A stretch of 64,000 nucleotides of DNA from Natribaculum luteum (GTDB taxonomy: Archaea; Halobacteriota; Halobacteria; Halobacteriales; Natrialbaceae): the NCBI RefSeq assembly GCF_023008545.1, contig NZ_CP095397.1, forward strand, positions 1,798,001-1,862,000, read 5' to 3'. The translations under genes were made by a program, and so were the position numbers. A model generated the notes under the pieces. It searched no databases. It worked only from the letters and a program-made list of their open reading frames with translations, and had not been told where the DNA came from. Every line of letters begins with the position of its first letter. Positions within the stretch are counted from its first letter, which is position 1. Below, in pieces: positions 1-64,000 of the stretch.

Positions 1-1622
1 TCGGCTTCGAGGACTGTCATCTCGCCAGTCGTGAGCGTCCCCGTCTTGTCGAAGACGACGACGTCGACGTCCCGGAGCCGTTCGAAGACGGTCTCGTCGA
101 AGACGACGATCCCCCGCTCCATCGCCTCCTGGATGCTCGAGGCGACCGAAAGCGGCGTCGCGAAGCCAAGCGCCCACGGACTCGAGACGATCACGGTCAG
201 GAGCACGGCCAGCAGCGTCGCCGTCGGACTCGCGCCGAGGAGGAACCGTACCACGCCGACCACGGCGGCGGCACCCAGGACGAGCGGGAGGGCAGTCGCG
301 GCGAGTCGCTCGGCACGGCGCTGCACACCGTGTTCTGCAGACTGGAGGTCCCAGACGTCGCGCGTGAGTCGGTCGATGCTGCTCGTCGTCTCCGTGCCCA
401 CTTCGACGACCGCCGCGTCGCCCGTGACGACCGAGCCACCGACGACGTCGTCGCCGGCTCGTTTCGAGACCGGGAGCGACTCCCCGGTGACGACGGCCTC
501 GTCGACCGTACAGCCGCCGTCGACGAGCGTCCCGTCGACCGGAATTCGCTCGCCCTGCCGGACGAGAACCCGGTCGCCGGGCTCGAGGTCCCCCACCGGG
601 ACGTCGCTCGTCGTCCCACCCGGTTCGTACCGCCGTGCCTCGTCGACCTGCGAGACCGTCAGGTCCGTGAGCCGATTCATCGCGCGCCGTTTGGCCGTCT
701 CCTCGTAGAACGACGCTGCCATCACCACGGCGGCGACCACGATTGTCAGATCGTAGTAGACGTCGATCCGTCCCGTGAGGCCGGCGACCGTCCCGTAGAG
801 GTAGGCGCTCACGATCGTCAGCGTCGCCAGCAGGTCGGTGCTCGGACGTCGCATCTTCAGGCTGACGTACGCACCGCGCAGGAGCGGCATCCCCGTGAAG
901 TAGAGGATCGCTCCCGTCAGCACGGAGAACAGCCGCACGAACGCCAGTCCGTCGAAGCCGCCGAAGCTGTCACGGAACAGCGCCAGCATCCCCGCGTCGG
1001 AGAACGACGCGAGATACACCGGATACAGGACCGCGACGTAGGGGACCAGCATGAACATCCCGAAGACGACGCCGACGATGTACCGAAACTCGAGTACGTC
1101 GTCCGTCCGGCGCTTCCGGAGGCCGTGCATCTCCCGCGACCGCTGTGTTCCGCCCTCTTCGTCTGTGCCACTCGCTTCCTCGCGAAGGTACGCCGTGTAG
1201 CCGACCGTACTCAGCGCGTCCCTGAGTTCGCGTTTCGACACGCGATCGGGGTCGTGGTCGACTCGCACGACCTCCGTGACGTAACTCGCCGCCGCGCTCT
1301 CGACGCCGTCGCGAGCCTCGGCGACCGACTCGAGAAACGACTCGCACATCGCCGAGTGCATCCCGTCGACCCGAAAGAACGTGCGGGCCAGTGCGTCGTT
1401 TGCGTACTCGACGTCGGATCGCTGCGTCCGACCGTGCGTTTCCTCGCCGTGAGAAGGTTCGACGGCGCTTTCGTCTCCGGCTTCGACTGTCCCGAGCGTC
1501 TCGTACACGTCTCGACAGCCGGACGAACAGAACTGCTCGCCGGACTCGGCTTCGACGGCCGACCCGGAGGGTGCCGTCCCACACAGTGTGCAACGGTCAC
1601 TCCCCTCTCGTCGATCACTCAC
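1..1622 (-). CDS. Heavy-metal translocating P-type ATPase (3' end cut by window)
   Basis: P1B-type metal pump of the cytoplasmic membrane; about 540 N-terminal residues are visible and the nucleotide-binding domain runs off the left edge. I chose the GTG at 1622; a second in-frame GTG lies 12 nt upstream. In order: a TRASH/YHS-like metal site with Cys11, Cys14, Cys32 and Cys36; an HMA-like domain whose loop reads GMHSAMC (about 87-93), with the first cysteine replaced by serine; several membrane helices; the actuator TGES; the membrane motif SPW (about 481-483) where CPC or SPC is usual; and the phosphorylation motif DKTGTLT (Asp about 524). The family is clear. The transported metal is not, because SPW does not match the well-studied copper or zinc signatures. 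Confidence 0.93.
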
Positions 1623-1908
1623 ACGCGAACAGTGCACGCTCGAGGGCAATAACAGTGGCGTCAGAACGTGCAGCGAACGGCGGTGACCGCCCGGCACGTT
1701 CGACGTCGGGACGTTCGTCGACATCGTCAGAAAAGGAGACGAGTAACTCGTCAAACCGCTTCGAGGCGGTCGTCACACGTCTCGAGTGCGGCTTGCTTCC
1801 CGCTGGGGTAGTTTGTCATGGTCGCCGCCGCCGCCGTCGTCGAGAATGCCTTTCACCACGTTCATCTCTTCGGTACGTTCCTCCTGGTCGTAGCTTGGAG
1901 CCGTCGAC
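1623..1908. other. Intergenic spacer before the provirus, no convincing gene
   Basis: No ORF here looks protein-like at full length. On the minus strand 1751-1819 encodes a 22-residue peptide beginning [18 protein letters not shown]. It reads like the start of a real protein but stops at once, so it may be a gene remnant left beside the integration site. The promoter of the P-type ATPase must also lie here. Confidence 0.4.
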
Positions 1909-2001
1909 GCGTCGGAAGCCCCGAAAACAACGGGTTCGAACTCTCTACTCGGGAGTTCGGTTTAGTCGTAGAACGTGACGTCTGCTGACGGGCGCGACGG
2001 G
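1909..2001. repeat. attL, left 93-bp direct repeat of the provirus
   Basis: Matches 20633-20725 over 93 bp with one mismatch (position 1920). The last 13 bases (1989-2001) equal the 3' terminal part of the tRNA-Arg gene at 20713-20785, after which the two copies diverge completely. The repeat also contains the tRNA-distal hairpin (1937-1959). An integrase gene begins 49 bp further in. This is the attachment-site duplication expected from tyrosine-integrase insertion into a tRNA gene. Confidence 0.92.
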
Positions 2002-2049
2002 TCTTCACCACCGCGCTTGCTGCCACTTTTGGGGTTTCGAGATTCATGA

Positions 2050-3090
2050 TCACTGCTGGATTTCTCTCCATCGGCGGTCTGCTTTCTCGCGCTTCGATGC
2101 GCGGTCGTAGTGCTTGTCGAGAATCTGGTTCGAGGCATCGAGTCGATCGGAAACGATCCCTCGAGCGACCCCCTCGTTACGGTACTTCGTGACTCGAGCT
2201 TTCCGGAGATCGTGAGGTGACCGGGTCGAGGGGCACTTGCACGCCGTGTTGTACGACGTCCACTCGCACGTCTCCGGATCTTCGTCGTGGGGACACTCGT
2301 CGCCGATCTGGCACGGCTTGGTCCACCTGTAGACGATGTTCCGGAGCGTCGAGGGCGCGACGCGTCCCTGGGCGGTCGAAACGAGCGGTCGTCGACCCTC
2401 GTCGTCGGTCACCGTCTTTCGAGGACCGGAAATGTAATCGCGTAGCGTCTGTGCCACCCGGTCGCTGATTCGGTTGACCCGTTCGCCGCCCTCGTCGTTC
2501 TTCAACGGCGTTCCCGTCTCCGGTCGGTGAACGAACTCGACCGTCGGTTTCCGTCCATCGAGTTCGCAGTCACCGACGTCGAGCGCGCGGATACCACCGA
2601 GGCGGGCACCCGTATGCCAGATGAGCAAGAACACCACGTGGTCCCGGCTCGCGTACTCGTACCGGTCCAGGTACTCGAGGATCGGCGGGATTCGCTCGGG
2701 GACCATCGTGCTGTCGCTCACCTCCTGGCCCGGTGAGAGACTTGGGAGCGGAACCTTCAGATACAGATCCTCGTGAACCGCTTCGATCTCCCCGCAGAAC
2801 TTCAGGAACGACCGAACAGTCGTCAACACCGAGTGGAGCGTCTTCGGGGCGATCTCCTCGTCTTGCCCCTTCGAATACCCGCCTTCGCGTCGCCACACGC
2901 GGAAGTGGTAGAGATCCCGGCCCGACAACTCGTTCATGTTGTCGATTCCGGCCTCTTCGCGACACCACTCGACGAACGCGCGCAGGTGACTCCGGTGTGA
3001 AACGCGCGTCCACTCCGCGTTGCTGTCACGCATCGCGTCCAGGTGGAGCTTGACGGCCTGCTCGGGTGTGATCGGCTCGAGGCCGCTCAC
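2050..3090 (-). CDS. int: SNJ2-type tyrosine integrase
   Basis: Site-specific recombinase of 346 residues that would integrate and excise the element at tRNA-Arg. The N-terminal core-binding (SAM-like) domain spans about 10-105. The catalytic domain shows Arg163 (HTGARLGG), a likely Lys197, His293 and Arg296 (SPHDLRKAR), and the nucleophile Tyr328 (DKHYDR). A cysteine-rich insert with Cys at 260, 266, 275, 284 and 286 precedes the HxxR box and probably binds zinc. The start overlaps the stop of the next gene upstream by 4 nt, so int is last in a three-gene operon. The stop lies 49 bp from attL, the usual position for an integrase. Confidence 0.93.
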   Translation of the reverse strand: MSGLEPITPEQAVKLHLDAMRDSNAEWTRVSHRSHLRAFVEWCREEAGIDNMNELSGRDLYHFRVWRREGGYSKGQDEEIAPKTLHSVLTTVRSFLKFCGEIEAVHEDLYLKVPLPSLSPGQEVSDSTMVPERIPPILEYLDRYEYASRDHVVFLLIWHTGARLGGIRALDVGDCELDGRKPTVEFVHRPETGTPLKNDEGGERVNRISDRVAQTLRDYISGPRKTVTDDEGRRPLVSTAQGRVAPSTLRNIVYRWTKPCQIGDECPHDEDPETCEWTSYNTACKCPSTRSPHDLRKARVTKYRNEGVARGIVSDRLDASNQILDKHYDRASKREKADRRWREIQQ

Positions 3091-3377
3091 CTATTCTCCC
3101 CCCAGTTCGACGCGTGACCTTTCGGCCCAAAGCCCACGGACGCTTTCTCCTCGGCGTCGTCGCGCTCGTACAGCTGATCGGCGATCGCCGTCTGGATCGC
3201 TCGCCCGGAGCGCTGCCGTGGTTCGGACTCCGGACAGTGGTAGTCGTCGACGCGAGCAGCGAGGTCGTCCATCGAGACGAGGAGTTCGCACAGAACCGCG
3301 TTCTGGTAGCGCAGTTCCGTCGCGATCGCCTCGAGGGCGTCGGCCTGTCGCTCGAGTGCGTGGAACTCGTCGCTCAC
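3087..3377 (-). CDS. Small coiled-coil accessory protein of the int operon (SNJ2 Orf2-like by position)
   Basis: A 96-residue protein with a long amphipathic, probably coiled-coil N-terminal half (about 5-45) and a charged tail. No domain is recognised. It overlaps int by 4 nt and the next upstream gene by 4 nt, so the three are translationally coupled. In SNJ2 two small proteins encoded with the integrase are reported to stimulate integration; the same arrangement here suggests the same role. The functional assignment rests on position and size, not on a motif. Confidence 0.75.
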   Translation of the reverse strand: MSDEFHALERQADALEAIATELRYQNAVLCELLVSMDDLAARVDDYHCPESEPRQRSGRAIQTAIADQLYERDDAEEKASVGFGPKGHASNWGENR

Positions 3378-3628
3378 GCAGAACCACCCCGGAGGGAGTC
3401 GTAGGGGCCGGCACGCGTCAGCAACCGGAGGTCGTCACGGTGAACGGTTTCACCGGACGCGAGGTTGTGCAAGTGGTCGAACTCGGGATCGTAGTCGTCA
3501 CCAGCGTAGGTGCGCGCGCACTCGGCACACCAGAAGTGGTTGTTCGTCGCTTCCCAGCTGCGATGGCCGCGGGGGCAAACCCACTTCCATCGATCTGTCT
3601 CATCATCCAAGTCGATCGTCGTCACCAT
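3374..3628 (-). CDS. Small zinc-finger accessory protein of the int operon (SNJ2 Orf3-like by position)
   Basis: An 84-residue protein with a zinc-ribbon-like pair (WVCPRGH about 14-20 and FWCAEC about 30-35) and an acidic C-terminal half. I chose the ATG at 3628 rather than the longer ORF to 3862 because a TATA-like element (TTTTA, 3651-3660) lies about 27 nt upstream, and the longer extension is low-complexity and crosses that promoter. It is first gene of the orf3-orf2-int operon. It is probably an accessory DNA-binding or directionality factor for the integrase. Confidence 0.75.
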   Translation of the reverse strand: MVTTIDLDDETDRWKWVCPRGHRSWEATNNHFWCAECARTYAGDDYDPEFDHLHNLASGETVHRDDLRLLTRAGPYDSLRGGSA

Positions 3629-3650
3629 CGGTCGTTGCTGACGGAGTTGT

Positions 3651-3660
3651 CCGTAAAAGG
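3651..3660 (-). promoter_or_regulatory. TATA-like element of the int operon
   Basis: On the minus strand it reads CCTTTTACGG. Its centre is about 27 nt upstream of the ATG at 3628, the spacing for leaderless haloarchaeal transcripts. Confidence 0.5.
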
Positions 3661-3825
3661 ACGAATCCTTGGGTGGTCGGTGAAAGTGAAAGTGGACGAC
3701 GGAATCGCTCTCGCGCCTGTTCTCGAGAGTGTCAGCCGCACTAGTCGAATTTCGGTGACTGTCGCGACAGGTGAAAGTAGTCCGGGCCGTGGGCTGTGAG
3801 CCGTGGGCCGATCGGTGCAATCGAG

Positions 3826-3939
3826 CGGGAGGTTTATCTCCCGCGGAATCGTGCGCTTGCATGCTTCCGTAACCTGGATACGGGAGCCAGGCGGGCCGGT
3901 GCCCCTAACACCGGGTCCGCATTCCTACTGAGGACCCGG
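3826..3939. ncRNA. Run of four consecutive stem-loops, candidate structured RNA or origin
   Basis: Four inverted repeats follow one another with no ORF across them: 3826-3831 with 3838-3843 (6 bp), 3873-3877 with 3887-3891 (5 bp), 3896-3901 with 3909-3914 (6 bp), and 3911-3918 with 3932-3939 (8 bp). The last two overlap, so they could be alternative structures. The block lies between the divergent int operon and the wHTH regulator gene. It could be a regulatory RNA, a replication structure, or chance in GC-rich DNA. Confidence 0.35.
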
Positions 3940-4119
3940 CCGGGTAGCGGCGGGTCCGTCTGACTTCCGTCACTGTGACCGAAACATCCCACTCACTTAT
4001 ACTTAACCGACCGTACGTTAATCTACAGAGTATCGTATGTTGCTACCAGTTAATCCAACCAGTATTGCTAAAATGCCAGCACAGCACGTACCAGTATGCG
4101 ACGACCGAGGGTATCGTGG

Positions 4120-4359
4120 ATGACACAAGCAGACGACCGAATCCTCGAGACCCTCGCCGATAGCGGTCTTATACTCTCTCCGCGCGTTTTGTCGGCTAAT
4201 ACGGACTATTCGAGACACTATCTGAGCACGCGACTCGGGAAGCTTCGCGATGCCGAACTCGTCGATCGCGTCGACGAAGGCCTCTATCAGATCACCGATC
4301 GAGGAAGGGCGTATCTCGAGGGCGACCTCGAGGCAGAGGTCTTAGAGAACAGCATTTAG
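4120..4359 (+). CDS. Winged-helix regulator (phiH1-repressor-like)
   Basis: A 79-residue wHTH protein resembling the phiH1-repressor family. The segments SPRVLSANTDYSRHYLSTRL and LRDAELVDRVDEGLYQITDRG give the recognition helix and the wing. I prefer ATG 4120 (MTQADDRIL, the usual family start). ATG 4096 is in frame and has an AT-rich TATA-like stretch about 25 nt upstream, so it is a serious alternative. It is divergent from the int operon, the usual place for a lysogeny regulator, which makes a repressor role likely but unproven. Confidence 0.8.
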   Translation: MTQADDRILETLADSGLILSPRVLSANTDYSRHYLSTRLGKLRDAELVDRVDEGLYQITDRGRAYLEGDLEAEVLENSI

Positions 4360-4461
4360 CGGTTTATTGAATCCACCACGATAAGTACAAAAGAACGTTC
4401 GTATCGCATTCCATTTTAATCACACTGGTACTTTTTTGTACCTACATTCTAACAATATCAC

Positions 4462-4875
4462 ATGCCAGAATGTGCCCGCTGTGGAGACTTCACGGATAAC
4501 AAACCATCTGGCCAGTACAACTATTGTGACGTATGCTTAGATCGGTTCGCAGCGATTGAGGCTAACGGTGTTGTGATTGAGCAGTCTGATGAACAAGATG
4601 GGTATCAGATCCTTGTGACAGCCCCAGACAGCGAATACAACGGTGGCACTGAACCGTCACAGACGGAGGCACTAGCCAGAGGAAAGTACATTGCAGACAA
4701 CGAGAACGTCGATGCAGTATTCAAATATAGTCACACTGGATCAATCTGGGAATTAGATGAGTTTCTCAAAGAACATCCAGATATTCGACAGGATGTCCAC
4801 GAACGTCTGAGACGTGTTCCAGAACGTCTTCCATCTTCGCGTTCCATTCTTGGCCGTATCCGAGATTTGTTTTAA
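4462..4875 (+). CDS. Zinc-ribbon protein of unknown function, low-GC cargo
   Basis: 137 residues. The N-terminus has two CxxC pairs (CARC and CDVC) that form a zinc ribbon in about residues 4-27. A middle domain follows (YQILVTAPD...ALARGKYIADN) and the protein ends in a basic tail. A TTTTTTG element 21-30 nt upstream of the ATG supports a leaderless start. Base composition is clearly poorer in GC than the structural genes, suggesting recent acquisition as cargo. Function is unknown. Confidence 0.75.
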   Translation: MPECARCGDFTDNKPSGQYNYCDVCLDRFAAIEANGVVIEQSDEQDGYQILVTAPDSEYNGGTEPSQTEALARGKYIADNENVDAVFKYSHTGSIWELDEFLKEHPDIRQDVHERLRRVPERLPSSRSILGRIRDLF

Positions 4876-4890
4876 ATCGGATGATAGAAC

Positions 4891-5724
4891 TCACTCAGAT
4901 TCTTCAGCTGCGATTCGGTGTTCTGGAAGGTGCCCGAGCGACCGAGACGCGTCTGCCGAGATCGTCACCGACTCCTCACCGACCGTCACCGGCCCATCGG
5001 CGACAGATCGAATCAACGCCGCGAGTTCTTCGCGGTAGGAACGCGGCCGTTCTTCGATAATCTGTATCGACGCGCTCGCCGGATCGGGATAGGCACGGTT
5101 CGACAGATAACAGTGAACGAATAGCTCTCGGACGTCTCGAGGTGCCTCGTCGAGATACCAGGGTAACGAGAACTCCTCGAGTTTCGACTTCTTCCCGAGC
5201 GGTGCACCGAGCACGTACAACACCCGCCCAAGGATCGCCCCGTCTTCGCCGGGTCGGATAACCGGACCGCGATCGTCGTCGGCCTCGTCGTGCACCGTGT
5301 ATCCGACGTCGGCCAGCTCGAGCGCGTCGATCACGTGCGAGTTGAACCCGCGCTCGTTCAGGACGAACAGCGGTTGCCAGTTCTGCTGATTGATCGACCC
5401 GCCGGAATAGACGTTCGCGACGAGCGCGTTCAACGCGGTGAAGGTGTCGTCGTCGTAGGTGACCTCGAGCCAGCCGTGCTCGCGTGCCGCCCGGAGCCCC
5501 GCGACGACGTTGGGCGTCTTCTCGTAGTCCACCCACGACCGAACGCGACCGACGGGTAACTCGAGCGCGTTCGCGATTGCCGTGTACCCCTCGTCCGGGT
5601 TGTCGATGCGATAGGCTGCCACGCGACGGTACTGCTTGACAGCCGTCCAGGCGTCGTCGTAGGCCCCGCCGTCGTAGGTGCGCGCGAGGTCGCGTTCCTC
5701 GAGTAACGACTCGTCTCGATCCAT
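4891..5724 (-). CDS. HTH protein with degenerate LAGLIDADG domain
   Basis: 277 residues from ATG 5724 (a GTG at 5754 would add 10 residues; positions below count from that longer start). Residues about 30-80 look like a helix-turn-helix (YTAIANALELPVGRVRSWV). The rest follows the LAGLIDADG homing-endonuclease pattern: first helix LNALVANVYSGGSI (108-121), linker LGAPLGKKSK, then second helix ELFVHCYLSNRAY (210-222). The catalytic acid of each LAGLIDADG motif is replaced (Gly and Asn), so cleavage is unlikely. It may be a DNA-binding regulator derived from such an enzyme, as WhiA is in bacteria. It ends convergently with the zinc-ribbon gene. Confidence 0.7.
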   Translation of the reverse strand: MDRDESLLEERDLARTYDGGAYDDAWTAVKQYRRVAAYRIDNPDEGYTAIANALELPVGRVRSWVDYEKTPNVVAGLRAAREHGWLEVTYDDDTFTALNALVANVYSGGSINQQNWQPLFVLNERGFNSHVIDALELADVGYTVHDEADDDRGPVIRPGEDGAILGRVLYVLGAPLGKKSKLEEFSLPWYLDEAPRDVRELFVHCYLSNRAYPDPASASIQIIEERPRSYREELAALIRSVADGPVTVGEESVTISADASRSLGHLPEHRIAAEESE

Positions 5725-5754
5725 AGGTGGAGGTGAGAGTGATTGGTCAAACAC

Positions 5755-6035
5755 CTATCGCTTTGGCGAAGTTAGAGCAAAATCGCAAGACGGCGTAGGT
5801 TCAAGGGGCCGCTGTAGGGTAGATAGCGTTCGCTGATTATCACATCTGAAAGTCCTATCAATTCAATTGACTGTCAGCTACCTTTAACTATATATGGCCG
5901 TAGTTACGTGGGAACTACCAGCGCCAAGCCGGACGTCGGAAAGCGCGCTGGGATGGTATTGCTACCCAATCCCCCTACGCGCGTTCGGTGGTTCCACACC
6001 ACCGTTCATAATCTTTCCGCCGTTCGCAGGGTGCT
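5755..6035. other. Intergenic region with the pilin promoter
   Basis: No convincing ORF. A TATA-like CATAATCTT at about 6007-6015 lies some 25 nt before the pilin ATG at 6036. Starting at about 5890 the sequence is AT-rich. The left half should contain the promoter of the leftward gene. Confidence 0.4.
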
Positions 6036-6614
6036 ATGGTAAATATGGATCTAAAGAAATACAGATCGAAGTTGATCGGAAGTAAAGAGGAACGAGCAGT
6101 CTCACCCGTGATCGGCGTGATTCTGATGGTCGCGATCACGGTGATTCTTGCGGCTGTAATTGCGGCGTTCGTTCTTGATATTGGTAACAATATGGGTGAA
6201 CCAGCGCCCACTACTGCAGCTGAAATAGATATGAACTCTGATTGGCAGCCAGACTCTTCTGGCACAACTCCCGACGCTGAGCTATTCTATCTGAGTCATT
6301 CATCAGGGGACTCTATTGCTAATGGCAACGTGAAAGTCATTCTTCGTGATAGTGATGGTGGTGAAATTGCGTCATTAGATGCTACCGATTCTGATACCGT
6401 GGGTGGCTCAGCTAGTTCTGACGAAACGACGATTGAAACCGAACTAAATGATGATTTCGGTGCAGGTGCTACCCTTACCGTGAGTGTTAGTCACACCGGC
6501 TCGGGTGACGGGGTAAACCTCTACTCGGATCTTGATGGCGAAGTAGAGGTCCAATTGGTTGATTCTGCATCTGATACTACAGTCACCACAGCAACCTTCG
6601 AGACTGACCCCTAG
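6036..6614 (+). CDS. Archaeal type IV pilin-like protein
   Basis: 192 residues. The N-terminus is an archaeal class III signal: a basic leader ending KEERA, then the conserved VSPVIGVILMVAITVILAAV hydrophobic helix (about 22-45) and an Asp/Thr/Ser-rich secreted domain. PibD-type peptidase would cleave before the helix, and the product would join a surface pilus. It is a host-type gene inside a provirus, with lower GC than its neighbours, so it is probably cargo that alters adhesion of the lysogen or receptor exposure. No pilus ATPase or platform gene is nearby, so it would depend on host machinery. Confidence 0.88.
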   Translation: MVNMDLKKYRSKLIGSKEERAVSPVIGVILMVAITVILAAVIAAFVLDIGNNMGEPAPTTAAEIDMNSDWQPDSSGTTPDAELFYLSHSSGDSIANGNVKVILRDSDGGEIASLDATDSDTVGGSASSDETTIETELNDDFGAGATLTVSVSHTGSGDGVNLYSDLDGEVEVQLVDSASDTTVTTATFETDP

Positions 6615-6700
6615 AAGCTGATACCCATCCCTCATTTGTTATTTTAATAATCAACCAGAGGTATCTACACAAATCTATCGTATTAGATATTTCTCTACCG

Positions 6701-6955
6701 TCATCTACTTTCAATCGTTGTGCAATATCGAAGTTTAATCACTGATGTATTCGAAATTCCTTGGATCGTTTTTGGATCGTACTCTCCTCGAGTGTCCTGA
6801 ATATCCTCTTCGCTCTCGAGCAAATGAGTTAACGCCGCGTCGATTACCACACTCACCGGCGAGTCGTCGTACTAGTCGGCGGCGACGATCGCGCTCGCCT
6901 GCTCGATTTTACGCTGTCGTTCGTCGGTGAGCTTCAGACTGGTGCCTTCTATGAC
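6701..6955 (-). pseudogene. Broken copy of the small ribbon-helix-like gene at 7604-7864
   Basis: The minus-strand translation aligns along its whole length with the intact gene: GTSLKLTDERQRKIEQAS, then an in-frame TAG where the intact copy has Glu, then YDDSPVSVVIDAALTHLLES, QNTR-like and NTSVIKLRYC segments. The start codon is also lost (GTC ATA GAA GGC in place of ATG ACC AAA CGC). The copies have the same orientation and flank the gene at 7036-7578, suggesting a duplication or recombination event that brought that gene in. Confidence 0.85.
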
Positions 6956-7035
6956 GTCCTTGTAAGTAGCTAATCCCCAGTTCAGATAGTCATAGAAAAA
7001 GACAAATTCTATCACTTATATCTGGGAATGTAACT

Positions 7036-7578
7036 ATGACGTTATTACAAGCGCAACAGAAAACACTTGCATCCTATCTCGCCAATGGAGAGTCGGCGAT
7101 CACTGCGTCTACCGAGGGATCAGTCACATACCTTCTAACTGATCGAAGATTTATCACGTATCGTGAGGACGACGACAGAACAATCTCAGTTACATCTCAG
7201 TTTTTGGATAATTTGGGTGGGGTACGTATCCGAAAAGAAGAGGGAAACAATTTCAATACCGACAGTCTAGCAGTCGGATTGATTTCACTCTTGACCGGTG
7301 TTGTCACCTTAGCTCTTCAAGGACTGATGCCAGGAGGACTCTCTGAAATGTTCCTCTTGATTGGTGTTGCTGGGGTTCTCATCGGTGTAATTGCACTCGT
7401 ATATGTCTTTGATACTGAAGATGATCAGATATCTATCCAATTGCGGACTCCAGAGGGAGAGGTTGTCGAATCACTACAACTGAATGAGGATTCTATGGAA
7501 TTTGCTGAGGCCGTCTCAAAGGCTGCAAGCAACACTCATACGCCAGACGAGGAGCACGTCAAAACAGTGTCAGCCTAA
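7036..7578 (+). CDS. PH-like membrane protein of unknown function
   Basis: 180 residues. The first 60 resemble the start of bacterial PH-like domains (SVTYLLTDRRFITYRED). Two membrane helices follow at about 76-95 and 105-122, then a C-terminal domain (YVFDTEDDQISIQLRTPEGE) that could be a second PH-like half. It is AT-rich relative to the window, has a TATA-like stretch about 20 nt upstream, and sits between two copies of an unrelated small gene. It looks like horizontally acquired cargo. Role unknown. Confidence 0.75.
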   Translation: MTLLQAQQKTLASYLANGESAITASTEGSVTYLLTDRRFITYREDDDRTISVTSQFLDNLGGVRIRKEEGNNFNTDSLAVGLISLLTGVVTLALQGLMPGGLSEMFLLIGVAGVLIGVIALVYVFDTEDDQISIQLRTPEGEVVESLQLNEDSMEFAEAVSKAASNTHTPDEEHVKTVSA

Positions 7579-7603
7579 CGTTCTGATTTCAAATACCATT
7601 TTC

Positions 7604-7864
7604 CTATCTCCACTTACTCACAACGGAAGTCCGGTAGCGAAGACCGATTACCGAGGTGTTTGCTACCTTTTGAATCGTCTCGGGATCGACCTCGCCTCGA
7701 GCGTCCTGGATGTTCTGTTCACTCTCGAGTAGATGCGTCAAGGCGGCGTCGATCACGACGGACATCGGCGGGTCGTCGTACTCATCTGCGGCGACGATCG
7801 AGCTCGCCTGCTCGAGCTTTCGCTGTCGTTCGTCGGTGAGCTTCAGGCTGGTTCGCTTGGTCAT
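7604..7864 (-). CDS. Small conserved haloarchaeal protein (DUF7386-like, RHH-like)
   Basis: 86 residues starting MTKRTSLKLTDERQRKLEQA, then a helical segment VVIDAALTHLLESEQN. The short beta strand followed by two helices is the ribbon-helix-helix pattern of small DNA-binding or antitoxin-like proteins. This is the intact partner of the pseudogene at 6701-6955. No toxin gene is adjacent, so an antitoxin role is not supported. Confidence 0.75.
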   Translation of the reverse strand: MTKRTSLKLTDERQRKLEQASSIVAADEYDDPPMSVVIDAALTHLLESEQNIQDARGEVDPETIQKVANTSVIGLRYRTSVVSKWR

Positions 7865-8108
7865 GGTTTAAACGAGTGTATGCACGGGGGGTCGATTCGC
7901 GTCGGTCGTGGGTGACCGACCGGTCTGTTCTTTAAGTGTGGGGGTCGGGGTGTGGCGTGATCGGCGCGGGTGCCGGTCGGATCGAGTTCGATTCTATGCA
8001 CTCGAGCGGCCCATTGCCCACGGCAGGGTGCATACATCGAGGATCGCGTATACATCTGAGCGCAACCCCAGGGGGTCCGATCTGAGAACCCCGTTCCACG
8101 ACTCTCGA

Positions 8109-8387
8109 TCACGCTTCCGATTCACCCCTAGTATCGGACATCTCGAGTTCTTGGATTCGCTCGTTGATCCGACAGGCGACGAGTTTCACGCCCACGACGA
8201 GTAGAACGATCGGGCCGACCGTCGCGATCACCGACGGGACCTCGAGCGCGATCGCGATTGCGAGTAGCGCGACCGCCGGAGTGATCGCGACAGCCACCGC
8301 TCGAAGCTTCATTCCCGATCGGCTCGCGTGCGGTTCACGGGGATCGTCGCCTCGAATCACAAGTTTGTCGACAATGGTCTCTATCAT
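8109..8387 (-). CDS. Small two-helix membrane protein
   Basis: 92 residues with two hydrophobic helices (VAVAITPAVALLAIAIAL and VIATVGPIVLLVVGVKLVA) and charged ends. It overlaps the upstream 43-residue gene by 4 nt and is last in a five-gene leftward operon of tiny proteins divergent from the structural genes. Small membrane proteins are common in pleolipovirus genomes. No family recognised. Confidence 0.7.
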   Translation of the reverse strand: MIETIVDKLVIRGDDPREPHASRSGMKLRAVAVAITPAVALLAIAIALEVPSVIATVGPIVLLVVGVKLVACRINERIQELEMSDTRGESEA

Positions 8388-8515
8388 CGGTCCGATTCGT
8401 CCCCCTTCTCGGTCACCTCGAGTCGGTCGACCGACTCGTGACGATCGTCACACCAGCGGGTGAGACAGCGGCCACCGATTTTCTCGAGTCCGCACGTCTC
8501 GCAGACGTCGACCAT
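8384..8515 (-). CDS. 43-residue zinc-finger protein
   Basis: Sequence starts MVDVCETCGLEKIGGRC and continues to RWCDDRH: four cysteines in CxxC...C...C spacing plus a His, so a small zinc finger. The stop overlaps the ATG of the next gene (ATGA) and the start lies 3 nt after the stop of the previous gene, so translation is coupled. Possibly a small viral regulator. Confidence 0.68.
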   Translation of the reverse strand: MVDVCETCGLEKIGGRCLTRWCDDRHESVDRLEVTEKGDESDR

Positions 8516-8518
8516 GTC

Positions 8519-8692
8519 TCATTCACCCTCCAAATCGGCCGGGTGTGGCGCGTACTGTCGGTCTCGAGGATACCCCGTCTGGCACCACACACAGAGCAGA
8601 TACGTCTCATCGTCGTCCGTTCCGGGACGCATGAGCATCTTCACCTTCTCGGGATCGGCGTCGTCGCCACACTCGTCACAGGTCACCGTCAT
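8519..8692 (-). CDS. 57-residue zinc-ribbon protein
   Basis: Begins MTVTCDECGDDADPEKV and carries a second pair CVWC about 30 residues later: a canonical two-CxxC zinc ribbon. It overlaps the upstream gene by 4 nt. It belongs to the leftward early-type operon of tiny genes. Confidence 0.72.
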   Translation of the reverse strand: MTVTCDECGDDADPEKVKMLMRPGTDDDETYLLCVWCQTGYPRDRQYAPHPADLEGE

Positions 8693-8907
8693 GGCTCACC
8701 ACCGTCCGACACCCTGACGCTCTCGCTCGAGTCGAGTCGGGCGAGTTCTCGAGCGTGCTCGAGGTCGTCGGCTTCCTCGAGGAGCTGGGCGATCGCCTCC
8801 TGGACGATCGCCGGCAGCCGAGTGCGGAGTTCGATCGCACGCATCGCTTCCCGCTCGAGTTCGCGACGTCGCTCCCGTCTGGCTTCCTGGAGGACGTCGT
8901 CGATCAC
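8689..8907 (-). CDS. 72-residue charged helical protein
   Basis: Starts with GTG at 8907 overlapping the upstream stop (GTGA). Apart from the ends it is almost entirely charged helix (VLQEARRERRRELEREAMRA, then LLEEADDLEHARELARL), compatible with a coiled coil. The same frame stays open further upstream to 9105, but that part is antisense to the AbrB-like gene. Function unknown. Confidence 0.65.
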   Translation of the reverse strand: MIDDVLQEARRERRRELEREAMRAIELRTRLPAIVQEAIAQLLEEADDLEHARELARLDSSESVRVSDGGEP

Positions 8908-9089
8908 GCGTCGATCCCCTCGACTAACTCGAGCGTCCACTGGCCGTCGTCGACGTGGCGAATGTGGATGTGGTGTTCGCCGTCGATCTCGCCGTTCTCG
9001 TCGAGGAGTCCCTCGAGGCGAAGATCGTCTTTCGGCAGGGTGACGCCTGCCGAGTTCTTGTCTAACTGTCGGAGTTTGTTCAACGCCAT
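8904..9089 (-). CDS. AbrB-like DNA-binding protein
   Basis: 61 residues from ATG 9089. The segment KNSAGVTLPKDDLRLEGLL has the swapped-hairpin AbrB/SpoVT signature (GVTLPK), and the C-terminus HHIHIRHVDDGQWTLELV gives further strands. A TTTATA box at 9116-9121 (minus strand) is about 29 nt upstream, so the transcript is probably leaderless. First gene of the leftward operon and divergent from the structural operon, it is a good candidate for the switch between the two. Confidence 0.75.
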   Translation of the reverse strand: MALNKLRQLDKNSAGVTLPKDDLRLEGLLDENGEIDGEHHIHIRHVDDGQWTLELVEGIDA

Positions 9090-9185
9090 GCAGCCAGGCG
9101 GGCAACCCGCCTTGGTATAAAGTTTGCTGAGCCTATTTTTTGCTGACCTTTTGGAGCGGGCGGGTCGACCGCTCGAGCGTTGCAC
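9090..9185. promoter_or_regulatory. Divergent promoter between early-type and structural operons
   Basis: Minus strand: TTTATA at 9116-9121, 27-32 nt before ATG 9089. Plus strand: an AT-rich CCTATTTTTTG at about 9132-9142, 45-55 nt before ATG 9186, longer than the usual leaderless distance, so the structural transcript may have a short leader. Confidence 0.55.
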
Positions 9186-9608
9186 ATGGCAACCGCAAAC
9201 CTATTCGCTGGAATGAAGAAACACAAGGGCGTCGACTTCATCGACGCCGTACTCGCACCACTGTTCGTGGCTGCGACGTTGAGTCTGTCCGGACTCGGGA
9301 CGATCGGCCTGGACAACCCGATCACGTTCTACCTGAGCGACGTGCTCTACAGCGCGTCGGGAACGGAAATCACCTGGGGCTTCGTCTTCTCGATGATCGC
9401 CCTCGGGGCGGCCTGGTTCAGTAACGAGGCTCGCGACTTCTCGGACTTCTCGCAGGAACAGGCGGCGATTGTCGGCGCGATGGTGATCCTCAACCTGTTC
9501 TCGGCGATCGTCCCGGCCGTCTCGAGCGCCCTCGAGTCCTACTGGTTCGCGGGTGTGTTCCTGCTGTTCCTGAACGGGGCGGGCTACTACCTGATCGCGT
9601 ACTACTGA
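9186..9608 (+). CDS. Pleolipovirus VP3-like internal membrane protein
   Basis: 140 residues with four hydrophobic segments (about 20-40, 55-72, 88-108 and 115-135). Size, number of helices, and place just before the spike module match the VP3-like internal membrane proteins of pleolipoviruses, which line the vesicle-like virion. I chose ATG 9186; a TTG two codons upstream is in frame. First gene of a rightward operon with very tight spacing that ends at 16380. Confidence 0.82.
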
Positions 9609-9619
9609 CGAGGTTCACA

Positions 9620-10357
9620 ATGAATTTTTCAAACGCCACAACGACGGTTGTAGTCTTCGCGCTCGTCGCGATCGCGCTCGCATCGATCGGTGCGACCGCG
9701 GCGACCACGGAGATGGCCAACGAGACGGTCACCTTCGACAACGAGAGCAATCTCACAGTCGACGTGACGTGGAACGAGTCGATCACCGATCCTGCGAACG
9801 CGACGGCCGACGTCGACGTCTACGGCGAAGACGCCTTCCTGGTCGACGGCGACGACGTGACGAACTCGGCACTCAACGCCACCACTCTGAACGGGACGAT
9901 CGCAGAGTTCGACAGTGCGAACGTGACGGCGAACACGACCTACACCGTCGATCTGAACGCGTCGACGGCCGGAACGGTCGACGTCCCGTCTGCCGACATT
10001 GCCGACGACGGGACGGTTGACCTCTCGAATTACGGAACCATCACGACCGACGACGAGATTCTGTCGGTGACCGCATCGGCTGATCTGGTGGCCCAGAACG
10101 TACTCTCGGCCGATCCGGGTAACACGACGTCGGTCACGTTCGACGAATCGAACGGTCTCGTCGACGGCGACGAATACCGCGTGCTCGTCACGGCCGACGA
10201 CCTCGAGGCGGACAGCGTCACGATCGACGACGGCACGTTCGGCGGCATCATCGGCGGGTCGGACGGATCGGGGTCGGCACTTGTCGGCCTGGTCGTGATC
10301 GTCGGCCTGGTCGCGGGAGGTGCCTGGCTCTCGCGTGATAACGGAGGTCGGTCGTAG
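9620..10357 (+). CDS. Secreted, C-terminally anchored virion-type protein
   Basis: 245 residues: Sec signal peptide (about 7-28, ending ATAAT), an Asn/Thr/Asp-rich ectodomain with many N-x-S/T sites, a Gly/Ser linker and a C-terminal membrane helix (ALVGLVVIVGLVAGGAWL). The stop overlaps the GTG of the spike gene. It is probably a second surface protein made with the spike. No family recognised by sequence. Confidence 0.75.
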   Translation: MNFSNATTTVVVFALVAIALASIGATAATTEMANETVTFDNESNLTVDVTWNESITDPANATADVDVYGEDAFLVDGDDVTNSALNATTLNGTIAEFDSANVTANTTYTVDLNASTAGTVDVPSADIADDGTVDLSNYGTITTDDEILSVTASADLVAQNVLSADPGNTTSVTFDESNGLVDGDEYRVLVTADDLEADSVTIDDGTFGGIIGGSDGSGSALVGLVVIVGLVAGGAWLSRDNGGRS

Positions 10358-13233
10358 TGTCGTCCGCGGCTGACGCTCCAGATCGGAACGGCGGCCCACA
10401 GCCCACAGCCCACAGGTTCGAGTCGGGATGGCTGACTCGACGAGAGGCGATGAAAACGCTCGCGATCGCAGCCGGAGCCTCCGCTACGGGGGTAACGTTT
10501 GGCTCCGAATCCGCGACCGCGGCAGAGGGTCTCGTTGACGGCGTCGTCTCGGCGATCACGGGCGCGGCGTCGACGCCTGGTGTCCAGTATGCCGTCGACA
10601 CTGCTGCATGGGGTGTCGGTGGCGTCGTCGGGTTGGTCGCCGTCCGATCGCTTCGCGATTCGATAAACGAGAGTCCGTCGGCAGATCAGGCAATCCTGCA
10701 CAACCTGTGCACGTCCGAAGCGGAGAGTCTCACTACGCACGAAATCGTCTTCGGCAACCGGCTGAAAGACGCGCCACCAGTAGCGAACCTCGAGGGTCGC
10801 CACGGGATCGCGAGTGCGTGGGAAGACGGCAAATCCGCGAGCACGGCCTACGACCGCGCTATGCAGCGGATTCGGCAGTATTACGAACTCCCCGAGTTCA
10901 ACCACTGGCACGTCACGGCCAAGTCGTTGCTGCAACTGGGGTTCGCTGCTGGTGCGGCGCAAGATACCGGCGACGACGCGTGGATCGCGGCGACCGGGAC
11001 AGACGGCTCGGGTAACACAGTCCAGTTCCGATTCCGTGGAACCACCCAGGAGATCGACCTCACGTTGCACGACGGCACGGCGATCTCGAACGTCAACCCC
11101 GACGAGGCTGACGACGTGCTCGGTGATCTCGAGTCGGCGGTGCTCGAGGTTCCCGAAGTACACCTTCGGGACACCACGAACGGAACCGACCTCGAGACGG
11201 TGCCGGTGATCTCGCAGGACGTCGTCGATTCGTGGGATTCGGCGAACGAGACGCTGACGTACACACTGAGCGATTCGACGACGGTGACGCTGGACAGCAA
11301 ATTCTCGATCCCGAACGTCGGTTCCGACCTCTCGTCTGCGGTCGTGTGGAACCCGTTCGAGACGTTCCGGCTCCTCGACGAAATTCACTCACAGAGTGAC
11401 ACCGTCACCGGCAACTACAGCCAGGCGTTCGTCGAGGACGTCTACGCGGAGCTGGACGCTGGCAACATCACGCCACAGCAGGTCCGCTCCCCGGAAGGCA
11501 TGACTCACTTCCTCTCGGGGACGGACGACCCGACGAATGCTCGTTTCAGGGTCGCTATGCTCCAGCAACTCGGAATGGAGCAACCCGACTTTTCGCTCGT
11601 CTCGGAGATGGACGTCTCGTGGTCGGGTGCAACGGGTCGATGGGTCGATCCGGACCCGTCGATCTCGGATCGACACGTCCACCCCGACGAGTTCGTCGCG
11701 GACACATCGTATACGGGCGTGCTGTTCGGTAGTGATCTGCCGCCTGATGGCTTCAAATCTGGCGGCTCCTATCACGTCGGTCCCGTCGGATTCCTCGCCT
11801 ACGAGAACGACAACGAGGTGCGTGCGATCGATCTAGTCACGCAAGAAGAACAGTGGCGGTATTCGACCGGACAGCAGATTGCCGCGGTGGCTGCCGATAG
11901 CCTCGGCGAAACGCTGTTCATCGGAATGGCTGACTCGGTTGCAGCAGTCGATGCGACGAACGGGTCCGAGCTGTGGTCGATCGACTACGCGACCGGCTCG
12001 AGCAGTGGCGTCGAAGCGATGACGCTCTCGCCCGACGAGAGCACGCTGTACGTGACCGGATACGGCGATACGCTCGCGCTCTCCGTTTCGGACGGGTCGA
12101 CCGAGTGGAGCCACACCCCGTCGAACTACGGCTATTCGATCACGGTCACGCCCGACGGGTCGACCGTCGTCGTCGGCACGAATACGCCGGACGTGGCTGG
12201 AATCGACGCGACCGATGGTACCGAGTTGTGGCTCAACACGTCGTCGCCGGTCTCGAACGTATACGGCGCTGCGGCGGCACCCGACGGAAGTGCTGTCTAC
12301 ATCGGCGACGACGGTGTCGTCGCTGCGCTCGATCCGTCGGACGGGTCTGAACTGTCGACCTATACCGGTCTGACCGACTATGCGCGTGTACTGACGACCG
12401 GTCCCGATGGAACGGTCTACGTCTCGAACGATAACGGAGACTACGCACTCGATCCGTCGGATTGGTCTGTCGTCTGGAACACGAACACCGCGGATATCAT
12501 GCCTCGGTCGATCAGTGTGTCTTCGGACGGAAGCGAGGTGTACGTCTCGAACGGCAACGCCGAGATGTACGCCCTCGACACGTCCGATGGGAGTCAGAAG
12601 TGGCTGTTCAATCCCCTCGGTGACGTGAACAACACGGTGTACCACGCGATAACCCGGACTACAGATCCCGTTGATGGGATCGCCGGTCGGGCGTTGATGT
12701 TCGACGAACCGTCCGGGTCTGAAATCACGATGGCGACGGGCGTGCTCGAGGTCGTGGAGATGCGCGACGCTGACGGCGCGACGATCACGCACGTCGACGA
12801 CCAGACGATCGCCGACCTCGAGGCGCTGGCTGGTACGCCGGACTCGATCGAGACGATCGTCTCTGAGATGGACCAGTTCGATAGCGTCGACGACATCAAG
12901 TACACGACGCACGTCTACGACATCCTCGAGTTCTACGGCGTCGAGGCGACCGTCGGTGAGTCCGATTCTGACGACGTGACCGTCAACGACCCGGATTATC
13001 AACGCCCGGAGTACGACACGTACGACTCGACGGAGTTCGCGAACTATCTCGACGAACTCGAGACGTATCTCGAGCAGCTCGAGGCAGAAGACGACACCAG
13101 TGGAACGCCACTGTTCGGCGGTGGCGACTGGTTCGACGGAGGGGGTGGTCTCGTCGGCCTGGCGATTATCGGTGCCGTCATCATGGCAATCGTCGGGATC
13201 GTGACCGATCTACTCCCGTTCGGAGGTAGGTGA
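10357..13233 (+). CDS. Pleolipovirus spike (VP4-like) with inserted seven-repeat beta-propeller
   Basis: 958 residues. The start is GTG 10357, overlapping the preceding TAG, and gives an intact Tat signal (TRREAMK at about 27-33, then a hydrophobic stretch). The N-terminal part (about 60-440) has the spike-like helix pattern (ANLEGRHGIASAWEDGKSAS). About residues 476-750 hold seven repeats of some 41 residues with the PQQ-propeller signature A-[ILV]-D-x-x-[DN]-G-x-x-x-W near 489, 529, 573, 614, 656, 697 and 738. The tail is Asp/Glu/Tyr-rich, then a Gly-rich linker and a membrane anchor (VGLAIIGAVIMAIVGIV). Spikes mediate receptor binding and membrane fusion; the propeller is probably a receptor- or glycan-binding addition. 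Most pleolipovirus spikes are much shorter. Confidence 0.85.
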   Translation: MSSAADAPDRNGGPQPTAHRFESGWLTRREAMKTLAIAAGASATGVTFGSESATAAEGLVDGVVSAITGAASTPGVQYAVDTAAWGVGGVVGLVAVRSLRDSINESPSADQAILHNLCTSEAESLTTHEIVFGNRLKDAPPVANLEGRHGIASAWEDGKSASTAYDRAMQRIRQYYELPEFNHWHVTAKSLLQLGFAAGAAQDTGDDAWIAATGTDGSGNTVQFRFRGTTQEIDLTLHDGTAISNVNPDEADDVLGDLESAVLEVPEVHLRDTTNGTDLETVPVISQDVVDSWDSANETLTYTLSDSTTVTLDSKFSIPNVGSDLSSAVVWNPFETFRLLDEIHSQSDTVTGNYSQAFVEDVYAELDAGNITPQQVRSPEGMTHFLSGTDDPTNARFRVAMLQQLGMEQPDFSLVSEMDVSWSGATGRWVDPDPSISDRHVHPDEFVADTSYTGVLFGSDLPPDGFKSGGSYHVGPVGFLAYENDNEVRAIDLVTQEEQWRYSTGQQIAAVAADSLGETLFIGMADSVAAVDATNGSELWSIDYATGSSSGVEAMTLSPDESTLYVTGYGDTLALSVSDGSTEWSHTPSNYGYSITVTPDGSTVVVGTNTPDVAGIDATDGTELWLNTSSPVSNVYGAAAAPDGSAVYIGDDGVVAALDPSDGSELSTYTGLTDYARVLTTGPDGTVYVSNDNGDYALDPSDWSVVWNTNTADIMPRSISVSSDGSEVYVSNGNAEMYALDTSDGSQKWLFNPLGDVNNTVYHAITRTTDPVDGIAGRALMFDEPSGSEITMATGVLEVVEMRDADGATITHVDDQTIADLEALAGTPDSIETIVSEMDQFDSVDDIKYTTHVYDILEFYGVEATVGESDSDDVTVNDPDYQRPEYDTYDSTEFANYLDELETYLEQLEAEDDTSGTPLFGGGDWFDGGGGLVGLAIIGAVIMAIVGIVTDLLPFGGR

Positions 13234-13234
13234 G

Positions 13235-13849
13235 ATGAAGCGACTCAGTATCTTTGCGACGGTGGTAGCGGTGACGCTGGCGATGAGCATGGGCGCGATC
13301 GCGACGCAACCGGTGGCAGCACAGGCACAGGAGAACTCGAGCGACGAGGTGTACCCTGGCGATCAGGGACCGGTGAGTCCCGACGTCCAGGAGAACGCGA
13401 CGGACGAACCGACCGTCGCCCCATCCGAAGACTACCTGCAGCAGATCGACAACGAGACGCGAATCGTCGACTGGGAGTACCGGCCTGGCATGTTCACGAT
13501 CGAGATCGAAGCCGACTCGGCGACGCAGATCTCGATGACCGAAGCCGGTGACTTCGAGGAAGGGACGGGCACGTTCAACTACAAAGAGACCGGCCTCCAG
13601 GAGGGAACCAACACGGTCACGATGCCGGTCACCGATCGGGAAGGGGCCGGCGTCGCGATCGCGACGCGCGCCAGCCTCGAGCAGGGAAGTGGCGCGTTCG
13701 TCTCGGTCGGCCAGGTCGAGAAGAACCCGTTCCGTCACTTCGGCGGTGAAAGCGGCCTGTTCACGGGCGTGATCATGACGATCGTCTCGGCAGCGCTCGG
13801 CGCAGCCTACGTGATCCGTTCGGAAGACAACGGGGTGATCGAGGCGTGA
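13235..13849 (+). CDS. Secreted anchored protein of the virion module
   Basis: 204 residues: Sec signal peptide (about 5-28, ending PVAAQAQ), an acidic ectodomain, then a C-terminal membrane helix (GLFTGVIMTIVSAALGAAYVI). It starts 1 nt after the spike stop and overlaps the next gene by 4 nt. Position corresponds to the ORF6/7 region of pleolipoviruses. Function unknown, probably virion-associated or used in assembly. Confidence 0.75.
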   Translation: MKRLSIFATVVAVTLAMSMGAIATQPVAAQAQENSSDEVYPGDQGPVSPDVQENATDEPTVAPSEDYLQQIDNETRIVDWEYRPGMFTIEIEADSATQISMTEAGDFEEGTGTFNYKETGLQEGTNTVTMPVTDREGAGVAIATRASLEQGSGAFVSVGQVEKNPFRHFGGESGLFTGVIMTIVSAALGAAYVIRSEDNGVIEA

Positions 13850-14652
13850 GCGACAAGACGAGCGGGACGTTCGGCGGCTGGGCCGACCGGCTGACGTACG
13901 TCGCAGCTGAAGGCCAGTTCCTCGTCTTCGGGCTCGCCGTTTCGCTCGGCGCGGCGCTCATCTGGTTCCGTCCGGCGATCCCCGGCGTGCCACCGATCGC
14001 GAAGGGCATCTTCGCCGCGATGCTCCTCCTCGGGCCGCCACTCCTCGGGCTGTTCGTGACCGGTGCTCGCAAGCTCAGAAACCGGAACATGGTCGACGTC
14101 TACCACATCAACGGCGTCGACGACACCCGCCGGAAGCTCTACGTCGCACCCGAGGTGTGGAACGAGAAGGTCGTCGAGGGACCGTCACCGTACGTGTGCA
14201 ACGACGGCGACGCCTACGAGGTTCGCGAGTTTACCTACCACGAGGACACCGGCCGACTCGTCGTTCGTGGGTGCTACATGTCCCAGCTGGCCGACTCGAA
14301 ACTCGTCACCACCAAGGCCATGCTCGAGGACGTCCACGGCGACCTCGTCGACGCCTTCCTCGAGTTCAACCGACTCCGTGGCCGGATCTCGAAGATGGGG
14401 CTCCAGATTCAACGCGACGTCGTCAACGAGGAAGCCGAAGCCGACGAACGCGGGTTGATGAACCCACGGACGGCAGTGAAGGATCGCTTCGAGGCGGCGA
14501 AAGAAGACGTCGAGCAGCGGGACGTCGACGAGATCAAGGACGTCACCCAGTACGTCGAGGAGTACACCGACGAGCACGGACCACGAACGCCGGAACCGGC
14601 TGAGGGATCGACGACCACCCAGACGGCAACCGATGGAGGGACGAACCGATGA
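13846..14652 (+). CDS. Membrane protein of the pleolipovirus core module
   Basis: 268 residues. GTG start in the GTGA overlap. Two membrane helices in about 25-70 (FLVFGLAVSLGAALIW and IFAAMLLLGPPLLGLFV) are followed by a cytoplasmic domain and a helical, acidic C-terminus (about 165-250). It lies directly before the NTPase, where pleolipoviruses have a conserved membrane protein. It may couple the NTPase to the membrane. Confidence 0.75.
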   Translation: MSDKTSGTFGGWADRLTYVAAEGQFLVFGLAVSLGAALIWFRPAIPGVPPIAKGIFAAMLLLGPPLLGLFVTGARKLRNRNMVDVYHINGVDDTRRKLYVAPEVWNEKVVEGPSPYVCNDGDAYEVREFTYHEDTGRLVVRGCYMSQLADSKLVTTKAMLEDVHGDLVDAFLEFNRLRGRISKMGLQIQRDVVNEEAEADERGLMNPRTAVKDRFEAAKEDVEQRDVDEIKDVTQYVEEYTDEHGPRTPEPAEGSTTTQTATDGGTNR

Positions 14653-15821
14653 GCGACGAGCAAGACAACTACACGGTCGGTGGCTTTCGCGAGTACCAGG
14701 ACAACAACCACGAGCGCGATCCCGACGAGGTACTTCCGCACTCGGGGTTCGTTCGCGACGAACAGATCGATCGGCAGCTGGCGGTCCGAGCGATCCACCA
14801 CGACCCTGACCGATGGAACTCGAAGCCAGCAGCGGACTACCTCTCGGTCCAGAAGAACCGGGACATCCTCAAGGCCGAGGGTGGCCACACGGCACGCCAG
14901 GCACTCGAGAACGGCGACACGGTGACGCTGAAACACTACATCGGCGACCCGAGTCAGCAGGCCGACCTCGCGGGCATCAAGGCCGTCACTCGCCTCCAGG
15001 AGATCGTCGCGGGTCCGGCTCCGGTGATCGTCGTGCTCGGGGAGATGGGTGCCGGCAAGTCGGACTTCGCCGGTCTCCTGGGACAGCTGCGCGAGCGATG
15101 GGTCGACGGCGATCTCCTCGTCGGATCGAACATCCGAACGCTCGAGCGAAACGACGACTGGGTGCGAGACAACGGCGACGTCGAAGACGGCTGGATTCCA
15201 CACTACCCGCTCCTCGAGGAGTGGGTAGCCCAGGACGGCGACCCGGTCGAGAACGCCCAACGCCCAAAGCTCTTCATCGGCGACGAGTTCTCGAGTGCCG
15301 CCAGCGGGACCGGCGAAGACGGTCACCTCGTCCGGAAGTTGATGGGACCACTCGTGTTCAAGATCCGCAAGTACGGCGGAGCGTTGATCTACATCGGCCA
15401 CGACGAGAGTTCGATCCACCCGATGCTGTGGCGCGTCGGCACGATCATCAAGAAGGTCAGCAAGAAGCGGGCGGTCGTCGCCGATCGCATCTCGGGTGGG
15501 AAACTCGTCGACGTCGATCCCCGGCCGCTCGAGGGCATTCCACCGACCGACTGGTCGATGGCCACCGAGGAGGCGAGCGACTGGTCCTGGCGGGCACCCG
15601 AGGGCGAAGACGTCGACGAGGAACCACTCGAGAAAGACGACGTCAAGCAGGTAGCCATGTGGACGATCAAGGCGTGCGTCGACGAGGGGATGACGCCCAA
15701 CCAGGCGTCGAAGTACGTCCCGTTCAGCAACACGACCGTCTACAACTGGTTGGAAGACTACGACGAGGGCGACCGTGAGAAGCGCCAGTGGGTTGAAACC
15801 GTCGAGCAGGTGATCGCATGA
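14649..15821 (+). CDS. VP8-like P-loop NTPase with C-terminal HTH
   Basis: 390 residues. Walker A is GEMGAGKS (about 133-140) and a Walker B-like strand is LFIGDEFSS (about 210). Near the C-terminus MTPNQASKYVPFSNTTVYNWL forms a helix-turn-helix. Pleolipoviruses encode a conserved NTPase (VP8 of HRPV-1) after the spike genes, and this fits in place and size. Its role in the family is unsettled; assembly or genome handling is the usual suggestion, and the HTH favours contact with DNA. Confidence 0.82.
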   Translation: MSDEQDNYTVGGFREYQDNNHERDPDEVLPHSGFVRDEQIDRQLAVRAIHHDPDRWNSKPAADYLSVQKNRDILKAEGGHTARQALENGDTVTLKHYIGDPSQQADLAGIKAVTRLQEIVAGPAPVIVVLGEMGAGKSDFAGLLGQLRERWVDGDLLVGSNIRTLERNDDWVRDNGDVEDGWIPHYPLLEEWVAQDGDPVENAQRPKLFIGDEFSSAASGTGEDGHLVRKLMGPLVFKIRKYGGALIYIGHDESSIHPMLWRVGTIIKKVSKKRAVVADRISGGKLVDVDPRPLEGIPPTDWSMATEEASDWSWRAPEGEDVDEEPLEKDDVKQVAMWTIKACVDEGMTPNQASKYVPFSNTTVYNWLEDYDEGDREKRQWVETVEQVIA

Positions 15822-15988
15822 CGGCGTCGGGATTCCAACGTTCCAGTTTCAAGCACCCTCCCTTTAGAAAGGTTGCAGCCCACAGCGCACTTCGCTCCCT
15901 ATCGGGACCGAAGCGACCGATGGGCGAGCGGCGTTCCCAGCAGCGGAGGAGTATATATATCGGCGCGCGACGCGCGTGGTGTGCGTGA
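15818..15988 (+). CDS. Possible 56-residue basic protein linking NTPase and nuclease genes
   Basis: ATG overlaps the NTPase stop (ATGA) and its TGA overlaps the GTG of the next gene (GTGA), so the frame fills the gap exactly with coupled starts. The product is very basic (RPMGERRSQQRR...), unusual for a haloarchaeal protein, and has no recognised domain. The evidence is the tight overlap at both ends only. Confidence 0.45.
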   Translation: MTASGFQRSSFKHPPFRKVAAHSALRSLSGPKRPMGERRSQQRRSIYIGARRAWCA

Positions 15989-16380
15989 GTCGAACCCGAT
16001 CGCGGTCGAAGCGAGCGAACCACTTCGGCACGATCGTCGAGAAGCGCATGGCTGAGAAGCGTCGGTTCGACCTCGAGCGCAGCTCGTGGCACGACGCAAA
16101 GTTCGGCAACGGCACGCCCGTCGAGATCAAGAGCACGATGCTCGAGCACGCCGACGGCCAGCCCGGTAACTGGAAGGTCTACCGGAAGTACCACGAGAAG
16201 CTACGCCGTCACGACGGCTGGTACTGTTTCGTCGTCTACCGACCGCATGGACGATCGGGGCTGACGATTCTTCGCGATAAGATGGTTCGCTCGAGCGACC
16301 TCCCGCTGCTCCGGTGGCATGGTGGCGGCGATCACCGCGGAACCGAGCAGGCGAAGATCTCGATCGACTCGATTTTCTAA
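15985..16380 (+). CDS. PD-(D/E)XK nuclease-like protein
   Basis: 131 residues from GTG 15985. The core reads GTIVEKRMAE (early helix with Glu), DAKFGNGTPVEIKST (Asp, then E-x-K on the next strand) and WYCFVVYRP, the alpha-beta order of PD-(D/E)XK nucleases such as resolvases and restriction enzymes. Last gene of the structural operon; an inverted repeat 8 nt after the stop may terminate transcription. It could process viral DNA or act in defence against competing elements. Confidence 0.7.
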   Translation: MSRTRSRSKRANHFGTIVEKRMAEKRRFDLERSSWHDAKFGNGTPVEIKSTMLEHADGQPGNWKVYRKYHEKLRRHDGWYCFVVYRPHGRSGLTILRDKMVRSSDLPLLRWHGGGDHRGTEQAKISIDSIF

Positions 16381-16786
16381 TCAGCATCGACGGCGGTCTC
16401 AGTATCATATTTATACTCGCCGTCAGCCCTCCGTATACTCGTACACACGACCCCGAAATTCTAGTTTTTCGACTCACTGACCGGTCTATGTCGGCAAAAT
16501 CGATGAAACGTGTCTGTTAGTCAGAGAAGAACGGCGGCTCAAACGACGGCTCGATTTGAGATATGCACACGGCGAGTGGAGGTTCGTGTGCATATTCGGT
16601 GATCGAATTCTGCCAGCGTGCAACCCTGTGGGGAAGTAAAAGAAACCAATCAGATATTAGATCTGCAATGAATATCTAGTGGAAGAAAATCCTATTAAAT
16701 ATCTTTCCGGACCAAACATAAATATCAGCATCACTCACCTTATAGTAGCGCTTTACGCGCTAGCGCCTTAGGCGCAAAGTCCTCCG
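16381..16786. other. Non-coding region with two inverted repeats
   Basis: No supported ORF. A 7-bp inverted repeat (16389-16395 with 16418-16424) directly follows the nuclease stop and may be a terminator. A perfect 11-bp inverted repeat (ATATGCACACG at 16561-16571, complement at 16585-16595, 13-nt loop) stands alone and could be an operator or origin element. The stretch at about 16640-16740 is AT-rich. Confidence 0.5.
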
Positions 16787-16987
16787 ATGGCCTCGGGGGC
16801 AAGTAGCCAGGGAATGTTCGCGACAATCTCTGCCGAGTCTACCCCCGAAATCGGCGTCTACTGTGGCGCAATGTTCGGGATCTGCGGTGTTTGGTCGGGT
16901 ATCGGCCTCGCGGTTGTAGCTGGCCTGACCATTTCGCTCGCCTCTCTGCTGGCGTGGGTGTACGTCAGCAAACTCACTGCAGATTAA
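16787..16987 (+). CDS. Possible 66-residue small membrane protein
   Basis: MASGASSQGMFATISAES is followed by a short Cys-containing segment (VYCGAMFGICGVWSG) and one long hydrophobic helix (IGLAVVAGLTISLASLLAWVYV). The composition is protein-like and the helix convincing, but no family is recognised. It stands alone in the sparse region, on the same strand as the structural operon, after an AT-rich stretch that could hold a promoter. Confidence 0.5.
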   Translation: MASGASSQGMFATISAESTPEIGVYCGAMFGICGVWSGIGLAVVAGLTISLASLLAWVYVSKLTAD

Positions 16988-17126
16988 GACCCCCAAGGCA
17001 CACGTCATACACCCCTAACACCGATTTTTCTTAGTCGGCCTCAAGTTCTGATCACTTACTTATTGAAAGGAAATGTTCGCTAGGAGCCGAGTCACCAGAC
17101 CCCTTTACAGGCGATGGCTAGTCGCC

Positions 17127-17255
17127 CTAGGCGTTCTGGGTGACCTTCTTCATTAGGTCAGATTCTATTTCACCTAGCTGTTGGCCGTCAAACCGAATTG
17201 CGACGTGGCTATAGCCGGTCTGACCGCCAACAATTACAGATACATGCTGAGCCAT
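17127..17255 (-). CDS. Possible 42-residue protein
   Basis: Reads MAQHVSVIVGGQTGYSHVAI, then RFDGQQLGEIESDLMKKVTQ and two more residues. The alternation suggests two beta strands and a helix, and the composition looks coding rather than random. An AT-rich AAATTAAC lies about 40 nt upstream. Nothing else supports it and no family is recognised. Confidence 0.4.
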   Translation of the reverse strand: MAQHVSVIVGGQTGYSHVAIRFDGQQLGEIESDLMKKVTQNA

Positions 17256-17851
17256 AATAAGACTGTGGTGTAGTACGAAGACGGAGCGGTTAATTTGGAT
17301 ATTTGGCCTTAGTCACGCGGGCAGCTGGAACCGACGATCGTCGATCCAATAGCGGCTAATCACCATGAGACCAACCAGGCAAATGTTGCTATTTTGCCCG
17401 TTTTCTAACCCCTCCTAACTCTACGTGACAACGCCGGTTGTCGAGGTACCGGCCCCTCCCACCACCTCGTTTCGTCCGTTCTCCCGTCCGGTTTCGGCCG
17501 ATTCGTCTTTCGACTAGCGCGGCGCGCGCTCTGCGCGCCGCGCAATTGCCCTACCCCCTTAGGGGCACCTACCGTAGGGGGACCCGGCAACCCCGGTGCG
17601 AAGGCCAACGTCTGAAACGGCCGATTTCGCGATGCACACACCGTGATTCTGCCGGTTCGTTTCCTCGAGCGAACCAGCGAAACTGGCCCAACGCCCACGG
17701 GATCGCTCCGCTTACACCCAGGTGAAAGTGAAATACACACCTGAAAATGAATGTGTCTGCGAAGAATGTAAGGATCACCGAGAGGAAGCCGCGAAAAGAA
17801 GTGCCGATCGCGAATGCTGTAGCTACTCGAGGGGCGAACCCGGAGGTGACG
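17256..17851. other. Sparse region between structural and replication modules
   Basis: About 600 bp without a supported gene, at the convergence of the rightward operon and the leftward replication gene. It contains the 11-bp GC hairpin at 17517-17543, followed by C/G-rich palindromic sequence (about 17548-17585) around CCCTTAGGGG. Candidate replication origin of the circular viral form, on position and structure only. Confidence 0.45.
17517..17543. terminator. Perfect 11-bp all-GC hairpin
   Basis: Arm 17517-17527 (GCGCGGCGCGC) is fully complementary to 17533-17543 across a 5-nt loop. It could be a transcription terminator or part of a replication origin; there is no adjacent T-run, which weakens the terminator reading. 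Confidence 0.45.
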
Positions 17852-19516
17852 TTACCGGAGTGGCGGCGGCACCTCGTCGACGCGCACCCGGACGTCGCGA
17901 TCGTCGAGCTGGTCGCGCTCGTAGAGGTACGCCACGTCGTGGATCGACGCGCTCAGTCGGGCCAGGTACTCGAAGCCGATTTCGTTCGCATCGTCCGTGC
18001 TCTCGTCGCGTTTGTCGTCGTCGGTGTCCGTCTGGTCGTCACCGTCTTCCTGCCGTTCCTCGCGGCGCTCGCGGCGTTCCTCGGCACGATCGTCCATGTC
18101 TTCCGGCGTGTCTTCCGGTCGGACCTCGCGAAGAATCTCGCGCGCTCGCTCCAGGACGACTCGCGAGACGAAGAACACCATCACGGGATTCCCTTCGCGC
18201 GTGACGACGCCTTCTTCAGCTAGTCGACGGACGTGGTAGCGAACCGTCGATCTCGCGAGTCCCGTGCGCTCGACGAGCGTGTCGTAGTTCGCACCGTCGT
18301 GCTCGGCGATGACGCGCAGGATGTCGTAGACGGCCGTCGTCGACTCCTTGAGCGCTTCGCGGTAGATGTCCGTCGCCAGATCCTCGTACCGGCGCTTCAG
18401 CATCTGCCGGCGGCCTGTCGGCCGCTCGAACTCCCACGGCGGTGCCTGCGGCCCATCGAAGAACCCGTCAGAGACGAGGTCCGATCGACCGATCCCGGCC
18501 CATCGTGCGTGCGTCGCGACGACCGCCCGGAGGTGCTCGAGGACGTCGTCCCATTCAGAGACGTGGGGGAGTTCGCCGCGGTCGACTCCGGCGTACGATG
18601 CCTCGAGTTTCGGATGGTGGAACGGATCGCTCGGTGGCTTCCGGTGCCACTGGTTCGCCTGGTAGATCTTCACCTCGGTGCTGTAGCGTTGTGGATCGAA
18701 CCCGAGGAGGTGCCACCGGTCGCTCTCGACGAGCGCCTCGAGCCAGCCCTCTTTCTGCCGTCGCTGGTGAGCATCGATCTCCGATTCGCCACCCCAGTCG
18801 ATGAGCTGTTTCGATTGCTCGAGGGTTTCGATCGCAGCTGCTTTCTTCCCGATCGAGAACCGGATGTGTGCCTCGGCTTTCGGAATCCGGCGGGCGTCGT
18901 CGACGCGATCGTCGAGGTCGACCGCGTCGCGTCCGTAGACAGCCCGGAGGGCATCGTACAACCGGCGTTCGATCTCGAAGGGACCTTCCGCCCAGGTCGT
19001 CCAGGCGAGCAACCGCGTTCCCTCGCCGTAGGGACACTCGAGGGAGTCACCGCTCTCGTAAACCATGTCCGTGAACTGGGGCATGATTTCGACGTGCAAC
19101 GCGAGTGCTGGCTTGTGTAACGGCCGTTCTCCGTCGTCGTCTTCTGGCCCCCATTCGCGAAGCTTCAGGTGGTGCTCGTAGTACGCTCGATAGTCGTCAC
19201 CGCGACCGGTACCGGCCTTCCATCGCGACGACGTGAGCACGAGCGCGTAGTCTCCTGAAGGCAACCAGTCTGCCTCGAAGTCGTCGACGGCGACGTACGG
19301 TTCGGCGTCGCGATCGCCGACGTGCTCACGCCAGTAGCCCAACGCTCGGTCGTACAACGTCCCGCGGTCGGCACTCCGATCGGCGTCGGGATCGTCGACG
19401 TCGGCGAAGTGGTTCATCACCGCGGCGCCGTGAGCGCGTGGCCGAGGGAAGGTGTCGGCTTCCGACTCGGTGACGTCGTCGAACTGCACCGGGTCGTCCG
19501 TCGCGTCGACACTCAT
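17852..19516 (-). CDS. Large wHTH protein, probable viral replication protein
   Basis: 554 residues from ATG 19516; the frame stays open to 19555, but that extension overlaps the upstream gene by 40 nt. The N-terminal two thirds is a conserved-looking domain without a known motif (YVAVDDFEADWLPSGDYALV, LHVEIMPQFTDMVYE). A winged helix lies at about 405-440 (YDTLVERTGLARSTVRYHVR), then a highly charged Arg/Glu/Asp helix (about 465-510). Betapleolipoviruses encode a wHTH replication-type protein on the strand opposite the structural genes, and this matches. It ends a six-gene operon with overlapping starts. Replication is inferred from position. Confidence 0.75.
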   Translation of the reverse strand: MSVDATDDPVQFDDVTESEADTFPRPRAHGAAVMNHFADVDDPDADRSADRGTLYDRALGYWREHVGDRDAEPYVAVDDFEADWLPSGDYALVLTSSRWKAGTGRGDDYRAYYEHHLKLREWGPEDDDGERPLHKPALALHVEIMPQFTDMVYESGDSLECPYGEGTRLLAWTTWAEGPFEIERRLYDALRAVYGRDAVDLDDRVDDARRIPKAEAHIRFSIGKKAAAIETLEQSKQLIDWGGESEIDAHQRRQKEGWLEALVESDRWHLLGFDPQRYSTEVKIYQANQWHRKPPSDPFHHPKLEASYAGVDRGELPHVSEWDDVLEHLRAVVATHARWAGIGRSDLVSDGFFDGPQAPPWEFERPTGRRQMLKRRYEDLATDIYREALKESTTAVYDILRVIAEHDGANYDTLVERTGLARSTVRYHVRRLAEEGVVTREGNPVMVFFVSRVVLERAREILREVRPEDTPEDMDDRAEERRERREERQEDGDDQTDTDDDKRDESTDDANEIGFEYLARLSASIHDVAYLYERDQLDDRDVRVRVDEVPPPLR

Positions 19517-19632
19517 AGCGGTCCCTCCCGCGCGTTTCGGACGTCGCGCGTACACTCGACACAGAGACGGCGAAGCCCGTCGACGGACTCGCCGCAGCGC
19601 TCACACTCGCTGGTTTCGACGTGTCGGCTCAC
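19513..19632 (-). CDS. 39-residue zinc-finger protein
   Basis: GTG start overlapping the upstream stop. Contains CERCGESVDGLRRLCVEC, two CxxC pairs, so a compact zinc ribbon. Its stop overlaps the start of the replication gene (ATGA), so the two are translated together and it may be a partner of that protein. Confidence 0.7.
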   Translation of the reverse strand: MSRHVETSECERCGESVDGLRRLCVECTRDVRNAREGPL

Positions 19633-19829
19633 GTCGATCCCTCCTCGAGCTTGTCTTCCGCTCGCCGAAGCAGGTTCCCGACGGTACCAGGACGGCGGTC
19701 GGTTCGACGGGCGAACTCGCGAACGCCGACGTCGTTCTCTCGGCAGGCGACGTACGCCTCGCGTTCTGCCTCGGTGAGGGTGGACAGATCCGGCCCAAAG
19801 TCGACGAGCGTCGCCTGTTCACTCGACAT
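19629..19829 (-). CDS. 66-residue HTH protein (sigma-region-4-like)
   Basis: From ATG 19829: MSSEQATLVDFG, then LTEAEREAYVACREND, then VREFARRTDRRPGTVGNLLRRAEDKL. The final helices form a helix-turn-helix of the kind in sigma region 4 and phage regulators. Its start overlaps the upstream gene by 11 nt. Probably a transcription regulator or replication accessory. Confidence 0.72.
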   Translation of the reverse strand: MSSEQATLVDFGPDLSTLTEAEREAYVACRENDVGVREFARRTDRRPGTVGNLLRRAEDKLEEGST

Positions 19830-20187
19830 CGGCCACCTCCCGCTCCGGGATCGGAACGTACCGAACGTGCTCGTCGGCGAACCGGAGTTGCACACCGATC
19901 CACCCGTCGATCATGCCCGGTGCGTCGGGACCGCTCGCGTGACTCGGCATCACGACGTCGGCGGCGTGACGATCGCACCGCCACCCGTAGGTGACGAGAT
20001 ACTCGAGGGCGTCGGCGAGATTGTCATCGACGAGCTGGGGCTTCTCGACGCGGTGAGGTCCCTTCGATTTCGCGACGGGGTAGCCACACTCGGCACAGAT
20101 CGGGATGTCCTGGTCGTCTCGAGCGGGTTCACGGACGATCGTCGGCGCGACGACACCGAACCGCTCGAGTCCCGTCGGCGTTCTCAC
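19819..20187 (-). CDS. 122-residue zinc-binding protein
   Basis: GTG start at 20187 overlapping the upstream stop (GTGA). A CAEC pair lies near residue 31, and a lone Cys and His (WRCDRHA) near 70 may complete the site. The C-terminus (GWIGVQLRFADEHVRYVPIP) looks like beta strands. No family recognised; part of the replication operon. Confidence 0.68.
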   Translation of the reverse strand: MRTPTGLERFGVVAPTIVREPARDDQDIPICAECGYPVAKSKGPHRVEKPQLVDDNLADALEYLVTYGWRCDRHAADVVMPSHASGPDAPGMIDGWIGVQLRFADEHVRYVPIPEREVADVE

Positions 20188-20315
20188 GCTAGTTCACCTC
20201 CGTTCTCGAGCGCACGCCGGACGTCGTCGTCGCTCGCCTGGCGGGCAGGGTGAGCGATCCGGTTTCCGCTCCGGACGTCGTAGAGGCGACTCGCGGGGAC
20301 GAACGCCTCACGCAT
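20184..20315 (-). CDS. 43-residue small protein of the replication operon
   Basis: MREAFVPASRLYDVRSGNRI, then AHPARQASDDDVRRALENGG. The ATG and stop overlap both neighbours, which fixes the frame. No motif recognised. Confidence 0.6.
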   Translation of the reverse strand: MREAFVPASRLYDVRSGNRIAHPARQASDDDVRRALENGGELA

Positions 20316-20547
20316 CTGGCTCACCTCCGTGACGGCCGGGCGACGTCTCCGGGTCCGGGATCGCGACGTCGACGCCAGCAGCGGACCCGCGGTTCAACCG
20401 GGCGTAGCTATCGCACTCGCCACAGCGGTGGGCGCGATCGCGATCATCACCGAAGACGCGACGGAACCGGTCGGTGACGTGGGCTCCACAGTGGAGGCAA
20501 GTCGAGTGATCCGTCGACGGCCACGGCGAGACCGTCACGCCGACCAC
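20308..20547 (-). CDS. Zinc-finger protein (DUF7563-like)
   Basis: 79 residues with CLHCGAHVTDRFRRVFGD and HRCGECDSYARL: two CxxC pairs about 25 apart around a basic loop, a pattern common in small haloarchaeal and viral proteins. First gene of the six-gene leftward operon that ends with the replication protein. An internal GTG would remove three residues. Confidence 0.75.
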   Translation of the reverse strand: MVGVTVSPWPSTDHSTCLHCGAHVTDRFRRVFGDDRDRAHRCGECDSYARLNRGSAAGVDVAIPDPETSPGRHGGEPDA

Positions 20548-20632
20548 CCCCGATTTGAGAAGAAAATCGACGTACGGCGTGGACCCGCAACATGATTCCT
20601 CTCGATATCAGTTTCCAGACCCGACTTTCGAG

Positions 20633-20725
20633 GCGTCGGAAGCTCCGAAAACAACGGGTTCGAACTCTCTACTCGGGAGTTCGGTTTAGTCGTAGAACGT
20701 GACGTCTGCTGACGGGCGCGACGGG
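20633..20725. repeat. attR, right 93-bp direct repeat at tRNA-Arg
   Basis: Copy of 1909-2001 with one mismatch at 20644. Bases 20713-20725 are the last 13 of the tRNA-Arg gene and the rest is its 3' flank. The shared length greatly exceeds a minimal crossover core, so the virus carries not only the tRNA end but the following hairpin. Confidence 0.92.
20661..20683 (-). terminator. Hairpin downstream of tRNA-Arg, probable terminator
   Basis: On the minus strand, 30 nt after the tRNA 3' end, CGAACTC pairs with GAGTTCG (7 bp, 9-nt loop), followed by GTTGTTTT. It is duplicated in attL (1937-1959). Confidence 0.55.
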
Positions 20726-20785
20726 ATTTGAACCCGCGACATCTTGGTCCGGAACCAAGAACTCTGTCCACTGAGCTACGCGCCC
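20713..20785 (-). tRNA. tRNA-Arg (anticodon CCG)
   Basis: Minus strand: acceptor arm GGGCGCG/CGCGCCC, D-arm with AGCTCAGTGG, anticodon stem CTTGG/CCAAG with loop TTCCGGA (anticodon CCG, decoding CGG), and T-arm GCGGGTTCAAATCCCGT. 73 nt including discriminator G; the 3' CCA is not encoded. It is the integration target of the provirus, which keeps the gene intact by supplying an identical 3' end. Confidence 0.96.
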
Positions 20786-20826
20786 TCGTGAGAGGAAAGA
20801 TCCCACTTCCCTATAACACTTCTGAC

Positions 20827-22446
20827 CTAGTCCTCGGCACCGCCGACCACGCCAGCGGCGGGTTCGGGCTCCTCGATGTAACGCTGTTTCCAGGAACCAC
20901 GGAGGAACCACGCCACGCCGACGATCGCACCGAGGACGTTACCAAGCGCCATCCCGATCCAGATACCCGTCTCGCCCAACTCGAGTGCGGCGATCGTCAC
21001 CCCCACGACGGGGACGGTGACGGACCAGCCAAACGCCAGGACGAAGACGCTCGCGACGCGACCGACCCACAGCGTCAGGATCGAGATGGTCATCGCGATC
21101 TTGGTGTTGCCGGCACCACGGAAGGCACCGAGGATTACCTGCGAGACGCCGATGAAGGCGAACTCGACGGCGCGGATGCGGACGTATTCGACGCCGTAGG
21201 CGATCGTGGCGGGCGCGTCGGGAACGTCGCCGAGGAACGCGCTCACGATCGGTTCGGTAAAGACCGCGGCGATCACGGCGACGACGAGCATGACGCCGGC
21301 ACCGGTCGACGCCGCGAGCCACACCGCGCGTTCGGCCCGGTCGCTCCGTTCGGCACCGAGGTTCTGGCCGACCATCGTGTCGATCGCCCGTCCAAGGCCC
21401 ATCGCGGGGAGGAAGACGAGCGAGATGAGCCGATTCCCGAGTCCGTAGGCGGCGACGATCGGCGGCGCGAAGGTAACGACCATCGCCGTCAGCGTGATCA
21501 TCGCCAGCGCGCTCGTGGTCTGCTCGACGGTGCTCGGTAACCCGAGCCGAACGATGTCCTCGACGATCTCGAGGTCGGGCTTGAGATGTTCGATCCGGGT
21601 CGCCGGCCCGAGGCCGGTCCCGAGCAGGAGCCAGAGGCCGAGAACCGTCGCGACGCCACGGGAGAGGATGGTCGCGAGCGCAGCACCCTGAATGCCGAAT
21701 CCGGTGAAGCCGGTGGCGGCGTACAGCGTGGCCTCGAGGCCGGCGAAGTCGACGACGCCGAGCAGCGGCGCCGCGTCGAGCCAGCCGATGATCGGATTGT
21801 CGGCGAAGCCGAAGATGAAAAACGGGTCGAGGACGACGTTGAGTCCCACGGAGACGACCATCACGAGCATCGGCGTGCGGGTGTCGCCGTAGCCACGCAT
21901 TAGCGCGGAGAAGACGAAGAAGCCGAACATCAGCGGGATCCCGAGGAAGATGACCTCCATGTAGTCGGCCGCCAGGGGGATGACGGTCGCTGCCGTCTCG
22001 GGATCGCTCGGGAGGAGATCGAGCGCGGGTCGGGTGTAGAAGTAGCCGGCGATGCCGATGACGATAGCGAGGCTGAAGACCGTGGTGATGGTCTGGCCAG
22101 CAACTAGTCCCGCAGAGCGGTCGCCTCTCGCGCCGGTGTACTGGGCGACGAGAATCGCGCCCGCGGTCGTGAAGCCGCCGGCGACGGCGATCAGCAGGAA
22201 GATGAGCGGAAACGCCAGGCTGATCGCACCGACGGCTTCGGCCGAGAGCCGACCCAGGTAGAGCGTGTCGACGACGTTGTACGTGACCTGGAGCAGCTGG
22301 ATGACGACGATGGGCCAGGCGAGGTGAAAGAGCGGACGGACGAGGCTTCCCTCGGTGATCGATTCGGGACGATCACCCCCGCCTGCTGGCTCGGCCTCGG
22401 GCTGGTCGACCGTGTCGTCGCTCGAGTCGAGACGCTCGTCGCTCAC
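20827..22446 (-). CDS. MATE family efflux protein
   Basis: 539 residues with a hydrophilic start, about 12 membrane helices and the MATE N-terminal pattern (PLFHLAWPIVVIQLLQVTYN, VDTLYLGRLSAEAVGAISLA). Cation-coupled multidrug exporter of the cytoplasmic membrane. Length is slightly over the usual 450-480 because of an extra N-terminal tail and C-terminal extension. First host gene after the tRNA, transcribed toward it. Confidence 0.92.
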   Translation of the reverse strand: MSDERLDSSDDTVDQPEAEPAGGGDRPESITEGSLVRPLFHLAWPIVVIQLLQVTYNVVDTLYLGRLSAEAVGAISLAFPLIFLLIAVAGGFTTAGAILVAQYTGARGDRSAGLVAGQTITTVFSLAIVIGIAGYFYTRPALDLLPSDPETAATVIPLAADYMEVIFLGIPLMFGFFVFSALMRGYGDTRTPMLVMVVSVGLNVVLDPFFIFGFADNPIIGWLDAAPLLGVVDFAGLEATLYAATGFTGFGIQGAALATILSRGVATVLGLWLLLGTGLGPATRIEHLKPDLEIVEDIVRLGLPSTVEQTTSALAMITLTAMVVTFAPPIVAAYGLGNRLISLVFLPAMGLGRAIDTMVGQNLGAERSDRAERAVWLAASTGAGVMLVVAVIAAVFTEPIVSAFLGDVPDAPATIAYGVEYVRIRAVEFAFIGVSQVILGAFRGAGNTKIAMTISILTLWVGRVASVFVLAFGWSVTVPVVGVTIAALELGETGIWIGMALGNVLGAIVGVAWFLRGSWKQRYIEEPEPAAGVVGGAED

Positions 22447-22641
22447 TGTGATTCGAAACGAAACACGAGAAAATCAACGTTGTGATGTGTGTCGACGAGT
22501 CGTCGGCGACGGACGGTGGACACGACTGCGAGAGAGCGGGGAGGGGACGTCGGTCGAAGACCGTGGTGCTCGGTCACTCGAGTAGCAAACGTGAGAATCG
22601 AAGCGAGAAGTCGGACGGGAAAATCGACCGGGTGGTCCGAC

Positions 22642-23226
22642 TCAGGGCGTTTCGCTGGTTTCGAGGGAGAACTCGCCGCGGGGGTAGGCGACGCAGGTGA
22701 GGACGTAGCCCTCGCCCATCTCGTTTTCGTCGAGCATCTGCTGGTCGTCGTGTTCGACGAGTTCGTTGGAGTCGCCGGAGATCTGTCCGCCACAGGAGAC
22801 ACACTGGCCCTGGCGGCAGGCGTAGGGGAGGTCCCAGCCCTGGTCTTCGCCGGCCTCGAGCAGCGTCTCGTTGTTCGCGACTTCGATCGTCTCGCCTTCC
22901 TTGACGTACTCGATCTCGAAGTACTCGATCTCGTCTTCGGGGATGTCGCCGGGGCCCGAGGTCTCTTCTGCGCCCTCCTCACCTTCTTCGAGTTCGCCAC
23001 CCGCTTCGCCGCCGGCGACTGCACCTGCCGCGACGCCGCCACCGCCGATGGCGCGGTTCATCGGTTCGGGGAAGTCCGTTTCGGGGACGGTCTCGGCACG
23101 ACGCTCGAGGACGTCCTGGGTGATGTCTTCGCCGGCTGTCCACGGTGTGCCCTTGATGAAATGCAGGGCCACAGCACCCACGGTCATCACGAGTCCGATA
23201 ATGAGCCCCATCTGACTGTAGTCCAT
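22642..23226 (-). CDS. Membrane-anchored 2Fe-2S ferredoxin
   Basis: 194 residues: one N-terminal membrane helix (about 6-24), an acidic Gly/Glu-rich linker, and a plant-type ferredoxin domain with cluster ligands in CRQGQCVSCGG and LTCVAYP (Cys-x4-Cys-x2-Cys, then a fourth Cys). Electron carrier held at the inner membrane face. The partner is not evident from the neighbours. The 195 bp on its downstream side before MATE hold no gene. Confidence 0.9.
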   Translation of the reverse strand: MDYSQMGLIIGLVMTVGAVALHFIKGTPWTAGEDITQDVLERRAETVPETDFPEPMNRAIGGGGVAAGAVAGGEAGGELEEGEEGAEETSGPGDIPEDEIEYFEIEYVKEGETIEVANNETLLEAGEDQGWDLPYACRQGQCVSCGGQISGDSNELVEHDDQQMLDENEMGEGYVLTCVAYPRGEFSLETSETP

Positions 23227-23341
23227 ATGCGTGGCATTTGGGTGCGGTGATTTAATTGTATTGCCTTTTGTCTGCCGTCAGGACGCCGTCGACGCCCGTG
23301 ATCTCGTCCCCGAGGGCCTGGCGCGAGCGTCGTCGCCGTCG

Positions 23342-24241
23342 TCAGTCCCGCCGGGGAACCTCGTGGCGGCCGAACCCGTAGCGCAGTCGGTTCGCGAGGC
23401 GTCGCGAGAACCGACCGTCGTCGGCCCGCGAGCCGAATCGCTCGGCCAGTGCGGTGTAGATCAGCGGCACCGGAACCTCCTGTTCGAGGCCCTCCTGGAC
23501 CGTCCACGTCCCCGTCGAGCCGCCCTCGACGCGGTCCGCGACCGTCCCCAGATCCGTCCCCTCCTCGCGGAAGGCCTCCTCGCAGAGTTCCAGCAGCCAC
23601 GAGCGGATCACCGCGCCGTTGTTCCATACCGTCGCGACCGACTCGAGGTCGAGGTCGTACCGGCCCTCGTGGAGCAGTTCGAATCCCTCGCCGTAGGCCT
23701 GCATCAGGGCGTACTCGACGCCGTTGTGGACCATCTTGACGTAGTGGCCCGAGCCCGCGGGACCCATATGACCGTGGCCGTCTGAGCCGGTGGCGACGGC
23801 GTCGAAGATCGGCTCGAGTTCGTCGTAGGCCGATTCGGGGCCGCCGATCATCAGCGAGAAGCCGAGTTCCGCGCCGGCGGGGCCGCCCGACGTTCCGCAA
23901 TCGAGGTACCTGGCGGGACAGGACTCGGCGCGTCGGATCGAGTCCTGGAAGTAGGAGTTGCCACCGTCGACGACGACGTCGTCGGCCGAGAGGTGATCCT
24001 CGAGATCGTCGAGTGCGGCGTCGACCGGTTCACCGGCAGGAACCATCAGCCAGATTCGTTTCTGTTCGCCGAGTCGGTCTGCGAGGTCGGTCACCGACTC
24101 TGCGGGTTCCGCGCCGGCCTCCGCGGCGTCGGCGACGGCCTCCTCGTCGAGGTCGAACGCGACGACGTCGTGGCCCGCCTCGAGAACGCGGCGCGTGACG
24201 ATCTGTCCCATTCGACCGAGTCCGATTACGCCCAGTTGCAT
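23342..24241 (-). CDS. gnd: 6-phosphogluconate dehydrogenase (decarboxylating)
   Basis: 299 residues, the short GntZ-like form. The N-terminal Rossmann site is GVIGLGRMGQ, followed by FDLDEEA, whose Asp suggests NAD preference. The substrate motif is DCGTSGGPAGAELG and the catalytic segment GHYVKMVHNGVEYALMQAYGE. It converts 6-phosphogluconate to ribulose 5-phosphate, CO2 and reduced cofactor in the haloarchaeal oxidative pentose phosphate pathway. Confidence 0.93.
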   Translation of the reverse strand: MQLGVIGLGRMGQIVTRRVLEAGHDVVAFDLDEEAVADAAEAGAEPAESVTDLADRLGEQKRIWLMVPAGEPVDAALDDLEDHLSADDVVVDGGNSYFQDSIRRAESCPARYLDCGTSGGPAGAELGFSLMIGGPESAYDELEPIFDAVATGSDGHGHMGPAGSGHYVKMVHNGVEYALMQAYGEGFELLHEGRYDLDLESVATVWNNGAVIRSWLLELCEEAFREEGTDLGTVADRVEGGSTGTWTVQEGLEQEVPVPLIYTALAERFGSRADDGRFSRRLANRLRYGFGRHEVPRRD

Positions 24242-24385
24242 ATGCTGGCGTGCGCTCGCGGCCGTGGTAGGGGTTGCGATTCGGATCCGTCGACACGATC
24301 ACGCGCCGATGGCTCGACGAGCGAGCCGGCGATCGAAAATCCGCACGCTATCGAGCCCGTGCCGACGGAACCCGAGCCGGCCGGC

Positions 24386-24823
24386 TCACGGGATCGGTTC
24401 CTCGAGGCGGACCCAGCCGAACGCGTCGAGGACGACGACGCGGCCGTCACAGTGGACGTAGACGCCATTGTACTCCGTGCCGTCTGCGTCGTGATACGGC
24501 AACGACGCCCGGAGTGCGTCGACGACGCGCCAGGCGTCGTCGCACTCGAGCGTGACGTGTTCCCACTCGTCTCGAGCGTCGTTTCTGACGGCCCGCTCGA
24601 TCGCTTCGCCGGCGGCTGGGAGGTCCTGTAGTCGCCGGGAGGAGACGTCCACGACAGTCGCGTTGTCGGGGATCTCCTTCTCCTCGACGATCCGCGCGCC
24701 GACGTCGGCTCTGGTCTGCCCGTCGCGTGCTCGCGTGCGGCCAGCACGGAGAACGTAGCCTGCGGCCGCAGCCGTTCCCACTGCGAGCAGTGACAGGGCC
24801 ATGCCTTTGCCCCTGATCATCAT
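24386..24823 (-). CDS. Conserved hypothetical protein with N-terminal membrane helix
   Basis: 145 residues: a hydrophobic helix (ALSLLAVGTAAAAGYVL), then a soluble alpha/beta domain (VVDVSSRRLQDLPAAGEAI, VYVHCDGRVVVLDAF). No family recognised. A second ATG three codons... lies at the next codon (24820), so the start is uncertain by one residue. Confidence 0.7.
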   Translation of the reverse strand: MMIRGKGMALSLLAVGTAAAAGYVLRAGRTRARDGQTRADVGARIVEEKEIPDNATVVDVSSRRLQDLPAAGEAIERAVRNDARDEWEHVTLECDDAWRVVDALRASLPYHDADGTEYNGVYVHCDGRVVVLDAFGWVRLEEPIP

Positions 24824-24889
24824 GCATTGACGTTACAGCAATCGACTAAGTATCTTTCGTAGACCGTTCACGCGCCAGAATCGTTTCGC

Positions 24890-25369
24890 TCAGAGAAACT
24901 GAACGAACGCACCCGTCGTAATCAGGCCGCCGACGACGAGCAGCCCGACCGCGACGACCGCCGCGACGCGGAACACCGGAAGTGCGTCTCGAGCCGGCTC
25001 CCGGAGCTTTTTCCCGTTGAGGCCGGACTCGAAGCGCTTCGCGCCGATCTCGACGAGGCCGGCAAGCGCGAGCCAGAGGACGACCATCAGGAGCACGAGC
25101 TGGCCGTTGATCGACGTGAACAGTCCCTGTCCCTCGCCGCCGATCGTGTACAGCCTCCCCGCGAGATGGCCGCCAGTGAGAAAGAGGACGGCGGCGCTCA
25201 CCCGCGAAATGGTGGTGAGTTTGCTGGAGACGACCTCGAGTGGCTTCGTCGAGTTGAACACACCATCCCGGGCCAGCGGCAAGACGACGAGCGCGACGTA
25301 GAAGACGCTCCCGGCCCAGATGGCGGCGAACACCAGGTGGGTGATTCGGGCAACGACGATATCGACCAT
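24890..25369 (-). CDS. CopD/DUF2269-like integral membrane protein
   Basis: 159 residues with four membrane helices. The first holds a His (ARITHLVFAAIWAGSVFYVA), the pattern of CopD-like copper-resistance or haem-copper assembly proteins; a second His sits in the third segment (FLTGGHLAGRL). Substrate unknown. Confidence 0.75.
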   Translation of the reverse strand: MVDIVVARITHLVFAAIWAGSVFYVALVVLPLARDGVFNSTKPLEVVSSKLTTISRVSAAVLFLTGGHLAGRLYTIGGEGQGLFTSINGQLVLLMVVLWLALAGLVEIGAKRFESGLNGKKLREPARDALPVFRVAAVVAVGLLVVGGLITTGAFVQFL

Positions 25370-25500
25370 ACTCGAAGGCTCGAAGACGGGTCGTATGAGC
25401 GTTGCGACTCGTCTCGATCGATCGGCCGATTGCTATCTCGAGACGAATAGCTTCTCGTTCCGTACAATTCGGAGCCGAAACGGATGGCAGCCGGTCGATG

Positions 25501-26055
25501 TCACTCGAGCCACGCCGGCGCAAGGTTAGCGATCTGTCGGCGAAATAGCGTGTATGCGAAGGCCGGAACGAGGGCGGCGGCGACGACGACTCTGACCCGC
25601 CCGTCGAAGACGACCAGCGGGGGCACCGCGAGTGCGAGTCCGAGCGCGAAGTCTTCGGGCGCTCCGTCGTAGCGGACGTACCGTCTGGCCTGCATCCACC
25701 GCCCGGCGAAGTGGTTGTAGACCGCGTTCTCACGGGCGTCCGTCCAGGGATCGAACTCCGGACCGTTCCCGAGGGCGTCGCTCGCGGCGTGGAGCCAGGC
25801 GGCGACGGCGAACGCCGCGAACCCGACGGTGAGACCCGAGGGAACGAGCGCGGCACCGATCGCCGACGGAACGGCGAGTACGCTGCCGTAGACGGGAAAG
25901 TGCAGCGTCCGCCGGTGTTCGAACGCGAGATCGAAGTCGGGGAACAGCCCGCCCGCGATCGCACCGGCTGCGAGGGGAACCGCGAACTCGGGTGCGACGT
26001 GTACCAGTGGTGCGACGATCGCGAGTCCCGCGAACACGTGCGTCGTCGCCATCAT
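25501..26055 (-). CDS. YdjM/DUF457-like membrane protein
   Basis: 184 residues with four or five helices. It has the family pattern: THVFAGLAI at the N-terminus, then LFPDFDLAFEHRRTLHFPVYG (Asp-x-Asp, later His-Arg...His), and HAASDALGNGPEFDP. These resemble metal-dependent phosphatase-like sites of the YdjM family. Probable membrane hydrolase; substrate unknown. Confidence 0.82.
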   Translation of the reverse strand: MMATTHVFAGLAIVAPLVHVAPEFAVPLAAGAIAGGLFPDFDLAFEHRRTLHFPVYGSVLAVPSAIGAALVPSGLTVGFAAFAVAAWLHAASDALGNGPEFDPWTDARENAVYNHFAGRWMQARRYVRYDGAPEDFALGLALAVPPLVVFDGRVRVVVAAALVPAFAYTLFRRQIANLAPAWLE

Positions 26056-26106
26056 GAGACGACGTACGGAACGGAAGGTGAAAACGGTATGCGAATCGGC
26101 CGACTG

Positions 26107-26586
26107 CTACAGGTTCTCGCCCTGGTAGCTGCCGTCGTAGACGTCGTCGTGGTCGGCCTCGGCGAACACGAGCTGGGCGATCCGTGCGCCACGCTCGAGT
26201 TCGACGTCGTGGTGGACCTGCAGGAGACCCTCACCACGGCCCTCGTAGCCGGCGTCCCACACCGCGGTGTTGAGCATACAGGAGTTGCGCATGAGCGACG
26301 ACCGCGGATAGACGAACCCGACGTGTCCCTCGGGGATCTCGATCCGTTCGCAGTAGCGGACGACGTACCCGCCCGTCGGCAGGTAGTACGTCTCGGGCGT
26401 CTTCTGCTCGAGTTCCTCGAGCGGACGTGCCACCCGGTCACCGATTTCCTTCCCGTCGGTGGTGATACGGCCGGGTTCGCGCTGTTCGAAGACGACGTCG
26501 AGCGTGAGGTCGACGCCGTTGGGCTGGACCTGCTCGTCGATCACCGGCGAGACGTGGTCGGCGACGAAGGTGCCGGAGCGATACAT
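26107..26586 (-). CDS. dUTPase/dCTP deaminase family protein
   Basis: 159 residues. Trimeric dUTPase-fold motifs: YPRSSLMRNSCMLNTAVWDA (PRSS and the substrate beta-hairpin), DAGYEGRGEGLLQVHH and a C-terminal glutamine/glycine-containing tail (DGSYQGENL). It hydrolyses dUTP, or deaminates dCTP, to keep uracil out of DNA. The family is clear; the choice between dUTPase and deaminase is not. Confidence 0.87.
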   Translation of the reverse strand: MYRSGTFVADHVSPVIDEQVQPNGVDLTLDVVFEQREPGRITTDGKEIGDRVARPLEELEQKTPETYYLPTGGYVVRYCERIEIPEGHVGFVYPRSSLMRNSCMLNTAVWDAGYEGRGEGLLQVHHDVELERGARIAQLVFAEADHDDVYDGSYQGENL

Positions 26587-26838
26587 TCACTCGAGTTCGC
26601 GCCCGCTACGGGCAAAAGCGTGTCGCGTTCGGGTCGGTTTGCGGTGCGGTCGCGACGTGCATCGTTGCCGACCGGTCGCCGCCAGTTCGGATCGTCTCGA
26701 GAGAACTATCGACTGAACGTTTGGTCACTGCTGGCGCAATATTTGCAGCGTGACCGTCTAAATCGCCGGATCTTACATGTTCATCCACGACAGAAACACG
26801 CTGGTTTTATCAATCCGGAAAGCCGATGTCCGGACGCT

Positions 26839-28812
26839 ATGGGACAAACCCTTACCGAGAAAATTCTCGACGACCACCTCGTCGAGGGCGACCTCGAAAC
26901 CGGCGAGGAGATCGGTATCGAGATCGACCAGGTTCTCACCCAGGACACGACTGGGACGATGGTCTGGCTCCAGTTCGAAGCGATGGGACTGGACGAGGTC
27001 CAGACCGAGATCGCAGCCCAGTACTGCGACCACCAGACCTACCAGTTCGACTTCAAGAACACGGACGACCACCGCTTCCTTCGCTCCGCTGCCGGCAAAT
27101 TCGGCGCTTACTTCTCTCGCCCCGGCAACGGCATCTGTCACAACGTCCACCGCGAGAACTTCGCGGCTCCCGGCAAGACGCTGCTGGGCTCGGACAGCCA
27201 CACGCCGACCCCCGGCGGACTCGGTGAACTCGCCATCGGCGCTGGCGGGATCGACGTCACCGTCGCCATGGGCGGCGCACCCTACTACATCGAGATGCCC
27301 GAAGTCGTCAACGTCCGCCTCGAGGGCGAACTCCCCGAGTGGGCCACGGCGAAAGACGTCATTCTCGAGATGCTGCGTCGGCTCACCGTGAAAGGCGGCG
27401 TCGGCAAGATCCTCGAGTACACCGGCCCCGGTGTCGAGTCGCTCACCGCTCCCGAGCGGATGACGATCACCAACATGGGTACGGAACTCGGCGCGACGAC
27501 GTCGATCTTCCCGACCGACGAGCAGACTCGCGACTACCTCGAGCGCGTCGGCCGCGAAGACGAGTACGTCGAACTCCAGCCCGACGACGACGCCGAGTAC
27601 GACGACGAGATCGTCGTCGACCTCTCGGATCTCGAACCGCTGATCGCCCAGCCGTCGATGCCGGACAAGGTCGTGCCCGTCAGCGAGGTCGCCGGCACTG
27701 ACGTCCAGCAGGTCATCGTCGGCTCCTGTACCAACGGCGGCTACGAGGACATCCTCCCCGTCGCGAAGATGCTCGAGGACCGCGAGGTCGCCACGGAGAC
27801 CGAGACGATCGTCGCTCCCGGCTCCAAGCAGGCCTCCGAGATGCTCGCTCGCGAGGGCTGGGTCGCGGAGATGATGGCCGCCGGCGTCAACTTCTCCGAG
27901 GCGACGTGTGGTGCCTGTATCGGCATCGGCCACGTCCCCGCCTCCGACTCCGTCTCGCTGCGGACGTTCAACCGCAACTTCGAGGGCCGCTCGGGCATCG
28001 AAGACGACAACGTCTTCCTCTGCTCGCCTGAGGTCGCCGCCGCCGCGGCGATTGCCGGCGAGATCGTCGACCCCCGGGACCTCGCCGACGAACTCGGCGA
28101 CCTCGAGGCCCCCGGCGTCGAACTCCCAGAGGAGTACACCGGCTCGAAGACGGACCTCATCGCACCCGACGAGGCCGTCGACGACGAACTCATCAAGGGT
28201 CCGAACATCGGCGACGTCCCGCTGAAAGATCCCCTCGATTCGGACCTCGAGGGCGAGGCGCTCCTGAAGATGGAGGACAACATCACGACCGACCACATCA
28301 TCCCCGCGACCCAGGACATCCTGATGTACCGGTCGAACGTCCCCAAACTCTCCGAGTTCACCCTCTCGCGCATCGACGAGACCTTCGCCGACCGCGCACT
28401 CGAGTCCGACGGCGGCTTCCTCGTCGCCGGCGAGAACTACGGCCAGGGCTCCTCGCGCGAACACGCCGCGCTCTGTCCGATGTACCTCGGTATCCAGGGC
28501 GTCTTCGCACAGAGCTTCGCGCGCATTCACCGCGCGAACCTCTTTAACTTCGGTCTCATTCCGCTGACCATCGACGAGGAGACCTACGACCAGCTCGAGC
28601 AGGGCGACGACCTGGAGATCGTCGACGACGTCCGCGAGGGCGTCGAGAGCGGCTCCGAGGAGTTCACCGTCCGCGTCAACGACGACTGGGAGTTCACCGC
28701 CGAACTCGACGCCTCCGAGCGCGAACGCGACATCCTCGCCGCCGGTGGCAAACTCGCCTGGACGAAACAACAGGCCGAAGAGGGCGCAGGCGCGGCACCT
28801 GCCGACGACTGA
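26839..28812 (+). CDS. acn: Aconitate hydratase
   Basis: 657 residues from ATG 26839 (MGQTLTEKILDDHL); the frame is open far upstream, but that is antisense to the dUTPase gene. Cluster ligands lie in GSCTNGG (Cys about 297) and ATCGACIGIGH (two Cys about 356-359). SDSHTPTPGGLGELAIGAGG and YGQGSSREHAALCPMYLG are substrate-site motifs. It isomerises citrate to isocitrate in the TCA cycle with a 4Fe-4S cluster. Length fits the mitochondrial-type/Aquifex-type aconitase. Confidence 0.95.
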   Translation: MGQTLTEKILDDHLVEGDLETGEEIGIEIDQVLTQDTTGTMVWLQFEAMGLDEVQTEIAAQYCDHQTYQFDFKNTDDHRFLRSAAGKFGAYFSRPGNGICHNVHRENFAAPGKTLLGSDSHTPTPGGLGELAIGAGGIDVTVAMGGAPYYIEMPEVVNVRLEGELPEWATAKDVILEMLRRLTVKGGVGKILEYTGPGVESLTAPERMTITNMGTELGATTSIFPTDEQTRDYLERVGREDEYVELQPDDDAEYDDEIVVDLSDLEPLIAQPSMPDKVVPVSEVAGTDVQQVIVGSCTNGGYEDILPVAKMLEDREVATETETIVAPGSKQASEMLAREGWVAEMMAAGVNFSEATCGACIGIGHVPASDSVSLRTFNRNFEGRSGIEDDNVFLCSPEVAAAAAIAGEIVDPRDLADELGDLEAPGVELPEEYTGSKTDLIAPDEAVDDELIKGPNIGDVPLKDPLDSDLEGEALLKMEDNITTDHIIPATQDILMYRSNVPKLSEFTLSRIDETFADRALESDGGFLVAGENYGQGSSREHAALCPMYLGIQGVFAQSFARIHRANLFNFGLIPLTIDEETYDQLEQGDDLEIVDDVREGVESGSEEFTVRVNDDWEFTAELDASERERDILAAGGKLAWTKQQAEEGAGAAPADD

Positions 28813-28936
28813 TCGACGCGATCGACGGCCGACCGTCTCCGTCTCTTTCCTTCGATTTTCTCCTGCGAGTGGCCGAGAACCGTGAGCGACGGGAATCGAT
28901 CCGACGAGCGCTGATGGGCACGATCGGTACTCGAGT

Positions 28937-29863
28937 TCAGCCCTGCCGCCAGCTCGCCTCGACGCGCTCGGTCACCGTGCCGCCGTCGAGTTCGACCGTC
29001 GCCCCTGCCCGGTCGCCGTTCCCGCCGCCCGGCGACGCCGGTGGGCCAGTGTCGGTGAGCACGATCTCGATCGTCGCCGCGTCGGGCTCGAGCGGCGGCT
29101 CGAGGGCGACGTCGAGTGCAGTCGCGTCTCGCCGGTCGATCGATCCCGTGGTCACGCGCTCGTCGCCGTCGACTGCCACCGAGACTGACACCTCGTCGGC
29201 GTCGGTGAAATCGAGCGCTGGTGCGGTTTCGACGTCGCTGTAGTCGAACCGAAGCCGCTCGAGTGCGGTCCCATCGACGTCGACGGTCCGAAGTCTCCAC
29301 TCGTGTTCGAAGACGCCCCCGCCGGTCTGGCGGACGTCGACCGTCGCCGCGTCGACGTCGATCTCTGGCCACTCGAGTACGAGGTCGCGCTCGGCCTCGA
29401 TCCGGGTTCCGTCGCTGCTGGCGTCGATCTCGATCGTTCCCATCACCGTGGAGCCGGGCGGCCTCTCGCCGCCCGGATCCTGGTTCACGGTGACGTTCTC
29501 GAGTCGCTCGCCGGGACCGAGTCGGTCGCCGTCCGCGCCGACGACGACCCGGTCGTCGGATACGTCGACGCCGTCGGCCGAGTCGAACCGGAACGTATCG
29601 ACTGCGAGCGTGACGGTGATCGGTTCCGGAAGCTGGTTGATCACGTCGAACGAGACCGGTGGCCGACGAGGCTCGCCCCCGAACAGCAGGCCGCCGTCCT
29701 CGACCCCGTCTTCGGTCAGCCCGAGGTAGGCGTCCGCGTCGTCGACGACTGCGACGCGAACGTCACGATCGGTCCTCGCGGTCGAGAAACCGGTGGTGTC
29801 GACCGCGAGGACGCCACTCGAGCCGACGATCATCGCCAGCGTCGCGCGTCGGGTCCGTTTCAT
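28937..29863 (-). CDS. Secreted surface protein of the DUF1102-like family
   Basis: 308 residues from ATG 29863. Signal segment MKRTRRATLAMIVGSSGVLA, then the family hallmark VAVVDDADAYLGLTEDG, also found in the two proteins at 31088-32251 (VADDASAYLRLQ and VADDASAYLGIQ). The rest is beta-rich and acidic with Asp-rich loops. Probably exported and assembled at the cell surface; TasA-like biogenesis is a possible comparison because a signal peptidase I gene belongs to the same cluster. Confidence 0.75.
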   Translation of the reverse strand: MKRTRRATLAMIVGSSGVLAVDTTGFSTARTDRDVRVAVVDDADAYLGLTEDGVEDGGLLFGGEPRRPPVSFDVINQLPEPITVTLAVDTFRFDSADGVDVSDDRVVVGADGDRLGPGERLENVTVNQDPGGERPPGSTVMGTIEIDASSDGTRIEAERDLVLEWPEIDVDAATVDVRQTGGGVFEHEWRLRTVDVDGTALERLRFDYSDVETAPALDFTDADEVSVSVAVDGDERVTTGSIDRRDATALDVALEPPLEPDAATIEIVLTDTGPPASPGGGNGDRAGATVELDGGTVTERVEASWRQG

Positions 29864-29927
29864 GACTATCGCGTGCCGTCGCTGGTCCGTTCTGATCTCG
29901 AGTATCGCGTGTTCAGTCGTCGATCCA

Positions 29928-30584
29928 TCAGTCGTCTCCCGAGCGGTCGTGGTACTCGAGTTCCACGCCCGGCGGCTCGTCTGCGATCCCGAGCCGGTTT
30001 TGCCGCTCGCAGTACCGGTGTGCGATCGCGGAGACGGCGAACGTGACGACGACGAACACGCCCCAGGTAGACGGCGTGAGCTGGCCAAGCGGCGTCAGGT
30101 CGTTCGTCGCTACCACGTACAGTGCGCCGGCCAGCGTCGTCAGTCCGAGGTAGTACGCGCCCCAGGGAATCTCCCGTCCGCGGACGACGTCCATGTAGAT
30201 CTCGACGTTCTCGAGCGCCGGCGTCGGTTCGACCGTGCCCCGGTCGCGATCGAACTCGACGACGCCAGCGGCGTCCATCTTCGGGAGGTGTGACTGCTGG
30301 AGTGCCGTGTAGACTCGCTTTCGATCGCTACTCGAGACCTCCTCGAACGCGAGGCCGTCCTCCCAGGCGGCGATCTCCTGTGAGAGGTCGCCGATGTCGA
30401 CCCTCCGGTCTTCTCGCATGAGCGTGTGCAGGATGTGCCGTCGCCGCTGGTTTGACAGGAGCGTGAAGAGCTCGTCTTCGGTGAGGACGTCGTCAGCTGT
30501 CCCCGCCGCGGCGTCTCCTCCGTCGTCCGTCTCCAGTTCCGACGTCTCGGTTCCCCCGGACGCTTCTGCGTGAGTTGCCCCCAT
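29928..30584 (-). CDS. DUF7344-like regulator with two membrane helices
   Basis: 218 residues. A winged-helix domain (about 35-120: ELFTLLSNQRRRHILHTLM, RVYTALQQSHLPKMDAAGV), a juxtamembrane segment, then two membrane helices (YYLGLTTLAGALYVVA and WGVFVVVTFAVSAIA). A membrane-bound transcription regulator by architecture. It is divergent from the secreted-protein genes across a region rich in repeated GTCAAC sites, which makes it the likely local regulator. Confidence 0.82.
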   Translation of the reverse strand: MGATHAEASGGTETSELETDDGGDAAAGTADDVLTEDELFTLLSNQRRRHILHTLMREDRRVDIGDLSQEIAAWEDGLAFEEVSSSDRKRVYTALQQSHLPKMDAAGVVEFDRDRGTVEPTPALENVEIYMDVVRGREIPWGAYYLGLTTLAGALYVVATNDLTPLGQLTPSTWGVFVVVTFAVSAIAHRYCERQNRLGIADEPPGVELEYHDRSGDD

Positions 30585-31087
30585 TTCGGATACACGCTAG
30601 TACGGCATGGGCCAAAAATGTTGGTCTGTAAATAACTGTTTGAATCCAACCAGTTCTGAAACCGCCAAAATCGGGATTCTCGCCGGACTCGAGTCAGTCG
30701 GTCAACGCCATCGATACCATCCAGACGGCCGGTCAACCGGTGGTATACCGACTCTCGAGGCCCGGTCGGACCCGGCTTGACCGACGGTCAACCGCGTCGA
30801 TACCGACTCGAGGGGCGAGTCAACGACGGCTGGACCGCAGGTTCGGCTGCCCCGAGTGGTGGTCGACTCGAGTCAACCCGTTCCATACGCCCGTGCCGGT
30901 CCAGTCGGGCGGGCGTTGACTGATGGACACCAGACTCTGCGATCGACTCCACGACTGTATTACAATACCCCTTGCTGGACACGGCTGATCTGTGATCCCC
31001 GCGGTGGGGATCGGGGCGACGACGAGCCGACGTGGAGCCGACGAGGTGTGGTCGCCCTCGAGCGACAACGACACGGAGAATCCAACC
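30585..31087. promoter_or_regulatory. Long divergent regulatory region with repeated GTCAAC sites
   Basis: Within about 220 bp the sequence GTCAAC or its complement occurs seven times (about 30701, 30732, 30777 as TTGACC, 30787, 30819, 30872, 30915). Three of these lie in tandem units, GGTCAACC followed after 8-10 bp by GATACC or TATACCGACTC; the second and third units are exactly 55 bp apart (30731 and 30786). Farther right a promoter-like GTATTACAAT (30957-30966) matches two others in the cluster. No ORF is supported here. Confidence 0.65.
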
Positions 31088-31636
31088 ATGCAACGACGCA
31101 AATTCGTCATCGGAATGGGAGCACTGGCATCGGGAGCAGCTGCGGTCGTCGGTACCGGCGCGTTCTCGAGCGTGACCGCGACACGAAACGTCGACGTCGA
31201 GGTCGCCGACGACGCGTCCGCCTACCTGCGACTGCAGGGAACTGGCGGCAACAACTCGGAGTACGTCACCGACGACGGGGACGGCGGCACGCTGATGATC
31301 AACCTCGATTCGGGCAACTCAACTAGCGCGGGCGGTGATGGCGTCAACCCCGACGCAGTCACGGAAATCGACAACGTGTTTACCGTCGAAAATCAGGGTA
31401 CTCAGGAGGTCAACGTGGATATTTCCAAGTCCGGAAACAATTCGGGTCTCGTCGAGTTCTATCCCAGTAACGGAGACTACAGCGGCAGTCCGCTCTCGAG
31501 TAGTGCCACCACCCTTGGACCCGGTGAAAGCACGGTAGTCAGCATCAAAGTCGACACGACGGACAGTAACCTCGGCAGCGGCGACCAGCTGCTTGACTCG
31601 GTGACCTTCAACGCGGTCGCGACGCCGAGCAGCTAA
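31088..31636 (+). CDS. Tat-exported DUF1102-like surface protein
   Basis: 182 residues from ATG 31088. Tat signal: RRKFVIG (residues 3-9), a hydrophobic stretch, then GTGAFSSVTA. The mature domain carries VEVADDASAYLRLQ and a Gly/Ser/Asn/Asp-rich beta domain ending without an anchor. It is expected outside the cytoplasm, free or polymerised. First gene of the secreted operon. Confidence 0.82.
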   Translation: MQRRKFVIGMGALASGAAAVVGTGAFSSVTATRNVDVEVADDASAYLRLQGTGGNNSEYVTDDGDGGTLMINLDSGNSTSAGGDGVNPDAVTEIDNVFTVENQGTQEVNVDISKSGNNSGLVEFYPSNGDYSGSPLSSSATTLGPGESTVVSIKVDTTDSNLGSGDQLLDSVTFNAVATPSS

Positions 31637-31651
31637 CCGGGTTGGAACGTC

Positions 31652-32251
31652 ATGGAACGACGAAAATTCGTCCTGAGTGTCGGCGCGCTCGCCGCCGGTG
31701 GCAGCCTCACGCTCGGCACCGGCGCGTTCAGCAGCGTCGAAGCCGAGCGCGACGTCGCCGTCAACGTCGCCGACGACGCCAGCGCGTATCTTGGGATTCA
31801 ACCCGGCGATGGACCGAACGGCAACTACGTCGACACGACGGCCAGCAACGCGCTCGCGATCAACCTCACCGGCGACAACGACAACATCGGCGACGGACTC
31901 GCCGGTGGGGAGGGACTGAACGCGAACGCCATCACGGGGATCGCAGACATCTTCCAGGTCCAGAACCAGGGCACCCAGGAGATCGAACTCCAGGTGACGC
32001 CACTGGCGTTCGGCGACGTGAGCTGGCAGAACTTCGACGGCGTACTGGGCGTACTTCTGGTTCCACATGCTGGGAGTATCGACGTCGAAATCGAGTGGGG
32101 GATCCCACCATCGGTCAACTTCATCTCCATCTCGACGCTGTCGCCCGGCGACGAGATCGAGTTCAGCCTGGTGGCGTTCGCACTGCCCGAAAGCGCAGTC
32201 GACTCGGTGGCTGTCGACGACGAAATCGAACTCACTGCGGAGGCGATCTAA
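31652..32251 (+). CDS. Tat-exported DUF1102-like surface protein, paralogue
   Basis: 199 residues, paralogous to the gene just upstream (15 bp between them): RRKFVLS Tat motif, GTGAFSSVEA, VNVADDASAYLGIQ, and VQNQGTQEIEL against VENQGTQEVNV. It lacks a C-terminal anchor. Tandem duplication of the secreted subunit suggests a two-component surface structure. Confidence 0.82.
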   Translation: MERRKFVLSVGALAAGGSLTLGTGAFSSVEAERDVAVNVADDASAYLGIQPGDGPNGNYVDTTASNALAINLTGDNDNIGDGLAGGEGLNANAITGIADIFQVQNQGTQEIELQVTPLAFGDVSWQNFDGVLGVLLVPHAGSIDVEIEWGIPPSVNFISISTLSPGDEIEFSLVAFALPESAVDSVAVDDEIELTAEAI

Positions 32252-32252
32252 C

Positions 32253-32378
32253 ATGGCAGACGACACACCAACACTCAGCGATTACGAGGAGACCGCCGAC
32301 GTCGAATTCGACCTGAGCGACGAAGAGATCGACCGCGAGACGATCAATGCGGAACTGGAGCGGCTCTTCTCCAGCTAG
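32253..32378 (+). CDS. 41-residue acidic protein of the secreted cluster
   Basis: ATG begins 1 nt after the stop of the upstream gene. Sequence runs MADDTPTLSDYEETADVEFD, then LSDEEIDRETINAELERLFS: very acidic with a C-terminal helix. Soluble, no signal. Its coupling to the exported proteins suggests a chaperone-like or regulatory partner, but this is inference. Confidence 0.65.
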   Translation: MADDTPTLSDYEETADVEFDLSDEEIDRETINAELERLFSS

Positions 32379-32418
32379 CGGCTGACACAGGCTTTTTCGA
32401 CCGCCGGCGTCACTCATC

Positions 32419-32550
32419 CAGTCACGATCGATTCCCCACACAATCTCCATACAGTCACGATCGATTCCCCACACAATCTCCATACAGTCACGATCGATTC
32501 CCCACACAATCTCCATACAGTCACGATCGATTCCCCACACAATCTCTATA
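32419..32550. repeat. Tandem repeat, 4 x 33 bp
   Basis: Four uninterrupted 33-bp units starting CAGTCACGATCGATTCCCC and ending CACACAATCTCCATA. Units 1-3 are identical and unit 4 has one change (CTCTATA). Each unit contains the palindrome CGATCG. It starts 41 bp after the preceding stop codon. As 33 is a multiple of 3, a minus-strand frame stays open through it, but that frame has no protein-like context. Confidence 0.95.
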
Positions 32551-32701
32551 TCTCGTCGGTGATCTCGAGCGACAGTTCTCGGCGGTCGTCACGCCGGCCG
32601 TTCTGGACCACATGTCGGCATTCGCTCGTTTTCGGACGCTGCTGTACCCGCTCGAGCCCACAGTCTCACGTTAACTTCCAGTTCACCAACCGTGAGACGC
32701 C

Positions 32702-32722
32702 TCAACGGCCGTATTACAATGG
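32702..32722 (+). promoter_or_regulatory. Cluster promoter motif, copy B
   Basis: CAACGGCCGTATTACAATGG (with a leading T) differs at a single base from the copy at 33349-33369, 647 bp away. It lies about 90 bp before the ATG at 32810. The TTACAAT part may be the TATA element and TCAAC a regulator half-site. Confidence 0.6.
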
Positions 32723-32809
32723 GTCGTCGTATCGCCCCCTCGAGTACCCTCGAGCCGCCGTGTGCCGCCCGGAACGGCCACGCAGGGAACAGGGAGGGGA
32801 ACTCGAGCC

Positions 32810-33232
32810 ATGGATGGATCGACGATACGACGCTACCTTCGAGCACTGGTCGCCGCGATCGACGACCGCCAGACGGACGAGCGAACGGGAATCGTCGACA
32901 GAACGCCGCTCGACCGGCGACTCTGGCTCGCCGTCGTGGTCGCGACCGCCGCGGATCTCGGGACTACCGTCGGCGGCCTCGAGCTCGGCCTCGAGGAGTC
33001 GAACCCCGCGGGAGTGCTCGTACTCGAGAGCGCGGGCGTCCTCGGACTCCTCGGGGTGAAAGCGATGGCCGTCGGGTTCGGGCTCGTGATCACGGCTGCC
33101 GTCCTGCGAGCGCCGGATCGGATCGCCCCGGACTCCGTCGTGCTCGTCGTCCCGGCCGCGCTCGCGAGCGTGTGGCTGCTCGCCGCGACGTGGAACGCGT
33201 ACCTGCTGGCGATCGTCCTGGTCGGTGCGTGA
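32810..33232 (+). CDS. DUF5658-like small membrane protein
   Basis: 140 residues with three or four helices (LWLAVVVATAADLGTTVGGL, VLGLLGVKAMAVGFGLVITA, VVLVVPAALASVWLLAATWN). The Asp-x3-T and E-x-N-P pattern in the first loop (ADLGTTVGG, EESNPAG) is the hallmark of DUF5658-like proteins. ATG 32810 chosen, with a second ATG one codon later but one. Function unknown; it lies inside the secreted-protein cluster and shares its promoter motif. Confidence 0.75.
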   Translation: MDGSTIRRYLRALVAAIDDRQTDERTGIVDRTPLDRRLWLAVVVATAADLGTTVGGLELGLEESNPAGVLVLESAGVLGLLGVKAMAVGFGLVITAAVLRAPDRIAPDSVVLVVPAALASVWLLAATWNAYLLAIVLVGA

Positions 33233-33323
33233 CGGCCCATCGCTCTCTCGCTCTCGCCGTCCTCGTTTCTTCGCTCTCGAGGGGTCAACGAGGACGATAC
33301 CGTCCACTCGAGTTCGAAATCCT

Positions 33324-33369
33324 CCGTTGACCGTCCCGAGAGGGTGGGTCAACGGCCGTCTTACAATGG
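33324..33369 (+). promoter_or_regulatory. Cluster promoter motif, copy C, with inverted repeat
   Basis: CCGTTGACC (33324-33332) is the exact complement of GGTCAACGG (33347-33355), a 9-bp inverted repeat. The right arm runs into CCGTCTTACAATGG, matching copy B. A looser second copy, GTTGAC then ATTACAAATG, lies at about 33416-33439. The signal peptidase gene starts at 33467. Confidence 0.6.
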
Positions 33370-33466
33370 CGACGGACGACCGCCGCTCGATCGTCGTGAC
33401 CACCACCGCAAACTGGTTGACTGCCACAAATTACAAATGAATAAACATAATGTAACTAGGTGACGA

Positions 33467-34627
33467 ATGATCCGACGGGGGGTCGAACGGGGGCTACAGG
33501 GGGTGGCGTTCGTCGTCCTCGTCTCGCTCGTGGCGGGACAGGTGCTCGGCCAGCCGATCCTGCTCGGGTTCGTCGAGACGGGGAGCATGGAGCCGACGAT
33601 CGACACCGGCGACGGCTTCGTCGCGATCCCGAGCGAGGTGACCGGCGACCCGGAGCCCGGTGACGTCGTCGTCTTCGAGGCCGAGGAGATCCAGGGCGGC
33701 GGGCTGACGACCCACCGTATCGTCGAGGAGACCGATCGAGGGTACGTGACCCGCGGCGACGCGAACCCGTTTACCGACCAGGACGGCGACGAGCCGTACG
33801 TCCAGGACGCCCAGATCGTCGCCGAGGCGTGGCAGGTAAACGGCGAGATCGTGACGATCCCGGCGTTCGGGACGGCCGTCATGACCGCGAGCGGCGCACT
33901 CGAGTCCGTCCAGACGCGGCTGGCCGTCGCACTCGGCGTCCGGAATCTTCCGGGTGCGTCGGGACTTGCGGTTCCGATTCTCGGCGTCTCGATCGTCCTC
34001 TACGTCGCCGAGACGATCCGCGAACGACGGGAGCCGTCGCTCGAGTCGCGCACCGGCGACGAGGCGGACGACTGGCTCGATCCCCGGCTGCTCTCGGCCG
34101 GCTTCGCGCTGCTGGTCGTCGTCGCGGCGGCGGCGGCGATGATCGTACCGGCTGGCACGCAGTCCTACGCCGTCGTCAGCGCGGAGTTCGACTCGGAGCG
34201 ACCGCTCGTGATCGAGCGGGAAACGACCGGCGAGATCCCGTACCCGGTTTCCAACGGCGGGTTCGTTCCCGTGATCTCCTACGTCGAACCCGGCAGCGAG
34301 GACGTGACCGTCGATCCCGGACGGGCGATCGTCGGGCCACGCGACGAGACGACGGCGACGGTCTCGATCACGGCCCCAGAGGAGACGGGCCACTATCCGA
34401 TGTACGTCACCGAGTACCGCTACCTGTACGTGCTCCCGGCCCCGGTCGTCGACGCTCTCTACGCGGTCCACCCGTGGGCACCGTCGACGGCGATCCTGTC
34501 GCTGCTGGGCGGTGGCACCTACGCGATCGGGCGAGTCCTCTCGGGGCCAGGCGACGTCCGCTCGAGACGGACGGCGATCCGAAACCGCTGCAGAGAGACG
34601 CGATCGATCGTTCGGAGGCGAAACTGA
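33467..34627 (+). CDS. Archaeal signal peptidase I (S26B) with extended C-terminus
   Basis: 386 residues. N-terminal anchor helix (about 10-30), catalytic Ser in GSMEPTI (about 40) and His in LTTHRIVEE (about 83), the Ser-His dyad of archaeal and ER enzymes. After the protease (to about 165) come a second membrane helix, a low-complexity segment, another helix, a beta domain (FDSERPLVIERET...YPVSNGGFVPVISY) and a final helix. It probably removes signal peptides of the secreted proteins in this cluster (SipW-like). The extra ectodomain could recruit them. Confidence 0.88.
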   Translation: MIRRGVERGLQGVAFVVLVSLVAGQVLGQPILLGFVETGSMEPTIDTGDGFVAIPSEVTGDPEPGDVVVFEAEEIQGGGLTTHRIVEETDRGYVTRGDANPFTDQDGDEPYVQDAQIVAEAWQVNGEIVTIPAFGTAVMTASGALESVQTRLAVALGVRNLPGASGLAVPILGVSIVLYVAETIRERREPSLESRTGDEADDWLDPRLLSAGFALLVVVAAAAAMIVPAGTQSYAVVSAEFDSERPLVIERETTGEIPYPVSNGGFVPVISYVEPGSEDVTVDPGRAIVGPRDETTATVSITAPEETGHYPMYVTEYRYLYVLPAPVVDALYAVHPWAPSTAILSLLGGGTYAIGRVLSGPGDVRSRRTAIRNRCRETRSIVRRRN

Positions 34628-34634
34628 GATCGAC

Positions 34635-36014
34635 ATGACATTCCTATCGACGGAGACTGGCGAGGCGGCGGACGAGGAGCGACGGCTGCGACTTCGCGTC
34701 CTGCTCGAGGAGTATCGAACGGTACTGATCGTCGCGTTCGTCGTCCTGGTAGTCCTTGGGGGGTGGCTGAGCTACGGTGCGTACGCGAATCCGGGCGAGG
34801 AGACGACACGGCAACGTGAGTCCACCTGGACCGCCACGGGCGACGTCTCGCACGACGCCACGGTCACGGAGCCGAACTCGGTCTATCCCACCGGGACCCG
34901 ACTCGAGAACCGGCCGCTGTACTACACGGCGATCAGCCCGACGGTCGACGGCGAGTTCGTCGGGGGGTACGAGTCACGGACCGGCGACGGCGTCGACGTC
35001 GCGCTCACGGTCGACCTGTCCTATCGTGCGGTCGATCCCGACGACGGGACCGTCTACTGGAGCGAGCGAGAACGGCTCGCGTCGACGACCGGCGAAGACG
35101 TCGACCCGGGCGAGAACGTCACCGCCACGTTCGCCGTCGACGTCAGCGACGTCGCGACGCGGATCGACGAGATCGAGTCCGACCTCGGAGCCAGTCCGGG
35201 CGAGACCGAGGTTGTCCTCGAGTTTGGCCGGGTGATCGAGGGAACGATCGACGGCGAGCAGCGGTCGGCCACGGACAGCTACCGGGTTCCAATCGTCACC
35301 GAGGGCGGGACGTACCGGCTCGAGGGCCAGGACTCCTACGACGAGCCGTACGAGGAGTACGAGACCGAGGTCGTCACCGCCTCGGCCGGTCCGGTGCGGA
35401 CGGTCGGCGGGCCGGTGCTCCTGCTGGTGGGCGTCGGCGGTCTCGGGGGACTCGCGTACGCCTCCCGACGGCTCCCGGAACCGACGGCCGCCGAACGCGA
35501 GTGGCTCGTGTACCGCGACGACCGCGCCCGATTCGAGGAGGTGATCACGACCATGGCGCTGCCCGACGCGGCACTCGAGGGGCCGCGAGCGAAGCCGGAG
35601 ACGCTGGCGGCGCTGGCCGAGTTCGGGATCGACGCCGACGCTGCGATCGTCTTCGATCCGCAGCGAGAACTGTACGTCGTCCGCCACGACGGGATAGTGT
35701 CCGTCTTCGAGCCACCGACGCCCGCGTCGGTAGCCGACGGCCGCGACGACGCGAGTTCCGGCGACGACGGGCGGATTTCGTTCGTCGAGGCGTCCGACTC
35801 GGCGTCGGCGAGCGAGGGGACGACGACTGGCGAGCCCACGTCGAAATCGGACGCCGACCCCTCGGCCGCGAGCGACGACGACCCGTTTACGTTCGCCGGA
35901 CTCGAGACGGCAGCGGACGAAACCGCCGAGTCCGACTCGAGCGGCTGGCACGCACAGTTGGACGAGTCGGGCCCGGACGAGGGTGACGCGGACGATACCA
36001 ACGGTGGCGACTGA
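34635..36014 (+). CDS. DUF5305-like membrane protein
   Basis: 459 residues from ATG 34635, 7 nt after the signal peptidase stop. One membrane helix near the N-terminus (VLIVAFVVLVVLGGWLSYGA), a large beta-rich ectodomain (about 60-250), a second helix (GGPVLLLVGVGGLGGLAYA), then a cytoplasmic domain and an acidic Ser/Asp-rich tail. Family resemblance is to DUF5305 proteins, repeatedly found next to signal peptidase I genes. It probably cooperates in export or assembly of surface proteins. Confidence 0.82.
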   Translation: MTFLSTETGEAADEERRLRLRVLLEEYRTVLIVAFVVLVVLGGWLSYGAYANPGEETTRQRESTWTATGDVSHDATVTEPNSVYPTGTRLENRPLYYTAISPTVDGEFVGGYESRTGDGVDVALTVDLSYRAVDPDDGTVYWSERERLASTTGEDVDPGENVTATFAVDVSDVATRIDEIESDLGASPGETEVVLEFGRVIEGTIDGEQRSATDSYRVPIVTEGGTYRLEGQDSYDEPYEEYETEVVTASAGPVRTVGGPVLLLVGVGGLGGLAYASRRLPEPTAAEREWLVYRDDRARFEEVITTMALPDAALEGPRAKPETLAALAEFGIDADAAIVFDPQRELYVVRHDGIVSVFEPPTPASVADGRDDASSGDDGRISFVEASDSASASEGTTTGEPTSKSDADPSAASDDDPFTFAGLETAADETAESDSSGWHAQLDESGPDEGDADDTNGGD

Positions 36015-36086
36015 TCGGATTCGATCGCTTCACCCGTAGACTGGCAGTCGCGTAGCGCCTTCGAGGTCGGTCGACTCGAGGCCCGA

Positions 36087-38495
36087 TCACACCGAGCTGA
36101 TGACGGCGACGGGACAGGGCGCGTCCTCGACGACGCGTTCGACCCGGTGGCCGAAGAATGCGCGCTGGGAGATCGCCCGGATGTCGCTACCCATGACGAT
36201 GAGGTCCACGCCGTCTCGGTTCGCGAGGTCGACGATAGTCGCCTCCGGCTCGTCGCCGACTTCGACCGTCGTCAGCACCTTCGTGCCCATCTCGCGACCG
36301 AGTTCGGCCTCGCGGTCGACGATCCCCTCTCCGATGGCCATCGCCTTCGAGAGGTCCGGCTGCTCGACGAAGCGGTCGGCGGGCCGCGGTTCGGCGACGA
36401 CGTGGACGATCTCGACGATCGCGTTCTCCCGTCTGGCGATGGTGAACGCGATCTCCGCCGCGTGACGGTTGTACTCCGTTCCGACCGTCGGAAGGAGGAT
36501 CCGCCGCATGTTCGCTTCCAGGCTCTCGAGGGCGGCCTCTCCCGTTCCAGGCGTGCTGACGACCATCGTCGGACAGGGAGCGTCCCGGACGACGTGGTCG
36601 ACGGTTTCGCTGAACAGCGGCTCGTCCGGATCCCGAGTACGGCCGGACTCGCCGAGGACGAGCATTCCGTACCCTTCGGCGGCCTCGTCGAGGATCGTCT
36701 CCGCGACGCTCCCGGTGGCGTCACGAACCCGCTTTCGGAGACGGAGATCACCGTCGTCGAGTTCCAGTCGTCGCTCGATCACCTCGAACGCAGCCGCGAT
36801 CTCCTCGTCGCTCGAGCCGGGAGGGTGGTCTCGCTCGCTCCCGCCCCCGGAACTCCCGTTTGTCGCGCGAGTGCGACGGTCGGTGGCCGACCCGGAGCGC
36901 GCTTCCCGTGAGACTGGGTCGGGTCCGGGCAGTCGCTCGAGTGCGCGCTCGATCCACCGCCCCCGCCGGCGTCCGTCTTCGGTGACGTACAGCGCGGTCA
37001 GTTCGATCTCCGCATCGCGGACGAGCGGGCCGAGCAAGCGAGCGGCGTACTGGGTGTCGGCACCGCCGCGGGTCGGTAGCAGGATGCGGCGAATCTGTCC
37101 GACGAAACTCTCGCGCATGCGTTCTTCCCGTTCGATGCGCCTGCGTTCGCTGGCGCTCATCGTGACGTGTGGGAGCGTCCAGCGGAGCATCGGCGGGGCC
37201 ATAAGCGACGTCACGATGGCGATCATCACGATGATGCTGTACATCTCGATCGTCAGCACGTCGACCGCGAGCCCGATCGTGGCGACGACGATCTCCATCG
37301 CACCGCGGGCGTTCAGCCCGGCACCGATCGTCACGCCCTCCCAGCTCGAGAGGCCGGCCGCCCTCGCCCCGACGTACGAGCCGGCGAACTTGCCGACGAC
37401 GGCGATCGCGAGCGCACCGACCGCGACCCCGAAGACGACGGGGTCGGCGAGCGCCCGGAGGTCGACACGAAGCCCCGCCGTTGCGAAGAAGATCGGTGCG
37501 AACACACCCATCGTGACCACCTCGAGCGTGTGTTCGGTCTCGTAGTCGAAGCGGTCGACCTGTCCGACGAGGATGCCGACGACGAACGCGCCGAGGACGG
37601 CCTCGAGGTGGAGCGCGTGGGTGAACGACCCGACGCCGAGCGTGAGCACCATCAGCGTGGTGAGCTTCGCGACCTCGCCGCCGACGGTGTTGTCGATCCA
37701 GACGAACAGCCACCTGACCGCACGGCGACCGACGGTGAATCCGACGCCGAGGAAGGCAACGAGCCACAGCAGCGTCCCGACGGTCGCGGCGAACTGGACC
37801 TCGCCGGTCCGAACCAGTCCCGCGACCAGCGCCAGCATGATCCAGCCGACGGTGTCGTTTATCATCCCCGCTGCGAGCGTGAGCTGGCCGAAGTCGCGCC
37901 TGACGTGGCCCATGTCCATCAGGATCTTCGCGATGACCGGGATGGCCGAGATGCTCATCGCGACCGCCATGAACAGTGCGAACTCGAGGCGGGAGCCGCC
38001 GGTCGCGACGAACCGATCGGGGAGGTACCACGCGAACGCGAACCCGGCCGCAAACGGCGCGACGATGCTCGCGAGCGCGACGAGCGTCGCCGCTCTGGCC
38101 TTGCTGACGATGAGCTCGAGGTCGGTCTCGAGGCCGGTGAGGACGATGAGCATCAACAGCCCGAGCCAGGAGACGACCTCGACGGCGGCGAGTTGCTGGC
38201 CAACCGCCTCGCCTTCGACCCACTCGACCGTCCGCGTGACGAGCAGGACGCTGTCGATCACCGTCGGGCCGAGGACGATCCCCGCCGTGAGTTCGCCCAC
38301 GACCGCCGGCATTCCGAATCGCTTCGTGAGTTCGCCGAGCACTCGAGCAGTCGCGAGCAACAGGGTGAGCATCAGAAAGAGCCAGAGCAACTCACCGGTC
38401 GCGATCGGCTCCGGAACGTCGGCCGTCTGCAGAACGGACGAGGCGTGACCGATGGCCGCCGGTCGAACGACCGCGGCCGATGGCTGTGGAATCAT
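36087..38495 (-). CDS. CPA2-type cation/proton antiporter fused to two USP domains
   Basis: 802 residues from ATG 38495 (the ORF to 38633 is an arginine-rich false extension). About 12 helices with CPA2 features (LGELTKRFGMPAVVGELTAG, GLNARGAMEIVVATIGLAVD), then two universal-stress domains: MRRILLPTRGGADTQYAARL... (about 475-620) and MRRILLPTVGTEYNRHAAEI... with VDLIVMGSDIRAISQRAF (about 660-800). It exchanges Na+ or K+ for H+; the USP pair probably senses nucleotide or stress state. Confidence 0.9.
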   Translation of the reverse strand: MIPQPSAAVVRPAAIGHASSVLQTADVPEPIATGELLWLFLMLTLLLATARVLGELTKRFGMPAVVGELTAGIVLGPTVIDSVLLVTRTVEWVEGEAVGQQLAAVEVVSWLGLLMLIVLTGLETDLELIVSKARAATLVALASIVAPFAAGFAFAWYLPDRFVATGGSRLEFALFMAVAMSISAIPVIAKILMDMGHVRRDFGQLTLAAGMINDTVGWIMLALVAGLVRTGEVQFAATVGTLLWLVAFLGVGFTVGRRAVRWLFVWIDNTVGGEVAKLTTLMVLTLGVGSFTHALHLEAVLGAFVVGILVGQVDRFDYETEHTLEVVTMGVFAPIFFATAGLRVDLRALADPVVFGVAVGALAIAVVGKFAGSYVGARAAGLSSWEGVTIGAGLNARGAMEIVVATIGLAVDVLTIEMYSIIVMIAIVTSLMAPPMLRWTLPHVTMSASERRRIEREERMRESFVGQIRRILLPTRGGADTQYAARLLGPLVRDAEIELTALYVTEDGRRRGRWIERALERLPGPDPVSREARSGSATDRRTRATNGSSGGGSERDHPPGSSDEEIAAAFEVIERRLELDDGDLRLRKRVRDATGSVAETILDEAAEGYGMLVLGESGRTRDPDEPLFSETVDHVVRDAPCPTMVVSTPGTGEAALESLEANMRRILLPTVGTEYNRHAAEIAFTIARRENAIVEIVHVVAEPRPADRFVEQPDLSKAMAIGEGIVDREAELGREMGTKVLTTVEVGDEPEATIVDLANRDGVDLIVMGSDIRAISQRAFFGHRVERVVEDAPCPVAVISSV

Positions 38496-38715
38496 CAGAG
38501 TGGAGGTGCAGTGGCGGTGGCCGTGACACGCGACACGCTCGTGTCTCGGATCCCAGTACGGCAGGCGAGGTGAAAAGCTTGACAGCCTATCCGGCCGTTT
38601 TCGGCTTCGATCGGGTCGCTGGCGACGAAACACCTCTCACTGGTCGAGACTATCTTCGTCGATATGATAAGCGGTGACGATCCACGAAAACCCGATGGAA
38701 ATCTCGCGAGTTCGA

Positions 38716-40131
38716 TCACTCCTCGAGCGGCTCGAGTCTCGTCGACTCCTCCGCGCGGCGCTTGATCCCCAGCAGCATCTTTCGCTCCATGACGAAGTGG
38801 GACGGATCCCAGAACAGGTACTCGAGGAGCGTCTCGAGCGGCGACAACGCTCCCGACCGCTTCCGGGCGAGCAGGCGCGTCGTCCGACGATCGGACGACG
38901 TGAGGACGAACGCCCAGGTCCACGCTGGCGGCTCGCCCGGCGGTCGGAGGACCAGCGCCCGTTCGGGCTCGACGAGTGCGACCTCGGGTGCGCTCTGGGG
39001 CGTCGAGATAGGGTAGTCCTCGGGTGCGAGTCGGACGACGTCGCCTTCCGACAGCGCCTGGTACTCCGGAACGACGTACTCGGCGGTGTGGATATCGGCG
39101 CCGATCAGGTTCTCGAGCCAGTCGTAGCTGTAGAACCCGCCGCGGTCCTGTCCGATCTGGACGAGCCACGGCCAGACGTCTTCCGGCGGCGCGTCGATCT
39201 CGACCGCGTGTGTCACCTGGCTCTCGGCGCTCGGGCAGAGGCCGTCGCCCGGCAGCCGTCCCGTCGCTTCCTCGTCGGTCGCGCCCCACCGACGGTGCCA
39301 CGGTCGGACGACGGCGTGATACGCCACGAGTATCACCGCGAGCGCGACGACCGCGAGTCGCGCTCTCGAGGACGTCGACTCCGTCGGCGGCCCCGTTCGT
39401 GTCTCGCTGACAGTGTCGCTGTCGTCCGGTTTCGCTCGAGTCGCGTCGGTGCCATCGTCGACGACCGTCGACGCCGACGCTCGCCTCGAAAGCGCCTCGG
39501 CGTCGGCCGCGATCCGCTCCGTGGCCCGTCCCATCAGGTAGCCGGCGAACGGGCCGACGAGTCGCCAGTACCGCCGAAATCGCCGTCGCGACTCTTCGTC
39601 GGTCGTCGCCGTTCGCGCCTCGTAGGTGAGCAGCGTCCGCCCCTCGCCGTAGGGCCGAACCGACAGGTTCGCCGCGAGTTTCGCGTACCCCGGTTCGTCG
39701 AAGTCGGCGAACTCGTCGGGGTCGATCTCGCGCCACTCGATGTTCGGCTGCCAGAACTTCCCGACCGCACCGAAGACGACTTCCTCGCCCGGCGATTCGT
39801 CGATGCGAACCCACTCGCTCGTCTCCTCGAGTTCGTCGATCGACAGTCGCTCTGGCAGCGACTCCCGCTCGGTCCCGCGAAGCCGGTGGCCGAGTCGAGC
39901 GGGCACGTCCCGGAGCCACCCCAGCGTGCGGACGACCGGGCCCGTGTCCGCCATGTCGGCCGTCAGCATCGCCTCGTAGGTCGTCGCCGGCTCGGCGTCG
40001 ACGACCGCGTGGCGAATCTGCGTGACGTCGTACGCGGGCAGGTGGCGGTCGAGCAGCATCGACGAGTCCGGGCCGTCCGACGCGACGGTCTCCGATCGTC
40101 CCCTCTTGCCGTTTTCGAACGGTCCCAGCAT
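38716..40131 (-). CDS. Tandem SRPBCC-domain protein
   Basis: 471 residues from ATG 40131. The first half (to about 200) is an SRPBCC-like domain (DVTQIRHAVVDAEPATTYEA, YAKLAANLSVRPYGEGRTLL). A charged linker and one membrane helix (LAVVALAVILVAYHAVV) follow, then a second SRPBCC domain (THAVEIDAPPEDVWPWLVQI, YSYDWLENLIGADIHTAEY). Two hydrophobic-ligand-type domains either side of a membrane helix suggest lipid or small-molecule binding. Function unknown. Confidence 0.8.
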   Translation of the reverse strand: MLGPFENGKRGRSETVASDGPDSSMLLDRHLPAYDVTQIRHAVVDAEPATTYEAMLTADMADTGPVVRTLGWLRDVPARLGHRLRGTERESLPERLSIDELEETSEWVRIDESPGEEVVFGAVGKFWQPNIEWREIDPDEFADFDEPGYAKLAANLSVRPYGEGRTLLTYEARTATTDEESRRRFRRYWRLVGPFAGYLMGRATERIAADAEALSRRASASTVVDDGTDATRAKPDDSDTVSETRTGPPTESTSSRARLAVVALAVILVAYHAVVRPWHRRWGATDEEATGRLPGDGLCPSAESQVTHAVEIDAPPEDVWPWLVQIGQDRGGFYSYDWLENLIGADIHTAEYVVPEYQALSEGDVVRLAPEDYPISTPQSAPEVALVEPERALVLRPPGEPPAWTWAFVLTSSDRRTTRLLARKRSGALSPLETLLEYLFWDPSHFVMERKMLLGIKRRAEESTRLEPLEE

Positions 40132-40281
40132 GGTTACGACGGGTACGTCTTCCACGCTAATAGAACAGCGTACGGCCCTTCCGCTCGAGTAGGATTCCGT
40201 CTCGACGGCGACCGACGGCCGTCGCCGGTGTCCGTCCACGTGAACCGGGTCGCGAACGCGAACTCGATCCGACCGCGCCAG

Positions 40282-41523
40282 TCAGTACGCCACTGTGTCG
40301 CCGAGACCCGGTGCCGTCGCGTCGTATCCGTCTGCCCGGAGTTCCGTGGCGAACGCCTCACAGCGGTCCCCGTGTACGACCGCGATCTCCGCGTCCCGGT
40401 ACGACTCGAGGAACTCGAGCAGTCCGTTACGGTCGGCGTGGGCCGAGAAGTCGTACTGTTCGACCTGTGCGCTGACCCGCATCACGCGGCCGTCGATCTC
40501 GGCGCTGCCGGTCTCGAGCAAGTCTCGGCCGGGCGTCCCCTCGACCTGGTAGCCGGTCAGCGCGATCTTGTTGGCCGGATGCGACCGGATTTCGGGGACG
40601 TAGGTCATCGCCGGACCTCCGTGGAGCATCCCGCTGGTCGTGACGATGATCGTGTTCTGGTCGGCGATTCGCCGTCGTTGTCCGTCGCGGCCGTCGACGA
40701 ACCGGGCGTTTCCTTTCGCTCGCCGTAGCAGGGCCGGATCGCGCAGGAACTCCCGGTTTCGCGGCCGCAAGAACAGTTCCGTCACCCGCTTTCCCATCCC
40801 GTCGACGTAACACTCGAGGTCGTGTTCCTCGCAGATGCAGAGCGCCTCCTGGGTGCGGCCGATGGCGAACGCCGGGACGACGACCGTACCGCCCTCCCAG
40901 ATCGTCGTCCGCAGGCTCTCGGCGAACTCCCGCTCGAGTCGCGCCCGCGGCGGCCGGGTCGTATCGGAGTAGGTACTTTCGCAGATCACGACGTCGGCGT
41001 CTGGTCGCGCGGTCGTTCCCGGGAGAAGGTTCTGAGATTCGGTGTTGAAGTCGCCGGTGTACAGCAGCCGCGTCTCGCCGTCGGAGACGAGGACGTGGGT
41101 GCTGCCGGGGACGTGCCCGGCGTCGAAGAACGTCACCTCGTAGCCCCCGGCCTCGAACGGCTCGCGGTAGCCGTGGGTCCGCGACACTTCGCTGACGCGG
41201 GCGAGTTCGGCCTCGGTGAACGGGCAGTCGTAGCTCCCGCCGTGCAGTTTGAGAGTGTCTCGTGCCAGGAGCATCGCGAGGTCGGCCGTCGGCGGGGTCC
41301 AGTGGATCTCCGGGCGTGCGTCCCCCGAGAGCAGCGACGGGAGCGATCCGACGTGGTCGAGGTGGCCGTGGCTCACCACCACCGACTCGGGGTCGACGTC
41401 GCCGACGGGAAACGACGGCGGGTTGCCCGAGTCCATGCCGTAGTCGAGCAACAGGGTGTCGTCGATCAGGATCGCGCTCCGGCCGATCTCGCCGGCCCCG
41501 CCAAGAAACTCGAGGTCCATCAC
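40282..41523 (-). CDS. Beta-CASP metallo-beta-lactamase nuclease
   Basis: 413 residues. MBL motif SHGHLDHVG (about 51-59), further metal ligands in AGHVPGSTH and LLYTGDFNTE, beta-CASP blocks VVPAFAIGRTQEALC and IIVTTSGMLHGGPAMTY, and the C-terminal motifs VSAQVEQYDFSAHAD (His) and VVHGD. A zinc-dependent RNase of the archaeal CPSF/RNase J group without KH domains, so closer to the short aCPSF2-like or exonuclease type. RNA processing or decay. Confidence 0.9.
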   Translation of the reverse strand: MMDLEFLGGAGEIGRSAILIDDTLLLDYGMDSGNPPSFPVGDVDPESVVVSHGHLDHVGSLPSLLSGDARPEIHWTPPTADLAMLLARDTLKLHGGSYDCPFTEAELARVSEVSRTHGYREPFEAGGYEVTFFDAGHVPGSTHVLVSDGETRLLYTGDFNTESQNLLPGTTARPDADVVICESTYSDTTRPPRARLEREFAESLRTTIWEGGTVVVPAFAIGRTQEALCICEEHDLECYVDGMGKRVTELFLRPRNREFLRDPALLRRAKGNARFVDGRDGQRRRIADQNTIIVTTSGMLHGGPAMTYVPEIRSHPANKIALTGYQVEGTPGRDLLETGSAEIDGRVMRVSAQVEQYDFSAHADRNGLLEFLESYRDAEIAVVHGDRCEAFATELRADGYDATAPGLGDTVAY

Positions 41524-41627
41524 CGCCTACTCGCGCCTCGAGCGGTTTTCTTCCATCGGTTCCGCGACGACGCCGCGCTCGTCTTGCTATCGTTTCTGTA
41601 CCAATTTGCTACAGATTTTGTAGTAAT

Positions 41628-41906
41628 TCACTCGCGATACCGTCGAACGCCGAACTGCTCGTAGCCGCCGAAGGCGAGTTCGAGCGAGCCGATCCACCAG
41701 TTCCACCGGTCTGACGGGGTTCCGTCGGGGGCGTCCGCGAGTTCCTCGCAGACGACGGCGGCCGTGAGTTCGGTGCCGACGTCGGCCTCGTACTGGCCGG
41801 CGTCGGCGAGGTCGACCGCCTGCCTGGCCACCACGTGGGACTCGCCGCGGCTGCCGCCGAACTCGCGGCGGAGGCGAGACTCGAGGTCGTCGGGATCGAG
41901 GGACAC
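41628..41906 (-). CDS. Conserved hypothetical 92-residue protein
   Basis: GTG 41906 chosen: MSLDPDDLESRLRREFGGSR, ARQAVDLADAGQYEADVG, WNWWIGSLELAFGGYEQFGV. The frame stays open to 42470 but that part is antisense to S6e and arginine-rich. No motif known; a Trp-rich C-terminal segment is distinctive. Confidence 0.65.
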   Translation of the reverse strand: MSLDPDDLESRLRREFGGSRGESHVVARQAVDLADAGQYEADVGTELTAAVVCEELADAPDGTPSDRWNWWIGSLELAFGGYEQFGVRRYRE

Positions 41907-42065
41907 GACCGTTCGTAGCCCGCGATCGTACTTGAGTGTGTTCGACGCCGGAGAACGAGACGGCGGAGACAGCCGATCCCGACGCGCTCGCGGCGCGTCC
42001 GCGCCGACGCGAACGGGCGGCCGTCTATCGACGTATTTTTGACTGCAGGACGATTTCCGTCGGGC

Positions 42066-42461
42066 ATGGCAAGTTTCACTGTCGTCGTGGGCGACCCCGA
42101 CTCGGGGATGGCCTACCAGCTCGAGGCGGACGAGCAGGACGCGAACCGATTCATGGGCAAGGAGATCGGCGAGGAAGTCGACGGAAGCGCCGTCGGCCTC
42201 GACGGCTACACGCTCGAGATCACCGGCGGCTCCGACGACGCGGGCCGTCCGCTGAACGAGACCGTCGCCGGCCCGAACCTGGAGGAAGTGCTGATGAACG
42301 AGCGCCAGACGGGCTACAAGCCCCGGCGTGACGGTGAGCGACGACGGATCACGGTCCGCGGCCGCGAAATCTCCGACGCCGTCGCCCAGATCAACGCCTC
42401 GATCGTCGAGCGCGGCAGCACCGACGTCGAGGAACTGCTCGGCGAGGGCGACGACGAGTAA
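42066..42461 (+). CDS. rps6e: 30S ribosomal protein S6e
   Basis: 131 residues, the archaeal length. [40 protein letters not shown] and [34 protein letters not shown] are typical S6e segments. Component of the small subunit. ATG 42066; in-frame upstream codons are not supported. Confidence 0.95.
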
Positions 42462-42474
42462 TCTCTCCACTTCT

Positions 42475-42912
42475 ATGGCAGACCGCGTCTCGAGCGATCA
42501 CCCGTCGGTGCAGACGGTACGTGCGACGCTCACGGAGACGGCGACCGGCGTTCGACTGGAGATTCCCGCCGACGACCGCGAGGCGTTTCCGGTCGACGAG
42601 GTCGTCCGACTCGTCCTCGACGGCGACGAACTGTTCGCGCGCGTCGAGCGGGCGCTGACCGGCGACGACGTCTCGATCCCGGGCGTCTACGACGCGCCGC
42701 GGTTCGCTCGCGATCCCCGCGAGGGCGAGGACCGACTCTCGGCGTGGGTCGACGACCACGACGTTCGCACCGGTGGATCCGTACACGTCGACGTCGTCGA
42801 ACCCGAGTTCCTCTACGGGCTCCGGGCACCGGGCGAGACCGCGGTCTACGAGGCCCGCGAACCCCCAAGCGACAGCCTCGCGTCGATCGCCGAGGACGTC
42901 GAAGATCAGTAG
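42475..42912 (+). CDS. Conserved haloarchaeal protein (DUF7112-like)
   Basis: 145 residues starting MADRVSSDHPSVQTVRATLT. Acidic; beta-strand pattern with VRLEIPADDREAFPVDEVVR (an AbrB-like or double-psi flavour) and VDVVEPEFLYGLRAPGE. It follows S6e by 13 bp and is probably cotranscribed. Function unknown. Confidence 0.75.
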   Translation: MADRVSSDHPSVQTVRATLTETATGVRLEIPADDREAFPVDEVVRLVLDGDELFARVERALTGDDVSIPGVYDAPRFARDPREGEDRLSAWVDDHDVRTGGSVHVDVVEPEFLYGLRAPGETAVYEAREPPSDSLASIAEDVEDQ

Positions 42913-42977
42913 CGGTCCCGCGACCCCGGCGCGACGGTGTCGCGCCCTTTTTCCCCCTCGAGTGGCAACCACGTCGC

Positions 42978-43427
42978 ATGAGTGACCCACGCGAGGAGTT
43001 TCTCGCTGGCGACCGGCCGGACGACGTCGCGCTCTTTCTCGCTGAGTCGTTCGTCGACGACGACCGGCTCGCGGAGTTCGGCGACCGGGTCGACGGCGGC
43101 GTCGTGATCGTCGTCGACGGCGAGCGCGGACGCAACGCTTTCCAGGCAGCGACGGGGACCGAAGCGATGCAGTTCGCCGGCTCTGCGATGCAAGTCGAGG
43201 GGATCATCGATGGCGACCTCGCCGGTGGCACCTGCCCGGACGAACCGCCGGAAGGCGACTCGAGCGAGGCGACCGACGACGACCACGAGGTGCAGTTCGT
43301 CTTCGCCTTCGCCGAGGAGCAAAACGAGGAGGTCGGCGGCCTCTACGCCGAGGGCGACGTGATCCACGCCTACGCCCAGTGTCGCTGCGGGACGGCGTAC
43401 TCGGATCGGTGGGCCGTCCAGGAGTAA
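42978..43427 (+). CDS. Conserved haloarchaeal protein (DUF5807-like)
   Basis: 149 residues: MSDPREEFLAGDRPDDVALF, VVIVVDGERGRNAFQAATGT, and a C-terminal CRCGTAYSDRWAVQE with two cysteines. Acidic and soluble. No characterised member is known to me; probably cotranscribed with the S6e gene group. Confidence 0.75.
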   Translation: MSDPREEFLAGDRPDDVALFLAESFVDDDRLAEFGDRVDGGVVIVVDGERGRNAFQAATGTEAMQFAGSAMQVEGIIDGDLAGGTCPDEPPEGDSSEATDDDHEVQFVFAFAEEQNEEVGGLYAEGDVIHAYAQCRCGTAYSDRWAVQE

Positions 43428-43523
43428 CGGAGCCAGAGTCACGCGAAACGGGCACAACTCGAGTTCCATCCCCTTGCTCTGCCGTGTGAAAGCTTACCTC
43501 GCTGGTCCGGCTAGAGACGAGTG

Positions 43524-44216
43524 ATGAGCTCCTACGAGACGCCGGCCGAGACCGGACGCGGTTTTCTCATCTCGGTCCGAGAGTGGACGGTCGTCGGCGG
43601 GGCAAGCGCGCTGATGGCGATCAACGTCGTCCTGATGTACGTTATCGCGGCGACGCCGCTCGCGGCCGTCAACGACTACCTGTTCTCGGTTCCGATCCTT
43701 GGCGTGGTCGTCTACGGCGCGGCGATCGTCGGCGGTGAACTGATCGCAGAACGCGGCGTCGAGGGCGGCGACGCCGGAATCGCGTTCGTCGGCACGGTCG
43801 TCTTGCAACTCGCGTTCGGGATCTTCGGCGCGGGCGTGCTCTCGTTTGCGCCCCGGCAGAGCCAGCTCACCGTGCTCGTCGTGACCGCAGTCGTCGTGGC
43901 GCTCGTGACCGCGCTGATCGCGACGTACGTCTACGCGCGCTCGAAGACGTTCGAGAACTGGGGAACGTACGCCAACGTCTCGTTTATCGGCGGGATCGTG
44001 GCGATCGCGATCGGGACGTTCGTCTCGGCTGTGCTGGTCGTCGGCTTCGTGCTCGTCTTTCTCGGCTTCCTGTTTCGCCTGGGCTGGGAGATCTGGCGCG
44101 TGCGCGACCGTCGGTCCGAGTCGGTCGCGCTACAAACTATCGGCGTCTACGTCGCCGTCGCCGGCGTCTTCGTCCACGTCCTGCAGCTCGTGATGCGCGC
44201 GCTGGCGCGACGGTGA
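43524..44216 (+). CDS. Integral membrane protein, unknown
   Basis: 230 residues from ATG 43524 (GTG one codon earlier also possible). Six hydrophobic segments, among them VVGGASALMAINVVLMYVIA, ILGVVVYGAAIVGGELIA and AVLVVGFVLVFLGFLFRLG. No motif recognised. Confidence 0.72.
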   Translation: MSSYETPAETGRGFLISVREWTVVGGASALMAINVVLMYVIAATPLAAVNDYLFSVPILGVVVYGAAIVGGELIAERGVEGGDAGIAFVGTVVLQLAFGIFGAGVLSFAPRQSQLTVLVVTAVVVALVTALIATYVYARSKTFENWGTYANVSFIGGIVAIAIGTFVSAVLVVGFVLVFLGFLFRLGWEIWRVRDRRSESVALQTIGVYVAVAGVFVHVLQLVMRALARR

Positions 44217-44296
44217 TCGCCTCGTCGTCGACAGTTCGCCTCGAGGGAACCCGTCACGCCGGTAGTTTCATTCGGCAGTAGTGATGAATTTGAAAC

Positions 44297-44626
44297 ATGA
44301 GTCTCGAGCGGGTTATCCTCACGGTCACAAGCGGCGTGTTCGTCGGCCTCCTCGGCGTCGCGATCAGGTACTTCGGGCGGGTCGAGTTGATCGCGGGGTA
44401 CGATCCGGAACGAGTCGTCGACGACGACGCCCTGGCGAAGTTCGTCGGGACGAACACCCTCTACGTCGCCGCGCTCACGATCCTCGTCGGGGTCGTCGAC
44501 TACGTGGAACCGTTCGGCGGGCAGGACGCGCACTGGCTCGTCTTCGTGTTCGTCGTCTTCGCACTGACCGGCCGAATGATCGTCGGCTCCCGGCGGTACG
44601 AACGGCCTCGAGACGACGCGCGGTGA
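44297..44626 (+). CDS. Small membrane protein, unknown
   Basis: 109 residues with three helices (VILTVTSGVFVGLLGVAI, LYVAALTILVGVVDYV, WLVFVFVVFALTGRMIV). ATG preceded by AT-rich GTGATGAATTTGAAAC. A common small haloarchaeal membrane family of unknown role. Confidence 0.7.
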   Translation: MSLERVILTVTSGVFVGLLGVAIRYFGRVELIAGYDPERVVDDDALAKFVGTNTLYVAALTILVGVVDYVEPFGGQDAHWLVFVFVVFALTGRMIVGSRRYERPRDDAR

Positions 44627-44712
44627 CCGTCGGTCGTTCGACTGTCGCGCGCTCGAGGGGGTATCATAGAACGGCTCATACAGAGGCAGCGCGGAAACCC
44701 ACGTCTTTAGCC

Positions 44713-44970
44713 CTGTCTCTTACCCATACGTCGGAGTCTCGCGAAAGCGGCGTTTCGGAGACTCTCGAGGCAGGCGAGAACGAACTGAGATCCACCGGGA
44801 AGAGAGACGAGATCGACGCCTGGTCACGGAGAGTGGTACTCGAGGCGACTGCTTTTGGATCCAAAATCACGGATTTCACCCGGCGAAAGACGCTGAAAAC
44901 TGGTATCCCGAGAGCCACTCTCCGGTGGATCGCTCGCAGACTGGTGGCGCAATGTGTGGGTAAGAGACAG
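44713..44970. mobile_element. 258-bp MITE with IS4/Tn5-like termini
   Basis: Left end CTGTCTCTTACCCA (44713-44726) is the exact inverse of the right end TGGGTAAGAGACAG (44957-44970). It is flanked by GTCTTTAGCC (44703-44712) and CGCTTTAGCG (44971-44980), sharing CTTTAGC, an apparent 7-10 bp target duplication. No transposase inside; all ORFs are short. The CTGTCTCTTA ends resemble those of the IS4 superfamily, including Tn5, which make 8-10 bp duplications. Non-autonomous, probably moved by a full-length relative elsewhere. Confidence 0.85.
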
Positions 44971-45055
44971 CGCTTTAGCGGTGGGTACCTGACCACGTGG
45001 GACGGAGAGGATGAATTCGAAACTGGAGTTAATCATTCTCGATGATACCCGTCCT

Positions 45056-45469
45056 TCACTCGCGAGTGTCGTACGGCTCGACCAGCGTCAGGATCTTCTG
45101 TGCCAGTTCACCGCCAACAAACTGGACATGGCCCGTTTCAGCCTCGTAGTCGATTATCTGAGCCTCATCGAGTTTTGGGAGATGAGTATGATGAAGTGCG
45201 ATCCGGACACGTTGTCGGTGTTCGTCGGACAGATATTCCGTGTTTTCGTCTCGAATCCGGTCTGCAACGTGGTCTACGAGCGCATCGTACTCCAGTGTCT
45301 TATCGGGTGCATTGTCCAGAACGTTGAGGATAGCGCGTCGGTGTTCGTTCGCTACTACCGACAGAATCGTATCGGGGAGAATCGGTCTCTTACGCCCCGA
45401 AGAACCGGAAAGCCCATCAATTGACTGTATATTACGTGCCCCTCGCTCTTTATTCTCTTTCATATTCAC
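45056..45469 (-). CDS. DUF7344-like winged-helix regulator
   Basis: 137 residues: basic N-terminus, then ILSVVANEHRRAILNVLDNA, RQRVRIALHHTHLPKLDEAQ and IIDYEAETGHVQF, a soluble wHTH of the same family as the protein at 29928-30584. An in-frame ATG 6 nt downstream (45463) is an alternative start. A palindromic site (45502-45516) lies 33-47 bp upstream. Probable transcription regulator in a regulator-rich cluster. Confidence 0.8.
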   Translation of the reverse strand: MNMKENKERGARNIQSIDGLSGSSGRKRPILPDTILSVVANEHRRAILNVLDNAPDKTLEYDALVDHVADRIRDENTEYLSDEHRQRVRIALHHTHLPKLDEAQIIDYEAETGHVQFVGGELAQKILTLVEPYDTRE

Positions 45470-45501
45470 AATAGTGGAGCCCCAACTGCCTGGTCCTGTC
45501 C

Positions 45502-45516
45502 CATGGTGTATAATGG
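45502..45516 (-). promoter_or_regulatory. Shared palindromic operator, site 1
   Basis: Read toward the gene it controls: CCATTATACACCATG, 33-47 bp upstream of the DUF7344-like ATG at 45469. Matches the consensus of the sites at 46236 and 46331. Confidence 0.5.
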
Positions 45517-45531
45517 AAACGACCAGGCCAC

Positions 45532-46188
45532 TTACGCCTCTGGCTCGGGAGTGAGAAGCGCGTGCCTACCGAACGCACCGATGGCGCGACGCAGACGCTC
45601 TGTCACTGCTTGATCGGAAATCCCGAGCTCGTCAGCGAGTTCCGCGGTCGTACAGCCTCGTGGAATGTCGTAGTATCCCATTCGAACTGCAAGTGCAAGC
45701 GCTTCTCGTTGTGGCTCACTCAAGCCGTACCACGAATCGGCCTCGGGATCCGCTGGATTGTATATACGGATAATATCCAGCGAGATGTGCGCGTCCTCAC
45801 AACAGTCCTGATACTGACTCAATGCTTCGCGGCCTGTGAATCGCATCTCGAAATCCCATCCTTCGGGCGTTCCAGTGGCACTCAGTATTTGCCCCTCGTG
45901 GTCTAGGACGCACTGAAAGTGGTGATCCTGGCTCGCATCCCAGTCGAGCCTGAACAGCGTCCGGTCTTCGAATACGTCAACCTCTGTGACGCTGTTGACG
46001 GTTGGATAGCGTTCGACGGTGTCGAGAAATCCGTCTCCGACCGGTTCGTAGACCCAGAAGAGCGGCACGGTAGTGTCCCTGGTCGGAACGAGCGTTTCGA
46101 GTTCGATGGCCGACGCCTCCTCGATATTGAGGATTTGGCCAAGTTCGAAATCGTCGGGTGGGATTCGAACCTCCGTTATCACACTCAT
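45532..46188 (-). CDS. Bat-type (bacterio-opsin activator) HTH regulator
   Basis: 218 residues from ATG 46188; the frame to 46344 crosses the promoter. The N-terminal sensor part (MSVITEVRIPPDDFELGQIL, LETLVPTRDTTVPLFWVYEP) is typical of Bat-like proteins without PAS or GAF. The C-terminal HTH_10 is LSEPQREALALAVRMGYYDI followed by TTAELADELGISDQAVTERL. Transcription activator. Divergent from its paralogue at 46383. Confidence 0.88.
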   Translation of the reverse strand: MSVITEVRIPPDDFELGQILNIEEASAIELETLVPTRDTTVPLFWVYEPVGDGFLDTVERYPTVNSVTEVDVFEDRTLFRLDWDASQDHHFQCVLDHEGQILSATGTPEGWDFEMRFTGREALSQYQDCCEDAHISLDIIRIYNPADPEADSWYGLSEPQREALALAVRMGYYDIPRGCTTAELADELGISDQAVTERLRRAIGAFGRHALLTPEPEA

Positions 46189-46235
46189 GCTCGTTTGCGA
46201 GACTAGATTGCTCCGGGTCGTACAAAAGGGGATGA

Positions 46236-46250
46236 CATGGTGCACCATGG
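46236..46250 (-). promoter_or_regulatory. Shared palindromic operator, site 2
   Basis: CATGGTGCACCATG (46236-46249) is a perfect 14-bp palindrome. It is 48-62 bp upstream of the ATG at 46188. In gene direction it reads CCATGGTGCACCATG. Confidence 0.55.
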
Positions 46251-46330
46251 AGGGCCGAGATCCGGCAACGGCAACCTGGTCTTCGAATACAGTATACCGG
46301 TCAACAACCGTGTTTTGGCTCTTCTCGACG

Positions 46331-46345
46331 CCATGGTACACCACC
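46331..46345 (+). promoter_or_regulatory. Shared palindromic operator, site 3
   Basis: CCATGGTACACCACC, 38-52 bp upstream of the ATG at 46383, same orientation relative to its gene as the other two sites. Confidence 0.5.
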
Positions 46346-46382
46346 CACGCCGGTTATCTGCCTGTTAGACGAACGTTTCCGC

Positions 46383-47027
46383 ATGGCGACCGTGATGGAG
46401 TTTACGAGTCCGGCAGAGGAATTTCCGTTGGGTAGTGTGTTCGAGAGTTTGCCGGGTGTGACGGTCGAACTGGAGCGGCTGATTCCACACGAGACGCTGA
46501 TTATTCCGTACTTCTGGGTACGCGGTGTAGAAGCGGAGGACATCGAAGCTGCGTTCGAACCACACGCTGGCGTGACCAATATCCGATCTGTCGATAGCAT
46601 CGAAGACGAGTATCTCATGCGTGCTGAGTGGAAACCAGAGTACTTCGGCGTCCTGAGTGCGCTTGCCAAGGCCAGCGTTGTCGTGCTCGCTGGGATCGGT
46701 ACGAAAGACGGGTGGCGATTCGAGGTGCGCAGCGAGGGTCAGGAGGCAATCGCTGAATTTCGAGAGTACTGCCAGGAAAACGATATTCCGATAGCGATCA
46801 CCGCTATCCACGCAATGCTTCCGATTCAAGGGGAGGGCTACGAATTGACCGAGACGCAACGCGAGGCGCTGGTGTTAGCCTACGAGCGGGGCTACTTCGA
46901 CACCCCACGCGAGACCTCGCTCGAAGAGATCGCTGACGAACTCGGCATCACACAGCAGTCACTCTCGTCACGCCTCCGACGCGGGCATCGACGCCTCATT
47001 GGAGCAACGCTTAGCAGTTCGTCGTGA
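46383..47027 (+). CDS. Bat-type HTH regulator, paralogue
   Basis: 214 residues: sensor part MATVMEFTSPAEEFPLGSVF, LERLIPHETLIIPYFWV; HTH_10 LTETQREALVLAYERGYFDT then SLEEIADELGITQQSLSSRL. Similar in plan to the divergent gene at 45532-46188. The pair share the operator motif and may cross-regulate. Confidence 0.88.
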   Translation: MATVMEFTSPAEEFPLGSVFESLPGVTVELERLIPHETLIIPYFWVRGVEAEDIEAAFEPHAGVTNIRSVDSIEDEYLMRAEWKPEYFGVLSALAKASVVVLAGIGTKDGWRFEVRSEGQEAIAEFREYCQENDIPIAITAIHAMLPIQGEGYELTETQREALVLAYERGYFDTPRETSLEEIADELGITQQSLSSRLRRGHRRLIGATLSSSS

Positions 47028-47111
47028 TCGTTCGGACAGGCACTCACACTTAAACCCTCTGTATAATCAGTACCCCTGTTAAACCGACTCAGACGGCTAG
47101 AATCGGTCGAG

Positions 47112-47471
47112 ATGGACGCAACGGTATCGGGAGTCGGCGTAGCAGAAGTCGAGTACTCCCGGGAACCTGGGACTGTTCGCACCCAGTTTGATCAGGCGAA
47201 GACACCTGCGAGCATGGCTGTTATCGCAACGCTGGCGGAAGTTATGGACACTGATCCGGTTGAGCTGAGCCCGCTCCATTCCACTGTTGACCCAGAGGCG
47301 TTAGATGCGCTCGTTCAGGTTCGAAACTGGACGACCGGAGATACTCACATTACATTCGTGCACGAGGGCCACGAGATCCGCGTGCATAGCTACGGCGTGA
47401 TCACAATCATGCCCCAGGCCACGAACCACCAGCAGAGCGATCCGAGCAAGGCGCGGGAAAATGACTTCTGA
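47112..47471 (+). CDS. HalOD1 output-domain protein
   Basis: 119 residues. ASMAVIATLAEVMDTDPVEL and LHSTVDPEALDALVQVR, ITFVHEGHEIRVHSYGVITI is the HalOD1 fold, a haloarchaeal output domain of signal transduction. It stands alone without a receiver. Overlaps the next gene by 11 nt. Confidence 0.88.
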   Translation: MDATVSGVGVAEVEYSREPGTVRTQFDQAKTPASMAVIATLAEVMDTDPVELSPLHSTVDPEALDALVQVRNWTTGDTHITFVHEGHEIRVHSYGVITIMPQATNHQQSDPSKARENDF

Positions 47472-47646
47472 GGAGACACCGCTCACGTCGAAGGAAAAAT
47501 TGAACGCGGAGCTACGTGCGCTCCTTCTCCGGGCCTACGAGAATGGAATCGATGTGGAGGGTGGATTCGAGTGTCGAAATGGGATGGACCATCCTGACTG
47601 GGACGTGATCGTCACGGAAGTCGAAAAGAACGACCGTTCGGAGTGA
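47461..47646 (+). CDS. 61-residue partner of the HalOD1 gene
   Basis: MTSEETPLTSKEKLNAELRA, LLLRAYENGIDVEGGFECRN, GMDHPDWDVIVTEVEKNDRS. A common haloarchaeal small protein often found after HalOD1 genes; the 11-nt overlap implies coupled translation. Function unknown. Confidence 0.72.
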   Translation: MTSEETPLTSKEKLNAELRALLLRAYENGIDVEGGFECRNGMDHPDWDVIVTEVEKNDRSE

Positions 47647-47781
47647 CCTCCGCCGCGGAAGACAGAGTCAATAGCAGATTACAGGCTCGTGAGTGACAAA
47701 CGCTGTAACGGTGATCAACTCGAACGTGTACTCTCAGCGCAACAGTGGTGAGTATTACGTGCGCTCCTGGATGAGAGTGTG

Positions 47782-47940
47782 ATGCCTGCAGATCCGATAC
47801 TCGGTGAGAGAGAAACGCTTGACTCCGAGAAGCACCTCACAGTCTGTTATGAACTCCATCACGTCCTGCTTCCCGAGTTAGCGGAGATGAGACTCGTCGA
47901 GTTCGGCAGATTCGAAGACGAGATAAGGCGAGGAACGTGA
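47782..47940 (+). pseudogene. C-terminal remnant of a DUF7344-like regulator
   Basis: 52 codons starting MPADPILGERETLDSEKHLT. The part YELHHVLLPELAEMRLVEFG matches the second half of the DUF7344 wHTH (compare RIALHHTHLPKLDEAQIIDY in the gene at 45056). The first half of the domain is missing, so this is a truncated copy, or a very short gene. The surrounding 400 bp (47647-48052) contain no other supported gene. Confidence 0.6.
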
Positions 47941-48052
47941 TTTGATAGATCTGTCTGTGATCCGTTCGAACACCTACTTATCGGTTAATTCACCATCGAA
48001 GTGAGTGAACCCAACTCCGTGAGAAGACGTCTCTGATACACTCCGCTCGAGG

Positions 48053-49255
48053 CTACGACGTCTCGTCCTCCGTGGCCTCCCCGTCGACGACGGCACGGAA
48101 CGCGTCGAGGATGACCTGTTTCGTCACCGCGCCACGAGAGGTCCAGTGGTGGGCGTAGTCGAGCATGTCGTCGTAGATGTCGGGTTTACAGCCGGCTGCC
48201 TTGGGGTGGCCGCCGCCGTTTACTCGCCCGGCGACCTCGTGACAGCGGTCGAACGCGTCGGTGCCGCGGATCGACGCCGAACCGGCCGGTTTGACGACGA
48301 CGGAGGCGTCGGCACCCTGCTCGCGCATCGCCTCGGCGACCTCGTTTTGCGAGCAGCGGCCGTAGGTGACGCCGACGGTGTAGTCGCCGATCTCGCGAAA
48401 CTCCGCGCGGGAGACGGCGCGGTCGATGAGCGCCTCCTTCTCGACGCGTTTCTCGGCCAGGTACGCCTCGACCCACTCCGGCAGGTCCGCACCGTACTCG
48501 CGGACGACCTCCACGTACTCTTCGGGGCCGGTCCAGTAGGCGTAGTCCGCGAGGTCGTCGCTACGGGGATCTTCTCGCAGCCAGAGGTCGTGGTCGCGGG
48601 TCACCGCGGCGAGGTCCTCGTACGTCGGGTCGAAGTCGTACTCGAGCGAGCGGTAGACGACGTCCGCGCTACACTCTTCTTCGCTGTCGCCAACGACGAG
48701 GTCGACGCCGGCCTCGCGTACTGCGGCCGCCACGTCGTCGCCCCACTGGTGGTGGTCGTACCAGGCGACGCGGTCTGCGACCTCGAGGGCGGCCTCGAGC
48801 TCCTCCTCGACGTACTCGTAGCGGTCCGGACAGAGGTCACAGATGTAGACGTCGATCCCCTCGTCGGCGTGTTCGCCGACGCGTTCGAGCTGGTCTTCGA
48901 GGTCGTGCGGGCTGGCCGGGAGGAGCGCGACGCGGTGGGGCGTCGGTTCGGGCTCCTCGAGTGGGTCCGGTGTCTCGTCGTCGGCGTCGTCTGCGTCCGT
49001 CTCGTCGCCGGTCAGTTCTTCCGGATCGGGGACGTTCCGGACGTCGTCGTAGGCCTCCCGGAGCAAGGCGACGCAGGCGAGGCCGTCGGCGTCCGGGTCG
49101 GCGACGACGGCGACCTCCGTCCCCTCGAGTGCGGCTTTCGCCTGTTCGTCCTCGAGGTCGTCCTCGAGCGAGTCGGGAAGAAAGAAGCCGGTCCCGGGGA
49201 GGACGGACTTGCGGGCGAGCGGAAGCTCGTCGTCCGAGATGAGTTCGTCGTGCAT
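48053..49255 (-). CDS. DHH family phosphoesterase
   Basis: 400 residues. Motif I-like DPDADGLACVALL (about 53-65), central DLCPDRYEYVEEE, the DHH motif YDHHQW (about 172), and a C-terminal DHHA1 region with VNGGGHPKAAGCK. It hydrolyses phosphodiesters in short nucleic acids or nucleotides (RecJ/oligoribonuclease-like group). An acidic insert at about 80-105 is a typical haloarchaeal expansion. Confidence 0.9.
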   Translation of the reverse strand: MHDELISDDELPLARKSVLPGTGFFLPDSLEDDLEDEQAKAALEGTEVAVVADPDADGLACVALLREAYDDVRNVPDPEELTGDETDADDADDETPDPLEEPEPTPHRVALLPASPHDLEDQLERVGEHADEGIDVYICDLCPDRYEYVEEELEAALEVADRVAWYDHHQWGDDVAAAVREAGVDLVVGDSEEECSADVVYRSLEYDFDPTYEDLAAVTRDHDLWLREDPRSDDLADYAYWTGPEEYVEVVREYGADLPEWVEAYLAEKRVEKEALIDRAVSRAEFREIGDYTVGVTYGRCSQNEVAEAMREQGADASVVVKPAGSASIRGTDAFDRCHEVAGRVNGGGHPKAAGCKPDIYDDMLDYAHHWTSRGAVTKQVILDAFRAVVDGEATEDETS

Positions 49256-49299
49256 GCAGACCTCTCGGCGGGCGAGCGGGAAGAAACCGCCGGTCCGGA

Positions 49300-49752
49300 T
49301 CAGGCCTCGGCGGCCGGCTCGTCGGTCGCGGTCTCGAGCTGGCGGACCGTCAACACGGGGACGGGCGAGGAGCGGACGACCTTCTCGGCGACGCTACCGA
49401 GCAAAAACCGGTTTTCGCCGTGGCGACCGCGCGTGCCGGTGACGACCAGGTCGGCGTCGATCTCTCTGGCGTAGGCACAGATCTCCGGTGCCGGGTGGCC
49501 CTCTCGAATCTCGGTCGTGAGTCCGTTTCCGGCACGCTCGTGGACGGTCGCGAGCGCGGCTTCGGCGTGGGTCTCGAGTGCGGTCTCGAGTTCGTCACGG
49601 AGCTGTTCCGGCGAGGCGTCGACCTCGCCCGCGTCGATCACCGAGAGCGCGTGCACGTCGGCGTCGAACCGTCCGGCGAGGTCGAGTCCGACGTCGACGG
49701 CCCGGGTGACGCTCGTCGAGCCGTCAGTTGCGACGACGACCGTATCGAACAT
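49300..49752 (-). CDS. Universal stress protein
   Basis: 150 residues from ATG 49752: MFDTVVVATDGSTSVTRAVD and DADLVVTGTRGRHGENRFLL, then SVAEKVVRSSPVPVLTVR, the USP fold with the ATP-binding G-x2-G-x9-G-S pattern. Divergent from another USP gene at 49850. Confidence 0.92.
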   Translation of the reverse strand: MFDTVVVATDGSTSVTRAVDVGLDLAGRFDADVHALSVIDAGEVDASPEQLRDELETALETHAEAALATVHERAGNGLTTEIREGHPAPEICAYAREIDADLVVTGTRGRHGENRFLLGSVAEKVVRSSPVPVLTVRQLETATDEPAAEA

Positions 49753-49849
49753 AACCGGTGGTTTCGCTCGAGACGGTATAAATACCCCCGGAACTCGGTC
49801 GTCGGGACGTTGCCGAGACTTTTTCACCACTGCCCGCACACCACCGGGC

Positions 49850-50308
49850 ATGGACGCAAGCGAGCCGTTTACGGTCGACACCGTCCTCGCCCCCGTCGAC
49901 GGAAGTGAGGAGTCCGCCACTGCAGCCGAATACGCCGTCGCCGTCGCCGATCGCTACGGCGCGTCCGTCCACGCACTCTACGTCATCGGACGCGGCGTCG
50001 TCAAGGGAATGGACGCGGGGGCCGTCGACGAGGAAGACGTCGCCGACAACGCCCGTGAGTTCCTCGGTGACGTCGAGAGCGTCGCCGGCGAGTACGGCGT
50101 CGCGGTGTCGACCTCGATGATCCACGGCTTCTCGTCGACGCGCAAGACGCGCCACCCGGGAAGCGTCGTGCTCGACGCCGCCGACGCCGTCGGTGCCGAC
50201 TTCATCGTCATCCCGCGCGAGTCGGTGACCGACACGTCGCCGGACGTCCTGGAACGGGCCGCGGAGTACGTCCTCGCGTACGCGAGCCAGCCGGTCCTCT
50301 CGGTCTAG
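49850..50308 (+). CDS. Universal stress protein, variant without the ATP loop
   Basis: 152 residues: VDTVLAPVDGSEESATAAEY ... DAVGADFIVIPRESVTDTSP. The usual GxxG nucleotide loop is replaced by PRESVTD, so ATP binding is doubtful. TTTTTC about 27 nt upstream fits a leaderless start. Confidence 0.87.
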   Translation: MDASEPFTVDTVLAPVDGSEESATAAEYAVAVADRYGASVHALYVIGRGVVKGMDAGAVDEEDVADNAREFLGDVESVAGEYGVAVSTSMIHGFSSTRKTRHPGSVVLDAADAVGADFIVIPRESVTDTSPDVLERAAEYVLAYASQPVLSV

Positions 50309-50322
50309 AACGGCAGAGAGCG

Positions 50323-50898
50323 CTACTCGAGGCGGATCGCCATCTCCTGTTCGAAGCTCTCTGCGCTACAGACCTCGAAGCCGACTGCCTCGTACAGCGA
50401 GATCGCCGGTCCGTTCCACCGCTCGACGGTGAGCCACACGTTCTCGATGCCCACCTCGCTGGCGTAGCCGAGCAAGTGCTCGAGCAACTGCGTCCCGATC
50501 CCGGCTTGCTGGTAGGCCTGGAGGACGAAGATGGCGAGTTCCCACTCGATACTGTCCGGCTGGTCGGTCGCCACCGCGGGGTCGTCGGTGTCGGGAACGA
50601 GGGTGGCGTGACCGACGACCTGTTCGTCGTGCCAGGCGACGACGTTGACGCTGCCCTCGAGGATGGGGTCGAGCCACTCCCGGATGCGCTGTTCGCCGGT
50701 CGGCGGGATGCCCTGTGCGCGGTCGACGGGATCGAACTCGAGGTACATCGCGACGAGGTCGTCGACCTGACTGTCGTCGTCTTCCTCGAGCGCTCGGATC
50801 TCGATCGACCGTCCTTCGCCGTCTTCGAACGTATCTGGTGGTGCCGGGAACGGTCCGGCCCGTTCGTCGGGATAGACGCGTGAGCCTCTCATCGTCAT
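50323..50898 (-). CDS. GNAT family N-acetyltransferase
   Basis: 191 residues. ELAIFVLQAYQQAGIGTQLL has the acetyl-CoA loop (Q-x-x-G-I-G), followed by VWLTVERWNGPAISLYEAVG. Transfers an acetyl group to an unknown amine. It overlaps the upstream USP gene by 4 nt and forms an operon with it. Confidence 0.9.
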   Translation of the reverse strand: MTMRGSRVYPDERAGPFPAPPDTFEDGEGRSIEIRALEEDDDSQVDDLVAMYLEFDPVDRAQGIPPTGEQRIREWLDPILEGSVNVVAWHDEQVVGHATLVPDTDDPAVATDQPDSIEWELAIFVLQAYQQAGIGTQLLEHLLGYASEVGIENVWLTVERWNGPAISLYEAVGFEVCSAESFEQEMAIRLE

Positions 50899-51263
50899 CG
50901 GATCAGTTTCACCGTCGTCGTCGCGTTCAACAGGACGAACTCCGTGATCGGGCCGAGACGGATCTTGCCCATCGGGCTCTGGGTGCCGCCGCCGATCACG
51001 AGCTGGTCGAACTCGCCGCGTTCGGCCAACTCGACCAGCGCACTCCCGGGATCGCCCTCGAGCGTCCGGATCTCCGCGTCGATGCCTGCCTCTTCGACGA
51101 GTTCCTCCGTCTGGGCGTACACGTCCTCTTTCGTGCGGTCCGATTCGGGTTTCTCGACGACCGCGATGGTGAGGTCGTCGCCGACCTCGCGGGTTCGTTC
51201 GACCGTCGCCCGGAGGGCTCGCATCGACTCGTCGCTGCCGACGATCCCCAGTAACACGTTCAT
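50895..51263 (-). CDS. Universal stress protein (short)
   Basis: 122 residues from ATG 51263: MNVLLGIVGSDESMRALRAT and FDQLVIGGGTQSPMGKIRLG, then ITEFVLLNATTTVKLIR. Loop GGGTQSPMGKIRLG is close to the ATP-binding pattern. Cotranscribed with the GNAT gene. Confidence 0.88.
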   Translation of the reverse strand: MNVLLGIVGSDESMRALRATVERTREVGDDLTIAVVEKPESDRTKEDVYAQTEELVEEAGIDAEIRTLEGDPGSALVELAERGEFDQLVIGGGTQSPMGKIRLGPITEFVLLNATTTVKLIR

Positions 51264-51436
51264 ACTCCCCTGTGTGGACCGACGGACGAAAATAATTGCG
51301 CCGCGCCGAGTGACGTACTCGTCACTGCTCGAAACGGTCACGACGGCGCGAACGCAACCAGCCCGGCCGTGTGCGTTCGGCGCATACGTTGTGTCGGACG
51401 ACGACGTTAAGGCCACGTGGTGAGTAGAACCGAAGA

Positions 51437-52876
51437 ATGAGTGACGCGGCACTCGATGTCGTCGAGTTCCTGCTCACGACGAGCGCCTATTCGGACGATC
51501 GATCGCTAGACGAAAACGACCTGCCACCGGAGTTCCGTCGTGTCTTCTGGACCGGCGGCTCGAGTGACGACGACGGTGGCGATTCGACGGGCCAGCGTGG
51601 AGGAATTCAACGACCGCTGTCGGTGACGAACAGTACCGCACGCGCGGCGACGGGCATCGACCGGCCCTGGGAGGTAGTCTCCGATCTCATGTTCACTGAC
51701 CGAGACGACTTCTCGGGAAGTATCACGATCACCGAGACGGAGATGGCCGAACGCTGGTTCCTCGAGCGCGTCGACGAGGAACGGCTGATGAAAAACCCGA
51801 CGCTCGCGAAGCACTTCGGGGATCGCGACGACCTCGACCTCGACTACGAGCAAGCCCGCGAGATGAATCGCCCGATCCAGGCCGACCGGGTCTGGATCGA
51901 CGGCCTGCTCGAGGAGTACTTCGACGACGAGGACGACGAGGACATGCTCGACCTCGTCGAGGTCCGCGCGCCCGAGGAGGTGGACGTCTCGCTCGACGAC
52001 ATCGTCCTCACGCCGGACCAGGAGGGCGAAATCGAGAAGATCTCGAAGGCGATCGAGCACCGCGACTACCTCGCGGAGATCGGCCTGCGCGAGATCGGCA
52101 AACTGCTGTTCGTCGGACCGCCGGGAACCGGCAAGACCTCGACTGCGAGGGCACTCGCGCGCGACATGGATCTCCCGTTCGTCGAGGTCAAACTGTCGAT
52201 GATCACCTCCCAGTACTTAGGCGAGACGGCGAAAAACGTCGACAAGACCTTCGAGGTCGCAAAGCGGCTGTCGCCGTGTATCCTCTTTATCGACGAGTTC
52301 GACTTCGTCGCCAAGACCCGCCGGAGCGACGAACACGCCGCGCTCAAACGCGCCGTCAACACCTTACTCAAGAGCATCGACGACGTCTCGCTGATCCAGG
52401 ACGACGTCCTGCTGATCGGCGCGACGAACCACCCCGACCAGCTCGACGCCGCCGCCTGGCGTCGCTTCGACGAGATCGTCAACTTCCCCAAGCCGGATGG
52501 TGCGATGCGGGCGGACATCCTCCGGGTCATCACCCGCGCGATGGACATCGAGGAGTTCGATCCCCAGGTCGTCGCCGACGCCACCGAGGGGCTCACCGGC
52601 AGCGACCTCCGGATGGTCCTCCGGGAGGCCGTCCTCGACGCGCTGACCGAGAACCGGACGACGCTCACCCAGGAGGACCTCCTCGAGGCCGTCGCCGACT
52701 TCGAGGAGCGAGACAACCTGAAGAACATGGACATGATCGAGGGCGACCACGACGCACTCGTCGCGGGCGGCGACATCGGGAAGGCGAGCGACGGCGGGAC
52801 GTCGAGCAGCCACGATCACGATCACGGTCACAGTCACGGCCACGACCACGACCACGATCACAATCACAGCCACTGA
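51437..52876 (+). CDS. AAA ATPase with histidine-rich C-terminal tail
   Basis: 479 residues. N-terminal region (to about 190) without a known domain and very acidic. The AAA core has Walker A GPPGTGKTS (about 228-236), Walker B CILFIDEFDF (about 281-290), sensor ATNHPDQLD and arginine AAWRRFDEI. The last 25 residues alternate His with Asp, Gly and Ser (HDHDHGHSHGHDHDHDHNHS). The core resembles archaeal Cdc48/PAN-like ATPases. The tail could bind metal ions such as nickel or zinc. Confidence 0.87.
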   Translation: MSDAALDVVEFLLTTSAYSDDRSLDENDLPPEFRRVFWTGGSSDDDGGDSTGQRGGIQRPLSVTNSTARAATGIDRPWEVVSDLMFTDRDDFSGSITITETEMAERWFLERVDEERLMKNPTLAKHFGDRDDLDLDYEQAREMNRPIQADRVWIDGLLEEYFDDEDDEDMLDLVEVRAPEEVDVSLDDIVLTPDQEGEIEKISKAIEHRDYLAEIGLREIGKLLFVGPPGTGKTSTARALARDMDLPFVEVKLSMITSQYLGETAKNVDKTFEVAKRLSPCILFIDEFDFVAKTRRSDEHAALKRAVNTLLKSIDDVSLIQDDVLLIGATNHPDQLDAAAWRRFDEIVNFPKPDGAMRADILRVITRAMDIEEFDPQVVADATEGLTGSDLRMVLREAVLDALTENRTTLTQEDLLEAVADFEERDNLKNMDMIEGDHDALVAGGDIGKASDGGTSSSHDHDHGHSHGHDHDHDHNHSH

Positions 52877-52949
52877 CTGCTCGAGTCGCCACACGACGGG
52901 GTCGCCAGGGTCACCACGCTTTTTACGCCCGCCGACCGATGTCGAGCGT

Positions 52950-53066
52950 ATGCCCACCGACTGGACCGCCGTCGGGACCTCACTCGAGCGTTACAGTACC
53001 GACCCGCCGACCGGACTCCTCCGTGACGGTTCAGCTGACGCCCGACGCGAGTACGCCGACGCGTGA
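52950..53066 (+). CDS. Possible 38-residue protein before the MBL gene
   Basis: MPTDWTAVGTSLERYSTDPP then TGLLRDGSADARREYADA. CTTTTTAC at about 52917-52924 is 26-33 nt upstream of the ATG, the leaderless spacing, and the stop lies 2 nt before the next ATG, so it looks like the first gene of a two-gene transcript. No motif. Confidence 0.5.
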   Translation: MPTDWTAVGTSLERYSTDPPTGLLRDGSADARREYADA

Positions 53067-53068
53067 CG

Positions 53069-53893
53069 ATGCGTATCACGCTGCTCGGCACCGGTGACAC
53101 GACGGGAACGCCCACCGTCGGTTGCGACTGCGACACCTGCCAGGAGGCTCGAGCCCGCGGCGTCGAACGGACCCGGTTTTCGGTCCACGTCGAGAACGAG
53201 CGCACCGGCGAGTCGCTGCTGGTCGACGCCAGTCCCGACTTTCGGTACCAGTTCCTGCGTGACGGAGTGTCCCTCCCCGACGCTGCCGTCATCACGCACA
53301 TCCACTTCGACCACCTCGACGGACTGGGCAACGTCTTCCGCGTCGTCGACTCGCTGGACGTCTACGCCGCCGACGAGACCGACCCGCAGACGGACGAGAG
53401 CGTCGCCGAGACCGTCGCCGACGACTACCACTACCTCGAGGCGGTGACGGTTCGACCGACGACGCCGTTCGAACCCGTCCGCATCTGCGGGTTCGACGTG
53501 ACGCTCGTCCCCGTCGATCACCCGCCGCTGGTCTGTTACGGCCTCGCCGTCGAGGACCCCGAGACCGGCGCGAAGCTGTCGATCACGGGCGACACGAGTT
53601 ACGCCCTCCCGGACGACTCGCGTGCGGTGCTGGCCGACCCCGACCTGCTGCTCGCCGACGCCATCGTCCCCGCGAGCCTCTGTGAGTACCATCCACTCGG
53701 CGGTCGCCACGAGGACGCAAACGGCGTCCCCCGGACCTTCGGGACGAAACACATGACTCGAGAGGGGGCGCTGGCGCTCGCAGACGAGCTGAACGCCACG
53801 GAGACGCGACTGGTCCACGTCGCCCACTTTTACCCCGTCGAGGAGGCCTTCGAGGAACCGCTCGCCGTCGACGGCGAGGAGTACACGCTCTAA
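53069..53893 (+). CDS. MBL-fold hydrolase (PhnP/PqqB-like)
   Basis: 274 residues from ATG 53069 (an in-frame GTG at 53063 is less likely). Residues about 15-30 hold a CDCDTC cysteine cluster as in PhnP-like proteins, then THIHFDHLDG (metal motif), a histidine in VPVDHPPLVCYG, SITGDTSY and VHVAHFYP. Phosphodiesterase-type MBL enzyme. It converges, with a 4-nt overlap, on the DUF5787-like gene. Confidence 0.87.
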   Translation: MRITLLGTGDTTGTPTVGCDCDTCQEARARGVERTRFSVHVENERTGESLLVDASPDFRYQFLRDGVSLPDAAVITHIHFDHLDGLGNVFRVVDSLDVYAADETDPQTDESVAETVADDYHYLEAVTVRPTTPFEPVRICGFDVTLVPVDHPPLVCYGLAVEDPETGAKLSITGDTSYALPDDSRAVLADPDLLLADAIVPASLCEYHPLGGRHEDANGVPRTFGTKHMTREGALALADELNATETRLVHVAHFYPVEEAFEEPLAVDGEEYTL

Positions 53894-54873
53894 GGCTCTC
53901 CGAACCGATCGAGCCCGGCCTGTCGGCGACGTTTCCCCGCCGGATCGCCCTCCCACGGCGTGCGGCGTTCGCGTTCGGCCTCGAGGTCGACCGCGGGTTC
54001 GTCGCCGGGGTCGTAGCCGCCGCAGGCGGGACCACACACCGTCGCGGCGTCGACGACGCGTCCCGCCCACTCGCAGTACGGCAGCGTCGCTCCCGACGAC
54101 TCGTCGGGACGACACGTCCGACAGGCAGGCAGGTCGAAGGTCCGCCACCCCTTCCCGTAGGCGCGTTCGGCCAGCCGTCGACGGGCACGTGCCTTCGCCG
54201 CGGGGGAGACCACCTCGACGTCCGTCCGGCCCGGCCGCTCCTCGAGGAGTTCGACGCCCCAGTCGTCGGCGGGCAGCGACGTCGGCTCGCGAACGACCTC
54301 GATCGCCGGCCGGTCGTCCCGGCGACGCCGGACTCGCCAGACGCCGACCTCCTCGGGGATGCGATTTAAGTGTGCTCGAGTCACGTAGCTCTCGGTCGCG
54401 AGGATCACCTCGTCGACGAGTCCCAGGCTGACGTCCGTCCGCAACTGCGACTCGAGGTCGCCCGGCCGTCCGAGGTCCGGCTTGTTCTCGATGCCGACGA
54501 GTCGGTCGAACCAGTCGGGGTAGCGGGCGACCTGCCTGACGTAGTCGCGGCCGTTGTGTCGTTCGCGCTCGAAGAAGCCGATATCGACGGCGCGCTCGGT
54601 GGCCCGGCGCGCGGTCTCGGGGTGGCAGTCGAAGGCGTCTTTCCAGTAGCGTGCCCGGCCGGGGCCGACGTCGCTCTCGATCGCTGCGTCGGGGATCGAC
54701 GCCGGCGTGATCGCGACGCGCTCGTCGAACGCCGGTCCGGGTTCGACGCAGACGACGTCCAGCACGCGGCCGCCGGGGTCGGCGACGCTCCCGCCGAGCT
54801 GGCGAGCGACGATCCCGTCGCGTCGCTCCTCGAGGGTGGCACACAGCTCGAGTTCGAACGCGAACTCGGTCAC
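53890..54873 (-). CDS. DUF5787-like conserved protein
   Basis: 327 residues from GTG 54873 (MTEFAFELELCATLEERRDG); GCTTTTTTCG 20-30 nt upstream supports this start over the ATG at 54936. YWKDAFDCHPETARRATERA, VGIENKPDLG, VDEVILATES suggest a nuclease-like alpha/beta fold (E-x-K in IENKPD). C-terminal cysteines (CRTCRPDESS, YCEWAG, CGPACGGY) suggest zinc binding. Function unknown. Confidence 0.78.
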   Translation of the reverse strand: MTEFAFELELCATLEERRDGIVARQLGGSVADPGGRVLDVVCVEPGPAFDERVAITPASIPDAAIESDVGPGRARYWKDAFDCHPETARRATERAVDIGFFERERHNGRDYVRQVARYPDWFDRLVGIENKPDLGRPGDLESQLRTDVSLGLVDEVILATESYVTRAHLNRIPEEVGVWRVRRRRDDRPAIEVVREPTSLPADDWGVELLEERPGRTDVEVVSPAAKARARRRLAERAYGKGWRTFDLPACRTCRPDESSGATLPYCEWAGRVVDAATVCGPACGGYDPGDEPAVDLEAERERRTPWEGDPAGKRRRQAGLDRFGEP

Positions 54874-55055
54874 GGACGGAAGGAGGGGCCGCGTCGAAAA
54901 AAGCGCGCGGGTCTCGTCCCGTCGACTGGACGTCATACTGCCGGACAACACGGTTCATCCCTCGGTCGCACTCGAGACGCTGTCACCAGCGGCGACACAC
55001 TCGAGTCGCGCTCGGGTGTGTACTGACTGTTGTCCAGTCGTATCAGCAGACGGTA

Positions 55056-55391
55056 TCAGCGCCAGTGGAGACGGGTGGAACGGTTCGACGGCGATTCGGG
55101 CTCGGGGTCGCGGCGACGAGCGCGGCGTCGCTCGACGGCGGCGAACGTCACGATCGTCCGCCACGTCCAGCTCGCGGCGGCGGGAACGGCGAGCAGCGTC
55201 GCCACCGCGGCGACGAACGCGGCGAGCATCGCGAGCGGCGGGACGGATTGTAGCGCCGTGTAGACGGTGTCCGCGCTGGCGAGTACGGCGGCGAACGTCA
55301 CGATCGCCAGCACGTCGCCGACGAGCAGCGAGGTGACAGACCGGTCGTCGACGTTGCGCTCGCCCGCGACGAAGGGGTGAACTCGGGTCAT
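55056..55391 (-). CDS. Small membrane protein, unknown
   Basis: 111 residues from ATG 55391: MTRVHPFVAGERNVDDRSVT, two hydrophobic segments (LVGDVLAIVTFAAVLASADT, LAMLAAFVAAVATLLAVPAA), and a basic tail. It resembles DUF3054-like proteins in the first half (GDVLAIVTFA). The longer frame crosses the probable promoter. Confidence 0.65.
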   Translation of the reverse strand: MTRVHPFVAGERNVDDRSVTSLLVGDVLAIVTFAAVLASADTVYTALQSVPPLAMLAAFVAAVATLLAVPAAASWTWRTIVTFAAVERRRARRRDPEPESPSNRSTRLHWR

Positions 55392-55556
55392 AGTCTGCAC
55401 TCGTTCGTAGGCGCGCCGTCCGCATAAGTATAAGCTGAAATACATTTCTGTAACCAGTCGAACTGAAACTCGTTTCAGTATTCGCCACGACGGACTGCCG
55501 GGAGAACGAGACCAGCCGGTCGACGCGACGCGACCTGGCGAGAAACCGGGGAACGT

Positions 55557-56462
55557 TCAACCCGACGACTCGACCGTCGTCTCGAGCACCTCGAGGTCGC
55601 CGTCCATGACCACGCGGAGCTCGTCGCCGTCGACGGGCAACCGGACCTCGAGTCGGCATGGATCACACTCGAGGACGCGGGTGTACTCGTCGCTGACGCA
55701 CCACGGGAGCGTCCAGTAGGGGCGTTCGTCGAGGCGAACGCCGCGTTCACGGTGGAAACTCACGACCTCGGAGTGGTCGAGCAGGCGCAGGCCGGCGGCC
55801 GAGCAGAGGGTGTGGCCACACTGGGCGCACTCGTGGTCGACTCGCACTCCGACGCCGAGACAGCACACGCCGTCCTCGACGATGTGCGTTTCCATTCGAC
55901 CGCTACACTCCGGGCAGACGCCGTCGGCGGCGAGACAGTGGAGGTGGCGCACCCGCTGGTCGAACGCGTCGGCGATCTCTTCTCGCGTGCGACCGTTCAG
56001 GCCACCCGGCGGAAACGAGTACTCGCCGTGGCGCTGGCCGCAGTCGGGACACTCGATCGCGAGCCGTTCGTCCTCGTAGACGGCCTGCAACGGCCCATCG
56101 CAGGCGACACACGACCCCTCGACGGCGAACGGCTCGAGCGTCGGATGCTCGTTGAACGAGCCCGCGATCACCGACCGGACGACCTTCTCGCCGGCGTGTT
56201 TGAACTCGTAGCCGTCCTCGACCTGCCGGACGAAGTGTCCGGTCAGCTTCTGGAGGTGGTAGTTGAACTGTGCCGAATCGCGCATTCCGACCTCCCGGCG
56301 CAGTTCGGAAAACGAGACCGGCCGCTCGTCGGCCACCCACAGCGCCTCGAGGATCGACAGCCGCGTCTCGTTGCCGATCAGCGCGAACGCGTCGGCCGGT
56401 GCGAGACAGTCCGTACACTCGAGGAGTTTTGCGGACTCGCTCGAGACGTCTGACCTGCTCAT
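55557..56462 (-). CDS. ArsR-type wHTH regulator with zinc-ribbon C-terminus (DUF7351-like)
   Basis: 301 residues from ATG 56462. FALIGNETRLSILEALWVAD then FSELRREVGMRDSAQFNYHL is the wHTH, followed by zinc-ribbon-like CxxC pairs in the ligand part (CVACDG, CPDCGQRHG, CPECSGR, CAQCGH, CDPC). Transcription regulator. An upstream ATG at 56477 adds five residues. Confidence 0.85.
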   Translation of the reverse strand: MSRSDVSSESAKLLECTDCLAPADAFALIGNETRLSILEALWVADERPVSFSELRREVGMRDSAQFNYHLQKLTGHFVRQVEDGYEFKHAGEKVVRSVIAGSFNEHPTLEPFAVEGSCVACDGPLQAVYEDERLAIECPDCGQRHGEYSFPPGGLNGRTREEIADAFDQRVRHLHCLAADGVCPECSGRMETHIVEDGVCCLGVGVRVDHECAQCGHTLCSAAGLRLLDHSEVVSFHRERGVRLDERPYWTLPWCVSDEYTRVLECDPCRLEVRLPVDGDELRVVMDGDLEVLETTVESSG

Positions 56463-56739
56463 GGTCGAATGCACCACGTCGCGCGGGTAAAGCGTTCGCC
56501 AAACTGCAGTTTTGTATGCGACGTTACAGTTCTGGGGCTCCCGGCCCGCCGACGACCCGGTCGGCGACGCAGGTTTCCGCGCCCGGTCGCTCGCCGTCCC
56601 TCGAGCATCACGGCCACGTACCGGTCAACTCGAGTGAGGTGTTCGCACTCGTGGGGGTTTTCGGCCGATAAAACGCCCACAGAACAGTAGGTTTATCAAG
56701 CGCACCGCGGAAGCTTTATCCAAGATTACTCACCGTCTT

Positions 56740-57972
56740 ATGGCAGGAAATCGACAACCGGAGGTGAACATCGGACTCGTCGGTCACGTCGACCACGGCA
56801 AGACGACGCTGGTCCAGGCACTCAGCGGTTCGTGGACTGACCAGCACTCGGAGGAGATGAAACGCGGTATCTCTATCCGTCTTGGCTACGCAGACGCGAC
56901 GTTGCGCCAGTGTCCCGACGTGGACGAGCCCGAGTGTTACACCGTCGAGGAGGAGTGTCCAGACGGCTCCGAGAGCGAGCCGTTGCGGACCGTCTCGTTC
57001 GTCGACGCCCCGGGTCACGAGACCCTGATGGCGACGATGCTCTCGGGTGCTGCAATCATGGACGGGGCCGTGCTGGTCGTCAGCGCGAACGAGCCCGTTC
57101 CCCAGCCCCAGACCGAAGAGCACCTGATGGCGCTCGACATCATCGGCATCGAGAACATCGTCATCGCCCAGAACAAAGTCGACCTGGTCGACGGCCAGCG
57201 GGCTCGGGAGAACTACGAACAGATCCAGGAGTTCGTCGAGGGGACCGTCGCTGAAGACGCGCCCGTCGTCCCGATTAGCGCTGGGCAGAACGTCAACATC
57301 GACCTGCTCATCGACGCGATCGAAGAGCACATCCCGACGCCCGAGCGTGATCCGGAGGCCGATCCACGGATGCACGTCGCCCGCAGCTTCGACATCAACA
57401 AGCCGGGTACCACGTGGGAGAACCTCACCGGCGGCGTCCTCGGCGGGAGCCTGGTCGAGGGGCAACTCGAGGTCGACGACGAGATCGAGATCCGCCCCGG
57501 CCGCGAGATCGAAGAGGGCGGCCAGACCGAGTACCAGCCGATCCAGACGACCGTCCGCTCGCTGCAGGCCGGTGGCACCGGCGTCGACGTCGCCACCCCC
57601 GGCGGACTGCTCGGCGTCGGGACCGGTCTCGACCCCTCGCTTACCAAAGGCGACGCCCTCGCCGGCCGCGTGGCTGGGCCGCCGGGGACGCTCCCGCCGA
57701 CCTGGGAGCAGTTCACGATGGACGTCGACCTGCTCGAGCGCGTCGTCGGTGCCGACGGCGGCGAGACGGTCGACGAAATCTCCACCGGCGAACCGCTGAT
57801 GATGACGATCGGTACGGCGACGACGGTCGGTGCAGTGACCAGCGCGCGCGCAGACGAGTGTGAAGTCAGCCTCAAACGCCCCGTCTGTGCCGAGCCGGGG
57901 TCGAAGATCGCGATCAACCGTCGCATCGGTGCACGCTGGCGGCTGATCGGCGTCGGAACGCTCCAGGAATAA
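56740..57972 (+). CDS. eif2g: Translation initiation factor aIF2 subunit gamma
   Basis: 410 residues. GTPase motifs GHVDHGKTT (G1), DAPGHE (G3), NKVD (G4); a zinc-knuckle-like cysteine group in [20 protein letters not shown]; domains 2 and 3 with [10 protein letters not shown]. It delivers initiator tRNA to the small subunit as part of aIF2. CTTTATCC at 56714-56721 is about 22 nt before the ATG, so leaderless. Heads an operon with PIN, rpoE1 and spt4. Confidence 0.96.
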
Positions 57973-57978
57973 AGATAG

Positions 57979-58365
57979 ATGACCGAACGGGCCGCCCTCG
58001 ACACGAGCGCGCTCATGATGCCCGTCGAACTCGACGTGCGGCTGTTCGACGAACTCGAGCGCCTCCTCGAGACCTTCGAGCCCGTCACCCCACAGCCGGT
58101 CGTCGAAGAACTGCGACGGCTGTCGGAGAAAGGCGGCACCGAGGGCACGGCGGCGAACGTCGGCCACGACCTCGCGGTCGAACGCTGTCTCGTCGTCGAC
58201 ACCGAAGAACCGTATGCGGACGACGCACTCGTCGAACTCGCTCGCGAGGACGTCGTCGACTACGTCGTCACGAACGATCTGCCGCTTCGCGACCGTGTGC
58301 TCGCAGAGAACGTACCGGTAATTGCATTACGCGGGAGAAACAAACTTGCAATCACTCGACCATAG
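57979..58365 (+). CDS. Fcf1/Utp24-like PIN domain protein
   Basis: 128 residues. ALDTSALMMP holds the first acidic residue of the PIN fold, then VVEELRRLS, and DYVVTNDLPLRDRVL with paired aspartates. In archaea this PIN family is regularly next to aIF2-gamma and rpoE1 and is thought to process rRNA. Six bp after aIF2-gamma. Confidence 0.9.
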   Translation: MTERAALDTSALMMPVELDVRLFDELERLLETFEPVTPQPVVEELRRLSEKGGTEGTAANVGHDLAVERCLVVDTEEPYADDALVELAREDVVDYVVTNDLPLRDRVLAENVPVIALRGRNKLAITRP

Positions 58366-58935
58366 ATGTACAAACGGGTTAGACTGAAAGACACGGTGGA
58401 AGTACCGCCGAAAGAGCTGGGCGACGTCTCGCCACAGCTCGTCAAGCGACTGCTACAGGACAAACTCGAGGGACGCATGGACGAGGAGGTGGGAAGCGTC
58501 GTCTCCGTCACTGAGGTCCACGAGATCGGTGAGGGGACAGTCCTGCCGAATCGGCCCGGCGTCTACTACGAGGCCGAGTTCGACGCGGTGACGTTCGATC
58601 CCAAGATGCAGGAGGTCGTCGACGGGACCGTCGTTGAGGTCGTGGAGTTCGGTGCCTTCGTCGGCATCGGCCCCGTCGACGGGCTGCTCCACGTCTCGCA
58701 GATCTCCGACGAGTACCTCGCGTTCGACGGCGAAAACCAGCAGCTCGCCTCGAACGAGTCGAACCGCACGCTCGGCGTCGACGACGCCGTCCGGGCGCGG
58801 ATCGTCACCAAGAGCATCGACGAACGCAACCCCCGCGACTCGAAGATCGGTCTCACGGCGAAACAGCCCGGCCTCGGCAAGCACGGCTGGCTGAAAGAAG
58901 ACCGGGAGAAACGCGAAGCAACGGCGGGTGAGTGA
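58366..58935 (+). CDS. rpoE1: RNA polymerase subunit E' (Rpo7)
   Basis: 189 residues. MYKRVRLKDTVEVPPKELGD, EVHEIGEGTVLPNRPGVYYE and the S1 domain DGTVVEVVEFGAFVGIGPVD, GLLHVSQISDEYLAF are typical. Forms the polymerase stalk with Rpo4. Start immediately after the PIN stop. A C-terminal KHGWLKEDREKREATAGE tail follows the S1 domain. Confidence 0.96.
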   Translation: MYKRVRLKDTVEVPPKELGDVSPQLVKRLLQDKLEGRMDEEVGSVVSVTEVHEIGEGTVLPNRPGVYYEAEFDAVTFDPKMQEVVDGTVVEVVEFGAFVGIGPVDGLLHVSQISDEYLAFDGENQQLASNESNRTLGVDDAVRARIVTKSIDERNPRDSKIGLTAKQPGLGKHGWLKEDREKREATAGE

Positions 58936-58937
58936 GC

Positions 58938-59135
58938 ATGGCCTCGAACCGTCTCGTCTGTCGAGAGTGCCACCGGGTAAACGACGCCGACGCCGAAACC
59001 TGTGAGGCCTGTGGCTCCTCGTCGCTGACCGAGGACTGGGCCGGCTACGTCGTCATCTCCCACCCCGAGGAGAGCGAGATCGCCCGCGAGATGCAGGTCG
59101 ACGAACCGGGCGCGTACGCGCTCAAAGTCCGCTGA
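58938..59135 (+). CDS. spt4: Transcription elongation factor Spt4
   Basis: 65 residues from ATG 58938. CRECHRVN and CEACGSSSL form the zinc ribbon, then DWAGYVVISHPEESEIAREM. Partner of Spt5 in processive elongation; also annotated rpoE2. Confidence 0.95.
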   Translation: MASNRLVCRECHRVNDADAETCEACGSSSLTEDWAGYVVISHPEESEIAREMQVDEPGAYALKVR

Positions 59136-59136
59136 C

Positions 59137-59709
59137 GTGAGTCGCGACGCAGATTCCGGCGCGCCGGCCGACGGCGATCCCGAGCCACTGCTTTCTCTCC
59201 CCGACGACCTCCGCTCCGAACTCAAAGCGCCGATGGGTCCGATCGAGACCGACGCCGAGGCGTTACTCGAACGTGCCGGCTCCCCGATCGTCGCCGTCGG
59301 CGACGTCGTCACCTACCACCTGTTGTGCGCCGGCCGCGCCCCCGACGTCGCCCTCGTCGACGGCCGAACCAAACGCAGCGAGGTCGACGCCGAGATCCGC
59401 GAGGCGGTGACCACCGGCGCGAGCGTCGAGGTGACGAACCCGCCTGCCGCACTCACCGAAGACCTCGTCCGCGCGCTCGTCGACGCGCTCGAGCAGCCGG
59501 AGCCGACGACGATCCTCGTCGATGGCGAAGAAGACCTCGCCACGCTGCCTGCGATCGTCGCCGCACCAGACGGCGCGAGCGTCGTCTACGGCCAGCCCGA
59601 CGAGGGGATGGTCCTCGTTCGCGTCGACGAGTCGACTCGAGACGAGATCCGGGCGCTCCTCGAGCGCTTCGACGGCGACCACGACCGGCTGTGGTCGCTG
59701 CTCTTCTGA
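59137..59709 (+). CDS. GTP-dependent dephospho-CoA kinase (DUF359)
   Basis: 190 residues, GTG start 1 nt after the spt4 stop. IVAVGDVVTYHLL, VDGRTKRSEV and ILVDGEEDLATLPAIVAA, VVYGQPDEGMVLV are DUF359 blocks. Catalyses the last step of CoA synthesis in archaea with GTP. Confidence 0.92.
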   Translation: MSRDADSGAPADGDPEPLLSLPDDLRSELKAPMGPIETDAEALLERAGSPIVAVGDVVTYHLLCAGRAPDVALVDGRTKRSEVDAEIREAVTTGASVEVTNPPAALTEDLVRALVDALEQPEPTTILVDGEEDLATLPAIVAAPDGASVVYGQPDEGMVLVRVDESTRDEIRALLERFDGDHDRLWSLLF

Positions 59710-59715
59710 TTCGAG

Positions 59716-60156
59716 ATGCGCATTCGACGCCCGCGACGACCCCGTCACTTCCAGCCGGCCGACTCCGCCCAGCAGATCGTCGGCGGCTTCCTGCTTGCCG
59801 GTCCGTTCGTCGTCACCGAGGAGGTCTGGCTGCTCGCCGCGAGTATGAACCTCTACCAGGCGTTCGCGACCGTCCTCGTCGTCGTCGGTATCGGGTACGG
59901 CACGCTCTACAAGGCCGACACGGAGCGCGATCCGGACGACGAACAGGACCTCGTCGGCGTCCCGATTCGCTTTCTCTCACTGATGGTCGTCGCCTTCGGA
60001 TCGGTGACGATCCTCGCACTGTTGTTCGACGCTCCCGACACGTTCCTCGACTCGGTCGAGACGCGACGCGAACTCGCCCTCGTCACGTTCAAGGCCGTCA
60101 GCGTCGGGTCGATGTTCAGCGTCGTCGGCGCTGCGACGGCCGACAGTCTCTTCTAG
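59716..60156 (+). CDS. DUF2391-like integral membrane protein
   Basis: 146 residues with four helices (IVGGFLLAGPFVVTEEVWLL, YQAFATVLVVVGIGYGTLY, FLSLMVVAFGSVTILALLF, SVGSMFSVVGAATADSL). Matches the short DUF2391 form. Function unknown; 6 bp after the kinase gene. Confidence 0.8.
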   Translation: MRIRRPRRPRHFQPADSAQQIVGGFLLAGPFVVTEEVWLLAASMNLYQAFATVLVVVGIGYGTLYKADTERDPDDEQDLVGVPIRFLSLMVVAFGSVTILALLFDAPDTFLDSVETRRELALVTFKAVSVGSMFSVVGAATADSLF

Positions 60157-60208
60157 ACCGCCGTCGAACTCGAGAAACTATTTACCGACCGAGAGAATCC
60201 TGACGAAC

Positions 60209-61297
60209 ATGTACGATTTCGTCGTCGGCGGCGTCGGTCCGGCCGGTGCGCGGTTCGCCCGGCGGGCCGCCGAGGCGGGCTACGACGTCCTCGCGCTGGA
60301 ACAGGGTCGGATCGGCGAACCGCTCGCGTGTTCGGGCCACGTCAGTTCGGACGTCTGGGACTACACCGGCGAGGGCGCACGCGAGGAGTTACTCCAGAAC
60401 GAGGTCTACGGCGCGCGGTTCCACGTCGGCGGCCCCAACAGCGGCTCGTACCCGTTCTACAAGCGCGAGGTCGTCTCGAACGTGATCGACCGCGTCGGCC
60501 TGGATCGCCATCTCGCCGACCTCGCACGCCAGGCTGGCGCGGACGTCCGCGAGGAACACACCGTCACCGACGTCTGTGAGGACGACGACCGCGTCGAGGT
60601 GACGGCGAAGGGGCCGACGGGTACCGACACGTACGAGGCGAAGATGGTCGCCGGCTGCGACGGGCCACGCTCGAGGGTTCGGGACGCGCTCTCGCTCGCC
60701 GACCCCGACGAACTGCTCCACGGCGTGCTGGCCTTTTCCGAGGAGTCGGATGCCGGCGACTTCGTCGACGTTCACCTCACCGCGCCGCGGTTTTTCGCGT
60801 GGCGGATCCCCAGAGGCGAGGCGGGCGTCGAGTACGGCCTGGCCGCGCCGCCGGGTGCCCACGTCAACAAACACTTCGAGGACCTGATCGACGGCTACGA
60901 GGTCGACGTCTCCCACCGCTGCTCGGGGGCGATCCCGGTCGGCCCGCCAGAGCGGGTGACGAGTCGACGCGGCTTCCTGATCGGGGACGCCGCCGCACAG
61001 ACGAAGCCGTTCACCGGCGGCGGCATCCTCTACGGCATGACGAGCGCCGATCACGCGGCCCGCGAGATCGATCCCGACCGGCCGACCACGCTCGCCGCCT
61101 ACGAACGCGCCTGGCGTGACGATCTAGAGCGCGAGATCGAACTCGGCCACTGGCTCCGGCGGGCCTACTCGCTTCCGGAACCCGTCCAGCGGATCGGCCT
61201 CGGCGCGCTCTCCGGCGAGATCGGCGTTCACATGGACCGGCCGACCTCACTGTTCTCGATGACTCACCTGAAGGCGATGCTCTCGCGCTCGAAGTGA
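60209..61297 (+). CDS. Geranylgeranyl reductase-family FAD protein
   Basis: 362 residues. FAD-binding VVGGVGPAGARFARRAAEAG, ligand motif PLACSGHVSSDVWDY, CDGPRSRVRDAL and FLIGDAAAQTKPFTGGGILY. Reduces double bonds of isoprenoid chains in membrane lipids or quinones. TATTTACCG about 27 nt upstream fits a leaderless start. The family is clear; the substrate is not. Confidence 0.9.
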   Translation: MYDFVVGGVGPAGARFARRAAEAGYDVLALEQGRIGEPLACSGHVSSDVWDYTGEGAREELLQNEVYGARFHVGGPNSGSYPFYKREVVSNVIDRVGLDRHLADLARQAGADVREEHTVTDVCEDDDRVEVTAKGPTGTDTYEAKMVAGCDGPRSRVRDALSLADPDELLHGVLAFSEESDAGDFVDVHLTAPRFFAWRIPRGEAGVEYGLAAPPGAHVNKHFEDLIDGYEVDVSHRCSGAIPVGPPERVTSRRGFLIGDAAAQTKPFTGGGILYGMTSADHAAREIDPDRPTTLAAYERAWRDDLEREIELGHWLRRAYSLPEPVQRIGLGALSGEIGVHMDRPTSLFSMTHLKAMLSRSK

Positions 61298-61330
61298 GTC
61301 GACCGTCGCTCCTCGTCGATCGCGTTCGCG

Positions 61331-61897
61331 TCATGCCCGGTAGTCGACGACGACCGACCCGATGCCGACGCTGCTGATGCCGAACGCGACCAGCCCGCCC
61401 AGCAGAGGGACGGATCCGACGACGGCGGCGACGAGTGCTGCGACGCCCAGCGCCGGCAGCCAGTCGTCGCTCACCAGTCGTCCCGCCGCGAGGTAGCCGA
61501 ACTCCCCGGCGACGAGTGCGAACAGCGCGAACGCGATGAGCAGCGGGATCGCGACGATGATACCGACGACGGTGATCGCGAGCACGACGGCGACGACGAT
61601 CACGGCGATCGAGATGCCGGCCCCCCAGAGGAACACTCGCCCGGGCTCTTCGAGCGCCCGGTCCGTCACTCGTCGCGTGTAGTCGGGGACGAACGCGATC
61701 AACAGTCCGCCGACGATGAGCGTCAGGACGGCGGCGCCGATCCCCTCGAGAAACCACGGGAAGCGCGGGACCGCCTCGGGGCCTGGCCCTGGGCCGGGGC
61801 CGGGAACGTCCTGTGCGAGGGCGCTCGAGGAGGAGACCGCAAGCGTCACCGTCGTGATCGACGAGACGAGGGCGAAGCGGGCGGAGAACCTGGACAT
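61331..61897 (-). CDS. Secreted/membrane protein with Pro-Gly linker
   Basis: 188 residues from ATG 61897. Signal peptide (ending SSSALAQ), a PGPGPGPGPE repeat linker, then four or five helices. Resembles DUF8173-like membrane modules of bactofilin-type proteins but without a polymerising part. Function unknown. Confidence 0.72.
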   Translation of the reverse strand: MSRFSARFALVSSITTVTLAVSSSSALAQDVPGPGPGPGPEAVPRFPWFLEGIGAAVLTLIVGGLLIAFVPDYTRRVTDRALEEPGRVFLWGAGISIAVIVVAVVLAITVVGIIVAIPLLIAFALFALVAGEFGYLAAGRLVSDDWLPALGVAALVAAVVGSVPLLGGLVAFGISSVGIGSVVVDYRA

Positions 61898-61960
61898 GGA
61901 CGGACGATTCTCGTCTATCCTGATAAACGTACAGACAAACAACAGGGGTCTGACAACAAA

Positions 61961-63049
61961 TCAGTACGTCGGTAGCCGATCGGACTGCTCCGAGCCTGCC
62001 ACGAACGGGAGTTCCGTCCGGCTTGCGGGGACTTCTGTGCCCTCGAGGCGCACCGTCACCTCGTCCACCTCGAGGCCCCACTCGACGAGCGCGAGCGCGA
62101 TCGACGCTTCGCGAATCGGACTCGTCTCGGCGCGAGTCACCTCGCCGACGGCCGCGTCGCCGGCGAAGACCGCCGCGCCGGCGGTCGGCACGGCGTCGCC
62201 CTCGAGTTCGAGCCCGATCAGTCGTCGACTGGGCTGGCCGCGATTCTCCACGCGGGAGACGACTTCCTGGCCGACGTAACAGCCCTTCTCGAAGTCGAGT
62301 GCGTTCCGGAGCCCGAGGACGTTCGGCACTGTCCCCTCGAGTTCGGTCGCGAAAAGCGGCGACCCGGCCTCGAGCGTGAGCGTGTCCCAGGTCCGGTAGC
62401 CAAACGGTGCGGCGTTCATCCCCTGGGTCTCGAGCGTGTCGTAGACTGCCTCGGCGTCGTCGGCCGCACAGACGACGTCGTAGCTCTCCTCGCCGGCTAA
62501 GGCGTCCGTTCGGACGACGGTCACGCCCGCCTCGCCCATCGATCCGCGGACGAACGAGTAACGTCGATCGGGCGAGGCGGCCCCGTTCAGGACGCTCGCG
62601 ATCTTCTCCGTCGCGGTCGGCCCGTGAACGCCGAAGATCGCGAACTCGTCGGTGGCGTCGCGGACCTCGACGTCCTGGATGAACACCTTCTCGGACCACT
62701 CGTCGGCCAGGTCTGCGGCCAGATTCGGCGGCGTAACGAGCAACAGTCGTTCGCCCGCGTTGTAGACGTAGAGGTCGGTCTCGATCCGTCCCTGTGGATC
62801 GAGTACGAGTGCGTAACAGCCCTCGCCGTCTTCGGCGGGGACGCGGTTCGAGACGACGTTGTCGACGTACTCGAGGCGGTCGTCACCCTCGACGACGACC
62901 ACGCCGTAGGCGGGTTCGAACAGTCCGACGCCGTTTCTGACCGCGCGGTGGGCCCGCTCCGGTCGCCCGTAGTGTTCGACGACTCGTCGCCCATCGCGCT
63001 CGCCGAACGTCGCACCGTGGTCGGCGTGGATGGCTTCGATGACGCTCAT
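61961..63049 (-). CDS. YgfZ/GcvT-like folate-binding protein
   Basis: 362 residues from ATG 63049 (MSVIEAIHADHGATFGERDG); an ATG seven codons upstream is possible. The YgfZ signature is LDFEKGCYVGQEVVSR (K-G-C-Y-x-G-Q-E, about 245-252). GcvT-like fold. YgfZ proteins assist repair or assembly of Fe-S clusters with a folate. Lack of nearby gcvH or gcvP argues against a true T protein. Confidence 0.87.
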   Translation of the reverse strand: MSVIEAIHADHGATFGERDGRRVVEHYGRPERAHRAVRNGVGLFEPAYGVVVVEGDDRLEYVDNVVSNRVPAEDGEGCYALVLDPQGRIETDLYVYNAGERLLLVTPPNLAADLADEWSEKVFIQDVEVRDATDEFAIFGVHGPTATEKIASVLNGAASPDRRYSFVRGSMGEAGVTVVRTDALAGEESYDVVCAADDAEAVYDTLETQGMNAAPFGYRTWDTLTLEAGSPLFATELEGTVPNVLGLRNALDFEKGCYVGQEVVSRVENRGQPSRRLIGLELEGDAVPTAGAAVFAGDAAVGEVTRAETSPIREASIALALVEWGLEVDEVTVRLEGTEVPASRTELPFVAGSEQSDRLPTY

Positions 63050-63127
63050 GCTCGACTCGAGGTGCTTCAACGGTATCAGGATTGTCGATGTTCGCGACGG
63101 GACGACGCTGCGACCGCTGCCGAGTGG

Positions 63128-63421
63128 TTAGAAGGGCATTCGTTCCCGAATCCAGTCGGCGAACGATCCCTCGTCGTCGGCCGGTTCGTCGGGAACGACC
63201 TTCTCGTCGGGTTTGATTACCGTCCGTCCCTCCCGGGACTCGACGACGATGAGGTCGTCTTCTTTCAGCGTCGCGAGAGCGGTTTCGAGGTCGTCGATCT
63301 CCACGGAGACCGCCGCCCGGAGTTCGAAGACGGTCATCCCGTCGTCGACGCGGTTGACGAGCGCGTCGAGGACCGCCACCTCCGTCGACTCCCGGTCCCG
63401 ATACTCCCGCTTTGCTTTCAT
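63128..63421 (-). CDS. Small winged-helix-like protein (DUF6432-like)
   Basis: 97 residues from ATG 63421 (alternative ATG 63433 adds four). MKAKREYRDRESTEVAVLDA, TVFELRAAVSVEIDDLETAL, IVVESREGRTVIKPDEK: a compact helix-turn-helix with a beta wing. Probable DNA-binding regulator. Confidence 0.75.
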   Translation of the reverse strand: MKAKREYRDRESTEVAVLDALVNRVDDGMTVFELRAAVSVEIDDLETALATLKEDDLIVVESREGRTVIKPDEKVVPDEPADDEGSFADWIRERMPF

Positions 63422-63493
63422 CTGTACACACATTCGACGACCCGGGATTTGACGTTTGCCGTTCCCGGAAGGTGAGATTCCGTCTTGCAGTAC

Positions 63494-63503
63494 GTTTTTT
63501 ATG
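63494..63503 (+). promoter_or_regulatory. TATA-like element before the last gene
   Basis: TTTTTTATG at about 63494-63502, 25-33 nt before ATG 63527. Confidence 0.45.
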
Positions 63504-63526
63504 TCCTGAATCGGTATGAATGAACA

Positions 63527-64000
63527 ATGGTCCTGCGATGTTCGCTGCTCGGGCACGAGTACGGCGACGCCGACGTCGAGCGCGAGCGCGAAGAGCGTGG
63601 CAGCGAGGTCGTCGTGATCGTCCGGGAGTACGAGGAGTGTACCCGCTGTGGCGAACGACGCGTCATCAGCGAGAACACCGAAGTGACGAGTCTCGCCGCC
63701 GAGACGACAGACGACTCGAGCCGCGACGAAGACGAGACCGGCGTCGACGAGAGCGTCGACGACGCCGAACCGGACGACGAGCTCGACGTGCCGACCGACG
63801 AACACGGCGAGCCGATCACCGACGACGCCGAAATCCTCGACGACGAGGCAATCGAACCCGACCGCGAACGCGAACGCGGCGAGTGGCCCGACTCCGACGA
63901 CGTCGGTCCGCCCGTCGGCGCGGAGAACGAACCGGCGGCCTGGCCCGAGACGGACGACGACGCAGACGCCGTCGACGATTCCACGACCGTCCTCGACTCC
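63527..64000 (+). CDS. Acidic zinc-motif protein (DUF7093-like), 3' end cut by window
   Basis: At least 158 residues; runs off the right edge. N-terminus MVLRCSLLGHEYGDADVERE, then EYEECTRCGERRVISEN with a CxxC pair that may pair with the early Cys and His. The rest is extremely acidic (DDELDVPTDEHGEPITDDAE), low-complexity and probably unfolded. Function unknown. Confidence 0.8.
   Translation, partial: MVLRCSLLGHEYGDADVEREREERGSEVVVIVREYEECTRCGERRVISENTEVTSLAAETTDDSSRDEDETGVDESVDDAEPDDELDVPTDEHGEPITDDAEILDDEAIEPDRERERGEWPDSDDVGPPVGAENEPAAWPETDDDADAVDDSTTVLDS

Follow-up and report, generated by a model that had tools for sequence, protein, structure and literature searches.

A pleolipovirus spike with a predicted seven-bladed beta-propeller in a loop of its C-terminal domain, exchanged as a cassette

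The window analysed here, a stretch of 64,000 nucleotides from a haloarchaeal genome of 4.6 Mb (Natribaculum luteum), contains a complete provirus related to the isolated betapleolipovirus SNJ2. Its extent was set from matches to SNJ2 proteins, 14 of 25 of which are found collinearly from 2071 to 20547, and from a terminal repeat. The integrase and the core genes are present and the att repeats lie at a tRNA gene, which makes the element an SNJ2-type betapleolipovirus provirus. The following features are considered below.

1967-20725: complete SNJ2-type betapleolipovirus provirus, ~18.7 kb
1967-2001: left att repeat, CGTAGAACGTGACGTCTGCTGACGGGCGCGACGGG, an exact 35-bp match to 20691-20725
2050-3090, minus strand: integrase, 57% identical to SNJ2 gp01
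9180-9608, plus strand: candidate VP3-like membrane protein, the gene preceding the spike module (phrog_3232, 6.7e-29)
9620-10357: protein of 245 aa, between the VP3-like gene and the spike
10357-13233, plus strand: spike protein of 958 aa, GTG start, frame open and intact
10357-11781, plus strand: spike residues 1-475, with Tat signal, N1 helical bundle, N2 and the first part of the C-terminal domain
11782-12660, plus strand: spike residues 476-768, predicted seven-bladed beta-propeller head, the exchanged cassette
12661-13233, plus strand: spike residues 769-958, with the remaining C-terminal domain, stalk and transmembrane anchor
13235-13849, plus strand: ORF6-like core gene, homologue of SNJ2 gp14 (phrog_1938, 1.6e-53)
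13846-14652, plus strand: ORF7-like core gene, homologue of SNJ2 gp15 (67%; phrog_3526, 2.3e-132)
14649-15821, plus strand: pleolipovirus ATPase, homologue of SNJ2 gp17 (73%; phrog_1979, 2.5e-146)
20691-20725: right att repeat, overlapping the 3' end of a tRNA-Arg gene (20713-20785, minus strand)

The pleolipovirus gene order of VP3-like protein, spike, ORF6-like protein, ORF7-like protein and ATPase is kept, with one additional ORF (9620-10357). The product of this ORF has a signal, an Ig-like part (weak BatD match) and a C-terminal hydrophobic segment, and is possibly a second envelope protein; a homologue lies beside six other spikes of the enlarged type found here (long spikes, described below). 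The VP3-like gene adjoins most long spikes and is 40-79% identical beside 15 of the others. Elsewhere in the provirus, an archaeal type IV pilin-like gene (6036-6614; Pilin_N, 2.2e-22) is related to SNJ2 gp10. Its relatives, present in two copies in some proviruses, are well conserved over their first 50-70 residues (often 65-86%) and usually not over the remainder.

An earlier note made from the sequence had described the 958-residue product as a pleolipovirus spike with a Tat signal, an N-terminal scaffold of helices, an acidic stalk and an anchor at the C-terminus, and our searches bear this out. The twin-arginine signal LTRREAMK, with its motif at residues 28-29, can be read from the spike sequence, as can a hydrophobic segment at about residues 932-952, where AlphaFold2 also predicts a helix. 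The spike matches phrog_2231 (1.8e-38) over residues 13-957, though that model has no room for the insert, and it is matched over residues 104-474 (E 7e-29) by SNJ2 VP13 (YP_010772536), which is annotated as a structural protein. In profile comparison, an alignment of 12 long spikes matched nine short SNJ2-type spikes (E 1e-69), and these short spikes in turn match the spikes of HHPV-1, HHPV-4, Harhisp1 and Hardyhisp2 over most of their length (2e-38), match HRPV VP5 (3.6e-12, probability 97.6) and retrieve the solved VP5 structure 6QGI (3.9e-6). The flanks of the insert, which the earlier note had wanted compared with viral and host proteins, thus match SNJ2 VP13 and, via profile, VP5 of HRPV-2 and HRPV-6. 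Homology to proven virion spikes therefore identifies the product of ORF 10357-13233 as a Pleolipoviridae spike (VP4/VP5-like). This identity rests on sequence and profile matches because AlphaFold2 modelled the flanks with low confidence, from a usable alignment of four sequences only. From our own reading of the profile alignments, the hinge between the N and C domains of VP5 falls near spike residue 366, which places the insert in the C-terminal domain and not in N2. The description of most pleolipovirus spikes as about half this size is roughly right, known isolates having ~530-610 aa.

A second, mostly helical insertion of ~65 residues lies between the C-terminal beta-domain and the stalk (12790-12993, spike residues 812-879). 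Long spikes of the close clade carry it, as does one further long spike (L092), whereas SNJ2 and all the other long spikes lack it.

The main insert gave a strong match to Pfam PQQ_2 (E 8.5e-24; 84.9 bits against a cut-off of 27.6), while PF01011 stayed under its cut-off (25.0 against 26.7 bits). AlphaFold2 placed exactly 28 strands, seven times four, in residues 477-766, both in the full-length model and in a model of the fragment 406-807. Confidence for the head was pLDDT ~55-90 at full length and ~70-97 in the fragment, where blocks of 80-97 cover most of the head; the beta-domain base beneath the head received no confident prediction in that fragment model. Compared by Foldseek, the model was closest to seven-bladed propellers, with target-normalised TM scores of 0.86 for 7bid (a seven-bladed design), 0.82 for 8era_C and 0.80 for 5yzv, and only ~0.55 for the eight-bladed BamB. 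Residues 476-768 are thus predicted to form one seven-bladed propeller of the PQQ/WD type, probably a closed ring, as judged from these scores. The propeller proposed in the earlier note, with seven repeats at about residues 476-750, is upheld by PQQ_2, by the 28 strands and by Foldseek, and full-length structure prediction, which that note had named as a check, does contain it; its extent needs correcting, since the domain runs slightly longer, to 768. A search for recent blade amplification by residue autocorrelation detected only a weak periodicity of 40-42 residues.

PQQ-family repeats raise the question of whether the head is an enzyme or cofactor domain, PQQ-dependent or glycan-degrading for example, that opens the cell surface, and glycan-cutting propellers do exist in other viruses. 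PQQ dehydrogenases, however, have eight blades and a cofactor site, whereas seven blades are predicted here, PF01011 falls below its cut-off and no site is conserved. Across 17 heads, the only positions conserved at >=70% are the D, G and W of the blades and a few edge residues; with only scaffold residues in common, the heads share no active site and are probably no enzyme. We regard an enzymatic role as very improbable.

To place this spike among its relatives, the N-terminal flank was searched against 125 genomes of the family. Another 20 spikes, whose frames measure 883-1073 aa, were recovered in this way, and searching 391 genomes of the class with a profile gave three more long spikes from other families. 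This brings the long spikes to 24, mostly within one haloarchaeal family, taken to be Natrialbaceae from members with such spikes; their hosts include Natrinema thermotolerans, Natronorubrum halalkaliphilum and Natrialba asiatica. Single-sequence scans of genome and viral contigs gave no match to the spike, while alignment-based scans returned three named hosts and, in IMG/VR, no match. Many other spikes, with frames of 490-730 aa, are without the insert, as is the SNJ2 spike; the repeats are therefore not common to all betapleolipoviruses, the case in which the earlier note would have called the propeller not unusual.

The head is 296 +/- 10 aa long in all 24 long spikes. In the 21 that were aligned its junctions are identical, the head starting after a 'YxVG' strand and stopping before an 'xxMFD' strand, and at the same site ten short spikes have about six residues. 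The part that follows (residues 769-958 here) is conserved among long spikes and alignable with short ones. Twenty of the 24 exceed the PQQ_2 cut-off; L089 reached 27.3 bits against the cut-off of 27.6, and it and L093 are the weaker propeller matches. No propeller match was obtained, by Pfam or hhalign, for the heads of L092 (spike 2404-5322, minus strand) and L124 (spike 6836-9415, minus strand), which are either very diverged propellers or another fold; both have the usual length and occupy the same kind of slot. The long spikes form a lineage, and in the aligned members one and the same C-terminal-domain loop holds the insert.

An origin as an artefact, in which a decaying viral gene became fused to a host PQQ-repeat gene or the region was misassembled, might be suggested by the many PQQ-repeat genes of the host genome (33 matches). 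The chance of this is practically nil: 24 long open frames, from several host families, agree in head length and, for those aligned, in where the head is inserted; the att sites and core genes of the provirus are intact, and the best match to the head elsewhere in the host genome is just 35%. Intact relatives rule out gene fusion and misassembly alike.

Two further observations concern spikes outside this set. VP5 of HRPV-2 and HRPV-6 appears to carry ~95 extra residues one strand from the propeller loop (consensus by eye), so extra domains may generally be accommodated in this region of the C domain. Seven spike matches of equal score (L031-L037; 510.9 bits), all with the same two TGA stops, lie on short contigs in seven genomes of several genera, which looks like contamination common to these assemblies or a small element of wide distribution.

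We then compared head and flanks among the long spikes. Close relatives are ~45-98% identical in their flanks and ~15-30% in their heads, and within a close clade of 12 the median identity is 0.57 for N1, 0.32 for N2, 0.62 for the C helices and 0.22 for the head. In this clade the flank blocks correlate with one another pairwise (r 0.57-0.87), whereas head identity shows no correlation with flank identity (r -0.04 to 0.06). With one member, L083, removed, the head-flank correlations tested rise to a weak r 0.24-0.35, indicating that swaps are not constant.

Two pairs of proviruses are decisive for exchange. L082 and L083 share ~90% identical DNA over several kb on either side, with the head as the only stretch where homology breaks off. 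Their heads have a protein identity of 0.15 by multiple alignment, and a pairwise alignment covering 210 residues gives 0.30. Silent divergence between them climbs from 0.28 to 0.61 on nearing the head and is 0.73 inside it, which marks a tract brought in from elsewhere whose boundaries lie in the flanks. L090 and L091 have the opposite pattern, with a silent divergence of 0.03 in the head and 0.10-0.35 in the N-terminal half. One backbone can thus carry different heads and one head can be borne by different backbones, which supports the suggestion that the propeller is exchangeable as a unit. A search of the 391 genomes for a donor of the L083 head gave none, the best non-self match of comparable length being 27-33%, and no silent cassettes were detected elsewhere in the host genome, where the spike matched only itself and unrelated PQQ proteins.

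Alternatively, the heads might have diverged in place, very fast, through diversifying selection or blade shuffling. Propeller loops tolerate change, and the weak correlation between head and flank identity that persists without L083 counts in its favour. It does not account for the silent sites adjoining the head of L082 and L083, which have diverged as well, as in an imported tract, or for the nearly identical silent sites of the L090 and L091 heads beside a diverged N-terminal half. As judged from silent sites in both pairs, in-place divergence is largely refuted and improbable as a replacement for exchange, and it may act additionally. These nucleotide comparisons show movement of the head as a cassette.

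What the head does was considered in the light of the other variable part of the spike. N2, which has been proposed to be where HRPV spikes bind their receptor (PMC6381117, PMC10599561), is retained in the long spikes and is their second most variable part after the head. The HRPV-6 spike, which is monomeric and lies outside fusion classes I-III, mediates fusion (PMC6381117), and this fusion is specifically triggered by host S-layer extract and not by Haloferax volcanii extract (PMC8875312). Host recognition best explains why the spike ectodomain should present a variable surface on a scaffold that is constant and exchanged, and we infer that the head binds a host receptor. Because N2 is still present and variable, recognition may be shared between N2 and the head, and the head, which lies in the C-terminal half, is perhaps not the main or only receptor-binding part. 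The earlier proposal that the propeller separates attachment from fusion therefore goes further than the evidence.

The retention and variability of N2 also fit a different role, in which attachment stays with N2 and the propeller forms a variable outer layer, as a shield or a spacer, that protects from competing viruses, from host defences or from crowding by the S-layer. The large head of constant size, without any conserved surface residue, would suit this as well. A spacer alone, on the other hand, needs no wholesale replacement of sequence in nearly identical viruses, although a selected shield might, and we consider such a role unlikely but not negligible.

Taken together, these findings make it likely that this is a fusion spike bearing a seven-bladed propeller on a loop as an exchanged, variable scaffold for host recognition. 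The spike backbone (signal, N1 helical bundle, N2, C domain, stalk and anchor) would be inherited with the rest of the virus and would carry out fusion. The propeller, predicted to be closed and seven-bladed, sits in a loop of the C-terminal beta-domain and would be the scaffold for variable recognition; it is swapped as a cassette, probably when related viruses recombine within the conserved flanks. The head would then bind a component of the host surface, such as the S-layer or its glycans, and so help to set host specificity. On balance, we also favour a broader view, held less firmly, of a widespread haloarchaeal pleolipovirus lineage with a standard docking loop, in which interchangeable propellers are traded by recombination and host recognition shifts without altering the fusion machine.

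No earlier description of a propeller-bearing pleolipovirus spike was found in searches of open-access full text. One 'propeller-like' mention concerns the shape of a vertex in a different virus family. A 2023 survey of 184 pleolipovirus genomes describes variable N2 and C subdomains, in a text without a beta-propeller, and abnormally large spikes of the usual V-fold in a proposed Epsilon genus (PMC10599561). Searched against a phage collection, the propeller part weakly matched three unrelated phages and no pleolipovirus. The protein is a member of a known spike family bearing a new, modular domain. Receptor recognition and the triggering of fusion are open questions in pleolipoviruses, whose spike lies outside the known classes of fusion protein, and a discrete, well-folding, naturally exchanged putative recognition domain makes both directly testable.

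Among known systems, SNJ2 VP13 is the homologous spike in a provirus of the same type and gene order, with 27-28% identity in the N-terminal and middle parts; it differs in its length of 541 aa, in having about six residues in place of the propeller and in a Sec-like signal where the present spike has a Tat-type one. VP5 of HRPV-2 and HRPV-6 (PDB 6QGI), a V-shaped fusion protein with N1, N2 and C domains and an anchor (PMC6381117), matches the flanks at the level of a family profile, but its precursors of ~565-570 aa lack the propeller and its extra C subdomain is much smaller. Seven-bladed propellers of the PQQ/WD type share the repeat signature and, by prediction, the fold (target-normalised TM 0.86 to 7bid and 0.64 to 1L0Q, the YVTN propeller of an archaeal surface-layer protein), and differ in that the propeller here is inserted in a viral fusion protein and exchanged between viruses. 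Finally, in paramyxoviruses the attachment head of HN is a propeller, and in influenza HA and HEF a receptor domain is inserted in the fusion protein. The likeness to these proteins is one of working only, with no homology, and HN is a separate, six-bladed protein, unlike the seven-bladed head inserted in this spike; the long spikes would offer an archaeal parallel to the modular attachment and fusion of eukaryotic enveloped viruses.

Follow-up and report, generated by a model that had tools for sequence, protein, structure and literature searches.

Within the window, the whole 64,000-nucleotide stretch of DNA that was analysed, the genes between positions 28937 and 36014 most probably make up a tafi-like (Tat-fimbria-like) cluster for fibres of the TasA superfamily, a reading to which we assign a probability of about 0.75 and in which the filaments themselves are predicted from sequence. 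The parts named in an earlier note on this DNA were all recovered in place and together in this interval. Its suggestion of a SipW/TasA-like fibre system stands as far as fibres are concerned, for which support is good, but the nearest system was found to be the haloarchaeal Tat-fimbriae and not SipW/TasA. Donor-strand fibres of the TasA superfamily connect the biofilms of bacteria with those of archaea.

Two putative fibre subunits with twin-arginine signals are encoded in tandem on the forward strand, namely subunit 1 (31088..31636; 182 aa, MQRRKFVIG..., DUF1102/TafE-like) and subunit 2 (31652..32251; 199 aa, MERRKFVLS..., TafE-like). They share 53% identity over residues 1-116, and the M[QE]RRKFV twin-arginine motif could be read from their translations, with R3 and R4 invariant in 25 of 25 rows. 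Subunit 1 scored 30.9 bits against PF06510 (DUF1102), above the gathering score of 22.2, and subunit 2 gave no match to this family in the Pfam search. The third protein, a TafC-like exported protein of 308 aa on the reverse strand (28937..29863), consists of subunit-like residues 1-149 and a C-terminal part. It scored 30 bits against the subunit HMM, and alignment of residues 1-149 to the subunit profile with hhalign gave a probability of 97.6% (E 3.5e-12); the Pfam search of this protein returned 0 families, the C-terminal part included. By these profile comparisons it is a real but distant paralogue of the subunits. Three exported paralogues with a VADDASAYL block had been claimed, and this was borne out for the tandem pair, both of which have the exact block, while the distant third member reads VVDDADAYL.

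A profile of the subunits (A2) matched the Tafi pilus subunit 9p0a_C with an E-value of 4.7e-22 over positions 1-117, and subunit 1 alone did so at 9e-11; PDB entry 9P0A is titled 'Structure of Natrinema sp. J7-2 Tafi pilus'. This link is one of sequence and is independent of any structure model. The AF2 model of subunit 2 is all-beta (pTM 0.60), with a mean pLDDT of 56.9 and residues 1-45 below 50. Its best fold match was the bundling pilus protein AbpA of Pyrobaculum calidifontis (7ueg_A; Foldseek E 9.1e-5, VIA Z 8.7), which belongs to a hyperthermophile system and differs in having only 11% identity over the aligned residues; these pili are related to TasA according to excerpts of PMC9674648. 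The Natrinema J7-2 Tafi pilus (9p0a_C) came second at Z 7.0, although a shared general arrangement can by itself give a Z below 8, and numerous beta-sandwiches of unrelated proteins reached Z 5–6. Another donor-strand-complemented archaeal filament, the Sulfolobus thread Saci_0406 (PDB 7PNB), for which isopeptide bonds and glycosylation are described in part of PMC9715654, scored Z 5.6 but stood at rank 11 among unrelated beta-sandwiches. TasA of B. subtilis was absent among the best 50 fold matches listed. In the fold check proposed in the earlier note, the model matched the TasA-like 7ueg_A at a mean pLDDT of 56.9, and a TasA-type beta-sandwich is a possible fold of the subunit.

Downstream on the forward strand are genes for an archaeal-type S26 signal peptidase (33467..34627; 386 aa), with a C-terminal ectodomain and further hydrophobic segments, and a DUF5305 protein (34635..36014; 459 aa). 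The Ser-His signal peptidase with ectodomain that had been read from the letters was confirmed, with 55.7 bits against TIGR02228 (cut-off 51.85) and with the Ser-His active site of the archaeal/ER type present; Ser40, His83, Asp98 and Asp104 were invariant in 68 of 68 aligned relatives. An AF2 model of the peptidase, built on a 10-row alignment, was unusable (mean pLDDT 40) and was discarded. The DUF5305-like assignment was likewise correct (PF17231, 183.9 bits; cut-off 29). The peptidase had also been called dedicated, and it does stand with the subunits here; in general the word may be too strong because some relatives (L113, L114, L136, L140, L142) have the subunit pair without a peptidase gene within the stretch examined, L141 ending at its contig. 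Conversely, L050 has the peptidase and DUF5305 genes with the subunits absent, a comparison for which L051 and L053 are limited by their contigs.

Conservation of the locus was assessed in 41 loci, comprising the window and 40 relatives with a peptidase identity of at least 54%. At that threshold there were 43 peptidase matches other than its own, of which 40 were taken, with G009 added later; a further 20 loci of lower peptidase identity are part of the remaining matches, and L051, L053 and L057 are contig-limited among the 40 relatives. The order of genes is kept across the 41 loci. A DUF5305 gene was present in 39, a divergent DUF7344 gene in 38, two or more subunit-type genes on the same strand as the peptidase in 36 and a TafC-like gene in 35. 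Because the DUF7344, DUF5305 and subunit-type genes recur in this way, the grouping of the parts is beyond chance. No paper mentioning DUF5305, DUF7344 or DUF1102 turned up in the literature search.

The closest described system is that of the Tat-fimbriae (Galeva et al. iScience 2025, 28:111793), known to us through the NCBIfam models TafA, TafC and TafE, PDB entry 9P0A and the citing paper PMC12687288, beyond which our literature search found no description of tafi or of entry 9P0A. The locus shares with it twin-arginine TasA-superfamily subunits, TafC-type and TafE-type proteins, and a DUF7344 regulator, S26 peptidase and DUF5305 protein within one cluster, but it encodes no TafA, TafC or TafE equivalog. 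Both subunits scored 35.9 bits for TafA (NF052520, cut-off 190), which was passed by no protein of the same genome and in 21 of 242 genomes of the class; the 308-aa protein scored 35.2 bits for TafC over residues 2-55 only (NF052521, cut-off 410), and subunits 1 and 2 scored 65.1 and 65.9 bits for TafE (NF052522, cut-off 155). The proteins tested from locus L083 exceed all three cut-offs (TafC 558.6, TafE 218.6 bits), and a protein of locus L095 reached 100 bits for TafE. Among 20 loci selected by TafA, an S26 peptidase of the same kind was found in 20, DUF7344 in 19 and DUF5305 in 15, and this combination, taken from the TafA loci as a probable trait of tafi clusters, is also present here. 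The locus further differs in that a single operon carries two TafE-like subunits in tandem together with a 41-aa partner, in the C-terminus of the TafC-like protein, where the Laminin_G match seen in TafC of L083 is missing, and in the position of the peptidase in a separate clade of a FastTree phylogeny read without regard to support values. Judged by these scores, the cluster is a sister lineage of the published kind and not a tafi equivalog, and tafi-type clusters extend beyond the named equivalogs.

The peptidase was also rejected as a SipW, scoring 35.0 bits against NF046067 (cut-off 190), and is of the archaeal type instead. As excerpted from PMC10151520, the tapA-sipW-tasA operon of B. 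subtilis and sipW-calY1-bc_1280-calY2 of B. cereus likewise place an archaeal/ER-type signal peptidase beside TasA-superfamily substrates, in B. cereus with a pair of paralogous subunits. The present locus differs from them in its twin-arginine rather than Sec-type signals, its longer peptidase with an ectodomain, its DUF5305 and DUF7344 partners and its small coupled protein.

We propose that both subunits, whose twin-arginine motif is evident, would reach their folded state in the cytoplasm before being exported by Tat, after which the Ser-His S26 peptidase would cut the signal, probably just past the GTGAFSSVxA stretch. With the signal removed, an N-terminal strand may become free to complete the beta-sandwich of the subunit that follows, in the manner of TasA (donor-strand mechanism; PMC9674648 and PMC10151520, in part) and the bundling pili; for this step the fold is modelled with moderate confidence, and polymerisation is predicted. 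The TafC-like protein, with its subunit domain and extra C-terminal part, is a likely cap or tip, and the DUF5305 protein and peptidase ectodomain could form a membrane platform. A Tat-exported fibre faces a problem that is absent for Sec, since folding of its subunits precedes export and they have to be kept from polymerising while still in the cytoplasm; the 41-aa protein may bind subunit 2 during or just after synthesis and either keep it export-ready or exit with it.

This acidic micro-protein (32253..32378, forward strand), which begins 1 nt after the stop of subunit 2, is the new part of the cluster, although we do not claim that it is absent from print. It had been described as a coupled acidic micro-protein, which agrees with the 1-nt gap and with a codon-position bias: synonymous and third-position changes dominate in its gene, a pattern by which it is under purifying selection at the protein level. 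It is probably translationally coupled to subunit 2. The protein was found in 21 of 341 genomes. These are the very genomes that rank as the top 21 for subunit-2 matches, and in each of them it is encoded directly downstream of the subunit-2 gene; the gene is also present in all 12 named loci, and a plasmid search with subunit 2 gave no match. In a single case (L045) the micro-protein is fused in frame to the C-terminus of the exported subunit 2. This linkage and the one fusion point to a physical partnership dedicated to subunit 2. As to its role, a purely cytosolic chaperone or Tat-proofreading factor that is never exported comes somewhat short of even odds; such a role fits the lack of a signal sequence by eye, the one-to-one occurrence with subunit 2 and a start 1-7 nt past the subunit stop in the 17 non-fused loci, which would suit binding at synthesis, but the protein fused in L045 would leave too, unless cleaved off. 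That natural fusion with the exported subunit favours, at slightly lower odds, a fibre component or cap that acts outside, having left the cell as a hitchhiker on the folded Tat substrate, as assembled complexes such as the Ni-Fe hydrogenase are carried by Tat (PMC9251779, in excerpt), though there is only one fusion. Less likely than not is a reading in which the protein is the first of a novel class of fibre-assembly factors, signal-less and translation-coupled, which would bind the already folded subunit 2 in the cytoplasm, block its assembly there, leave as a hitchhiker and, in one lineage, have become a covalent C-terminal domain of the subunit. Always found with one subunit and once fused, it makes the question of premature polymerisation testable in a culturable haloarchaeon.

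An unlikely alternative for the cluster as a whole is that it serves as a general cassette by which diverse cargo is exported through Tat and matured, in which TasA-like domains would be carriers on monomeric or membrane-bound surface proteins and no fibres would be made. Indeed, the peptidase and DUF5305 genes stand beside a TasA-NosL fusion at L008 in the same genome (Pfam NosL, 41.2 bits) and beside a protein annotated NosL in Natrialba magadii (L018), and in other relatives the subunit domain occurs on much longer open frames. However, the subunits have as their closest solved relative a filament subunit, and fibre systems typically show just such a pair of short tandem subunits with no further domains; both points argue against the cassette. 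A degenerate remnant of a tafi cluster, now silent, is highly improbable. It might be suggested by the interval that holds a CARDB-protein-HMM gene in 19 of 41 loci and is occupied here by a tandem repeat and a membrane gene specific to the lineage, but all reading frames are intact, subunit 2 and the peptidase are 88% and 98% identical to those of a same-genus genome, and the small protein differs from its counterpart there by 2 changes only, both synonymous.

Divergent from the subunit genes is a DUF7344 winged-helix regulator (29928..30584, reverse strand; 218 aa, with C-terminal hydrophobic segments by eye), which scored 104.9 bits against PF24035 (cut-off 27.8). The shared promoter region contains a palindromic operator candidate, TTGACCGACGGTCAA (30777..30791; TTGACN5GTCAA), with 1 match in the window against 0.06 expected. 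This is the one site in the whole 4.6-Mb genome, where the reversed control pattern gave 3 per strand and the full palindrome GTTGACN5GTCAAC gave 0; the claim therefore rests on a comparison of 37 loci, which are related to one another, 4 of the 41 being omitted because they did not have a DUF7344 gene and a subunit gene together in the right place. There, homologous intergenic DNA totalling 16,240 bp contained 29 sites and 470,914 bp elsewhere contained 2, a more than 400-fold enrichment in the promoter region. The DUF7344 regulator probably controls the locus by binding these palindromes, and the locus supplies an operator candidate for a DUF7344 regulator.

In the long leader, a hairpin GATCCCC...GGGGATC (30994..31012, forward strand) was paired in 92.8% of cells over 25 sequences, the 25 long-leader loci out of 33 with a TTACAA site; shuffles reached its covariation score 95 times in 500, and it was rejected as a conserved RNA and kept as a hairpin only. 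A promoter-like element, ATTACAATAYCC, lies on the forward strand at 30959..30970, some 128 nt upstream of the first subunit gene. TTACAA occurs within 350 bp upstream of that gene in 33 of the 37 loci, and the exact element in 41 of 114 loci, several of which are overlapping copies of one place.

The DUF7344 gene and the promoter palindrome were absent from the earlier note, as were two further features, a 33-bp tandem repeat of 4.1 copies (32415..32550) in the interval mentioned above and the gene for a putative membrane-like protein (32810..33232, forward strand; 140 aa). The latter protein had no Pfam or NCBIfam match, and its gene is lineage-specific, occurring at the same place in L023-L026 only among the 40 relatives and in L104-L107 of the 12 named loci.

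The region at 28937-36014 was found to contain each of the parts described in the earlier note, namely exported paralogues, a micro-protein, a Ser-His peptidase and a DUF5305 protein. Genes for a TafC-like exported protein of 308 aa (28937-29863) and a DUF7344 regulator (29928-30584) lie on the minus strand. The plus strand encodes subunit 1 (31088-31636), subunit 2 (31652-32251), an acidic 41-aa protein (32253-32378), a putative membrane protein of 140 aa (32810-33232), a signal peptidase of 386 aa (33467-34627) and a DUF5305 protein of 459 aa (34635-36014). A tandem repeat (33 bp x 4.1, 98% matches) occurs at 32415-32550, between the 41-aa protein and membrane-protein genes. The 140-aa protein had no match in Pfam or NCBIfam, and its gene is found at the equivalent position in few related loci only. 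The window's genome (Halobacteria, 4.6 Mb, three contigs) has as its closest relative, among the genomes compared, one of the same genus (G016).

The earlier note had proposed a possible SipW/TasA-like surface fibre system here, a reading now supported by sequence match and predicted fold, which are in agreement. Comparison of a 25-sequence subunit profile with all PDB chains gave one clear relative, 9p0a_C (E 4.7e-22; next 0.2), from the entry titled 'Structure of Natrinema sp. J7-2 Tafi pilus'. Structure prediction, which had been proposed as a check, was run on subunit 2 using AlphaFold2 and gave a model of moderate confidence (mean pLDDT 56.9, pTM 0.60), best at residues 91-180 (blocks of 66-82) and below 50 at residues 1-45. 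Its top Foldseek match, and the sole one at E <= 0.001, was 7ueg_A of the Pyrobaculum bundling pili (E 9.1e-5), and VIA-align gave Z 8.7 to this chain and Z 7.0 to 9p0a_C, against 5-6 for unrelated beta-sandwiches. A free donor strand would give just such a poorly placed N-terminus, low confidence alone being no proof of one.

Systems of this kind are already known, as haloarchaeal Tat-fimbriae (tafi, 2025) and as TasA and bundling pili; the present locus represents a distinct variant, one whose partner protein is unstudied. The nearest NCBIfam model to subunits 1 and 2 was TafE (65.1 and 65.9 bits, cut-off 155) and that to the 308-aa protein was TafC (35.2 bits, cut-off 410). No protein of the locus reaches the TafA, TafC or TafE cut-off, yet the subunits are homologous to the Tafi pilus chain; TafA above cut-off is absent from the whole window genome. 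The models perform as expected on proteins of L083, a TafA-containing locus, scoring 257.6 (TafA), 558.6 (TafC) and 218.6 (TafE). Subunit 1 passes Pfam DUF1102 (30.9 bits, cut-off 22.2), and residues 1-149 of the 308-aa protein matched the subunit profile with an hhalign probability of 97.6%, pointing to a genuine distant paralogue of the subunits. Pfam analysis found in it no Laminin_G_3 domain, which the TafC of L083 bears. The peptidase exceeds the archaeal signal peptidase model cut-off (55.7 bits against 51.85), and all 68 aligned relatives share its Ser40, His83, Asp98 and Asp104. Its assignment as a SipW equivalog was rejected, the score being only 35.0 bits (cut-off 190).

Relatives of subunit 2 (E <= 1e-6) and of the peptidase (E <= 1e-20) occur in 104 and 110 of 121 family genomes, respectively. 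A set of 41 loci was compared, made up of the window itself plus 40 of the 43 non-own loci whose peptidase is at least 54% identical. In these the order is near-constant: TafC-like and DUF7344 genes on one strand and, on the other, two subunit genes, in some cases the small protein, in some a CARDB-type gene, then peptidase and DUF5305. A divergent DUF7344 gene is present in 38 loci, DUF5305 in 39 and a TafC-like gene in 35; 36 have two or more subunit-type genes on the same strand as the peptidase. An HMM built from the CARDB-domain protein of L007 calls a gene in 19 loci, and 17 encode the small protein separately. No subunit gene was found on the peptidase strand in L042, L050, L051 and L053, of which L051 and L053 are contig-limited. 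Twenty loci picked by TafA match hold equivalent kinds of parts (peptidase 20/20, DUF7344 19/20, DUF5305 15/20) in a mostly different arrangement, with TafA, DUF7344 and TafC consecutive, TafE and a CARDB-type gene adjoining, and peptidase and DUF5305 at the edges. In a FastTree phylogeny of 88 peptidases (supports not read), the window clade is distinct both from that of tafi and from the other two peptidases encoded in the window genome. Given the same kinds of parts, the other arrangement and the separate peptidase clade, the locus is a sister cluster to tafi. Two further clusters of this type are present in the window genome, L007 at C1:1.10 Mb and L008 at C1:3.25 Mb. Since several subunit pairs have no nearby peptidase gene (L113, L114, L136, L140, L142), the peptidase either acts from elsewhere or is not dedicated.

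The strongest new element of the locus is the 41-aa protein, which merits experiment. A profile search detected it in 21 of 341 class genomes, directly downstream of subunit 2 on the same strand in all 21, and the top 21 genomes of a subunit-2 profile search on that same set (E <= 4.1e-63) are exactly these, a one-to-one pairing. It was also present in 12 of 12 named loci, several being from organisms already in the genome set. In 17 non-fused loci it starts 1-7 nt after the stop codon of subunit 2. Both codon changes relative to the same-genus relative are synonymous, and most change relative to more distant relatives is at third positions. In a single case, L045 (G019), the subunit-2 frame reads through into the small protein, giving a 253-aa product with the motif C-terminal. 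It is an obligate genetic partner of subunit 2, to which it is physically joined once. The 20 TafA loci yielded no recognisable gene of this kind. A wider, weakly similar family after subunit-type genes is suggested by seven additional loci (L136-L142), whose subunit-2 matches are weaker: six have an acidic frame of 41-61 aa at the equivalent place, either 1-3 nt after the stop or with a 4-nt overlap, with weak similarity to the small protein (narrow HMM E 1.1e-4 to 0.014, search space 5; five distinct sequences), and L140 has no such frame behind its subunit-type gene.

The motif TTGACN5GTCAA occurs at 29 sites in the 16,240 bp between DUF7344 and first subunit genes of 37 loci and at two in the remaining 470,914 bp (>400-fold enrichment), with at least one site in this interval in 21 of the 37. 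Judged from position only, DUF7344 may bind it. The window genome has a single site (30777-30791), downstream of which are a promoter-like ATTACAATAYCC element and a 5' leader of about 100 nt (30960-31087), with a hairpin and a Shine-Dalgarno-like GGAG near the start of subunit 1. The hairpin pairing is conserved, but covariation support is absent. If haloarchaeal mRNAs are mostly leaderless, such a long leader is unusual.

Taken as a pathway, the subunits would be exported via Tat, lose their signals to the peptidase of the locus and polymerise by a donor-strand mechanism, with the TafC-like protein as a putative cap or tip, the DUF5305 protein and peptidase ectodomain as a possible platform, and the small protein probably binding subunit 2. 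Background is drawn from PMC9674648 and PMC10151520 (TasA), PMC9251779 (complexes co-translocated by Tat) and PMC9715654 (thread filaments).

TafE-like/TasA domains also occur joined to other domains. Such a domain is fused to a NosL-type domain in the window's own genome (L008:5780-7207, C1:3.25 Mb; Pfam NosL match) and in Natrialba magadii (L018:4505-5944, annotated NosL), and by eye to a NosL-like motif in L066, L069 and L074; downstream of all five genes lie the peptidase and DUF5305 genes as a pair, as in the window. These may be read as copper-protein cargo of the peptidase/DUF5305 module, carried on the surface or on fibres. In genomes G033, G077, G005 and G069 the subunit-type matches number 8-13, and several of them lie on open frames 345-640 aa long, which suggests that many cargo proteins begin with a TasA-like domain.

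Follow-up and report, generated by a model that had tools for sequence, protein, structure and literature searches.

A candidate promoter-operator system dedicated to a TasA/SipW-type surface-pilus cluster in Natrialbaceae

The window analyzed here is a 64,000-nucleotide stretch of the 4.6-Mb genome of Natribaculum luteum (GTDB lineage Archaea; Halobacteriota; Halobacteria; Halobacteriales; Natrialbaceae), namely positions 1,798,001-1,862,000 on the forward strand of contig NZ_CP095397.1 in the NCBI RefSeq assembly GCF_023008545.1. All coordinates below are positions within this window. It harbors a cluster of genes for surface proteins and a signal peptidase:

28937..29863, minus strand: open reading frame for a TasA-like protein that has a SipW-type signal peptide; the DUF7344 gene lies upstream of it
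29928..30584, minus strand: DUF7344 protein, candidate regulator, with a predicted winged-helix domain (residues 36-120) and two C-terminal membrane helices
31088..31636, plus strand: tasA1, TasA/pilin-like subunit (DUF1102; PF06510, 3.7e-7; PDB 9p0a pilin, E=9e-11)
31652..32251, plus strand: tasA2, TasA/pilin-like subunit (PDB 9p0a pilin, E=1.1e-12)
32253..32378, plus strand: conserved small protein of 41 aa, found in 10 of 20 relatives with 43-100% identity
32810..33232, plus strand: hydrophobic (membrane) protein of 140 aa, without family, found in 4 of 20 relatives
33467..34627, plus strand: sipW, SipW-like archaeal signal peptidase (S26; TIGR02228)
34635..36014, plus strand: DUF5305 membrane protein immediately 3' of sipW (PF17231, 3.6e-54)

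Judging from these protein sequences, the products of the cluster are TasA-type pilins related to the solved pilin 9p0a, together with a SipW-like peptidase. The assignment to the TasA/camelysin-type pili is based on the SipW-type signal peptides, which can be read from the sequences, and on the homology to the solved subunit; the NCBIfam models for TafA/TafE fimbrial proteins did not reach their equivalog cut-off (TafE 65.1 and 65.9 bits, cutoff 155). The peptidase matches the archaeal signal peptidase I model TIGR02228 with 55.7 bits, above the cutoff of 51.85. For the TasA-like protein at 28937..29863, a Pfam search returned no match; homologs of its gene adjoin DUF7344 in 20 of 20 loci. 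The arrangement resembles the TasA/SipW biofilm fibre operon of Bacillus subtilis, in which surface subunits with SipW-type signal peptides are likewise encoded beside a SipW-like peptidase. That operon is regulated by SinR, and we know of no relation between this regulation and the elements described here.

Three genes of the cluster, tasA1, the 140-aa protein gene and sipW, are preceded by a shared promoter block, in the case of tasA1 followed by an inverted repeat in the presumed leader:

30947..30966, plus strand: tasA1 promoter block CTCCACGACTGTATTACAAT, with TTACAAT equally placed in 19 of 19 aligned relatives
30994..31012, plus strand: inverted repeat GATCCCCGCGGTGGGGATC, predicted to form a hairpin in the 5' leader, with constant spacing to TTACAAT
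32701..32722, plus strand: promoter block of the gene for the 140-aa membrane protein
33347..33369, plus strand: sipW promoter block GGTCAACGGCCGTCTTACAATGG

A first-pass annotation had reported a 21-bp block at 32702 and 33349 with one difference, and its core again at 30957, and all three placements were confirmed. The block reads TCAACGGCCGTATTACAATGG at 32702-32722 and TCAACGGCCGTCTTACAATGG at 33349-33369, while its core GTATTACAAT occurs at 30957 and 32711, with the variant GTCTTACAAT at 33358. Three copies of the core in the window compare with 0.25 expected, and this number was reached in none of 100 shuffles. The genome-wide search for the block, which the annotation had proposed as a check against scattered occurrences, returned just these two places even with three mismatches allowed. 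Likewise, GTMTTACAATRS, which contains TTACAAT, is found three times in the whole genome, at 30957, 32711 and 33358 only, and its reversed control not at all. The first T of TTACAAT lies 128, 96 and 106 bp before the start codons of tasA1, the 140-aa protein gene and sipW, respectively; measured from the end of TTACAAT, the distances are about 121, 89 and 99 bp, in keeping with the 90-125 bp originally given.

The second recurring sequence is GTCAAC, which is part of a series of sites upstream of tasA1 and sipW:

30700..30718, plus strand: distal composite site 1, GGTCAAC-N5-CGATACC, one of three exact genome matches
30731..30749, plus strand: distal composite site 2, GGTCAACCGGTGGTATACC, with two mismatches and GTCAAC-N8-TAC retained
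30777..30791, no strand: palindrome TTGACCGACGGTCAA, the genome's only TTGAC-N5-GTCAA
30786..30804, plus strand: distal composite site 3, an exact genome match that overlaps the palindrome
30818..30836, plus strand: degenerate distal site 4, GTCAAC with GAC replacing TAC; relatives have an inverted repeat here
30871..30889, plus strand: distal site 5, AGTCAACCCGTTCCATACG, from the analysis of the GTCAAC-N8-TAC layout
30915..30920, plus strand: GTTGAC half-site, 45 bp before TTACAAT
33283..33301, plus strand: distal composite site GGTCAACGAGGACGATACC before sipW, one of the three exact genome matches
33324..33355, no strand: 9-bp inverted repeat CCGTTGACC-N14-GGTCAACGG, with arms at 33324-33332 and 33347-33355

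The inverted repeat at 33324-33355 is exactly as first described. Of the seven GTCAAC sites counted at 30700-30920 in the first reading, six are exact (five forward, one reverse) and the seventh is obtained only by including TTGACC at 30777, but the clustering itself is real: none of 2000 dinucleotide shuffles reached six sites in 30585-31087 (mean 0.39), and none of 2000 matched the four sites at 33233-33466. Across the whole window, GTCAAC occurs 37 times, with 36.4 expected; the signal therefore lies in the clustering, and GTCAAC as a motif on its own was rejected. Instead, as the first reading had missed, it forms one half of a composite element, GTCAAC-N8-TAC, a layout common to the distal sites and the promoter copies. 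GTCAA is followed by TAC at offset 14 in 31 of 109 cases, and at any other offset in at most three. In its stricter form, GGTCAAC-N5-SGATACC, the composite has three exact matches in the genome, all within the cluster; the other 86 of 89 matches carry one or two mismatches and are scattered through the genome, distal site 2 being among them.

These elements are conserved in position and spacing. TTACAAT is present in all 20 aligned regions, i.e. the window and 19 relatives, and in the latter the first TasA-like gene invariably begins 109-136 bp after it. Of 49 TTACAAT instances, 37 have TC[AC]AC at -12, while GTTGAC is found at -44/45 in 18 and at -34/35 in 9. A class-wide search with GTATTACAATAYCC yielded 25 matches in 24 of 391 genomes (reversed control: one match), and a comparison of coordinates showed that 24 of them have a sipW ortholog 1.4-4.4 kb downstream on the same strand, with one unrelated. 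In the family, TTGAC-N27-TCCAC-N5-TATTACAAT occurs 17 times without mismatch, in 15 of 121 genomes. Since the motifs are confined to the cluster genome-wide, conserved in relatives, and placed before tasA1, the 140-aa protein gene and sipW, control of the cluster by one regulator, as the first-pass annotation had proposed, is well supported.

The sequence itself, its specificity within the genome, its conservation and the constant spacing were observed directly; on this basis, we consider it probable that the cluster has a dedicated promoter-operator system in Natrialbaceae, read most likely by the adjacent DUF7344 protein and acting mainly by activation. The regulator would bind the GTCAAC-N8-TAC composite sites and the TTGAC-N5-GTCAA palindromes in the intergenic region between DUF7344 and tasA1, upstream of the 140-aa protein gene and upstream of sipW. 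The promoter-proximal copy, [GC]TC[AC]AC-N7-TTACAAT, would link this operator with a core promoter element of non-canonical type, in which TTACAAT appears to stand in for the TTWT box in the usual TATA-box place. Transcription would start about 25-30 bp 3' of TTACAAT, immediately before the hairpin, so that the leader would measure some 70-100 nt, and the genes would be co-expressed. An activating role is suggested by the off-consensus core box and by the half-site just upstream of the would-be BRE position.

The identity of the regulator is suggested by fold prediction and synteny. The protein at 29928..30584 matches the DUF7344 family (PF24035) with E=2.8e-30 and 104.9 bits (curated cut-off 27.8). 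Its predicted structure has block means of 83-93 pLDDT across residues 41-120, and a fold search with this model pointed weakly to winged-helix repressors (best E 0.056), while its profile found nothing useful by sequence among solved structures. In all 20 fetched loci, its gene and the tasA side diverge, with the operator in between. The genome also contains a paralogous DUF7344-TasA-SipW cluster of parallel architecture with a different palindrome, GTTCAAG-N5-CTTGAAC, which again occurs once in the genome and precedes a related AATACAA box by exactly 55 bp in 11 of 11 cases. This spacing was obtained from larger regions, as the intergenic region could not be aligned: in most of the 30 paralog loci, no TasA gene is directly divergent. 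That each of the two clusters thus pairs its own DUF7344 protein with its own palindrome makes it plausible that DUF7344 reads the operator, as first suggested; against this part of the proposal, the two paralogs have almost the same presumed recognition helix in front of the wing despite their differing operators. This helix is one reason to consider, as a less likely possibility, that the same operator and regulon are read by an unlinked transcription factor, with DUF7344 serving another purpose such as sensing at the membrane or assembly of the pilus. The genome contains 27 DUF7344 matches, so the adjacent copy need not be the reader. Furthermore, a third tasA-sipW cluster in this genome, without adjacent DUF7344, has TACAAT 157 bp before tasA. 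The constant divergent placement and the paired palindromes speak against an unlinked factor. Of the regions next to the 27 DUF7344 genes, 5 contain [AT]TACAA, in two cases before tasA genes.

A different reading takes TTACAAT or AATACAAAG as no more than a core promoter of another class, used by a special TBP/TFB pair, and treats the GTCAAC sites as an independent and weaker phenomenon. TACAA is common to both paralogous clusters and to 11 of 15 more distant loci, over a background of 30 of 299 ORFs (the other four loci have none in the 150 bp before tasA, and three of them have DUF7344, which counts against the favored promoter-operator reading), and haloarchaea may possess several TBPs and TFBs according to the relevant part of PMC4390858. 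The canonical haloarchaeal promoter, as outlined in sections of PMC4983044, consists of a TTWT box, located about 27 bp before the start site, a CGAAA BRE and WW; the box here is likewise a single AT-rich one at a fixed position, but TTACAAT does not fit TTWT. The predicted long leader, judged unusual already in the first reading, also contrasts with the 72% of leaderless protein-coding transcripts given there for Haloferax volcanii. We nevertheless regard a mere core promoter class as improbable, because the half-sites are rigidly spaced relative to the box and the distal sites repeat the GTCAAC-N8-TAC layout without a promoter.

Still less probable is a post-transcriptional role, with the conserved block residing in the transcribed leader, the start upstream of TTACAAT and the hairpin as the regulatory element. 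The inverted repeat has an identical offset from TTACAAT in 25 of 25 tasA-type sites, where it is predicted to be stable, and several changes retain pairing through G-U. However, sites of the 140-aa and sipW types have the box but not the hairpin, the conservation upstream is helically phased and resembles that of protein-binding sites, and covariation in the 17 alignment rows was not above shuffles, so that the repeat could equally be an RNA hairpin or a DNA palindrome. Finally, chance or a recent duplication of the stretch, for which one might cite the proximity of the two 21-bp copies, is refuted by conservation across many genera, with the differing flanks of the copies, the unreached shuffle counts and the reversed control also against it.

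Among known systems, the favored promoter-operator arrangement is reminiscent of the GvpE-activated gas-vesicle promoters of haloarchaea, for which portions of PMC4390858 describe divergent genes and a UAS of two half-sites beside the BRE, at an essential fixed UAS-BRE distance. Here, too, a conserved element keeps a short, constant distance to the presumed BRE/TATA position downstream of it, with TC[AC]AC 12 bp before TTACAAT in the 37 instances mentioned above. In contrast, the GvpE UAS spans 20 nt with 8-nt halves and is read by a leucine-zipper-like protein (PMC4390858, same portions), whereas the cluster has an array over about 270 bp with another sequence, a TTACAAT core box and a winged-helix membrane protein as candidate. 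Two 8-nt halves 4 nt apart and a nearby GvpE gene were not found, as the GTTGAC/GTCAAC spacing differs and the neighbour is DUF7344. The promoter may thus work like a GvpE-type promoter, but is not one. In the same family, the sptA promoter of Natrinema sp. J7-2 has semi-palindromes upstream of TATA and a distant enhancer with repeats; its sequences are its own (GAAATN7ATTTC, TTCTTN10AAGAA), it drives a protease gene, and the promoter sections of that work identify no regulator (PMC6085418). Our literature searches found nothing on the regulation of haloarchaeal TasA/SipW/Taf genes, no papers on DUF7344 and no report of this promoter-operator system.

TasA-type pili are fibres common to bacteria and archaea, and a conserved, rigidly spaced element found only at this cluster points to one dedicated regulator as the on-off switch of the entire fibre machinery. 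As a tentative generalization, the DUF7344 family could consist of winged-helix regulators anchored in the membrane, which would read operators of the TTGA/TCAA type joined to TACAA as a non-canonical core promoter. Every TasA-type pilus cluster of Halobacteria would then possess a DUF7344 and a palindrome of its own, the latter in helical phase with a common promoter box, and a membrane signal would turn on the subunits of the pilus together with the signal peptidase dedicated to them. The cluster offers a likely example of a core promoter deviating from the haloarchaeal TATA consensus and a functional hypothesis for the many DUF7344 domains of this genome. With two parallel versions in one genome, it also presents a putative regulon that is readable from DNA alone, and hence a testable code for which regulator serves which pilus.

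The main cluster was analyzed within the 4.61-Mb genome of Natribaculum luteum, of which the window covers C1:1798001-1862000. Two genes in this part of the window are located on the minus strand:

28937-29863, minus strand, TasA-like gene
29928-30584, minus strand, DUF7344 gene

Divergent from the DUF7344 gene follow, in this order, tasA1, tasA2, a 41-aa gene, a 140-aa gene, sipW and a DUF5305 gene. Both tasA1 (E = 9e-11) and tasA2 (E = 1.1e-12) match the solved pilin 9p0a, and neither reaches the TafE equivalog cut-off; sipW passes the TIGR02228 cut-off, and its peptidase identifies Natribaculum breve as the nearest named relative (98%), which places the genome in the family Natrialbaceae. 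The acidic 41-aa protein (32253-32378), encoded downstream of tasA2, shows 95-100% identity across the three closest regions, and no family match was found for it. Downstream of its gene, and ahead of the 140-aa gene's promoter, lies a 33-bp tandem repeat (4.1 copies, 98% matches; 32415-32550).

The first-pass annotation had described a 21-bp motif shared within this cluster, and a genome-wide search allowing up to three mismatches bears this out, as its two matches both lie in the main cluster. The same holds for all three genomic matches of GTMTTACAATRS (reversed control, 0) and all three of GGTCAACN5SGATACC (control, 0), while TTGACN5GTCAA is found a single time in the genome, at 30777-30791 (control pattern, 3). 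The motif is real and genome-specific. Over the whole window, GTCAAC/GTTGAC is not enriched (37 vs 36.4 expected); its sites are strongly clustered in two upstream regions, which contain 6 and 4 of them, numbers reached by 0 of 2000 shuffles in either case.

This arrangement is conserved. At E <= 1e-30, sipW has a match in 109 of 121 family genomes, and in all 20 regions fetched around close orthologs, a DUF7344 gene (60-97% identity) is located upstream on the opposite strand. One region, L056, was omitted from the alignment because its neighboring tasA-like gene is inverted; in the 19 aligned relatives and the window, each intergenic region contains a single TTACAAT, which precedes the tasA1 start codon by 109-136 bp. 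In region L041 (3167-4579), the tasA1-like gene is duplicated in tandem, each copy being preceded by its own TTACAAT promoter block. Among 391 Halobacteria genomes, GTATTACAATAYCC yielded 25 matches in 24 genomes (reversed control, 1), of which 24 belong to the window's family and, by coordinate comparison, precede a sipW ortholog on the same strand by 1.4-4.4 kb; the sole match outside this family, in genome G404, is unrelated. The pattern TTGAC-N27-TCCAC-N5-TATTACAAT occurs 17 times without mismatch in 15 of the 121 family genomes, in 16 cases no more than 4.5 kb upstream of a sipW ortholog, the remaining one (G057) being 6.9 kb upstream; at up to three mismatches, it has many matches elsewhere, and the reversed control also matched.

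The spacing of the half-sites was examined at all 49 TTACAAT instances, chance ones included, in 27 sequences (the window stretch, the 20 regions and six named loci). TC[AC]AC is found 12 bp upstream in 37 of them, and GTTGAC either 44/45 bp upstream (tasA-type, 18 instances) or, one helical turn closer, 34/35 bp upstream (sipW-type, 9 instances). In several relatives (G011, G018, G038, G056, G077), a full TTGAC-N5-GTCAA palindrome is present, with the -45 half-site as its left arm. Among 109 intergenic GTCAA instances, 31 have a TAC at offset 14, and no other offset exceeds three; by orientation, the counts are 27 of 64 for that of tasA1 and 4 of 45 for the opposite one, compared with 6 of 119 in a control set that includes some sipW promoters. 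The promoter block GTCAAC-N8-TACAAT is thus a copy, close to the promoter, of the distal GTCAAC-N8-TACC sites. Successive distal GTCAAC sites of the window start 31, 55, 32 and 53 bp apart, near 3, 5, 3 and 5 helical turns.

All 25 tasA-type sites also carry a GATCCCC...GGGGATC inverted repeat at a constant offset after TTACAAT, 22 being recorded at 35 and the other three showing an earlier chance match yet carrying the repeat. It is absent from sipW-type and 140-aa-type sites. Given a TTACAAT near -30, it would lie at the extreme 5' end of the mRNA. Its mean folding energy is -14.5 kcal/mol, against -10.0 for shuffles; since covariation is not above that of shuffles and pairing changes are mostly G-U, it may be either an RNA hairpin or a DNA palindrome.

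DUF7344 has 27 matches in this genome, most of them away from TasA clusters and two in adjoining 404-codon open frames (C1:2009210 and 2009528). The match at C1:1105008 adjoins a second TasA-SipW cluster, in which GTTCAAG-N5-CTTGAAC (exact once in the genome) is followed by CAATACAAAG and then a tasA gene. The ortholog of this DUF7344 gene was examined in 20 fetched regions, out of 114 genomes with a match. sipW is present in 19, and in 17 of these (not L202 and L207) a [CT]AATACAA[AT] box precedes a TasA gene by 86-102 bp; GTTCA-N9-TGAAC palindromes are located exactly 55 bp before a box in 11 of 11 cases. By our arithmetic, the palindrome centers of the two types lie ~49 and 38 bp before TACAA, one turn apart. 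TACAA within 150 bp before tasA recurs in 11 of 15 more distant loci (background, 30 of 299 ORFs), and a third tasA-sipW-DUF5305 cluster (G000:C1:3244000-3258000), without adjoining DUF7344, has TACAAT 157 bp before tasA. As aligned, the first residues of 9p0a are identical to those of TasA proteins from two paralogous clusters (L199, L204), so that these clusters, judged by sequence, probably encode a pilus of known structure.

For the role of regulator, synteny and the two parallel clusters make the DUF7344-like protein the best candidate, the main objection being that the helix before the wing is near-identical in both paralogs. A TTGA/TCAA core retained by the two operator types could account for this near-identity despite the differing operators. 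The protein is predicted to form a winged helix followed by two C-terminal helices (mean pLDDT 69; block means of 83-93 over residues 41-120); its fold matches are weak (best E 0.056), with winged-helix repressors, BigR and HxlR among them, in the list.

According to PMC4983044, haloarchaeal promoters have the consensus elements TTWT, CGAAA and WW, and leaderless transcripts make up 72% in Hfx. volcanii. Unlike the tasA1 side, the DUF7344 gene has a TTTTT/TTTTA stretch ~31-35 bp upstream of its start codon, which would fit an ordinary near-leaderless promoter. Our search, outside which most subscription literature lies, found no paper on the regulation of haloarchaeal TasA/SipW clusters or on DUF7344, which is not proof of novelty. 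Two papers describe bop activators (PMC3184054) and a Natrinema promoter with semi-palindromes and an enhancer, which differs from the main cluster in its sequences (PMC6085418). Most likely, the regulator would occupy both the distal array and the promoter-proximal site and, once bound, bring TBP, TFB and the polymerase to a box that is weak and non-canonical, resembling the recruitment beside the BRE described for GvpE (PMC4390858).
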